Shown: in pieces, positions 1 to 37,817 of the stretch
Position numbering within the stretch: position 1 is the first letter of the stretch
How the letters are laid out: each line of letters begins with the position of its first letter
From: Clostridiales bacterium
Lineage (GTDB): Bacteria; Bacillota; Clostridia; Lachnospirales; Lachnospiraceae
NCBI GenBank assembly: GCA_029098165.1
Contig: JAQXNU010000043.1
Location: 1 to 37,817 of the forward strand
Direction: 5' to 3'
DNA length: 37,817 nucleotides
Notes under the pieces: generated by a model
Told to the model about the DNA's origin: nothing
Database searches by the model: none
What the model saw: the letters and a program-made list of their open reading frames with translations, nothing else
Translations under genes and position numbers: made by a program

Positions 1-101
1 TTCTCCCATTGTGATTTCTACTGATGCATTGGCATACATCATTTTAGAACACGAAAAGGAAAATACAATGGCTTTTTCTATCTGACTAAAAATGGTTAAT
101 T

Positions 102-2675
102 CTAAGCGACTCTGGGTGGTCGATTCCGCCCGACGCTAACAGGGATTATCACACACAAAAAAATCATAATACATATAATACATAAAAGCCCTTCAAATGG
201 ATATTGAAAGACAAAGTATTCTATATTTTTTCTTAAAATATAAGCTACTATTCCCATAACTATACTTCCTATAATCAATAATAGACCAATAACACCCCCT
301 ACATATATTACCCCCTCATATATAAGCATTTTCCTAAGCATCCCTTGCGTCATCCCAATACTCCGCATAGTGGAAAACTCACGTTGCCTAATAATTATAT
401 TCGTGGATGTAGTACTGAAATAATTTATCAATCCCATAAATATCAAAATACCACTAATAGTATACATAATTATCTGACTTGTCCTAATATACAAAGACTG
501 TTTTGCAATTTCATCACTATTACACTTTATCGTATACAAAAGCTGATTTTGGTTGCCTCTGGTAGATTGAAACTTTAGATTTTCCTCTTGAACCCATGCT
601 TTTAATTTCTGTTTACAAATAGCCTCTTTATTTGCTTTTACATTAATCTGTACTTCCAGATTTCTAGCTTTTAAAACATTATTTAACTCTCTGAAAGTTT
701 GATCTGAAACAATCAGATAAACTTTATTATTTCCTTTCCATGATAAATCCAAAGTTGGACAATCCGTCTGTGAAATATTTATATATCCACAATTTCTAAG
801 TCTAACTGTGGGCATTTCCTGCATATTTGTTCCTACTGGCACCAAATCATAAAGTTCTATAGTTTTTCCAATATATTTCGTTTCCAGTTCTTCATATGTT
901 TGTGGTATTAAATTTTCATGTAATATTAATGCACCATTTTTCTCGTTAAATGCTTTTTGATCAACTATTATATTCTTTTCCTCTACATATTTCATTAATT
1001 TTTTCAAACTTTTATCATCTAACGTTTGCATTACAGGTAATGAATCATGCTCTATAATTTTCAAGCTATCAGTTTCTGTTGCATTTTTTATAATAGGTAA
1101 AAATCCTTGTACTATTTTTAGATTCTCATCATAAGAAGCAAGTATATTTTCAATATCCACTACATTATCATCTGTTATCAATTCCATTTCATTTTTTCCA
1201 TTTTCTACTAAATACGTTACAGTATCCATTGGCACTTCAATAGTAAAATCCGGATTCTTCCGTAATCTATTCATTTGATTTGTCCCCTTGGTGACCACTA
1301 TTCCTAATAGCCCTATTTCACAACCAAATGCCAAAAATATTATTATGAATATAAATTTTTTCTTATAACGTAATACATTACGAAACGCCATCCTAAAAAC
1401 AATTCCGGTTCTTTTTGTAAGAGACATTCTACCAAATTCATAACCTGATTGTTGTTGTCCCGCCACTTCTTCATATTTTGCTGCCTCTATTGGAGTAATC
1501 ATAGTTAACTTATGTACTGCCAAAAGGGTTGCCCCAAATAGAGTTATAGCAACTAAAAAAGATACCACGATGTATGCACTTAAGTTAAACAATTCTAATT
1601 GATTATTTGCTTTATACTCACCTAAATAAAGATTTTTAACCACATTGTTTAAGACAAAATATTGTATGGCTATACTGAGTGTTATACCAAATAAACAACT
1701 GTTCAAATAAATATCCCAGGTTTGCATACATACTATTTTTTTTATCTGCCTATTAGTTGCACCTATTGTACGCAATACTCCATATTGTTTAATATCACAT
1801 CCCAGTGATATATATATAATATTATAAATTACTAAAAACAAACAGAAAAATACAGCCAAAACAAACATGTACGCAAGCAAATAATTTCCAACTGTCCCTT
1901 CAATTGCTCTGTACTCTGCAGAATCATAGCTTATAATTCTTTGCTTATCACTCAGATTAATATCTTTTTTTAATTTATTCTCTACTTGTCTTCCGCTTAA
2001 CCCCCAATCTTTTACATCAACAAATAATCGACATGGATATTGTGAAATACCAGCCTGTTTTATTCTGTTCTCAGAAATATATGCAATTGAACTATCGGAT
2101 AATTCGTTATTATAACTACTATAATACCCAGATAAAACAAACTCTTGCTCACCTGTCATTTTTGTCGTAAAAATATCATTCCAATAAAAATTTAATGTAA
2201 TATTCATTCCTATTTTTGGATTATCAATCCCCAAATAGTCTAAAGTCTTTTTTGACACCATTATTTCGTCAGTTTGTTTTGGATAGTTGCCGTATAACTG
2301 TACAAAAGCAGGTTTTATCATATCTTCGTAAGCGGTTTCGTCCAAAACAACGCATCTACTATATGAGTACCTCCCATTCATTAGCTTTCCGATTTCTTTT
2401 TCCTCTCCTATACTATTCACATAGGAAAGACGTTGTAGTTGTTGTTTTGTTGTATCTGTTCCTTCTTCAATAATTGTTGAAATCGTTTTTCCATCTTGAT
2501 ATTGATTTTTCAACTTATCCGCTTGAAGTTTTCCGTGTATTAAAGAAATGATAACTAATGATACTACTACAACGCTCACTACAATACATTGTAAAATGAT
2601 ATTTCTTTCTCTGTTTTTTTTCTTATAAGCTTTTATCAGCGTATTTAGGGATTTTCTTGTTCTATCGTTATTCAT
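102..2675 (-). CDS. FtsX-like ABC transporter permease (857 aa), no partner ATPase visible in window
   Basis: Long ORF; N-terminal TM segment, large extracytoplasmic region, TM clusters containing 'YGVLRTIGATNRQIKKIV' and 'EFSTMRSIGMTQGMLRKMLIYEG', typical of duplicated FtsX domains (MacB/FtsX-like). Confidence 0.88.
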   Translation of the reverse strand: MNNDRTRKSLNTLIKAYKKKNRERNIILQCIVVSVVVVSLVIISLIHGKLQADKLKNQYQDGKTISTIIEEGTDTTKQQLQRLSYVNSIGEEKEIGKLMNGRYSYSRCVVLDETAYEDMIKPAFVQLYGNYPKQTDEIMVSKKTLDYLGIDNPKIGMNITLNFYWNDIFTTKMTGEQEFVLSGYYSSYNNELSDSSIAYISENRIKQAGISQYPCRLFVDVKDWGLSGRQVENKLKKDINLSDKQRIISYDSAEYRAIEGTVGNYLLAYMFVLAVFFCLFLVIYNIIYISLGCDIKQYGVLRTIGATNRQIKKIVCMQTWDIYLNSCLFGITLSIAIQYFVLNNVVKNLYLGEYKANNQLELFNLSAYIVVSFLVAITLFGATLLAVHKLTMITPIEAAKYEEVAGQQQSGYEFGRMSLTKRTGIVFRMAFRNVLRYKKKFIFIIIFLAFGCEIGLLGIVVTKGTNQMNRLRKNPDFTIEVPMDTVTYLVENGKNEMELITDDNVVDIENILASYDENLKIVQGFLPIIKNATETDSLKIIEHDSLPVMQTLDDKSLKKLMKYVEEKNIIVDQKAFNEKNGALILHENLIPQTYEELETKYIGKTIELYDLVPVGTNMQEMPTVRLRNCGYINISQTDCPTLDLSWKGNNKVYLIVSDQTFRELNNVLKARNLEVQINVKANKEAICKQKLKAWVQEENLKFQSTRGNQNQLLYTIKCNSDEIAKQSLYIRTSQIIMYTISGILIFMGLINYFSTTSTNIIIRQREFSTMRSIGMTQGMLRKMLIYEGVIYVGGVIGLLLIIGSIVMGIVAYILRKNIEYFVFQYPFEGLLCIICIMIFLCVIIPVSVGRNRPPRVA

Positions 2676-2717
2676 TAGTATCCTCTCCTTTATTGCATAT
2701 CCTTTTGATTTCTAAAA

Positions 2718-3377
2718 TCAATCAAGATTCCAATATTTATCTAATGGTTGAGTATCGCTTTCCAGAAATTCTATAATTTCTTTATCGTCAAAATAAAAAT
2801 TTATCACTTTATGATTTTCAAATTCTACTAATGTAGGTACCCCGCCCAATACAAATTTGTCTTTATTCAATTCTTCTTTTTTTATATATGGATGCGTAGA
2901 AACCGCATACACCTTACCTGCTTCCTTTCCCTCATGCAATGCTGCATAATTCTCATTTGCCCAAATAACTTTATAGAATATTGGCGGATATTTTTCTTTT
3001 ATCAAATTTTCATTCATCCCATCATAGAACATAATTTTTCCGGTACTGTCTTTTTCTCCAATTTCAACATCATATTTTTTTTCATGGGAATCCCAATCAT
3101 AATTCCTCGTCCCTTTACATGCCTCTGCATCAATTTCATAGACTTCATTTCCTTGTTTAAAATTTTTTATGTCTTCTTTTATGTTATCGCAATATGGACA
3201 TTCTTTTCTATTGAAGTACACATAAAAGTGCCCCTCCTTATCAAACAGATCCTCTATGGATGTAGAATATGCTATATTTTCTTCTTTCACCTTTGGGAAT
3301 AAAATAATCCCCGCACCTACACACATTATAAAAAACACACTACATACTACACTAATTAAAACATTTTTCTTCTTCAT
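2718..3377 (-). CDS. Membrane-anchored thioredoxin-fold protein (bacteriocin transport accessory-like)
   Basis: N-terminal signal/TM segment, 'FNRKECPYCDNIKEDI' CxxC motif and cis-Pro motif 'GGVPTLVEF'; 26-nt overlap with the upstream peptidase-ABC gene. Confidence 0.8.
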   Translation of the reverse strand: MKKKNVLISVVCSVFFIMCVGAGIILFPKVKEENIAYSTSIEDLFDKEGHFYVYFNRKECPYCDNIKEDIKNFKQGNEVYEIDAEACKGTRNYDWDSHEKKYDVEIGEKDSTGKIMFYDGMNENLIKEKYPPIFYKVIWANENYAALHEGKEAGKVYAVSTHPYIKKEELNKDKFVLGGVPTLVEFENHKVINFYFDDKEIIEFLESDTQPLDKYWNLD

Positions 3378-5559
3378 CTATATATTCCCCCTCACCACAT
3401 AACTGGCGGTACAATTCACATTGTTTTTTTAGTTGCTCGTCTGTTCCACTTGCTACTATACTGCCTTTTTGAAGAACATAAATGCAATTGCTATCTGCTA
3501 TTACATCGATCCTATGTGAAATCAGTATAAGCGTTAGATTCTGAATTCCTTTGATATAGTTCAAAATCTCTCTCTCACTTATAGAATCCATATTGCTCGT
3601 TGCTTCATCTAAAATTAGAACCTGAGGATGGCGTAAGATAGCTCTAGTTAATGATATTTTCTGTCTTTGACCTTTTGAAAGATTTTTTCCACGCTCTTCA
3701 AGTACACTATCATAGCCTCTTTCCATCTTGCTTACAAATTGATCTACTCCCATGTTATGTGAAATTTCAATCATTTCATCATCCGTTATTCCATCATTTC
3801 CCATTTTTAAATTTTCTCTAACACTCGCAGTAAACAAGAAATCTTCTTGTGACACATATACAATAGCTGCTCGGATTTCTTGAACCCCCAAATTTTGAAA
3901 TTCTATATTGTCAACATATACCTCCCCCTTATCCGGAGAATAAAATTTCATAAATAATTTTGCTAAAGTTGTTTTTCCCGATCCTGTTTCTCCAACAATG
4001 GCTATCTTCTCTCCTTTTTTTATTTTAATATTGATCTTATCTAGTACATTTTTTCCAGAACGGAACTGTAAATTAACATCTTTCAGTTCTATTTTTTCAT
4101 TAATTTTAAGTGCCTCTACATTATCCTTTGATTTCTCTATTTTGATGCACAGCACACTTTCTAAACGCTCCATGGCGACATGAGCAGCATGGTATAGTGG
4201 CTGTAAATTTACAATATCTTTAACTGGTGTTAATAGATACCCAATCAAAATATTATAAGTAACCAATTCTCCTATGGATAAGTTATTACGGATAATTTCA
4301 AATGTTCCAAAACACAACACAATAATTTCTCCCACTCCACCTATTAGAACTTTTATAGCTGACTGTAAATTTTCTGTACTTCCTAGTTCTAAAATCGTAT
4401 CTTGCCATTTTTCTATTTTCTTTTTTCCATTATTAAAGATTGTCCCATTATATGTATACGCTTTAACTGTCAAAATTCCTTCAATAGAATCAATCAAATG
4501 TGCAGTCACTCGTGCCTCTCTAGACATTTCTTTCGAATTTAAAACAGTATAATATTTCTTAAACCACACCATAACCCCAATATATGCAAAACACATTATA
4601 GCAACTACGGTAAATATTTTAATATTCAACAGACATAAAATAATGCTTACTGCAATTACAAATAATATATCAATTGGTAGAACCAATATGCTGCTTACCA
4701 AAGCCTCTTGAACTCTAATAACATCCTGAAATCTTGAAATAAATTCACCATTTTTACGTTTTTCAATAGAATCCACTTTTAAGTCGAGCAAATGCTTATA
4801 ATATTTAAGACTAAGCTCTAAATTGAAGGACTTTGAAATATCTAATGAAATTTTCGCTCTCCCCCAATCTACAATCGTTTTAACCAGCAACATTAAAATA
4901 ACCATTAGTGTCATAAATATTAAACTATAGATCAATCTATTTGGAATAATAGTATCTATCAGAGTTCCAAAGTAAAAAGAGGTAATAATAGAAATTCCCA
5001 TTGATATCCCAGAAAGTAACATAATATAGATCGTTCTCTTCCATTCTTTTTTTATCAACCCCAAAAATTTATTCTCATTACCTCGTATACTTTCCTTTTT
5101 TCGATAAAATTCTTCTGTTGTCTTAAAAATAATAATAATACCTGTCCAAAAATAGGGACAATTTTCCCCAAACTCAGAATTAAAAAATTTATTTCTATTC
5201 ACTTCTACGATACCAACAGATGGATCCGCAATTACTATGCTATCCTTTTTTATTTTGTAAATTACAACAAAATGTGCTAAGCCATCTTCTTGATATACGT
5301 GTGCAACGCATGGGAATTCTAATTCATTTTCTCTGAATTCTTCATTTTTTTTATATGCTGATGCCAAAAATCCTATATTTTCTGCAACTCGACAAATATC
5401 CCAGACACTCGTTCCTTCTTTGTTAGTTTCTAAAGCTTCGCTTAGTTCTATCATAGACATTTTCTTTCCATAGTACCATGCTATACTTGCTAAACAGGCC
5501 CCCGCACAATCTGTAGAGTCATATTGTTTTACACATCTGTATTTCATGTCTTTCACCAT
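3352..5559 (-). CDS. C39 peptidase-containing ABC exporter (bacteriocin/double-glycine peptide processing); an alternative start is ATG at 5547
   Basis: N-terminal 'QYDSTDCAGACLASIAWYYG' and 'AHFVVIYKIKKDSIVIADPS' (C39 Cys, His/Asp), central TM domain, Walker A 'GETGSGKTTLAK', signature 'LSKGQRQKISLTRAI', Walker B 'VLILDEATS'. Confidence 0.93.
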   Translation of the reverse strand: MVKDMKYRCVKQYDSTDCAGACLASIAWYYGKKMSMIELSEALETNKEGTSVWDICRVAENIGFLASAYKKNEEFRENELEFPCVAHVYQEDGLAHFVVIYKIKKDSIVIADPSVGIVEVNRNKFFNSEFGENCPYFWTGIIIIFKTTEEFYRKKESIRGNENKFLGLIKKEWKRTIYIMLLSGISMGISIITSFYFGTLIDTIIPNRLIYSLIFMTLMVILMLLVKTIVDWGRAKISLDISKSFNLELSLKYYKHLLDLKVDSIEKRKNGEFISRFQDVIRVQEALVSSILVLPIDILFVIAVSIILCLLNIKIFTVVAIMCFAYIGVMVWFKKYYTVLNSKEMSREARVTAHLIDSIEGILTVKAYTYNGTIFNNGKKKIEKWQDTILELGSTENLQSAIKVLIGGVGEIIVLCFGTFEIIRNNLSIGELVTYNILIGYLLTPVKDIVNLQPLYHAAHVAMERLESVLCIKIEKSKDNVEALKINEKIELKDVNLQFRSGKNVLDKINIKIKKGEKIAIVGETGSGKTTLAKLFMKFYSPDKGEVYVDNIEFQNLGVQEIRAAIVYVSQEDFLFTASVRENLKMGNDGITDDEMIEISHNMGVDQFVSKMERGYDSVLEERGKNLSKGQRQKISLTRAILRHPQVLILDEATSNMDSISEREILNYIKGIQNLTLILISHRIDVIADSNCIYVLQKGSIVASGTDEQLKKQCELYRQLCGEGEYIDEEEKCFN

Positions 5560-5572
5560 CTCCCTAATAAAT

Positions 5573-5599
5573 AAAGGGGCGATACAAGCTCGCCCCTTT
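5573..5599 (-). terminator. Perfect 10-bp inverted repeat hairpin between the precursor gene and the exporter gene (possible attenuator/leaky terminator)
   Basis: AAAGGGGCGA (5573-5582) / TCGCCCCTTT (5590-5599), 7-nt loop; on the minus strand followed by TTTATTTATT. Confidence 0.7.
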
Positions 5600-5630
5600 A
5601 TATGTGCCTTAATCCTTAATCAGCAGATAT

Positions 5631-5831
5631 TTAATATCCACAATCTTCATAACAAAACTGAATGTATTTGCTTGCCTTATTTTTCTGTCCAGAATTCATC
5701 AGGTTTTCAATTGTAGCTACCATGTCATCTGCATTAGCTGGGCAACAGAAAAAATAGCCATAATCAGAATTACATTTACCTCCCGTTACCATTTCCATTT
5801 CTTTTTGTGACATTTTTTGCATTCCATTCAT
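5631..5831 (-). CDS. Double-glycine-leader bacteriocin-like precursor peptide (66 aa)
   Basis: Start refined to ATG at 5831 with AGGAGG just upstream: MNGMQKMSQKEMEMVTGG|KCNSDYGYFFCCPANADDMVATIENLMNSGQKNKASKYIQFCYEDCGY. GG leader, 48-aa core with five Cys, adjacent to a C39 exporter. Confidence 0.82.
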   Translation of the reverse strand: MNGMQKMSQKEMEMVTGGKCNSDYGYFFCCPANADDMVATIENLMNSGQKNKASKYIQFCYEDCGY

Positions 5832-5962
5832 GTTCGCTTCCTCCTTATATATTTGATACTTAATTAGTACTCCATAATATAAATTTTTTCTATATTTTTT
5901 GCGTAGTTTGTGTTTTTTTTTGCCTAGTTGGAATTTGATTAAATACTTTAAAAACATCTATG

Positions 5963-6664
5963 CTACACTGGAATTATATCTAAAACTTGTACACCTACTA
6001 AAATTCCCCTCTCTATCTTTCTCCTATAATTCCGAAGGCTATGGATATGAAACCCAGGAATTCCCCAAGCATAAGAAATTTTGCGAACATAATACTCTTT
6101 TGATTTTGTAAATATTTTTCCTTGCTTCCTATTTAATAACTTCATAATCCGTAACGACTGAGCTGAGATCTTAGGGAACGCACCATTAACTTTTTTGTAC
6201 AAATCCCCTCTTTTAGTTTCTTCCAAAATAATGGTTTTTCCATGCATACAGGACCATTCTATACATGGAATATCTACACTTCTTATCCCTGTTTCCATTG
6301 CAATTCTCAAAAATAAGGAAGTTTCAAAATCTTTTTTGTATAGGAATTGATCTGCTATCATCTTATAATATTCAACAAAATAAATTTCTCTTATCTTTCT
6401 TTGTAGTTCTGCCAAAGAAATACTATCCAGCCATTCCAGTTTTTCTCTATATTTTTCTACAAATATCATTCTCTGCTCAGCTTTAAAAGATTGCCTCAAA
6501 GCACGGATAGCCTCTGGCCAACATTTTCTTTGTCCAGGTAATAATAAACATACCATTTTCTGTAAAAATTTTTCTTCACTATCCGGATGCCACTGTATTA
6601 AGCGATTTAATTCTTCATAGGCTTGATTCACTTTATATTCCATTGTACTGTTTCTCATCTTCAA
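5963..6664 (-). CDS. Tyrosine recombinase/phage integrase-like protein, apparently lacking the C-terminal catalytic Tyr box
   Basis: 'FLRIAMETGIRSVDIPCIEW' (Arg I box) and 'FHIHSLRNYRRK' (HxLR box); no recognisable LGH...Y motif before the stop. Confidence 0.55.
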   Translation of the reverse strand: MKMRNSTMEYKVNQAYEELNRLIQWHPDSEEKFLQKMVCLLLPGQRKCWPEAIRALRQSFKAEQRMIFVEKYREKLEWLDSISLAELQRKIREIYFVEYYKMIADQFLYKKDFETSLFLRIAMETGIRSVDIPCIEWSCMHGKTIILEETKRGDLYKKVNGAFPKISAQSLRIMKLLNRKQGKIFTKSKEYYVRKISYAWGIPGFHIHSLRNYRRKIERGILVGVQVLDIIPV

Positions 6665-6926
6665 CTTCTCCTTCGTATGGCTCTAAAATCTTTGAAGCCC
6701 TCTCCACAAACATCCTGTCTGCCCCTGAAATCTCATATTCTTTCCAAAGTGTCTTATGTATCTGTTCCTCTGTTAAATCCCTACACTTTTCTTGCAGCAT
6801 ACGGACAAATGGATATATCATGGTTGCATGAATATTTTTCCCGGATCGTACCATATCTCCTTCCATTTGATATGCTTCCTGTAAGCATTCCAGTATAATG
6901 CGAACATCCGTAACACTTTCTCTCAT
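6633..6926 (-). CDS. Hypothetical protein in recombinase operon (start refined from 6941 to 6926)
   Basis: ORF co-directional with recombinase genes; GGGGAAG Shine-Dalgarno-like sequence upstream of ATG at 6926. Confidence 0.55.
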   Translation of the reverse strand: MRESVTDVRIILECLQEAYQMEGDMVRSGKNIHATMIYPFVRMLQEKCRDLTEEQIHKTLWKEYEISGADRMFVERASKILEPYEGEVEDEKQYNGI

Positions 6927-6958
6927 TGTGCTTCCCCTCATCAGGCTTATCCTCCTAT

Positions 6959-7180
6959 TTACATACGTACTCTCAGTCCATCTAATCTCGACACATTCAA
7001 TCCAACCAGATACCAGTCGTCTCCCATTTCAATCCTGACCGGAACCCAAACATCTTTCACCTTTACATCGAAGCATTCCCCACAATGTAGCCCTCCATAA
7101 AAAGATTCCAAATCAAAACGTATATCATACCTCCCTGTTTCAGTATCATAAAACAATGTTCCTTCTCTGTGTTCACTCAT
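6959..7180 (-). CDS. DUF5348-like small protein
   Basis: 'GTLFYDTETGRYDIRFDLESFYGGLHCGECFDVKVKDVWVPVRIEMGDDWYLVGL' resembles DUF5348 proteins found beside recombinases in Clostridia; recalled, not searched. Confidence 0.55.
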   Translation of the reverse strand: MSEHREGTLFYDTETGRYDIRFDLESFYGGLHCGECFDVKVKDVWVPVRIEMGDDWYLVGLNVSRLDGLRVRM

Positions 7181-7228
7181 AACATCTGCCTCCTTAAATT
7201 TTTCTTTTACTTAGTAATTACCTCATCC

Positions 7229-7885
7229 CTATACAGATTGAAGAAATTCCGGAAAAATTTCATAAAAGTTTTTCCGATACCGATAATAGGTAGAAGAAGT
7301 TAACCCCAACTCCCGCTGCAGTTGTGTCGGTGTTACCTTCTTTTGTACCACCCTCATAAATTCCTGGTTAAACTTTTCCTGTTCTATAGCCCGTGGTCTT
7401 CCTACTTCATCCCATTCACCCCGAAGCCTTTTTGCCTCCATACCTTCCTTTTGTCGCTTCTCCTTTTTCTCCATCTCTGCCTGTGCCATGGATGCATAGA
7501 GTTCAATCATCATATTATTGATTGTTTCTATCATCATCTTTGCCAGATTATTTTCCATCTGAGACAGATCAAACAACGTGGTAGGAAGTTCCAATACCAT
7601 TACCCGAACCCCTTTTTCTTCTAAAAAACGTAGCTGCTTCAAAATCTCCTGCTTGTTCCTGCCAAGTCTGTCCAGCTCTGTAATAATCAGGGTATCCCCT
7701 ACCCGTAAAACATCTTCCACAAGAACGGTATAACGTGGTCTGTCAAAATTTTTACCGGTTATCTTATCTGTAAAAATACTTTCCAGTTTAATTTTCTGAT
7801 TTTCACAAAACCTCTTTATTTCTATAATACCTCGGTCCAAGTGTTGTTCCTTAGTACTGATTCTGTGATACCCATAATATGCCAT
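7229..7885 (-). CDS. Serine recombinase/resolvase family protein
   Basis: 'YYGYHRISTKEQHLDRGI', 'DTLIITELDRLGRN', 'EKKEKRQKEGMEAKR', C-terminal HTH-like 'TPTQLQRELGLTSSTYYRYRKNF'. Confidence 0.9.
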   Translation of the reverse strand: MAYYGYHRISTKEQHLDRGIIEIKRFCENQKIKLESIFTDKITGKNFDRPRYTVLVEDVLRVGDTLIITELDRLGRNKQEILKQLRFLEEKGVRVMVLELPTTLFDLSQMENNLAKMMIETINNMMIELYASMAQAEMEKKEKRQKEGMEAKRLRGEWDEVGRPRAIEQEKFNQEFMRVVQKKVTPTQLQRELGLTSSTYYRYRKNFYEIFPEFLQSV

Positions 7886-7906
7886 ACGTATCCCCCTTTA
7901 TACATT

Positions 7907-8016
7907 CCCAAAAAGTCTTAAAATATTTTGGCATATCTCAAAACCTTCTTATATACTTTTTGGAAATAAAAAAATAGCCTATTACATCTCCCATCAAAAA
8001 GCATACTTTTTGGGAG
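7907..8016. repeat. Cluster of inverted repeats CCCAAAAAGT / ACTTTTTGG(G) upstream of the serine recombinase (candidate res/crossover site)
   Basis: CCCAAAAAGT at 7907-7916; ACTTTTTGG at 7955-7963; ACTTTTTGGG at 8005-8014; local near-palindrome CTCCCATCAAAAAGCATACTTTTTGGGAG ending at ~8016. Confidence 0.5.
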
Positions 8017-8066
8017 GTGACTTTCACTACTTCTGTACGCAAGATGGCATAAAAAAGCAACAAAAA

Positions 8067-8098
8067 AAGACAGAGGTTTTTGAAAATTCCTCTGTCTT
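8067..8098 (-). terminator. Rho-independent terminator downstream of the minus-strand winged-helix gene
   Basis: AAGACAGAGG...CCTCTGTCTT stem; on the minus strand followed by TTTTTTTG. Confidence 0.75.
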
Positions 8099-8106
8099 CA
8101 GATCAA

Positions 8107-8508
8107 CTATTCTGGAAAGATGTCCATCTTTTTTCCTTCAAACTTATATCCTACACCTCTCACTGTTTTAATATAGCGGCACTGCTTTAGCTCCGGTTCA
8201 ATTTTCTTTCTCATACTGGATACCAGACAGTACACAATATTATCAATGCTTTCCGGCAATTCCTCGTTATAAAGAATCTCAAAAATTTTTTCTTTGGTAA
8301 ATATCACACCTGGTCTCCCTGACAAAAGCATAAACAATTCATACTCTGCTTTCGTTAAGACGATCTCCGTCTGTCCTCTATAAATCTTATGATAATCCGG
8401 ATAAATCCTAAAATCGGAATTTTCTTCATCCTCTCCCAGAATGTTTTTTATATTTTCCGCCACATATTCTTTGTATCCCAATACAGTTGAAATAGTTACT
8501 TTCCCCAA
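8107..8508 (-). CDS. Winged-helix (OmpR/PhoB C-terminal type) transcriptional regulator without a receiver domain
   Basis: 'IVLTKAEYELFMLLSGRPGVIFTKEKIFEILYNEELPESIDNIVYCLVSSMRKKIEPELKQCRYIKTVRGVGYKF' is a Trans_reg_C domain; only ~45 aa precede it. Confidence 0.8.
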   Translation of the reverse strand: MGKVTISTVLGYKEYVAENIKNILGEDEENSDFRIYPDYHKIYRGQTEIVLTKAEYELFMLLSGRPGVIFTKEKIFEILYNEELPESIDNIVYCLVSSMRKKIEPELKQCRYIKTVRGVGYKFEGKKMDIFPE

Positions 8509-8563
8509 GCTACACTTCCCTTCTGTTTTCTCTTATTTAGAAATCTCATCACACAGATTCCTT

Positions 8564-9583
8564 TTAAAAATGATTCTCTATTCTCCATTCATCGATATGC
8601 TGTACAACCTGGGTCAAATTGGTATACCAGATATAATGTCCTCCATTTACAATATATAACTGGTGATTACCAGATTCTAAATCCAATTGATTTCTATGAG
8701 CAGTCTCCCATGCCGGAACATTTTGTACATTCTCTGAAGAAATCATAGTTAATACAGGAAGTGCCGATGGGAATTTTTTATCTTTTATAGAGAGTAATGA
8801 CTGATCCATCCCGTTCACTTCATTTCTAATCGTATCGTTGCTGCTTAAAGAATATGCCTGAATGTATTCCTCCCCATCACTCTCCGTATAAGTGTACCCG
8901 GAAACCTGTGGTAATGCTGCCCCATATTTCTCCGGATCTGTTTTCAGTGCCGTCTGGAATTCTTCCAAAGAAGAAAAGGAATTCTTGATTTTCTGAAATT
9001 CATCAATTCCCTGCAGCATATATTTCTTTTCCATTTCCATAGCCTCTGCCAGTTCTTCATCATATACCGTATTATCAACAGCAATGAAACCTTTTACTTT
9101 TTCCGGATAATTCTGTACAAAGTTAAGTCCATATACTCCAGAAATCGAATGTACCAGCAATACACACTGCTTAATTCCCATGGTGTCCAGTGCAGCATTC
9201 AATTCACTATTGATATTATCTACAGTTCGGTTAGTCGATGCACCATCACTAAGTCCATATCCAAACGGCTCTACAATCACTATGTTAAAACTCTCATCTA
9301 AAGATTGTGCCAGAGGTTTGAAGTAGATATGCGGTGATGGAACTCCCAGTGCCGGCATCATCACCAATGTGTTTTTTCCCTCATCTGCAAATGTTTCGCC
9401 ACTTGCATCCAATTTCCCATACAAAGCAAGATGCATATTATTCCCTTTCACTGTGATATATTTACTCGCATATCCAACTTGTGTTGCTCCCATAGCATAT
9501 ACCATATTAGAATTTCCTACCAGAAATGTAAACAGCATCGCAATCGTCATAATTCTTGAGATTCGCTTTTTGTATCTTCCCAT
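8564..9583 (-). CDS. Secreted alpha/beta hydrolase
   Basis: N-terminal signal-like segment, nucleophile-elbow-like 'LLVHSISGVYGLNFVQNYP', oxyanion region 'MPALGVPSPHIYFKPL', C-terminal 'NGGHYIWYTN'. Confidence 0.78.
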   Translation of the reverse strand: MGRYKKRISRIMTIAMLFTFLVGNSNMVYAMGATQVGYASKYITVKGNNMHLALYGKLDASGETFADEGKNTLVMMPALGVPSPHIYFKPLAQSLDESFNIVIVEPFGYGLSDGASTNRTVDNINSELNAALDTMGIKQCVLLVHSISGVYGLNFVQNYPEKVKGFIAVDNTVYDEELAEAMEMEKKYMLQGIDEFQKIKNSFSSLEEFQTALKTDPEKYGAALPQVSGYTYTESDGEEYIQAYSLSSNDTIRNEVNGMDQSLLSIKDKKFPSALPVLTMISSENVQNVPAWETAHRNQLDLESGNHQLYIVNGGHYIWYTNLTQVVQHIDEWRIENHF

Positions 9584-9601
9584 ACGTTTCCTCCTAATAA
9601 A

Positions 9602-10792
9602 TTATTTCAAATATTTTTTCAGTTCTTCTACCTTATCTAATCTTTCCCATGGAAGGTTGAGATCGTTTCTTCCAAAATGTCCATAGGCTGCCGTCTGTTT
9701 ATAGATCGGACGGCGGAGATCCAACATCTGAATGATTCCTGCTGGTCGCAGATCGAATTCTCTTCTTATCATCTCTACCAGACTCTCATCTGAAATTTTC
9801 CCAGTTCCAAAGGTGTCTACCATAATAGAGGTCGGATGAGCCACCCCAATTGCGTAAGACAACTGAATTTCACATTTTTTTGCCAGACCTGCAGCCACAA
9901 TATTCTTCGCAACATAACGAGCAGCATAAGATGCAGAACGATCTACTTTCGTACAGTCTTTTCCAGAAAAAGCTCCGCCGCCATGCCGTGCCATACCACC
10001 ATAGGTATCTACAATAATCTTGCGTCCTGTTACACCACTATCACCGTGAGGACCGCCTATGACAAAACGCCCTGTTGGATTGATGAAAAATTTTGTATTC
10101 TCATCTACCAGTTCTGTTGGAATAATCGGTTCCAATACATATTTTTTTATATCTTCGTGGATCTGCTCCTGTGTCACATCTGGATCATGCTGTGTTGACA
10201 GAACCACTGCATCCAGCCGATGCGGAATACCTGCTTCGTCATATTCTACAGTAACCTGACTCTTACCGTCCGGTCTTAAATAATTCAACAAACCATCTTT
10301 ACGGACCTGAGTAAGCTGCCGAGTCAATTTGTGTGCCAGTGAAATTGGATATGGCATAAATTCATTCGTTTCGTCACATGCGTAACCAAACATCATACCC
10401 TGATCCCCAGCACCAATTGCATCAAGCTCTTCTTCTGACATTTTGTGTTCTTTTGCTTCCAATGCCTTATTCACGCCCAAAGCAATATCTGCTGACTGCT
10501 CATCAATTGCCGTTAAGACAGCACAGGTATGTGCATCAAATCCATAATCTCCATTGTCATAACCAATTTCTTTAATCGTTTCTCTTACCACCTGCTGCAT
10601 ATCTATATACGCATTGGTCGTGATTTCTCCCATCACTAATACCATACCCGTTGTAATTGCAGTCTCACAGGCCACTCTGCTCATCGGATCCTTCTCCATA
10701 AGAGCATCCAATATGGCGTCTGATATGGCATCACACATTTTGTCCGGATGCCCTTCTGTTACTGATTCTGAGGTAAATAATCTTTTCTCCAT
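9602..10792 (-). CDS. metK: S-adenosylmethionine synthetase
   Basis: '[25 protein letters not shown]', '[12 protein letters not shown]', '[21 protein letters not shown]', '[11 protein letters not shown]'. Confidence 0.97.
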
Positions 10793-10926
10793 AGTAAATT
10801 CTCCTTTGTATCAATATTTCATATTTGTCAATAACATAAAATATCTTGACTACAATTGCTATATTTTTTGTTTACATTGTACTTTTTTCTGTCCGGTTGG
10901 TTTTGCCTTCAAGCCAAATTATTTTG

Positions 10927-11700
10927 CTATTCTTCTACGAAATAACATATCCGTCTGATTAATTCTGGAATATTAACAGGACTGGTTATATAATCGCTTA
11001 CACCTTCATGACGGTATTGATATTCTAAAGATAAATCTTTATTATCAGTGAATATAAAAAACGGCAGTTCTCTGAATATTGGATTCTTCGTATTTTGATA
11101 TATTCCAGCAAGCTTTTTCATAGAATGAAAAAAATCCATGGCAATTCCATCTTGTAAAAATAAGTCACACAGAATCAATTCAATATCTTGACATTCTAGT
11201 AATTTATTCTCTGCTTCCCATATAGTTTCTACCATAATCATATATATCCCTTTTTTTAGAAGCTCTGTTTGTATAATAGAAGTAATTTCCGAATTCTTTT
11301 TTACAAGAAGTATCTTATGAAAGGCAGCTCCCTCCCCCTTGGATTCTTTATAAGCATACTCCAATAATGTTTCCTTCACTAAATCCAATTGTAGTTTGTT
11401 TATGCATATCTTAGCTCCCTTTTCCAACGCTTCTTTCTCATAATACTTTTTGTCATAGCATGTGAAAAAAAGGAATGGAATTTTGTATGCTTTCTCCTGC
11501 AAGTATTCTAGCAATTCCATTCCACTTCCATCTGACAATTTCAAATCCGAACTTATAATAAGTATTTGTTCCTTTTCTATAAGTTCTTTTCCTTGTGATA
11601 CAGAATGTGCAACTAATACATGATATCCTTTTCGCTGCAGAAAGTTTTTTATATGCCAAATATAATTACTATCGTCCTCTATTAACAATATCTTTTTCAT
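10927..11700 (-). CDS. Tandem (double) receiver-domain protein, no output domain; second receiver degenerate
   Basis: REC1 'KKILLIEDD...IISSDLKLSDG...FFTCYD...INK'; REC2 'KILLVKKNSE...LILCDLFLQDG...FFIFTDNK...YITSPVN' lacks the acidic pair and conserved Lys. Confidence 0.78.
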   Translation of the reverse strand: MKKILLIEDDSNYIWHIKNFLQRKGYHVLVAHSVSQGKELIEKEQILIISSDLKLSDGSGMELLEYLQEKAYKIPFLFFTCYDKKYYEKEALEKGAKICINKLQLDLVKETLLEYAYKESKGEGAAFHKILLVKKNSEITSIIQTELLKKGIYMIMVETIWEAENKLLECQDIELILCDLFLQDGIAMDFFHSMKKLAGIYQNTKNPIFRELPFFIFTDNKDLSLEYQYRHEGVSDYITSPVNIPELIRRICYFVEE

Positions 11701-11878
11701 TCCTTATCTCCATTGAATATCACAGCAATGAGTTACCTCTATTTTCATTTGCAACTAGAAACTTCTTATGATTACCATCATAAACCACTTTAAGCAAGTT
11801 CGGTATATCTATTGTATATTTTGATTTTTTCTTTGCCTATTTTAATCCTATATATTTTTAGCATACATCACTCCACAT

Positions 11879-11908
11879 AAAAAAGCAGTGTAAATCCACT
11901 GCTTTTTT
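11879..11908. terminator. Rho-independent terminator
   Basis: AAAAAAGCAGTG-taaatc-CACTGCTTTTTT perfect hairpin flanked by A/T tracts; just downstream of the 11918-12346 minus-strand gene. Confidence 0.8.
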
Positions 11909-11917
11909 CTCCATCAC

Positions 11918-12346
11918 TTAATCTGTAATTTCCACAAATGAGTATCTTTCTTCTTTCTTTTGTACAATTGCAGAACCTGTTTGTTCTTGTATCGTTTTTA
12001 ACAACTCTTCTATACATATTTTGGCTTCATGCACTTCAATATTCGTAGCGTATGCAATTTCTTTAATCGAAAAACTCAACTCTGAATCACTCATCAAAAG
12101 TTGTAAAATATCCCATTGCAGATCAGTAATTACGATTTCTGTTCCATCAAAAATCATCCTTTTCTCTCCAAATTCAATATCCCATTTTCCGAAATGAATT
12201 CTTTCTTCTTCTATTATGTTTTGCATATCTAATCGCATGACTACAAAGGATACTTCCGGCCAACATTTCTTTAACAATTCCTCTGCTTTTTTTCTTTCCT
12301 CACAATTCTTAAAGTATAATAATTCTCCCATTCTCTGCCTCCTCAT
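11918..12346 (-). CDS. Divergent winged-helix regulator-like protein, receiver-less
   Basis: 'GKWDIEFGEKRMIFDGTEIVITDLQWDILQLLMSDSELSFSIKEIAYATNIEVHEAKICIEELLKTIQ' resembles a Trans_reg_C domain; weak similarity by eye. Confidence 0.5.
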   Translation of the reverse strand: MRRQRMGELLYFKNCEERKKAEELLKKCWPEVSFVVMRLDMQNIIEEERIHFGKWDIEFGEKRMIFDGTEIVITDLQWDILQLLMSDSELSFSIKEIAYATNIEVHEAKICIEELLKTIQEQTGSAIVQKKEERYSFVEITD

Positions 12347-12403
12347 ATCATTTATCTTTATACTTTAAGTCTACATCCGAAATATTGCAGAAATCTTATT
12401 AAA

Positions 12404-12760
12404 TTATTCCTTTAGCCTTTTTTCTAAGATACTATCTTCATTGTATTTGTGTAACTGACCGCCCAATAAACGCTTTCCTATAATAATCCAAGTATCTCTA
12501 TTGTACTGATCCATATCCCTATACAACTCCATGATTTCTCTTTTATTGTCCTGCTCTCTCTGCTGTTCCTCTTCATCCTTTCTCAATATATAATCAACTG
12601 GGACTTTAAAGAATTTGGATAATGCAAGCAACATATCACCAGAAATATTCTCGTCTACCTTTTCATACTTACTAATTGTCTGTTGACTGACTCCTATTTC
12701 TTCCCCAAGCCTTGTCTGAGTCAATCCTAACTTTTTTCTTAATTCAGATATTCGATTCAC
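12404..12760 (-). CDS. XRE-family HTH transcriptional regulator
   Basis: 'ISELRKKLGLTQTRLGEEIGVSQQTISKYEKVDENISGDMLLALSKFFKVPVDYIL' HTH_3 domain. Confidence 0.93.
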   Translation of the reverse strand: MNRISELRKKLGLTQTRLGEEIGVSQQTISKYEKVDENISGDMLLALSKFFKVPVDYILRKDEEEQQREQDNKREIMELYRDMDQYNRDTWIIIGKRLLGGQLHKYNEDSILEKRLKE

Positions 12761-12965
12761 AAGCGTACACCTCCCGATACAATCATTTTACACTTAAATA
12801 CGCCTATGTTTTACTTTATTTAAGAGTATTACTACCATGTATCGTGGTATATCGTAGTATTACTATTTCAATTTCTATATATCTATGCCGAAAAAAAGTC
12901 AATCTATACAAACAATATTACAATTTCTTTTCTTTTAAATATACTAGTGCTTATAGGGAGGAGAA

Positions 12966-13643
12966 ATGCTTATGAAAAAACTATTATTGATTGGCACCCC
13001 GTCCGTCTTAGGGAAAAATCTGGAGAATATCTTAAAGCAAAATTATCACACCGATGTTATTTCCATCGTACCAAAGCAAATTAGCAGCATACCATTTAAC
13101 TCCTATAATGCTTTGATCTTGGATTTCACATTGTTACATAAATACAGCCTTACCATAAGTAAGACTGCAAAAAAACACTTCCCCAATATTATTGTTCTGT
13201 TTTTATGCCCTACCAATATTCCAGAACAAATTATTTTGGATTTGTATGAATCCGGTGCTGACGACCATTTATATATTTCTCTTTCATCACCAGCACTTTT
13301 GCTGAAAAAATTGGATATCTTATTTACCAACTATCATCTAACCACAAAGTACGAAGACAGCCACATAACTTTAAATTTTGACTCCTTAACCGCAGTGATT
13401 GACGGGATTGCTACTTCCTTTACTCCATTGGAATTTAAGCTGCTCAAACTACTCTCTCTAAATCCAAACACTGTTTTAACCAGACAACATCTTTTATATT
13501 CACTATGGGACCGAAATGGAAATTACGTAGAAGAAACCTCTCTGAATAGTATGATCTGCCGTATACGGCAAAGAATTGATACCGAAAATCATCATTATAT
13601 TAAGACAATATATGGGATTGGATATATGTGGATCACCTATTAA
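12966..13643 (+). CDS. OmpR-type response regulator with degenerate receiver domain
   Basis: N-terminal receiver-like fold 'KKLLLIGTPSVLG...NALILDFTLLH' lacking acidic pair, Thr and Lys; intact wHTH 'TSFTPLEFKLLKLLSLNPNTVLTRQHLLYSLWDRNGNYVEETSLNSMICRIRQRI...IKTIYGIGYMW'. Confidence 0.8.
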   Translation: MLMKKLLLIGTPSVLGKNLENILKQNYHTDVISIVPKQISSIPFNSYNALILDFTLLHKYSLTISKTAKKHFPNIIVLFLCPTNIPEQIILDLYESGADDHLYISLSSPALLLKKLDILFTNYHLTTKYEDSHITLNFDSLTAVIDGIATSFTPLEFKLLKLLSLNPNTVLTRQHLLYSLWDRNGNYVEETSLNSMICRIRQRIDTENHHYIKTIYGIGYMWITY

Positions 13644-13695
13644 AGAAGCAGCATAATCCATTACAGATAACGCTGCTCCTTCCCTATTACACCAT

Positions 13696-13833
13696 CTATT
13701 CTACACAAGTAATGAAACAATTAATCATAAAACAATCCGTTATACATTTATGTCTTGTTATGCCACAATCATCTGTATATATATTTACTTCTTCTTCCTG
13801 TAATTCAACCTTCTCTAATTTTACATCGTTCAT
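13696..13833 (-). CDS. Small Cys-rich peptide P1 (45 aa), paralogue of P2 and P3
   Basis: Hand translation: MNDVKLEKVELQEEEVNIYTDDCGITRHKCITDCFMINCFITCVE*; GGGAGGA Shine-Dalgarno upstream of ATG; not in supplied ORF track. Confidence 0.8.
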   Translation of the reverse strand: MNDVKLEKVELQEEEVNIYTDDCGITRHKCITDCFMINCFITCVE

Positions 13834-13949
13834 AGAAATCCTCCCTAATCTATTTCGAACTTTTGATTATGCATATATCTAAACGCTGCTACCAATATTG
13901 GTATTTTGTTAATCCGAAAGCGTCTATATGGACTTTCTCCTACTTTATA

Positions 13950-14090
13950 TTACTCCATAGGGGTTATAAAAGCACCTCCACCGATACAATCTGTTACACA
14001 ATCTTTTCTTGTTGTTCCACAATCATCTGTATATACATTCACTTCTTCTATCTCTATTCCATAATTTTTTGCTTTTCTCTCGTTTTCCAT
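13950..14090 (-). CDS. Small Cys-containing peptide P2 (46 aa), paralogue of P1 and P3
   Basis: Hand translation: MENERKAKNYGIEIEEVNVYTDDCGTTRKDCVTDCIGGGAFITPME*; AAGGAAA Shine-Dalgarno-like; not in supplied ORF track. Confidence 0.82.
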   Translation of the reverse strand: MENERKAKNYGIEIEEVNVYTDDCGTTRKDCVTDCIGGGAFITPME

Positions 14091-14128
14091 GTCTTTTTTC
14101 CTTTCTGTATAAATTTATCCAGTTGTTA

Positions 14129-14272
14129 TTAGTATTCAATATTGAGCCAAGCACCTCCGCCCAAGCAATCATTTAAACAATGAAACTGAATCTCTCCACA
14201 ATCATCCGTATAAATGCTTACTTCTGCAATAAGGAGTTCTCTTGCCTCTTGTTCATCTCTTCGCTCCTTCAT
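14129..14272 (-). CDS. Small Cys-containing peptide P3 (47 aa), paralogue of P1 and P2
   Basis: Hand translation: MKERRDEQEARELLIAEVSIYTDDCGEIQFHCLNDCLGGGAWLNIEY*; GGAAGGAGGAAAG Shine-Dalgarno upstream; not in supplied ORF track. Confidence 0.83.
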   Translation of the reverse strand: MKERRDEQEARELLIAEVSIYTDDCGEIQFHCLNDCLGGGAWLNIEY

Positions 14273-14384
14273 CCAACTTTCCTCCTTCCTGTTAATATTT
14301 TTTTGATAACATCAGTATACTATTTTAAAATTTCATTTCCATATTTTATGTGCAGATTGCATTTTTTTCTTTCTGTTTGGATAA

Positions 14385-16748
14385 CTATTCCATTCTTAGC
14401 TGATCAATGATTGATTTTTTCTTCTGCTCTCTTATTTGATAAATAGATAGTATAACCTGTATTAACAGAAGTACCAATACGTATATACTCATATAAAAAA
14501 ACGGAAATGAATATTCTACCACTTTCCCATAACATCCTATACTCATTTGACGACAAATCAACATTGCAATAGGAGTTCCAATTAGCAGTGTTACGCAAAT
14601 GCTTAAGATAGAATAGCACATACCTTCACAGATAATAACTTTATAAAGTTGTTTTTCTGTCAACCCTATAGACCGTAAAACACTATATTCACGTCTTCTA
14701 AATAATTGATTTGACAGTGTTGTGTTAATCAAGTTTATCACACCAAAAAGGAAAATCAGGATTGAAATTATTTGCAACATGAAATATATTGTATTATCTT
14801 TCTCATATCCATTCACTCTTTCGCTAAAGCTTTCGATTGCAATATCTTCGTTTTGTGAAATCATATTTCGAAGATTTTCATCAACATTGCTCTCTTCCTT
14901 TGGATCAATGTTGATTACCCATGTAAAATCAAAATTATTTATTCCAGGCAATAATTCTTTAAAAGCATCTTCCGTCATACACATCATCGCAGCATTAAAT
15001 CCTAAATGCCCACTTCCTTTTGTAGATGCAACTTTAGTTGATTGGAAAATTCCTGATACTGTTACTGGTATTTTTTCTTTTCCTAACGAAATCTCAAACT
15101 GCATTCCTACTTTTACTTCTTCCCCAAAATCTTCATAACCAGTCTTTACTAATATTTCATGGGAATTTTCCGGCATTCGCCCTGCAATTAATGAATCTTC
15201 GATTTCTTTCTTATTTTGCGCGGTAATCATATCACACATTCCTCTTCCTCCATATCCCTTATATTCAAAGGTAAAGGTTGCTGATTTTCTTAATGTTTGT
15301 ATCTCTTTGATACCTGGAATGCTACCGATTTCTTCTTTCAGCTTATCATTAAGAGGATTCCCGGAATATAATAGTTCTGTAGGTTCTTTATCTGACTTTA
15401 TATATATTTTATAATCAGCATCACCAAAATAATGTTGTGCCATCTTTAGCGGCGACTGTAAAAGTAAAGCTGAAGATACCGTTAGCAGAATGATTCCTCC
15501 GAGGCTTAATGATATAACAATGCTCCATACTTTTTTTGGTTCTCTCTTAAAATTCATTATTCCCAAAGATATTGGCGTAAGCTTTCTATTTTTTTCTTGT
15601 GCCGATATTTTTATATTACTAATTGCTGTCATCCTCACAGATTCCATCGGAGATGCCTTCATTGCTATTTTAATTGGTTTATTTATAGATATACTGACAA
15701 TAATGCTGCAGATAGCTGCGGTTATCATTGCACATACAATATAATTCCTAACATTAATTCCTTTTGCTAGTATTATCGCTGAACAAAGTATTGCTAATGA
15801 AATACCTGTCAGTATTCCTCTAACACCTAAATATCTTCCTTCTTTTTTTACAATCTTTTTTATCTGCTTTTGTGTCGTTCCTATCGTTCTAAGTTGTCCG
15901 TAATTTTGTATTTTGTTAATTATGGAAATTTGGAAAATGCTTTTTATAACCGTATAGCTTCCTATCAAAACAAGTCCAATTAATATTCCTAAGATACCTA
16001 ATTGATCTGCAGAAATCACTTGATTAACGTACCGAAAATATTGATTGTTAAATGCTACAGGTAGATTATTTTTTTCACCAATTTGGCTACATAATTTCTT
16101 TATTTCTTCAGCATTTTTTTCCTTCACATGTATATAAACCATATTGGAATCTTCATCATAGTTTTCATAATTTTTCAGTTGTTCCCAAGATATTAAAAAT
16201 GGATATGTTTCTCCACTAGTCTTCATATCAAGAATCCCTGAAATCGTATATTCGCCTGATAGTTGTTTCGTGTTTAAAGTAATCTTATCTCCTACCTTTT
16301 TATCTTTCTCATACTTTTCCAACCATTTTTTACATACAGCAATCTGATTTTCTTCCTCTGGAACTTCTCCACTGGATAAACTCATCTGATTTCTCATCAT
16401 ATAGAACATTGGCTGATCCATGTAAAAAAAAGCTGCTGTATATTTTTTGTCAGACGGTATATCCCCAACAATATAATATTGTCCTACTCTTTCAAATCCC
16501 GTTTCTTCTTTTAGCTTTAACAGCTTTTTTTCTGAAACATTCATGTATACTGCTTCGTATGTATCCTGAATCTGTTTTTTCTGCACTTCCATCAGTGAAG
16601 TCGCAATAAGTCCTGAAAAACATATCAAAAATGATGCTAGAGCTATAGAAATCATTAACATAAAATTTCTTCGTTTTTCAGACTGAAGATTCCTCTGTAC
16701 AATATTTTTTATTACTTTTTTATTCCCTGATTTTCTCATTTTCACCAA
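14385..16748 (-). CDS. FtsX-like ABC transporter permease (787 aa)
   Basis: Two FtsX-type TM blocks ('YGQLRTIGTTQKQIKKIVKKEG', 'EYSVLRSIGLTEKQLYKVIICEG'); overlaps upstream ATPase gene. Confidence 0.92.
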   Translation of the reverse strand: MVKMRKSGNKKVIKNIVQRNLQSEKRRNFMLMISIALASFLICFSGLIATSLMEVQKKQIQDTYEAVYMNVSEKKLLKLKEETGFERVGQYYIVGDIPSDKKYTAAFFYMDQPMFYMMRNQMSLSSGEVPEEENQIAVCKKWLEKYEKDKKVGDKITLNTKQLSGEYTISGILDMKTSGETYPFLISWEQLKNYENYDEDSNMVYIHVKEKNAEEIKKLCSQIGEKNNLPVAFNNQYFRYVNQVISADQLGILGILIGLVLIGSYTVIKSIFQISIINKIQNYGQLRTIGTTQKQIKKIVKKEGRYLGVRGILTGISLAILCSAIILAKGINVRNYIVCAMITAAICSIIVSISINKPIKIAMKASPMESVRMTAISNIKISAQEKNRKLTPISLGIMNFKREPKKVWSIVISLSLGGIILLTVSSALLLQSPLKMAQHYFGDADYKIYIKSDKEPTELLYSGNPLNDKLKEEIGSIPGIKEIQTLRKSATFTFEYKGYGGRGMCDMITAQNKKEIEDSLIAGRMPENSHEILVKTGYEDFGEEVKVGMQFEISLGKEKIPVTVSGIFQSTKVASTKGSGHLGFNAAMMCMTEDAFKELLPGINNFDFTWVINIDPKEESNVDENLRNMISQNEDIAIESFSERVNGYEKDNTIYFMLQIISILIFLFGVINLINTTLSNQLFRRREYSVLRSIGLTEKQLYKVIICEGMCYSILSICVTLLIGTPIAMLICRQMSIGCYGKVVEYSFPFFYMSIYVLVLLLIQVILSIYQIREQKKKSIIDQLRME

Positions 16749-17418
16749 CTCCAGTTTTCAAAAATTTTCCGTCTTCAATCCGCACTATTCGTTCTGCTAG
16801 ATCTGCAATATGCTCATTATGAGTAATCATCACAACACTTTGCTCAAATTTTCTACTCGTACTTTGAATCAATTCCAGTACATCCTGGCTCGTCTTGCTG
16901 TCAAGATTTCCTGTAGGTTCATCCGCAAGTATAATTGCCGGCTTCGTAATCAAGGCTCTTGCAATGGCAACACGCTGCTGCTGTCCGCCAGATAACATAT
17001 TCGGCATACTTTTCAGTTTCTCCTGTAAACCGAGCATATTAATAATTTCATTCAAAAATGTCTGATCAACTTCCCGCCCATCTAATTCAATCGGCAAAAC
17101 TATATTCTCATAAACATTTAACATGGGGAGTAAGTTATAGTTTTGAAAAATAAATCCGATATTTCTTCTTCGAAAGATTGTGAGCTGCTCATCATTTAAG
17201 TCTGACAATTTTTTCCCTTGGATCTTAATTTCCCCAGATGTCGGTATATCCAATCCTCCCAACATATTCAATAAAGTAGATTTACCACTTCCGGATGTAC
17301 CAACAATAGCTACAAATTCACCCTTTTCAACACTAAAATCTACTCCATCCAATGCCTTTGTTATATTAGGCTCCTTTCCATAATATTTTTTTATATTTCT
17401 TGCTTCCAATACTTTCAT
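16720..17418 (-). CDS. ABC transporter ATP-binding protein (MacB/LolD-like); start refined to ATG at 17418
   Basis: '[14 protein letters not shown]', Walker A '[12 protein letters not shown]', signature '[15 protein letters not shown]', Walker B '[12 protein letters not shown]'. Confidence 0.95.
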
Positions 17419-17540
17419 AATTATATTCCGCCTTTCTGCGAAAGCCACCAATAGGGTTATGAAACTTGTTGGAGAACTTCCGCTATCTTATTTTAATTCT
17501 TTCTGATATATTCTTTTTATAAGACTGACACACTACAGAA

Positions 17541-17700
17541 CACGCGGAGGTGAGTGGCGGGGCTGTATAGCGGCGACCTCGCATAGTTATTTGTTGTCGG
17601 TCATCCGTTAAGGCATCAATGATTGGCGCATAACGTAGCCCGTAAACTTATCTCTTCCAAAGTCGACTCGATTTTGCCGGATGACCAGTCACTATCAGTT
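17541..17700 (+). ncRNA. Putative IS110-type bridge RNA / structured 5' non-coding region
   Basis: Two stems seen: GC(G)GAGGT 17544-17551 with ACCTCGC 17576-17582, and GGTCATCCG 17599-17607 with CGGATGACC 17678-17686, in the non-coding region upstream of the IS110 transposase. Exact ends unknown. Confidence 0.5.
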
Positions 17701-17731
17701 TTATAACTATTACTATCAGGAGGTTTGTTTA

Positions 17732-18988
17732 TTGTTCAAAATTATCAAGAAAAACTGCTGTGGTCTTGATGTCCACAAGACTTGGATCTTTGCCTGTATC
17801 GGTATTACTGATTCCAATGACCGTACAGAGTATAAGCAGGCTCGTTTCTCTTCCTTTTCCAAAGGATTGCTGGAACTGTGCGATTGGCTTGCCAAGTACA
17901 ACTGTACCGATGTCTGCATGGAATCTACCGGAAAGTACTGGATCCCTGTCTATAACATTCTGGAGAAAAATAACCTATGGGTTACTCTTTCTCACCCAAA
18001 ATACACAAAACCTATGAAGGGTAATAAGACTGACCGTAAAGATGCCAAATGGATCTGCGATCTCTACATGTGTGGTATGGTCAAGCCTTCCTTTATTCCA
18101 CCTGCTGATATCCGTCATCTAAGAGACTTGGTTCGTTACCGATTCAAACTTACCTGTATGATTACCGGAGAAAAGAATCGTGCACAAAACTGCTTAACTG
18201 TATCTAATCTCAAACTTGATGATGTATTCAGTGATGTATTTGGCAAGTCCTCTCGTTCCATTATAGAACAGATACTTGCTCACCCTGGGGAAACCTTTGA
18301 TGTTACACCTTTTGTTGACAGTCGTTGCAAAACTCCGATTGAAGAAATCCAAGCCGCTGTTGATGGTGCTATCTCGCCTGAACAGGCTGTGAAACTTCGC
18401 CAATGCCTTAATCACATCGACGAATTAGAAAAGCACATAGAAACAGTGGAACAGGAAATTCTTCGCCTCTCTAATCAGTACTCGTCTGCACTTGAACTAA
18501 TACGTACTGTTCCTGGCTTCGGTAATAATCCGATGACTGCTATCCAAGTTCTCTCAGAAATCGGCGGTGATATGTCTGTCTTCCCCACAGCCAAACACCT
18601 CGTATCCTGGGCTGGATGTTGTCCTCGTAACGACCAAAGCAACAAAAAAATCAAATCGACTCGAATTTCCCGTGCCGGTTCTTATATTAAACCATTATTG
18701 GTACAAGTTGCAAACTCTTTAATCTTATCAAAGAAATATCCTGAGTTTACGACTCGTTATCGTCGTATAAAAGCACGTCGTGGTCACAAGAAAGCTACCA
18801 TCGCTCTGTGTCGTATGATCCTGACCGCTATCTGGCACATGCTTTCAGAGTTAAAGCCTTATACACCAGATGGATTTCTTGAATCGCGTCCTGTGAATGA
18901 ATCAAAAACTTTGACTACATCACAGGCACTTAATCTTCTTAAGCAACGAGGTTACATCATCAAAGATGATCCTGTAGCAGTTTCCTGA
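17732..18988 (+). mobile_element. IS110-family transposase gene (likely TTG start at 17732; ORF open from 17681)
   Basis: 'CCGLDVHKTWIFACIG', 'CMESTGKYWIPVYNIL', 'KGNKTDRKDAKWICDL', C-terminal Transposase_20-like 'IRTVPGFGNNPMTAIQVLSEIGGDMSVFPTAKHLVSWAGCCPRNDQS...KKIKSTRISRAGSYIKPLLVQ'; AGGAGG at 17718-17723. Confidence 0.93.
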
Positions 18989-19363
18989 TTAGGTGTTGTG
19001 TCTATATTTATTTTTGAAACCACCCAACGGATGGTTTGTTTGCTATGCTCTTTATTTTTTCTCTATCCGCTACCTCTTTGTTTCAAACTTATCCTCCCCT
19101 TACTGTTATATGATATTATTACTTCATGTCCCTTTAATTTTAAATAATCCTGTAAAGAGAAACACTATAAGACCGTGCCGTAGTTATGAGCACTATGTAT
19201 AGTGATTATTCCGATTTTCATGATTGAACCTCCGTTTTGTTACCACTAATTATACCTTATATAACAGGTCGGATTCAAGTACACTTACATAAACATGTCA
19301 GTATCTAAAACAAATTTCTTCCCATTATGATTGTAAGCCTATCTTCTTACTGATAAGAATTCA

Positions 19364-19392
19364 TTGCACCTTACATAATTCCTCGCTATAAT
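19364..19392 (+). promoter_or_regulatory. Sigma-A-like promoter for the MerR-methyltransferase gene
   Basis: TTGCAC - 17 nt - TATAAT, ~30 nt upstream of ATG 19424. Confidence 0.6.
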
Positions 19393-19423
19393 GTACATAT
19401 ATAAGAAAGGATTCGTATCGATC

Positions 19424-20602
19424 ATGAAAAAACAAGGTTATTATTCCTCGGGTGTATTTGCACATATGGCTCATGTCACACTGCGTACCATCCGTTATTA
19501 CGATAAACAGAATATACTAAAGCCTTCCTTCGTCAACGAATCGGGTGCCCGTTTTTATACCGATGAAGATTTTGCACGTTTGCAACAGATTCTTCTGTTA
19601 AAATACTTAGGCTTTTCGCTAGAGGATATTAAAGAAATGATCATCGATGATTCCGATTACCATTACATGATCAACTCTCTGCATATTCAGCGAAAGCTGA
19701 TTCAAGACCGTATTGAACAGATGCAACTGGTGGAAAAGGCAATTCAAGATACGACCGAAGTGATTGAAACTCACCATAACATTGACTGGAGCCAGATGTT
19801 AAACTTGATTCACCTTACTGGTATGGAAAAGAGCATGAAGAATCAATATCAGAATGCTTCCAATATCTCCTCCCGAATCAATCTTCACCACCTTTATTCT
19901 CAAAATAAAGAAGGCTGGTTTTCTTGGATTTATTCCCAGTGTGAGTTTGATGACAACATGAAAGTTCTCGAGTTAGGGTGTGGGGATGGAACCTTTTGGA
20001 TTGAAAATCAAACGAAACTTCCTAAACACATTCAGATCACACTATCCGATATCTCAGAGGGAATGCTTCGCGATGCCCATCGTAGCATTGGTCACGACGA
20101 TTCGCGATTTTCTTATAGTTGTTTTGACTGTAGCACCATACCATACGATGATAACAGCTTCGATTTGGTAATCGCAAATCATGTTTTATTCTATTGTTCG
20201 GACATTCCCGCCATCTGTCAGGAAGTCTGCCGAGTTTTAAAACCAAATGGTACCTTTATTTGTAGTACTTATGGAAAAGATCATATGAAAGAGATCCGTC
20301 AGCTCGTTACGGACTTTGATGACCGTATCGTACTTTCTGCAAAAAAACTGTATGATGTCTTTGGATTAGAAAATGGTAACGAGCAATTAGCTCCTTACTT
20401 TTCTCAGATTGAATTAAAACATTACGACGATGAGCTCATTGTTCCCGATTCTGAACCATTGATTTCCTACATTCTATCGTGCCACGGAAATCAGAATCAA
20501 TATTTGATCAACCATTATAAAGAATTTCGTGCATTTATTCAGAAAAAAATACAATATGGGATTCATATAACGAAAGATGCTGGAATATTTATTTGTCGAT
20601 AA
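19424..20602 (+). CDS. MerR-family regulator fused to a SAM-dependent methyltransferase (start refined to 19424)
   Basis: N-terminal MerR HTH 'YSSGVFAHMAHVTLRTIRYYDKQNILKPSFVNESGARFYTDEDFARLQQILLLKYLGFSLEDIKEMI'; C-terminal class I MTase 'MKVLELGCGDGTFWIEN...LSDISEGMLRDA...FDLVIANHVLFYCSD'. Confidence 0.9.
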   Translation: MKKQGYYSSGVFAHMAHVTLRTIRYYDKQNILKPSFVNESGARFYTDEDFARLQQILLLKYLGFSLEDIKEMIIDDSDYHYMINSLHIQRKLIQDRIEQMQLVEKAIQDTTEVIETHHNIDWSQMLNLIHLTGMEKSMKNQYQNASNISSRINLHHLYSQNKEGWFSWIYSQCEFDDNMKVLELGCGDGTFWIENQTKLPKHIQITLSDISEGMLRDAHRSIGHDDSRFSYSCFDCSTIPYDDNSFDLVIANHVLFYCSDIPAICQEVCRVLKPNGTFICSTYGKDHMKEIRQLVTDFDDRIVLSAKKLYDVFGLENGNEQLAPYFSQIELKHYDDELIVPDSEPLISYILSCHGNQNQYLINHYKEFRAFIQKKIQYGIHITKDAGIFICR

Positions 20603-20634
20603 TAAAAATATTTAGTAATTTGTGAAAAAAGTAC

Positions 20635-20665
20635 TTGAAGGTGACCTTAGGTCACCTTTTATAAT
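20635..20665 (+). promoter_or_regulatory. MerR-type promoter/operator: -35 TTGAAG, 19-bp spacer with perfect dyad, -10 TATAAT
   Basis: TTGAAG (20635-20640), TATAAT (20660-20665); dyad AAGGTGACC-TTA-GGTCACCTT (20638-20658). Could alternatively act as a terminator hairpin. Confidence 0.65.
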
Positions 20666-20728
20666 ATACTTAACAATCAAGGAGACATCAATTTATGAAA
20701 TAGAATAAAGAAACAAGGAGATTCATTT

Positions 20729-21625
20729 ATGAAAGGAATAATTTTAGCTGGTGGGTCAGGAACACGTCTCTACCCACTAACCATGGTCACTTCAAAGCAA
20801 CTGCTTCCGATCTACGATAAACCGATGATTTACTATCCGCTCTCAGTTTTAATGAATGCCGGTATCCGTGATATCTTAATTATCTCCACCCCACAGGATA
20901 CACCTCGTTTTGAGGAGCTTCTAAAGGATGGAAGTCAATTTGGACTTAACCTCTCCTATGCGGTACAGCCAAGTCCAGATGGACTTGCTCAGGCATTTCT
21001 CATTGGAGAAGAGTTTATTGGGGATGATAGCGTTGCTATGATTTTAGGAGATAACATCTTTACAGGTCATGGTTTGATCAAACGATTAAATGGAGCAGTA
21101 AAAAATGCAGAGAGTGGGAATGGAGCAACCATCTTTGGTTACTATGTCGATGATCCAGAACGTTTCGGTATCGTTGAATTTGATAGTAATGGGAAAGCGA
21201 TATCCATTGAAGAGAAGCCAGAACATCCAAAGAGCAATTACTGTGTTACTGGATTATACTTCTATGATAACAAAGTTATTGATTACGCAAAACAATTAAA
21301 ACCAAGTGCTCGTGGGGAATTAGAAATCACTGATTTAAACCGTATTTACCTTGAGAATAACAATCTTAATGTAGAGCTGCTTGGTCAAGGATTTACCTGG
21401 CTGGATACTGGAACACATGAAAGCCTTACCGAGGCTACTAACTTTGTAAAGACAGTAGAAAATCATCAACATCGTAAAATTGCCTGTCTGGAAGAAATCG
21501 CTTATCTTAATGGATGGATTTCTAGAGAAGAGATGCAAGAATGCTATGAAAAATTAAAGAAAAACCAATATGGTCAATATCTAAAAGATGTACTAGATGG
21601 AAAGTACTTAGATATCCTTCACTAA
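20729..21625 (+). CDS. rfbA: Glucose-1-phosphate thymidylyltransferase
   Basis: '[46 protein letters not shown]', '[13 protein letters not shown]'-type C-terminus. Confidence 0.96.
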
Positions 21626-21700
21626 TCTCATTAACTACCAAGTGAAAGATTGATAATTTAACACGTAAATTAACAAAAATAAGATTAGGAGAATTATACA

Positions 21701-22720
21701 ATGAATATTATCGTAACTGGCGGTGCCGGATTTATCGGAAGTAATTTTATCTTCCACATGTTAAATAAATACCCTGATTATCGTATTATTTGCTTAGACT
21801 GCTTAACTTATGCAGGAAATCTTTCAACCTTAGCTCCAGTGATGGAAAATCCTAATTTTCGATTTGTAAAGGAAAGCATCACGGACCGAGAAGCAGTTTA
21901 CAAATTATTTGAAGAAGAACATCCGGATATTGTAGTTAACTTCGCAGCAGAAAGTCATGTAGATCGTTCCATCGAAAATCCTCAGGTATTTCTTGATACG
22001 AACATTGTCGGTACTTCAATTCTTATGGATGCTTGTCGTAAATATGGCATCCAGCGTTATCATCAGGTTTCTACCGATGAAGTTTATGGGGATCTTCCAC
22101 TCGACCGTCCTGACCTCTTCTTTACCGAAGAAACTCCAATCCATACAAGTAGTCCATACAGTTCCTCTAAAGCCGCTGCGGATCTTTTAGTATTAGCTTA
22201 CCATAGAACTTATAACCTGCCTGTGACGATCAGCCGTTGTTCGAACAACTATGGACCATATCATTTCCCAGAAAAACTCATTCCTTTAATGATTGCGAAT
22301 GCCCTTGCAGACAAACCACTTCCTGTTTACGGAGAAGGTTTAAATGTTAGAGACTGGCTTTATGTTGAAGATCACTGCAAAGCAATCGATCTTATTATTC
22401 ATAAAGGACGTGTTGGTGAAGTCTATAACGTAGGCGGTCACAACGAGATGAAAAACATAGATATCGTTAAAATCATCTGTAAGGAACTTGGGAAACCAGA
22501 AAGTCTGATTACCTTCGTTACGGATCGTAAAGGCCATGACATGCGCTATGCCATTGATCCAACTAAGATTCATAATGAATTAGGCTGGCTTCCTGAAACC
22601 AAATTCGAAGATGGTATTAAGAAAACTATTCAGTGGTATCTAGATAATCAAGAATGGTGGAGAACAATTATATCTGGAGAATACCAGAATTACTACAAAA
22701 AGATGTATGAGAACCGTTAG
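21701..22720 (+). CDS. rfbB: dTDP-glucose 4,6-dehydratase
   Basis: 'MNIIVTGGAGFIGSNFIFHML', 'AAESHVDRSI', 'STDEVYGDL', 'YSSSKAAADLLVLAYHRTYNLPV'. Confidence 0.96.
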   Translation: MNIIVTGGAGFIGSNFIFHMLNKYPDYRIICLDCLTYAGNLSTLAPVMENPNFRFVKESITDREAVYKLFEEEHPDIVVNFAAESHVDRSIENPQVFLDTNIVGTSILMDACRKYGIQRYHQVSTDEVYGDLPLDRPDLFFTEETPIHTSSPYSSSKAAADLLVLAYHRTYNLPVTISRCSNNYGPYHFPEKLIPLMIANALADKPLPVYGEGLNVRDWLYVEDHCKAIDLIIHKGRVGEVYNVGGHNEMKNIDIVKIICKELGKPESLITFVTDRKGHDMRYAIDPTKIHNELGWLPETKFEDGIKKTIQWYLDNQEWWRTIISGEYQNYYKKMYENR

Positions 22721-22787
22721 ATAGAAGGAGAACAGCTCGTTCTTCATAAGGAATTCTCAACAACTTGAAATATGAGGTATTAAGAAT

Positions 22788-23675
22788 ATGAAAGTTTTAG
22801 TTACAGGAGTTAAAGGTCAACTAGGATATGATTGTATGAATGAACTTAAAATAAGAAATCATGAAGCAATCGGTGTCGATATTGAAGAGATGGATATCAC
22901 AGATTCAGCTTCCGTTGAATCTGTATTACATGAAGTAAAACCTGATGCCGTCATTCATTGTGCTGCTTGGACCGCGGTAGATTTAGCTGAAGATGAAGAC
23001 AATAAAGAAAAAGTTCAACTTGTTAATGTAGTAGGTACAGAAAATATCGCAAAAGTTTGCAAATCACTCGACTGCAAACTGATGTACATTTCTACCGACT
23101 ATGTCTTTGATGGTCAAGGTACAAAACCTTGGCAACCTGACTGCAAAGACTACCACCCTCTCAATGTTTATGGTGAAACAAAACTTGCTGGCGAATTAGC
23201 AGTTTCTAGTATTCTAAACAAGTACTTCATTGTACGTATAGCATGGGTCTTCGGAATTAATGGAAATAACTTTATTAAAACGATGTTAAATGTCGGAAAG
23301 AATCACAATACGATCAACGTTGTGAATGACCAAATCGGAACTCCAACCTACACGTTGGATCTTGCAAGATTATTAGTCGACATGATCGAAACGGATCAAT
23401 ATGGATACTATCATGCAACCAACGAAGGCAGTTATATCAGCTGGTACGATTTCACCAAAGAAATCTTCCGTCAAGCAGTAGAACTTGGTCACACCGAATA
23501 CACCGAAGACAAAGTTTGTGTCAATCCAGTAACTACCGCAGAATATGGGATTTCCAAGGCAGCCAGACCTTTTAATAGTCGCTTGGATAAACAAAAACTG
23601 ATTGTTCATGGGTTTACTCCATTGCCAACCTGGCAGGATGCCGTAAAACGCTATTTGAAAGAAATTGACTTCTAA
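22788..23675 (+). CDS. rfbD: dTDP-4-dehydrorhamnose reductase
   Basis: 'MKVLVTGVKGQLGYDCMNEL', 'AVIHCAAWTAVDLAEDE', 'YISTDYVFDGQ', 'YGETKLAGE'. Confidence 0.95.
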   Translation: MKVLVTGVKGQLGYDCMNELKIRNHEAIGVDIEEMDITDSASVESVLHEVKPDAVIHCAAWTAVDLAEDEDNKEKVQLVNVVGTENIAKVCKSLDCKLMYISTDYVFDGQGTKPWQPDCKDYHPLNVYGETKLAGELAVSSILNKYFIVRIAWVFGINGNNFIKTMLNVGKNHNTINVVNDQIGTPTYTLDLARLLVDMIETDQYGYYHATNEGSYISWYDFTKEIFRQAVELGHTEYTEDKVCVNPVTTAEYGISKAARPFNSRLDKQKLIVHGFTPLPTWQDAVKRYLKEIDF

Positions 23676-23763
23676 ATGTATAAGTTTAATTAGCCGGAAG
23701 CTTCATAGGCTCCTAGCTATATTGAAACGCTCAGATAAAGAAACTATATAAGGAGAAAAATAA

Positions 23764-24357
23764 ATGGGACAAATTACAGTAGAAAAAAATGTAGGTGGTA
23801 TTGAAGGCTTATGCGTTATCAGTCCTGCTGTTCATGGTGACGCACGTGGATATTTTATGGAAACATATAACCAGAATGACATGAAAGAAGCAGGGCTTAA
23901 TATGGTATTCGTTCAGGATAATCAGTCCTGCTCTACGAAAGGTGTACTTCGCGGTCTTCACTTTCAAAAAGAATTCCCACAAGGAAAATTAGTACGCGTG
24001 ATCAAAGGGCGTGTCTTCGATGTTGCTGTTGACTTACGCAAAGATTCCAATACCTATGGGAAATGGTACGGAATTGAGCTAACAGAAGAAAACAAGAAAC
24101 AATTTTACATTCCAGAAGGATTTGCTCATGGATTTTTAGTACTTTCTGATATTGCCGAGTTCTGCTATAAATGCACTGACTTCTATCATCCTGGGGACGA
24201 AGGTGGTCTTGCTTGGAATGATCCTAAAATCGGTATTGTATGGCCTGAAGTTGTCGGAGAATATAAGGGAAGTGCTTCCGGCGTAGGATATAAAATGACA
24301 GATGGTACGGTATTGAATTTGAGTGAAAAAGACCAAAAACAACCTAATCTGATTTAG
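23764..24357 (+). CDS. rfbC: dTDP-4-dehydrorhamnose 3,5-epimerase
   Basis: 'DARGYFMETYNQNDM', 'FVQDNQSCSTKGVLRGLHFQ', 'YIPEGFAHGFLVLSD'. Confidence 0.96.
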   Translation: MGQITVEKNVGGIEGLCVISPAVHGDARGYFMETYNQNDMKEAGLNMVFVQDNQSCSTKGVLRGLHFQKEFPQGKLVRVIKGRVFDVAVDLRKDSNTYGKWYGIELTEENKKQFYIPEGFAHGFLVLSDIAEFCYKCTDFYHPGDEGGLAWNDPKIGIVWPEVVGEYKGSASGVGYKMTDGTVLNLSEKDQKQPNLI

Positions 24358-24369
24358 GAAATGAAATAA

Positions 24370-24420
24370 CCCCAGAGTAGTATGATTCACACTCATAACG
24401 CTCTGGGGTCTTCTTCGTTT
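24370..24420 (+). terminator. Rho-independent terminator downstream of rfbC
   Basis: CCCCAGAG (24370-24377) / CTCTGGGG (24401-24408) followed by TCTTCTTCGTTTTG. Confidence 0.75.
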
Positions 24421-24446
24421 TGTTCTATACAATTCTTAGCCTTGCT

Positions 24447-25619
24447 TTACGCTTTTTTCTCTTTCATTACAAGCTGCTCGACTAATTTATCTATCTGTTC
24501 TCTATTCTCGTCACTCATAGAAGACTGAATAGTAATCACCGGTTCAAGATAAGTGATATCTTTGCACTTCTCCATCATGCTCTTCATGACTTTTGCAGCC
24601 ACAGGTGCCCAAGATCCATTCTCCATCAGTGCGATTGTGCGATTTTGGTAATTACGTTCTGTCAAATGCGTAATAAATGTCTTCATAAATGGAAAGATAT
24701 CGGTGTTGTATGTAACCGATGCTAATACTAACTTTCCATATTCAAACGCTTTCGCAACTGCTGTTGTGATATCGGTTCTTGCAAGATCGAACACAATCAC
24801 ATTTTCGCATCCTTTTTCCTTAAGCTTCTTAGCAAGTAAATCCACTGCTTTCTTTGTATTTCCGTAGATGGAAGAATACGCAATCATAACTCCATCCGTT
24901 TCCACTGCATAGGATGACCATGTATTATATTTATCTAAATAATAATTCAGATTCTCCGTTAAAATCGGTCCATGTAACGGACAGATCTTTTCAATTGGAA
25001 CTCCTGCGACCTTTTTAAATAGCATCTGTACAGGCTGTCCATATTTACCAACAATACCGATATAGTATCGTCTCGCTTCCTCATCCCAAGGCTGTTCTAC
25101 ATCTAACGCACCGAAAGTACCAAAAGCATCTGCAGAGAAAAAGATTTTTTCTGTTGTTTCATAACACATCATAACTTCTGGCCAGTGAACCATTGGTGCA
25201 AAGATAAACTTAAGTGTATGTTTTCCTAGACTTAAGGTATCTTGATCTTTTACTTCCAGTTTTCTTCCGTCGATTTTTAAATCACGAAAGAAATTTTCCA
25301 TCATCGTAAATGTTTTTGCATTTCCTACAAGTACCGCTTCCGGATACGTTTCTGCAAACAACTGAATATTGGCACAATGATCTGGTTCCATATGATGAAC
25401 AATCAGATAATCTGGTTTCTTGTCCTTTAAGATACTTTTAACATTACTTAACCATTCTTCACCAAAATCTTTATCTACGGTATCCATAACCGCTATTTTG
25501 TCATCCTTAATGACATAGGAATTATAAGACATACCATTGGGAACGACATACTGCCCTTCAAAGAGATCAACTTTATGATCATTTACACCTACATAAAAAA
25601 TACTATCTGATATAAACAT
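24447..25619 (-). CDS. Flavodiiron protein (FprA-type)
   Basis: Metallo-beta-lactamase-like 'VHHMEPDHCANIQ' and flavodoxin domain 'GVMIAYSSIYGNTKKAVDLLAKKL'. Confidence 0.94.
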   Translation of the reverse strand: MFISDSIFYVGVNDHKVDLFEGQYVVPNGMSYNSYVIKDDKIAVMDTVDKDFGEEWLSNVKSILKDKKPDYLIVHHMEPDHCANIQLFAETYPEAVLVGNAKTFTMMENFFRDLKIDGRKLEVKDQDTLSLGKHTLKFIFAPMVHWPEVMMCYETTEKIFFSADAFGTFGALDVEQPWDEEARRYYIGIVGKYGQPVQMLFKKVAGVPIEKICPLHGPILTENLNYYLDKYNTWSSYAVETDGVMIAYSSIYGNTKKAVDLLAKKLKEKGCENVIVFDLARTDITTAVAKAFEYGKLVLASVTYNTDIFPFMKTFITHLTERNYQNRTIALMENGSWAPVAAKVMKSMMEKCKDITYLEPVITIQSSMSDENREQIDKLVEQLVMKEKKA

Positions 25620-25847
25620 GTAAATTTCCTCGCTTTCTTTTGTTATGAACCTTATACATCAATCGTCCATATTTTAAGTATTCACATAAACAAATACATT
25701 ACTCATATTTTAATAATAAAAGTTAGAAAAAATTCTGGAATACAACTTTGTAAGGTAACATAATATTATCATTTGTATTTACTCGTTGAAAATTTCTTTT
25801 CTATTATATCATTTTGTTCAGATGCCTTTCAAGACTTATGAGAGTTG

Positions 25848-26270
25848 CTACTTTATTTTCTCTACTAAACTTTCATACATCTCCTTGGTATCTTCTTCAT
25901 TCTTGCAGTTAAATACTACTGTTTCTCCATGATCATATTGAATTACTATGTATCTTGGAATCCTGTCATTGACAAATAGTTTATAAGAACCATAAGCCGA
26001 GTTTCTATAGTTACCCAGATGATAATTACCTATTGCTGCTCCATCTGTTCTTGAACCATAATCAATGGAATCCACTAACTGCACATCATTAATTTCTGAA
26101 AACCTTACATCTACACTATAAAAAAGACCACCTGATATCTTGATACCTGTATTATCCTGTTTTACCTGAACTCCTTGTTTTACGGTAACTACAAGCATTA
26201 TCCCAACTACTATAAAAATCGCAATTACTATAATTGTTTTCTTTGGAGTCATCGTTTTCTCATGCTTCAT
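25848..26270 (-). CDS. Membrane protein with bacterial PH-like domain
   Basis: Single TM then 'VQVKQDNTGIKISGGLFYSVDVRFSEINDVQLVDSI...RYIVIQYDHGETVVFNCKNEEDTKEMYESLVEKI'. Confidence 0.55.
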   Translation of the reverse strand: MKHEKTMTPKKTIIVIAIFIVVGIMLVVTVKQGVQVKQDNTGIKISGGLFYSVDVRFSEINDVQLVDSIDYGSRTDGAAIGNYHLGNYRNSAYGSYKLFVNDRIPRYIVIQYDHGETVVFNCKNEEDTKEMYESLVEKIK

Positions 26271-26640
26271 AATAATTCCTCCTTTGATAATAAATCCATA
26301 GTTTCGCTCGACTCATATTCTGGCAATACACGATAATGCATAAAGATACGATGTTCGGCATAACCTGGTGCATCATCTTCCTGCTTATCATAAATCATTG
26401 CATGCCCTTTACCGATTACCTGATCATGTTCATCCAAGCATAAAAATACATGTTCCCCCCAGCGAGTCCTTGGATCATAGCTCCAATAGATACCGTCTGG
26501 GTATTTTGCATTCACCGCCATGTATAACTGATTTAAAGGTTCATTCCATTTATCCTCATAGATAAATTCCACAATCCGATAGGTACCATTCATATCCTCG
26601 TCTGCCTCCCTCCGAGTAGAATGCCGTTTCCGATTAACTT
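26267..26640 (-). pseudogene. GNAT acetyltransferase N-terminal fragment (C-terminally truncated)
   Basis: 'MNGTYRIVEFIYEDKWNEPLNQLYMAVNAKYPDGIYWSYDPRTRWGEHVFLCLDEHDQVIGKGHAMIYDKQED...HRIFMHYRVLPEYESS' resembles the N-terminal half of a GNAT; ORF ends in the Shine-Dalgarno of the next gene. Boundary with the GyrI remnant is approximate. Confidence 0.45.
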
Positions 26641-26649
26641 TATTGGCAC

Positions 26650-27120
26650 TCATCCTAATTTTCTTAATCGGAATCATGATTTCACCACGAACATTTCCGT
26701 TTCTGGCATTTCCATAATAGAATTCAAATGATGGACCTTCGCTGATTTCATAGCCTGTATTCGGAATCCATTCCGAATGAACTCTTGACCATAGTTTAGA
26801 CATGTTTTCACCTGACTTGGAGTCATTCCATGTTGTTTTTCAAATGCTCTCGTAAAACTGTCTGCACTTAAGTAGCCGTATTTTAAGGCAACGTCGATTA
26901 CTTTTTCTCCTTCCTGCAAATCAAACACTGCCATGGATAGCCGCCGTTTTCGAATATACTCCGATAATGGAATTCCAGTGATATAATTAAATATTCGCTG
27001 AAAATGATATGGAGAATATGATGTTACCTTTGCAATCTCTTCTAGCTCTAACTTATCATCGAGATTCTCTTCTATATATTCAATTGCCTGATTTAGTTCT
27101 GTGATCAAATCCATCCTCAT
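26650..27120 (-). pseudogene. AraC-family regulator with deleted/frameshifted GyrI-like effector-binding domain
   Basis: Intact AraC HTH ('LDDKLELEEIAKVTSYSPYHFQRIFNYITGIPLSEYIRKRRLS...DSFTRAFEKQHGMTPSQVK') then, in another frame, 'LWSRVHSEWIPNTGYEISEGPSFEFYYGNARNGNVRGEIMIPIKK', typical of the extreme C-terminus of GyrI-like domains. Confidence 0.6.
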
Positions 27121-27200
27121 GGCTCCTATTTTACCAAAATAAATGGTATCTATCCCGACTATTGAAATAAGAATATGTCGGATTTGCTTATGCGAATGGC

Positions 27201-28379
27201 TTATCTTGCATTCTTTAAAATTTCCAGCATATCCTCTTCATAAAGCACCTTTGCAGACCCCTTAGCTCCACCAACACCGACTGCACATTTATGCGCCATA
27301 TCCGCTAATTCTTCTTCAGTTGGTTCAATTCCAAGCTCTTTTAGATTTGTAGGCATCTTAATTTCACGATAGAATGCTTCCATCGCTTCAATTCCTTTCA
27401 TAGCAATCTCCTCGTCAGATCCTGTATCATTTACGCCCATAATACGGATTGCAAATTGCTTAAATCTTAAAAGGCAGTCTTTATATACATATCTTGCCCA
27501 ACTTCCCCATACCGCAGCGAGCCCCGCACCATGAGCCACGTCAAATAATCCTCCGATTTCATGCTCGATTTTATGTGGCATCCAGTCACCACCGTCGCTT
27601 CCACAGCCTGTCAGTCCATTATGCGCTAAACTTCCTGCCCACATCACTTCGGCACGTGCCTCATAATTTAAAGGATCCTTCATAAGGATTCTAGCATTAT
27701 GCATTACGGTACGAATGAGACCTTCTGCGATGGAATCGGTAATCTCCATATTCCCGCCATTCGTAAAATATCGTTCCATTGTATGCATCATAATGTCCGT
27801 ACATCCACAAGCAGTCTGATAATCAGGTAAGGTTAATGTTAATTCTGGATTCATGATCGCAAACTTCGGACGAGCATAATCTGTACCATAACCACGTTTT
27901 ATCCAACCTTCTTCCTTGGTAATCACAGAAGAGGAACTCATCTCGCTACCAGTTGCTGATAAGGTCAATACAACACCAATCGGAAGACAGCCTGTAGCCT
28001 TTCTCTTATAATCGTAAAAGTCCCAGACATCTCCCTCGTTGGTTACTCCATAACCAATGGCTTTGGCAGAGTCAATCACACTTCCACCACCGACTGCAAG
28101 GATAAAATCTATGTTTTCTCTCTTACATAGTTCGATTCCTTCATAGACAAGTGAAAGTCTTGGATTCGGTACAACACCGCCCAATAAAACATAAGCGATT
28201 CCTTCAGCATCTAGAATCGCTTTGATTCGATCAAGAAGGCCCGAACGGATTACACTTCCTCCGCCATAATGAATTAACAGTTTCTTGCCACCAAACTGCT
28301 TCACTAGCTTTCCAACCTGATCTTCTGTTTTCTTCCCGAATACAACTTTCGTTGGTGTATAATAATTAAATGAGTACAT
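27201..28379 (-). CDS. Iron-containing (NADPH-dependent butanol-type) alcohol dehydrogenase
   Basis: 'YYTPTKVVFGKKTEDQVGKLVKQFGGKKLLIHYGGGSVIRSG', 'AVGGGSVIDSAKAIGYG', 'HKIEHEIGGLFDVAHGAGLA'. Confidence 0.95.
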   Translation of the reverse strand: MYSFNYYTPTKVVFGKKTEDQVGKLVKQFGGKKLLIHYGGGSVIRSGLLDRIKAILDAEGIAYVLLGGVVPNPRLSLVYEGIELCKRENIDFILAVGGGSVIDSAKAIGYGVTNEGDVWDFYDYKRKATGCLPIGVVLTLSATGSEMSSSSVITKEEGWIKRGYGTDYARPKFAIMNPELTLTLPDYQTACGCTDIMMHTMERYFTNGGNMEITDSIAEGLIRTVMHNARILMKDPLNYEARAEVMWAGSLAHNGLTGCGSDGGDWMPHKIEHEIGGLFDVAHGAGLAAVWGSWARYVYKDCLLRFKQFAIRIMGVNDTGSDEEIAMKGIEAMEAFYREIKMPTNLKELGIEPTEEELADMAHKCAVGVGGAKGSAKVLYEEDMLEILKNAR

Positions 28380-28504
28380 CTCAAATCCTCCAATGAATGA
28401 TAAACCTAAAAGAAGCTTCTATTTTGTATCAACTACACTTATTGTATCTCATTTTAACTAATAGGGCAAATAACATTTGTTTGTTCGCAAGTAGCATTTC
28501 CCTT

Positions 28505-29290
28505 TTATTTCATCTTTCTGTCCCATTTCTTATCATTGATCATAAGAACTGCAAAAATGACATATGGTATCTGCATCGCAATCATACCAACTGCCGTTCC
28601 TATAGATACATCTAACGTATTGGCAGCATTCCAATGGTCAATGGTCCAGAAGGAAGAAGCAAAATCTTCTAAAAAGTGAATCACAATACACACCCATAGG
28701 TTGTTTGTTCTAAGGTAGATTGCACATAGATAAGTCCCTGCCATAGCAGTAAAAATCACTTGTGCTATCGTTCCAATCACTGCTTCTGGCATCTGAATTA
28801 AATTTAAAAGATGGCGCAGTCCAAAAATCACATTTGCCAAGATTACTGCTTTCCATAAGCCAGATTTATTCTCCTTACGATCATATGTAGTCAACAATGC
28901 ATTCAAGATAACTCCACGAAATAAAAATTCTTCACTGACTGCAATTGCAACATTTAACGCTATACATCCCAAGATTGATTCAAAAGTCAGTGGTGCTACC
29001 AATGGCTCATAACTGAATATAAACGCACCAATCGCACCAATGAGTCCTAACAGACCAAAGGTAAATAAACTATGTAAAAACTTCGAACTTTTTAAAGAAA
29101 ACAGTTTCTTTTTCCATAATAGTTTCATAAATAGTACGCTCAAAATCGCGGTGATCGTATATTTCATGGTGTCTCTCCATACTGGCGACAATGGCTCTAA
29201 GATTGGATACAAGATTCCCCATACAAGAGGCATAGCAATCATAAAAATGATAATACATTTAATCAGAACTGTATTTTTCTTTGCATTCAT
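28505..29290 (-). CDS. CPBP-family intramembrane glutamic endopeptidase
   Basis: Multiple TMs with 'AVSEEFLFRGVILNALL' and 'NVIFGLRHLLNL', plus a C-terminal 'IHFLEDF' segment: CPBP/Abi motifs. Confidence 0.9.
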   Translation of the reverse strand: MNAKKNTVLIKCIIIFMIAMPLVWGILYPILEPLSPVWRDTMKYTITAILSVLFMKLLWKKKLFSLKSSKFLHSLFTFGLLGLIGAIGAFIFSYEPLVAPLTFESILGCIALNVAIAVSEEFLFRGVILNALLTTYDRKENKSGLWKAVILANVIFGLRHLLNLIQMPEAVIGTIAQVIFTAMAGTYLCAIYLRTNNLWVCIVIHFLEDFASSFWTIDHWNAANTLDVSIGTAVGMIAMQIPYVIFAVLMINDKKWDRKMK

Positions 29291-29377
29291 AGTTTTTCTT
29301 CCTTTCTTTTCTTTTTTCTAATATATCAGATTGATATATCATTTGCAATAGTGAATCTTTTTCCCGAAATTCTTTTT

Positions 29378-29406
29378 TTGTATCAAGTCTACTCTTATGG
29401 TATACT
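29378..29406 (+). promoter_or_regulatory. Sigma-A-like promoter of two-component operon
   Basis: TTGTAT - 17 nt - TATACT upstream of ATG 29478. Confidence 0.55.
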
Positions 29407-29477
29407 ATAAATAGCATTAATTTTGTCAAATACATTTCCGATACATTTTTGTCGGATCAGATGAAGGAGTAACCAAT

Positions 29478-30167
29478 ATGAATTATCAGTGTCTGATTGT
29501 CGATGATGAAGAAACCATTTGTCAGACGACATGCGAATACTTTAATATTTTTGATGTACCTTCCACTTATGTCACTTCTTATGAAGAAGCACTAGAATTT
29601 TTAAAACATAATCAGGTCGATCTTCTGTTATTGGATATCAACCTTGGAAATCATTCCGGTTTTGAACTCTGTAAAAAATTACGTACAGAAAGTACAATTC
29701 CTATCCTCTTTCTTAGTGCAAGAACAAGCGATGATGATATTCTAACGGCTCTTAACATTGGTGGTGATGATTACATAACAAAGCCTTATAGCTTAAATAT
29801 TTTGCTTGCGAAAGTGAAGGCAATTCTAAAACGATGTGCAATGAAAAAGCAACCAGAGCCAGTGACTGCCTGCAATGGAATCGTATTAGATTACAATTAC
29901 CGCCAGGTCATTGTACAGAATAATCCAATCAAATTAAAAGATATGGAATTTAGACTGCTAAGCTATCTAGTAGAACATTCCAATACCGTGATTACAAAAG
30001 AAGAACTGTTTGATCATGTGTGGCAGGACCGCTTTATTGGCGACGGAACCTTATCGGTACATATTCGTCGCTTACGTCAAAAGATAGAAGTCGATCCCGA
30101 TCATCCAAATTATATCAAAACCATCTGGGGCATCGGGTATGTGTTTGAAACAAAAGAAACGGTTTGA
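29478..30167 (+). CDS. OmpR-family response regulator
   Basis: 'CLIVDDEETICQT', 'LLLLDINLGNHSG', 'PILFLSART', 'YITKPYS', wHTH 'YIKTIWGIGYVFE'. Confidence 0.95.
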   Translation: MNYQCLIVDDEETICQTTCEYFNIFDVPSTYVTSYEEALEFLKHNQVDLLLLDINLGNHSGFELCKKLRTESTIPILFLSARTSDDDILTALNIGGDDYITKPYSLNILLAKVKAILKRCAMKKQPEPVTACNGIVLDYNYRQVIVQNNPIKLKDMEFRLLSYLVEHSNTVITKEELFDHVWQDRFIGDGTLSVHIRRLRQKIEVDPDHPNYIKTIWGIGYVFETKETV

Positions 30168-30181
30168 AAAAGGGAGACAAT

Positions 30182-31450
30182 ATGAGTCAAAAACGTATCT
30201 TTATATCCATATTCTCATCTATTTTGCTTGGTTTGATCTTTCTTATAGTATTATTTCGTATACCAAAAAAGCAAAATGATGTAATACAGCTGAACCGAAT
30301 TTATCAGGAAGTCACCTTACATATAAATTCTCTAAGTAGTGGTGATTATTCCGATTTTACTTACCCTTTTGCAGTCATCTCTTTGCAAAACGAAGTATTA
30401 TATCAACATGGAATATCACCAGATACTACAATGGCCTCAGCATTAGAACATGGAGATACTATATTTAGCTTAAAAGACGCTAACAACCGAGAATTTGCTA
30501 CGTTACTTATCACTACCAATCTTGCCAGCTCCTTTGATCATTTAAAGTTGTATGCCATAATTTTGGTAGCCATTGTCATCTTGGGAACCATATGTATTCA
30601 GTTGTATGATTATTTTTATATCCGAAAGCATATCATAAATCCCTGCCGTCAGATGCAACGATTTAGTAACAACATTGCAAGTGGGAATTTAGATATTCAG
30701 CTTCCAATTGCGAAGGATAATATCTTTGGTTCTTTTACCGAAAGCTTTGATTTGATGCGAGAAGAACTATCCCATGCAAGACAGCAGGAACGCCTTGCTA
30801 CCCAGAGCAAAAAAGAGCTCGTCGCCTCTTTAAGTCATGATATTAAGACACCAATTACCTCGATCCAGCTAACAACCGAACTGCTCTTGGTAACAACCAA
30901 GGAAGAGATGACAAAACAAAAGCTATTAACCATCGCTCAAAAAACGGAGCAGATTAATAGCTTAGTTACCGATTTATTCCATGCAACCTTAGAAGATCTG
31001 GAAGAATTAAAAGTTAATGTCGTTGAAATCTATAGTTCTACACTTGAAGCCATGCTGAAAGAATGTGATAGCAATGATTTAATGACCATCTCTCATATTC
31101 CAGACTGCATTCTATTAGCAGATCCGATTCGGTTACGACAAGTATTCTCTAATATTATCTACAATTCATATAAATATGCTAAGACTTCCATTCGTGTCTC
31201 CTTTGCCCTAAATGAAACCCATCTGGAAGTTCATATTCAAGACTTTGGTCCAGGTGTCAACGAACACGATCTTCCTTTAATCTTCAATAAGTTCTATCGA
31301 GGGGAAAACTCCGTACACGAAACCGGTAGCGGCTTAGGACTTTATATCTGTAAACAGATTCTAAACCAGATGCAGTCTGAAATATACTGCTCGAATAATG
31401 ACGAAGGATTTGAAACTTTAATCCTATTAAAGCTGGCGTTTGCTTCGTAA
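30182..31450 (+). CDS. Sensor histidine kinase (start refined to ATG 30182)
   Basis: Two TMs, HAMP-like region, 'VASLSHDIKTPITSIQL' H-box, 'IYNSYKYA' N-box, 'GSGLGLYICKQIL' G-box. Confidence 0.95.
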   Translation: MSQKRIFISIFSSILLGLIFLIVLFRIPKKQNDVIQLNRIYQEVTLHINSLSSGDYSDFTYPFAVISLQNEVLYQHGISPDTTMASALEHGDTIFSLKDANNREFATLLITTNLASSFDHLKLYAIILVAIVILGTICIQLYDYFYIRKHIINPCRQMQRFSNNIASGNLDIQLPIAKDNIFGSFTESFDLMREELSHARQQERLATQSKKELVASLSHDIKTPITSIQLTTELLLVTTKEEMTKQKLLTIAQKTEQINSLVTDLFHATLEDLEELKVNVVEIYSSTLEAMLKECDSNDLMTISHIPDCILLADPIRLRQVFSNIIYNSYKYAKTSIRVSFALNETHLEVHIQDFGPGVNEHDLPLIFNKFYRGENSVHETGSGLGLYICKQILNQMQSEIYCSNNDEGFETLILLKLAFAS

Positions 31451-31472
31451 TACGAGGCAAACGCCAGCTTTT
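31430..31472. terminator. Bidirectional terminator between convergent operons
   Basis: AAGCTGGCGTTTGC...GCAAACGCCAGCTTTT, overlapping the histidine kinase stop codon. Confidence 0.8.
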
Positions 31473-31476
31473 CCTA

Positions 31477-33510
31477 CTAATTAAAATCAAAAACGCAACC
31501 AGGTGCTCCTACAAATACGATAGAACCATTCTTCGGTAATACAACAGAATTTACTTCATCTACATAGATGGAACTGGCAATGCACTGATCCTCTTCGTCA
31601 TATACATAGTAAGCACAATTTTCTGGTACATGAATTTGTATTAATTTTGAAGCATCCTCATCGTCAATCCGATACCACACTGCCATATCATCCGATACAA
31701 TTACCTGATTCTGTAACTGACTGCTCGATAACATAGCATCTTCTGAAATATAGGTCAATTCATTCACATGAAGTACCTCATAATCGTCCTTTGATTCAAA
31801 AGAGTATGTTACCAAATCTCTTCCGAGCATTCCTGGCAGACTCATCTCACTAGTTGCTATCGATTGATCAATGATCTTGCAAGGTTTATTGGAACCAAAC
31901 GATTTGATATAACCGTTCATTCCTTGGATTGGCTCTGTTTTTACATAAGGGGCGATAATATATTGTGCGGAATTGTACCCTTCATTGACAAGATAGTATT
32001 TATGATCCAATCTTTGATTCCATGCTTCGCTGATCTGATCGGGCAGTACTTGATTTTCTACCTTTTCCCCGATGAGCATCTGAAAGATTGTTTCCCCAAT
32101 CCCTTGCTTTGTCTCATACATCTTAGCTTTAAGATACGTCTTACCGTTGTTTTCTTTTACAAACTTCAAGATGGTCTTACCATAATTTCCATTGGAATTC
32201 ATAGCAAATCCATACTGATTTAGATAAACTCCGCTACTCGATACAAATTCCCCATTTCCTGTATAGATAAATTTTCCTACCATATCAAAATCACTGTCCG
32301 CTGCTCGTAATACTAATGTTCCATTGTCCTCAAACTGGGCATCGATCATGTTATTGGAGATATAGTATCCTGCATAATCCAAATACTCTTTTGGCAGAGC
32401 CTTTGCTTCTATTTTTTCTTTCGGGTTCACGGAAGATTCTTTGACCTCATGAATGATTCCTTCTTCTAATAGCACTTGTAGTATGATATCCTGTGCAATC
32501 TCACCTGCTACCACATTATCTTCTCCTGCACTATTGATTGCAATTGAAATATTATGTTCCGGCAATACAGTCAGATTCGCATGATAACCTATAATATCTC
32601 CTCCTTTGGATAGCGCTTTGATTCCATATATGTTATAAGGATACATATCCACACAATCCCATCCTAGTCCATATCCCATCTGATTATCTCCTTCACAAAC
32701 GCCGAAGGCATCATTCTGATACCATGCCCGTTGCATGAGTTCTATAGATTCTTCGGATAGTATCTTTCTCCCACTCTTTGTAAAGATCTGGCCAAATCGG
32801 GCTACGTCTTCCGTAGTACTATAAAGTCCACCACTGCCTAGACAATGACAATTCATATATGGCATCGTATGACCATCCATCGTAATTCTTGCTATGTTTT
32901 CCTCCGTAAAACCCTCGACTGGTGTAAAAGTATCATCGAGTCCAAGTGGTTCTGAGATCTCTTTCTTAACATAGGTAGAAAAACTCATACCACTGACACG
33001 TTCTACTAATAATTCTGCTAATGTAAATCCATCGTTACAATAAACCGAATATTCGCCAGGATTAGCTTTTAACTTCTGATGTGAAAGTGTTTCTAAGAAG
33101 GTATCATGATAACTGGTATCATCCTTCCCATAATCAAAGGCATTATGATTAATCGTTCCTAACAATCCAGAAGTATGGTTTAATAGCATCAAAGGAGTAA
33201 TCTTTTGATAACGTTCATCCTCCATTTTAAACTCAGGAAGATAATGGAACACTGGTGTATCTAAATTGATTTTTCCTTCCTCCACAAGTTTTAATACGGC
33301 AACGGTTGTAAACATCTTGCTAACGGAACCAATTCCATAGATTTTTTCTTCATGTTCTTGTGCTCGGTCAATGGCAGACTCTTCTCTTATTACCGATAGA
33401 GTCTCTGCTGCCTTTACTTGTTTTTCTTTCGTCATAATCGATGATGTAAACATTGCACTTACACAAGCTACCACTGTCAGTATGATAATATATTTTTTCA
33501 CTACTCTCAT
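31477..33510 (-). CDS. Secreted serine hydrolase, beta-lactamase/PBP-like (class C fold); start refined to 33510
   Basis: Signal-like N-terminus, 'GIGSVSKMFTTVAVLKLVEEGKI' (SxxK), 'YCNDGFTLAELLVERVSG' (YxN), 'PYMNCHCLGSGGLYSTTEDVARFGQIF'. Confidence 0.92.
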   Translation of the reverse strand: MRVVKKYIIILTVVACVSAMFTSSIMTKEKQVKAAETLSVIREESAIDRAQEHEEKIYGIGSVSKMFTTVAVLKLVEEGKINLDTPVFHYLPEFKMEDERYQKITPLMLLNHTSGLLGTINHNAFDYGKDDTSYHDTFLETLSHQKLKANPGEYSVYCNDGFTLAELLVERVSGMSFSTYVKKEISEPLGLDDTFTPVEGFTEENIARITMDGHTMPYMNCHCLGSGGLYSTTEDVARFGQIFTKSGRKILSEESIELMQRAWYQNDAFGVCEGDNQMGYGLGWDCVDMYPYNIYGIKALSKGGDIIGYHANLTVLPEHNISIAINSAGEDNVVAGEIAQDIILQVLLEEGIIHEVKESSVNPKEKIEAKALPKEYLDYAGYYISNNMIDAQFEDNGTLVLRAADSDFDMVGKFIYTGNGEFVSSSGVYLNQYGFAMNSNGNYGKTILKFVKENNGKTYLKAKMYETKQGIGETIFQMLIGEKVENQVLPDQISEAWNQRLDHKYYLVNEGYNSAQYIIAPYVKTEPIQGMNGYIKSFGSNKPCKIIDQSIATSEMSLPGMLGRDLVTYSFESKDDYEVLHVNELTYISEDAMLSSSQLQNQVIVSDDMAVWYRIDDEDASKLIQIHVPENCAYYVYDEEDQCIASSIYVDEVNSVVLPKNGSIVFVGAPGCVFDFN

Positions 33511-33520
33511 TGTGCTCCCC

Positions 33521-36052
33521 CTACTCAATCAATAAATCATACGCTGTGATTTTTTTAACCTGATACGCTTTCCATATCGCAATTCCATAAGTATAAGCAA
33601 TCAATCCGATTCCTAACAGAAGGACTACTGGATATGGAATAGCAAAACCGAGTTGTGTCAGTCCCATGCCTTGGAAGAAGAATTCAAGCAGCTTATTTCC
33701 AAACATCAATACGGACACTATACCGATCAATACTCCAATCAATGCAGAAATAGCATAATTCATGGATATCTGATATACAATTTCCTTCGTCGTATAGCCT
33801 AATGCTTTATAAATTCCGTATTCCACGCGTTTTTTACGTATCATAGATTTGATTGTTATGGATAAGATTCCGCCAATGATCACTAAACTAATCAATGCTA
33901 CCACTCCTACGAGTCCTACTGTCATACTGGAGAATGTATCAAGCTGACCACTACCAAACTCAATGTAATCACCAAGATCTGCAATTTTATAATCATAAGA
34001 ATCTCCTGCCAGAATCACCTTTCCATCTAACATAACGGTATAAGAAATACTATCGATTCCGTAATTTTCAAGAAGTTTCGCTATCTTCTCTTCTGCTTTT
34101 AGCGATGCAGCACTATACTTTGCATTCTCATCAACAGTAGCAAGATTATCTGTGGTACCCTCTTCCTTTACAGCGACTTTGTAAATTGTGCGTAATTTTT
34201 CTTTAAACTGATCTTTGTCATAACCATCATTTAGGTAAACATCAATTCTTCTAATCTTATACTGTGGACGTATCTGAATCACTCCATCGTAAGGAAGTAT
34301 AAGCATTTTGCCATTCTCATTGGTCGACTGAAACTCACCCACAATATAGAATTCTTTTGCTCTTCCTTCCGCCGAGATTGTAACAGTATCACCTAGATCC
34401 TTCTTGAGTAATTTTAACATTACACCAGTCAATACTACTTCATTTTCATACTTTGGCAGTGTTCCTCGATATGGTTTCAATGTTTCTGTTTTGGAAAAGT
34501 CTATGGAGGTAATTGCACTTGCCTCGATATCATCTACCGTTACGGCGAGCAGATCCGAAAGGTTCGTCTTTCTTACTTCTTCCATCTGTAACAACTCTTC
34601 TGAAAACTCCATAATATCGGTTTGTTTGGTCACCTCCACCTGAACATCCGATAATTCCATCCCTAGCATTTGGAACATCATCGTTCGATCCGTTGCAAAA
34701 TTGATATAGACGATAATCATAAGAGATACCACGAATGTGGAACAGGCAAGAACAAGTGTAAACATGATATTCTGTTTTTTGTTCTCAAAAATATTCTTAA
34801 CTGCAATCCGAAAATGTACTTTTCCAACACCTTTATAAAGAGGACAAATATTCTTTCCGAAATGATGGGATTTCATCCCCTTATTTAAAGCCTTCACTGG
34901 TGGATACTGTAAGATTCTAAGTGATGTCAGTCCAGTAGCTATCAAGATAGCGAAAACAACAATTCCAATGCAAATAAGATCAATCCATGCTGTGAATGGG
35001 AAACTTGTTTCCAAACCACTTGCCATAGTAAACACGTTCTTAACGGTTGGTAGTACAATATAAGTGAGAGCCGTCCCGAGAATACATCCGATCAACGATA
35101 ACAAACCAAATTCAACTACAACCGAACCAATAATATGCTTCGAAGTATATCCCATTGCCTGTAAGACTCCAATGTTTTGCATATTTTCCTCAATATGTTC
35201 TATGACACGGTTAACAATAACAACAAGGATTACGATACATAAAATCATAGCAAATGCAATAAGCAAAGCAGAGATAACCGCGAGAACTGCCATACAGGAA
35301 TCCTTCATTTCATGCAAATCCACACATTTTAGTAGCATATTATCTAACGAGCTATTAAAATCTGTATTATCTTTGAATTCTTTCTGAAAATCAGATAACA
35401 TATGTAGTCGTTCGGAATAAGAGCCTTCTAACTGTACTGACAGCACCATCGCTCTTCCTACTTCAGCATATAATCTTTGAAATCCCTCATCGGTAACAAA
35501 ATATTTTAACATTCCAGAGAGAGACGTTCCGTAATACGTAGTTTCAAAAAAGCCTGCAACGATAAAATCATACTGTTTTCCTTTGCATGTCAAAGAGAAA
35601 GCGTCTCCAAGTTTTACATCAAATCCTTGTAGAATCATTGGCACATAGATTGCTTGATCAGCAGGTACCGAAGTATCTTCTTTGACAAGATGCATTGGAG
35701 CAATCTCACGATTGGTATTACAATTGAACATAACCGCACCAAGTTCTAGCGTATTTTTATTATTCTTCGTTGTTGGCATATAGATGACTTCGTCTTTCTC
35801 TATTTTTGCAACTCTAGGATCCTTAAGTAAATAGGTTTCGTACTTCTGTTTATACTTTGTAACATTACATGAAGCTACAAAGTCTGGTGCCGATAGTTCT
35901 TGGACTTTCTCCATCACAAGATTGTCACATTTATCTCCTAGCTTCATACCTATATTGAAACACATCGTTGCAAGTAAAATAAATATGACTAGTGTTATGG
36001 AAGTTCCTTTTTTCTTTCGCATATTTGCAAATGCCAAACGTGTAATCAGCAT
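33521..36052 (-). CDS. FtsX-like ABC transporter permease (843 aa)
   Basis: Duplicated FtsX blocks: 'IGVLQAMGYTSKHIIGSVVVEFGLL' and 'VEYGIYKALGYTTKEIVYQISMNY'. Confidence 0.93.
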   Translation of the reverse strand: MLITRLAFANMRKKKGTSITLVIFILLATMCFNIGMKLGDKCDNLVMEKVQELSAPDFVASCNVTKYKQKYETYLLKDPRVAKIEKDEVIYMPTTKNNKNTLELGAVMFNCNTNREIAPMHLVKEDTSVPADQAIYVPMILQGFDVKLGDAFSLTCKGKQYDFIVAGFFETTYYGTSLSGMLKYFVTDEGFQRLYAEVGRAMVLSVQLEGSYSERLHMLSDFQKEFKDNTDFNSSLDNMLLKCVDLHEMKDSCMAVLAVISALLIAFAMILCIVILVVIVNRVIEHIEENMQNIGVLQAMGYTSKHIIGSVVVEFGLLSLIGCILGTALTYIVLPTVKNVFTMASGLETSFPFTAWIDLICIGIVVFAILIATGLTSLRILQYPPVKALNKGMKSHHFGKNICPLYKGVGKVHFRIAVKNIFENKKQNIMFTLVLACSTFVVSLMIIVYINFATDRTMMFQMLGMELSDVQVEVTKQTDIMEFSEELLQMEEVRKTNLSDLLAVTVDDIEASAITSIDFSKTETLKPYRGTLPKYENEVVLTGVMLKLLKKDLGDTVTISAEGRAKEFYIVGEFQSTNENGKMLILPYDGVIQIRPQYKIRRIDVYLNDGYDKDQFKEKLRTIYKVAVKEEGTTDNLATVDENAKYSAASLKAEEKIAKLLENYGIDSISYTVMLDGKVILAGDSYDYKIADLGDYIEFGSGQLDTFSSMTVGLVGVVALISLVIIGGILSITIKSMIRKKRVEYGIYKALGYTTKEIVYQISMNYAISALIGVLIGIVSVLMFGNKLLEFFFQGMGLTQLGFAIPYPVVLLLGIGLIAYTYGIAIWKAYQVKKITAYDLLIE

Positions 36053-36053
36053 C

Positions 36054-36830
36054 TTACCACCCCATTTCTCCTAAGAACTGCTGCAGCTTCTGTTTCCGAA
36101 GCTCATTGCAATCGGTTGTATATGGCTTTAGTGTGATTTCGCCACAAATTGTTCCATCCTTAACATACAGGATTCGATTTCCGCGAAGTGCTGTTTTAAT
36201 GTCATGAGTAACCATAATGATGCTCTGTCCTTGTTCATTTAATTTTGTAAATGTATCCAACACCTGAACACTTGATGCCGAGTTCAAGGCTCCCGTCGGT
36301 TCATCTGCAAATAAAATTCTCGGATGATTGATGATTGCACGAACAATGGCAACGCGCTGTTTTTCACCACCAGATAGTTGATTTGGAAATTTTACAAAAT
36401 CGGTTTGATTCAGACCAACACTTAACAAAAGAGTCACGGCATGTTCGTAGACTTCTTTCTTATTGTGATTAATTAGCAATCCACTTGTCATAACATTATC
36501 TAAAACATTCATGTTATCCAGCAGATACATGGACTGAAATACAAATCCACAATTATTTCTTCGAATTATCGCCAGCTGGTCATTATTCATCTTTGCAATA
36601 TTCTCTTTCCCGATAAACACATCTCCAACCGTTGGCACATCCATTCCAGAAAGTGCATATAATAAGGTGGACTTACCTGATCCTGAACTTCCCATGATTA
36701 CAGTAAAGTCTCCTTCTTTAATCTCTAGGTCTAAATTACGCAAAACATGCTGCATAACTCCTCCATTCGAAAAGGATTTGCAGAGTTTATGAGTTTTTAG
36801 TATTATTTCTTTTTGTTTTGTTACTTCCAT
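36054..36830 (-). CDS. ABC transporter ATP-binding protein; ORF open from 36854, likely ATG at 36830
   Basis: Walker A '[16 protein letters not shown]', 'QLSGGEKQRVAIVRAI', 'ILFADEPTGALN'. Confidence 0.95.
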   Translation of the reverse strand: MEVTKQKEIILKTHKLCKSFSNGGVMQHVLRNLDLEIKEGDFTVIMGSSGSGKSTLLYALSGMDVPTVGDVFIGKENIAKMNNDQLAIIRRNNCGFVFQSMYLLDNMNVLDNVMTSGLLINHNKKEVYEHAVTLLLSVGLNQTDFVKFPNQLSGGEKQRVAIVRAIINHPRILFADEPTGALNSASSVQVLDTFTKLNEQGQSIIMVTHDIKTALRGNRILYVKDGTICGEITLKPYTTDCNELRKQKLQQFLGEMGW

Positions 36831-36921
36831 ACGTGCTCCTGCCTTTCTATTCACTCCACTGTTTGAGTTTCATTTCACGAAGAAACTATATTTTTGATTG
36901 TATTTACTGTAACAAAAAAAA

Positions 36922-36949
36922 GATAGGAAGTCTTTAAAACCTTCCTATC
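36922..36949 (-). terminator. Rho-independent terminator of the nuclease gene
   Basis: GATAGGAAG...CTTCCTATC; on the minus strand followed by TTTTTTTTG. Confidence 0.8.
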
Positions 36950-36992
36950 GATTTCTTAACAAATTCTTACCAGAATTCGAATGTTTTCGTTG

Positions 36993-37817
36993 TTATTCTC
37001 CTACTATGCCATCTCCATCACGATCGTCCATATACTTGTACAACCAATGATCTTTATAAATTGGCATCGTATAACCAGCATCCTTCGCTTCTTTGATTGT
37101 CACTTTCCCATTGCCATTCTTATCGATTTTTTGCAATTCCTTCTTTTCATCGAACGTAGAGTTTGTTTCCTCTACTTTCTCTGGTATAATCTCTGGTTCA
37201 GACTCTGGTTTTTCTGGCATAGTTTCTGGTTTGACATCTGGTTTCTTCTGTGGATTCATCTGAGGCACGATTTCTTCTTTTTTCTGAGTCGAATCATTTT
37301 GCTTCTCTGGATTCCCATTTGCAAACTCATCTACTATTCTTCTACCTTTTAGTGTATATTCATATTTGTATCTCGAAGGGATCTGAGTTTTGGTATCAGG
37401 GTAAGTGATAGTAGCAATAAAGTTTTGACATCCACCTGCATCACGGATTACTTTCTCCATATATGCCTGGTCACCATGTCTGTTCAATGTACTATCTTGA
37501 GGTGTTATGTTATAAGCATTCGATACTCCGCCTAAGGAATCAGCAATTACATGGCCTTCATCGAGATCCTTTCTCTCCACTCCCGGTACTTTTGCTTCAT
37601 CATAATAATATCTACCATTTGATTTTACTGGCTCATTTTTTTCATCTTGCAGAATAATCTTGTCAGCGATTACGGTCACCAGTTGGCCATACTCATTCGT
37701 TAATGCCCAATATTCTCGATCTCCGAACCCGATGTCCACCGCAACATTCGCTTGTCGATTTCCAGACAAATCTCCACCATCTACTTCGATAATGGTGTAT
37801 TCTTTTCCACCATATTT
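36993..37817 (-). CDS. DNA/RNA non-specific endonuclease-like protein with C-terminal Ca-binding/Excalibur-like tail (N-terminus runs off window)
   Basis: 'RKDLDEGHVIADSLGGVSNAYNITPQDSTLNRHGDQAYME' (Endonuclea_NS_2-like), Pro/Glu-rich linker, 'IDKNGNGKVTIKEAKDAG...YKYMDDRDGDGIVGE'. Frame is open to the edge ('KYGGKEYTIIEVDGGDLSGNRQ'). Confidence 0.85.
   Translation of the reverse strand, partial: KYGGKEYTIIEVDGGDLSGNRQANVAVDIGFGDREYWALTNEYGQLVTVIADKIILQDEKNEPVKSNGRYYYDEAKVPGVERKDLDEGHVIADSLGGVSNAYNITPQDSTLNRHGDQAYMEKVIRDAGGCQNFIATITYPDTKTQIPSRYKYEYTLKGRRIVDEFANGNPEKQNDSTQKKEEIVPQMNPQKKPDVKPETMPEKPESEPEIIPEKVEETNSTFDEKKELQKIDKNGNGKVTIKEAKDAGYTMPIYKDHWLYKYMDDRDGDGIVGE

Follow-up and report, generated by a model that had tools for sequence, protein, structure and literature searches.

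Tandem cysteine-containing peptides on a Lachnospiraceae island, probable orphaned precursors of an undescribed radical SAM RiPP family

In the Qhp operon, the radical SAM enzyme QhpD makes Cys-to-Asp/Glu thioethers, the single-turnover subtilisin QhpE cuts off a leader of 28 residues, and QhpF is the exporter; the substrate is the gamma subunit of quinohemoprotein amine dehydrogenase (PMC7876137). The ranthipeptide maturase PapB crosslinks Cys-Xn-Asp with n = 0 to 6 and refuses the reversed Asp-then-Cys order (PMC9413430), and in the thuricin CD system two radical SAM enzymes act as one complex (PMC12093266). Here we compare with these systems three short peptides, P1 to P3, encoded in the window (the whole stretch of Clostridiales bacterium DNA that was analyzed, 37,817 nucleotides). 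Because the same peptides follow one cassette in relatives, P1 to P3 are very probably precursors of undescribed radical SAM RiPPs, and the copy in this genome is probably an orphaned one that lacks its biosynthetic half. The precursor family is recognized by no public model used here, and in gut bacteria it is linked with five proteins, a compact set suited to tests in a heterologous host. With three radical SAM enzymes beside a Qhp-type protease and exporter, the system would let one ask how such enzymes share work on one short peptide.

The initial annotation had reported three tandem minus-strand mini-genes, each with a Shine-Dalgarno sequence, and the ORFs are indeed present (Table 1), preceded by purine-rich ribosome-binding sites (GGAGG for P3, AAGGA for P2, and GGGAGG for P1). 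The spacing C-x6-C-x3-C is common to P1, P2, and P3 as described, and the two extra Cys residues of P1 are kept in its Blautia hansenii orthologue as well. Six-frame translation of the window gave three matches to the motif Y-x3-C-x6-C-x2-D-C, and 100 order-1 Markov windows gave none. A conserved center with variable ends had also been proposed; the center stands, but the tail is not simply variable, [WFL]-[IL]-[TSN] recurring in most of the family. By eye, the peptides have neither a Sec signal nor a double-glycine leader, and a promoter/terminator scan gave a result no better than shuffles.

Table 1. Coordinates and gene content of features in the window and in related loci (positions without a locus prefix are those of the window)
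Feature	Position	Strand	Remarks
P1, candidate precursor, five-Cys variant, CITDCFMINCFITCVE	13696..13833	-	45 aa; B. hansenii orthologue at L006:4306-4443
P2, candidate precursor, CVTDCIGGGAFITPME	13950..14090	-	46 aa; B. hansenii orthologue at L006:4049-4189
P3, candidate precursor, CLNDCLGGGAWLNIEY	14129..14272	-	47 aa; B. hansenii orthologue at L006:3866-4009
FtsX-type ABC permease	14385..16748	-	787 aa; Pfam FtsX 7.5e-19; directly upstream of P3
ABC ATPase, permease partner	16720..17418	-	232 aa from ATG at 17418; Pfam ABC_tran 1.6e-38; LolD/MacB-like
OmpR-type winged-helix protein, candidate regulator	12966..13643	+	Pfam Trans_reg_C only; convergent with the peptides; position kept in L006
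OmpR-type winged-helix regulator	8107-8508
OmpR-type winged-helix regulator	11918-12346		weak match
Island, best read as horizontally acquired	5984..17435		blastn, 94-97% identical to B. hansenii MSK.15.26; includes a second metK
metK of the island	9602-10792		99% identical to B. hansenii island copy (G400:C16:29349-30536)
IS110-family element	17414..19097	+	outer limits approximate; transposase 17681-18988, IS110 transposase 2.6e-25
Bacteriocin-like unit	2718-5957		outside the island
C39-peptidase ABC exporter	3352-5559
GG-leader peptide, beginning MNGMQKMSQKEMEMVTGG	5631-5957		outside the island
Clostridium MAG, one contig	L007		Zn-dependent phospholipase C-like, rSAM1, ABC exporter, subtilisin-like protease, rSAM2, rSAM3, two peptides, ABC ATPase
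Complete Lachnospiraceae genome G348	L016		rSAM1, exporter, protease, rSAM2, rSAM3, and two peptides contiguous; convergent ATPase/permease pair and phospholipase-like gene beyond
Second Blautia, G405	L039		cassette and one peptide (41 aa) on a single 3.07-Mb contig; no ATPase/permease pair directly after the peptide
B. hansenii contig C20	L027		cassette reaches contig end; rSAM3 stops 51 bp short of it
B. hansenii contig C16	L006		from contig end: three peptides, ATPase, permease, three more peptides
Fragmentary genome G022	L013		rSAM3, then one peptide
Divergent B. hansenii system	L040:13154-15807		G400:C23; two PapB-like radical SAM enzymes, then two peptides
Zn-dependent phospholipase C-family genes	L007:199-1041, L016:72-971, L027:6412-7260, L039:4824-5675
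rSAM3 relative, apparently frameshift-split	L060:3169-4304		G117:C186
Apparently further RiPP system	L039:12364-15621		directly after the G405 peptide

The statement that no modifying enzyme lies nearby is correct for the main window ORFs scanned, but the peptides are not isolated: a same-strand ABC ATPase/FtsX-type permease pair (14385-17418) lies directly upstream. The permease gene is also found beside the peptides in B. hansenii (L006) and in the Clostridium MAG locus L008, and the ATPase follows the peptides in L007 of the same MAG. This pair is probably a self-immunity or export partner, a role in immunity being suggested by analogy with bacteriocin clusters. The candidate regulator is one of three stand-alone OmpR-type winged-helix proteins on the island, among which no receiver domain was recognizable. 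We considered the C39-peptidase exporter as a direct partner and rejected it, since P1 to P3 lack a double-glycine leader and the exporter has a GG-leader peptide of its own, with which, and with a thioredoxin-like protein, it forms a bacteriocin-like unit. A lanthipeptide reading found no support: a scan of the main window ORFs revealed no LanM or LanB/LanC domain, and the elgicin model scored P1 at 15.6 bits against a cutoff of 40.

The family was sought in one genome per species across 85,462 species and then by profile searches of sampled genomes. The species scan returned close relatives in B. hansenii MSK.15.26 and the Clostridium MAG, and the profile searches brought in G348, a complete Lachnospiraceae genome, and G022, a fragmentary one, as well as a second Blautia (G405) and a divergent pair in B. 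hansenii. The initial annotation had named a lack of homologues with conserved ORF boundaries as grounds for doubt; such homologues exist. P1 and P2 are 80% and 89% identical to their B. hansenii orthologues, and P3 is unchanged from the Tyr to the C terminus. Across the 19 family peptides aligned, from six genomes including that of the window, three residues never vary, namely the second Cys, the Asp three positions after it, and the final Cys; the Tyr and one Glu are nearly invariant, and the first Cys is displaced by one residue in the divergent pair. Most members carry three Cys residues and P1 five, and up to six different precursors occur at one locus (L006). Searches of NCBIfam, Pfam, and PHROGs placed none of the 19 in a curated family. 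The family is rare in the genomes sampled: it was found in 3 of 397 Lachnospiraceae genomes (the window's own counted), in the window's own only among 392 genomes from the class, and in 2 of 20 from the genus of B. hansenii.

Four other genomes, those of B. hansenii, G405, the Clostridium MAG, and G348, share a cassette in the order rSAM1, ABC exporter, subtilisin-like protease, rSAM2, rSAM3, peptide(s). The proposal of an undescribed RiPP thereby gains support, since in relatives the peptides immediately follow genes for a peptide-type ABC exporter, a subtilisin-like protease, and three radical SAM enzymes; the neighborhood comparison that the initial annotation had suggested, for an ABC pair or a modifying enzyme, finds radical SAM genes adjoining the peptides in relatives and the ABC pair adjoining them in the window. 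On single contigs the peptide lies directly downstream of rSAM3 in L007, L016 (G348), L013 (G022), and L039 (G405). In B. hansenii, the C16 peptides begin about 140 bp from the contig end in an order compatible with the C20 cassette, and from the contiguous relatives we infer that the two adjoin, the junction falling at the contig ends. The divergent B. hansenii system, which adjoins conjugation-type genes and whose contig stops after the peptides, shows the same pairing of enzymes and peptides. Viral contigs and phages searched with rSAM3 gave no relatives; nor did plasmids searched with a peptide, and radical SAM matches on plasmids were only 28 to 30% identical. The open literature, to which our search was confined, yielded no account of the peptide or cassette system. 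The family and its cassette architecture are new, within the known kind of radical SAM RiPPs.

Several genes were seen alongside. Four genomes have, along with the cassette, a Zn-dependent phospholipase C-family protein whose N-terminal segment resembles a signal (the Pfam scan covered the L027 copy only). An rSAM3 relative in L060 has no recognizable family peptide nearby. The G405 peptide is followed directly by a 437-aa radical SAM/SPASM-like protein together with a small ORF and a second ABC exporter.

The enzymes point to known maturases but score below the curated cutoffs of those families. rSAM1 and rSAM2 match the PapB ranthipeptide maturase best (E values of 6e-57 and 5e-59), with PapB scores of 183 to 216 bits against a curated cutoff of 340, and are thus related to, not members of, the PapB/SCIFF equivalogs; among solved structures, CteB (5wgg) comes nearest to rSAM1. 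The best match of rSAM3 in L007 is StsB (2e-16; 59.8 bits against a cutoff of 625), and rSAM3 of B. hansenii reached no NCBIfam family at 1e-20. All three enzymes keep CxxxCxxC, and the rSAM1 and rSAM3 members scanned have a SPASM domain. The protease matches QhpE best (2e-27; 95.9 bits, below the curated cutoff of 165), and its Asp, His, and Ser triad is kept in four orthologues.

Precursors stand beside maturases, protease, and exporter, as in radical SAM RiPP systems, in L007, L016, L039, and L027 taken with L006; maturases are absent from the window. Like the ranthipeptides freyrasin and thermocellin/SCIFF, the system combines best-matching PapB/CteB maturases with a Cys-containing precursor bearing C-Xn-D, but the cassette has three radical SAM enzymes rather than one, as well as a dedicated subtilisin and exporter, and its precursors match no SCIFF or other NCBIfam precursor model. 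SCIFF peptides have six Cys residues in about 45 and a dedicated TIGR03974 maturase, whereas ours have three or five Cys. With the Qhp operon the cassette shares the one-operon trio of radical SAM enzyme, QhpE-like protease, and ABC exporter; it differs in its three radical SAM enzymes, its Lachnospiraceae hosts, and its substrates, which are short peptides and not an enzyme subunit such as QhpC, and by eye no dehydrogenase subunit was recognized among the cassette ORFs (L007, L016, L027, and L039). The cassette would appear to work like the Qhp system while being no member of it.

By analogy with these systems, the products are most likely ranthipeptide-like, with Cys-Asp thioethers formed under a QhpD/E/F-like maturation logic. 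We infer bond type, leader cleavage, immunity, and biological activity as follows. The precursor would have a leader of about 18 to 20 residues, with cleavage expected near the conserved E-E-V-N-x-Y, and a core whose start is close to the conserved Tyr. Complete systems would crosslink it in the cytoplasm by means of three radical SAM/SPASM enzymes, the PapB/CteB-like pair and the third one. The most probable bond would be a thioether joining the second Cys to the invariant Asp of C-x2-D, which is residue 34 in P2. The subtilisin-like protease would then take off the leader, the type 1 ABC exporter would secrete the product, and the ATPase/FtsX-permease pair would protect the producer. The second Cys-Asp bond is the best single prediction because the invariant C-x2-D fits the PapB rule; since PapB refuses the reversed order, the first and third Cys have no evident partners.

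The crosslinks could instead join Cys sulfur to an alpha carbon, as in sactipeptides, or be of both types, rSAM3 then being the main maturase and the PapB-like pair its partners, a reading that we consider possible though less probable. It draws on the constant position of rSAM3 directly next to the peptide, on the weak StsB match in L007, and on thuricin CD, which requires two radical SAM enzymes as a complex (PMC12093266). As that complex shows, the number of bonds in our system need not equal the number of its enzymes. The sactibiotics thuricin CD and ruminococcin C likewise have small Cys-containing precursors, more than one radical SAM enzyme, and Gram-positive hosts. However, two of the three cassette enzymes are closer to PapB/SCIFF/QhpD maturases, makers of beta/gamma-carbon thioethers, rSAM3 of B. 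hansenii lacks an NCBIfam match at 1e-20, the precursors show no sequence match to sactibiotics, and the protease/exporter set is another one. We retain Cys-Asp thioethers as the most likely outcome.

Upstream of the cassette, B. hansenii and G405 carry LytTR regulators, an AgrC-like GHKL kinase, and a further radical SAM enzyme, which in B. hansenii is PapB-like. As the kinase and regulators lie directly beside the cassette there, the mature peptides might be quorum-sensing signals sensed by the GHKL kinase/LytTR pair and imported or exported by the ABC pair. We think this unlikely: the DNA examined around the G348 and Clostridium MAG cassettes showed no LytTR pair, and up to six precursors per locus together with an ABC pair resemble a multicomponent antimicrobial with immunity. 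Quorum control is in any case common for bacteriocin clusters.

The peptides and ABC pair of the window lie on a segment best read, on sequence identity, as a transferred island, because it is 94 to 97% identical to B. hansenii while the region at 24447-31450 reaches 67% at best and the host genera differ by genus samples. An insertion at about 11023-11870 interrupts the identity. The homology stops at 17424-17435, depending on gap costs, about 17 bp before the ATPase start, where the IS110 element begins; the element's region matches an IS110 region of a Roseburia plasmid at 82%. The IS110 element marks the spot where the biosynthetic half is missing. The whole 7.3-kb cassette used as a DNA query found nothing in the window's assembly, whereas the same query matched G405 at 93%, and protein searches of the assembly with rSAM2 and rSAM3 returned only the housekeeping SCIFF maturase (TIGR03974, 796 bits, on contig C268) and unrelated enzymes. 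That maturase, weighed as a stand-in for the missing enzymes, was rejected, as nothing supported it. With precursors and ABC pair alone remaining and IS110 at the break, we predict that no mature product arises from this copy, and its genome is probably a nonproducer with orphaned precursors and no working pathway. The assembly is a draft of 289 contigs with an estimated contamination of 4.54%; the pathway could lie in a gap or missing contig, or the assembly could be chimeric at IS110.

Alternatively, the window peptides could be unmodified, disulfide-containing bacteriocins or signals that need no maturase. In favor of this, neither the window nor our searches of the assembly yielded a maturase, and the peptides are still intact ORFs under apparent constraint. 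Pooled against their B. hansenii orthologues, P1 to P3 differ by about 24 nonsynonymous and 13 synonymous changes (dN 0.076, dS 0.178), giving a dN/dS of about 0.43, not near the value of 1 that the initial annotation had associated with noncoding sequence (p = 0.03 for fewer nonsynonymous changes than neutral); for neighboring genes the ratio lies between nearly 0 and 0.32. In the interval that runs from the Tyr to the final DC, P2 and P3 show no change, and P1 has four changes, none at Tyr or Cys; P2 by itself has one synonymous and six nonsynonymous changes, numbers too small to interpret. At 94 to 97% identity, however, the loss may be too recent for decay, so that most of the constraint could predate it. 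Moreover, five other family genomes have a radical SAM gene directly upstream or on a presumed adjoining contig, and the peptides lack the Sec or double-glycine signal noted above. We regard unmodified peptides as very improbable and favor orphaned radical SAM RiPP precursors.

The window's copy illustrates the spread of such clusters on islands and their breakage into precursor-plus-immunity remnants. A bolder proposal, which we consider doubtful, is that of a new class of RiPPs whose three-Cys core would receive a different crosslink from each of the three radical SAM enzymes. Its maturation and export would run through thioether radical SAM enzyme, cytoplasmic subtilisin, and ABC exporter, a logic shared with the Qhp cofactor pathway, and its mobile islands could carry their own SAM synthetase and, on losing the biosynthetic half, leave immune nonproducers behind. 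The metK of the island may supply SAM for the island's radical SAM enzymes; the window's genome has two metK copies and B. hansenii has extra copies, with a native-like copy in each.
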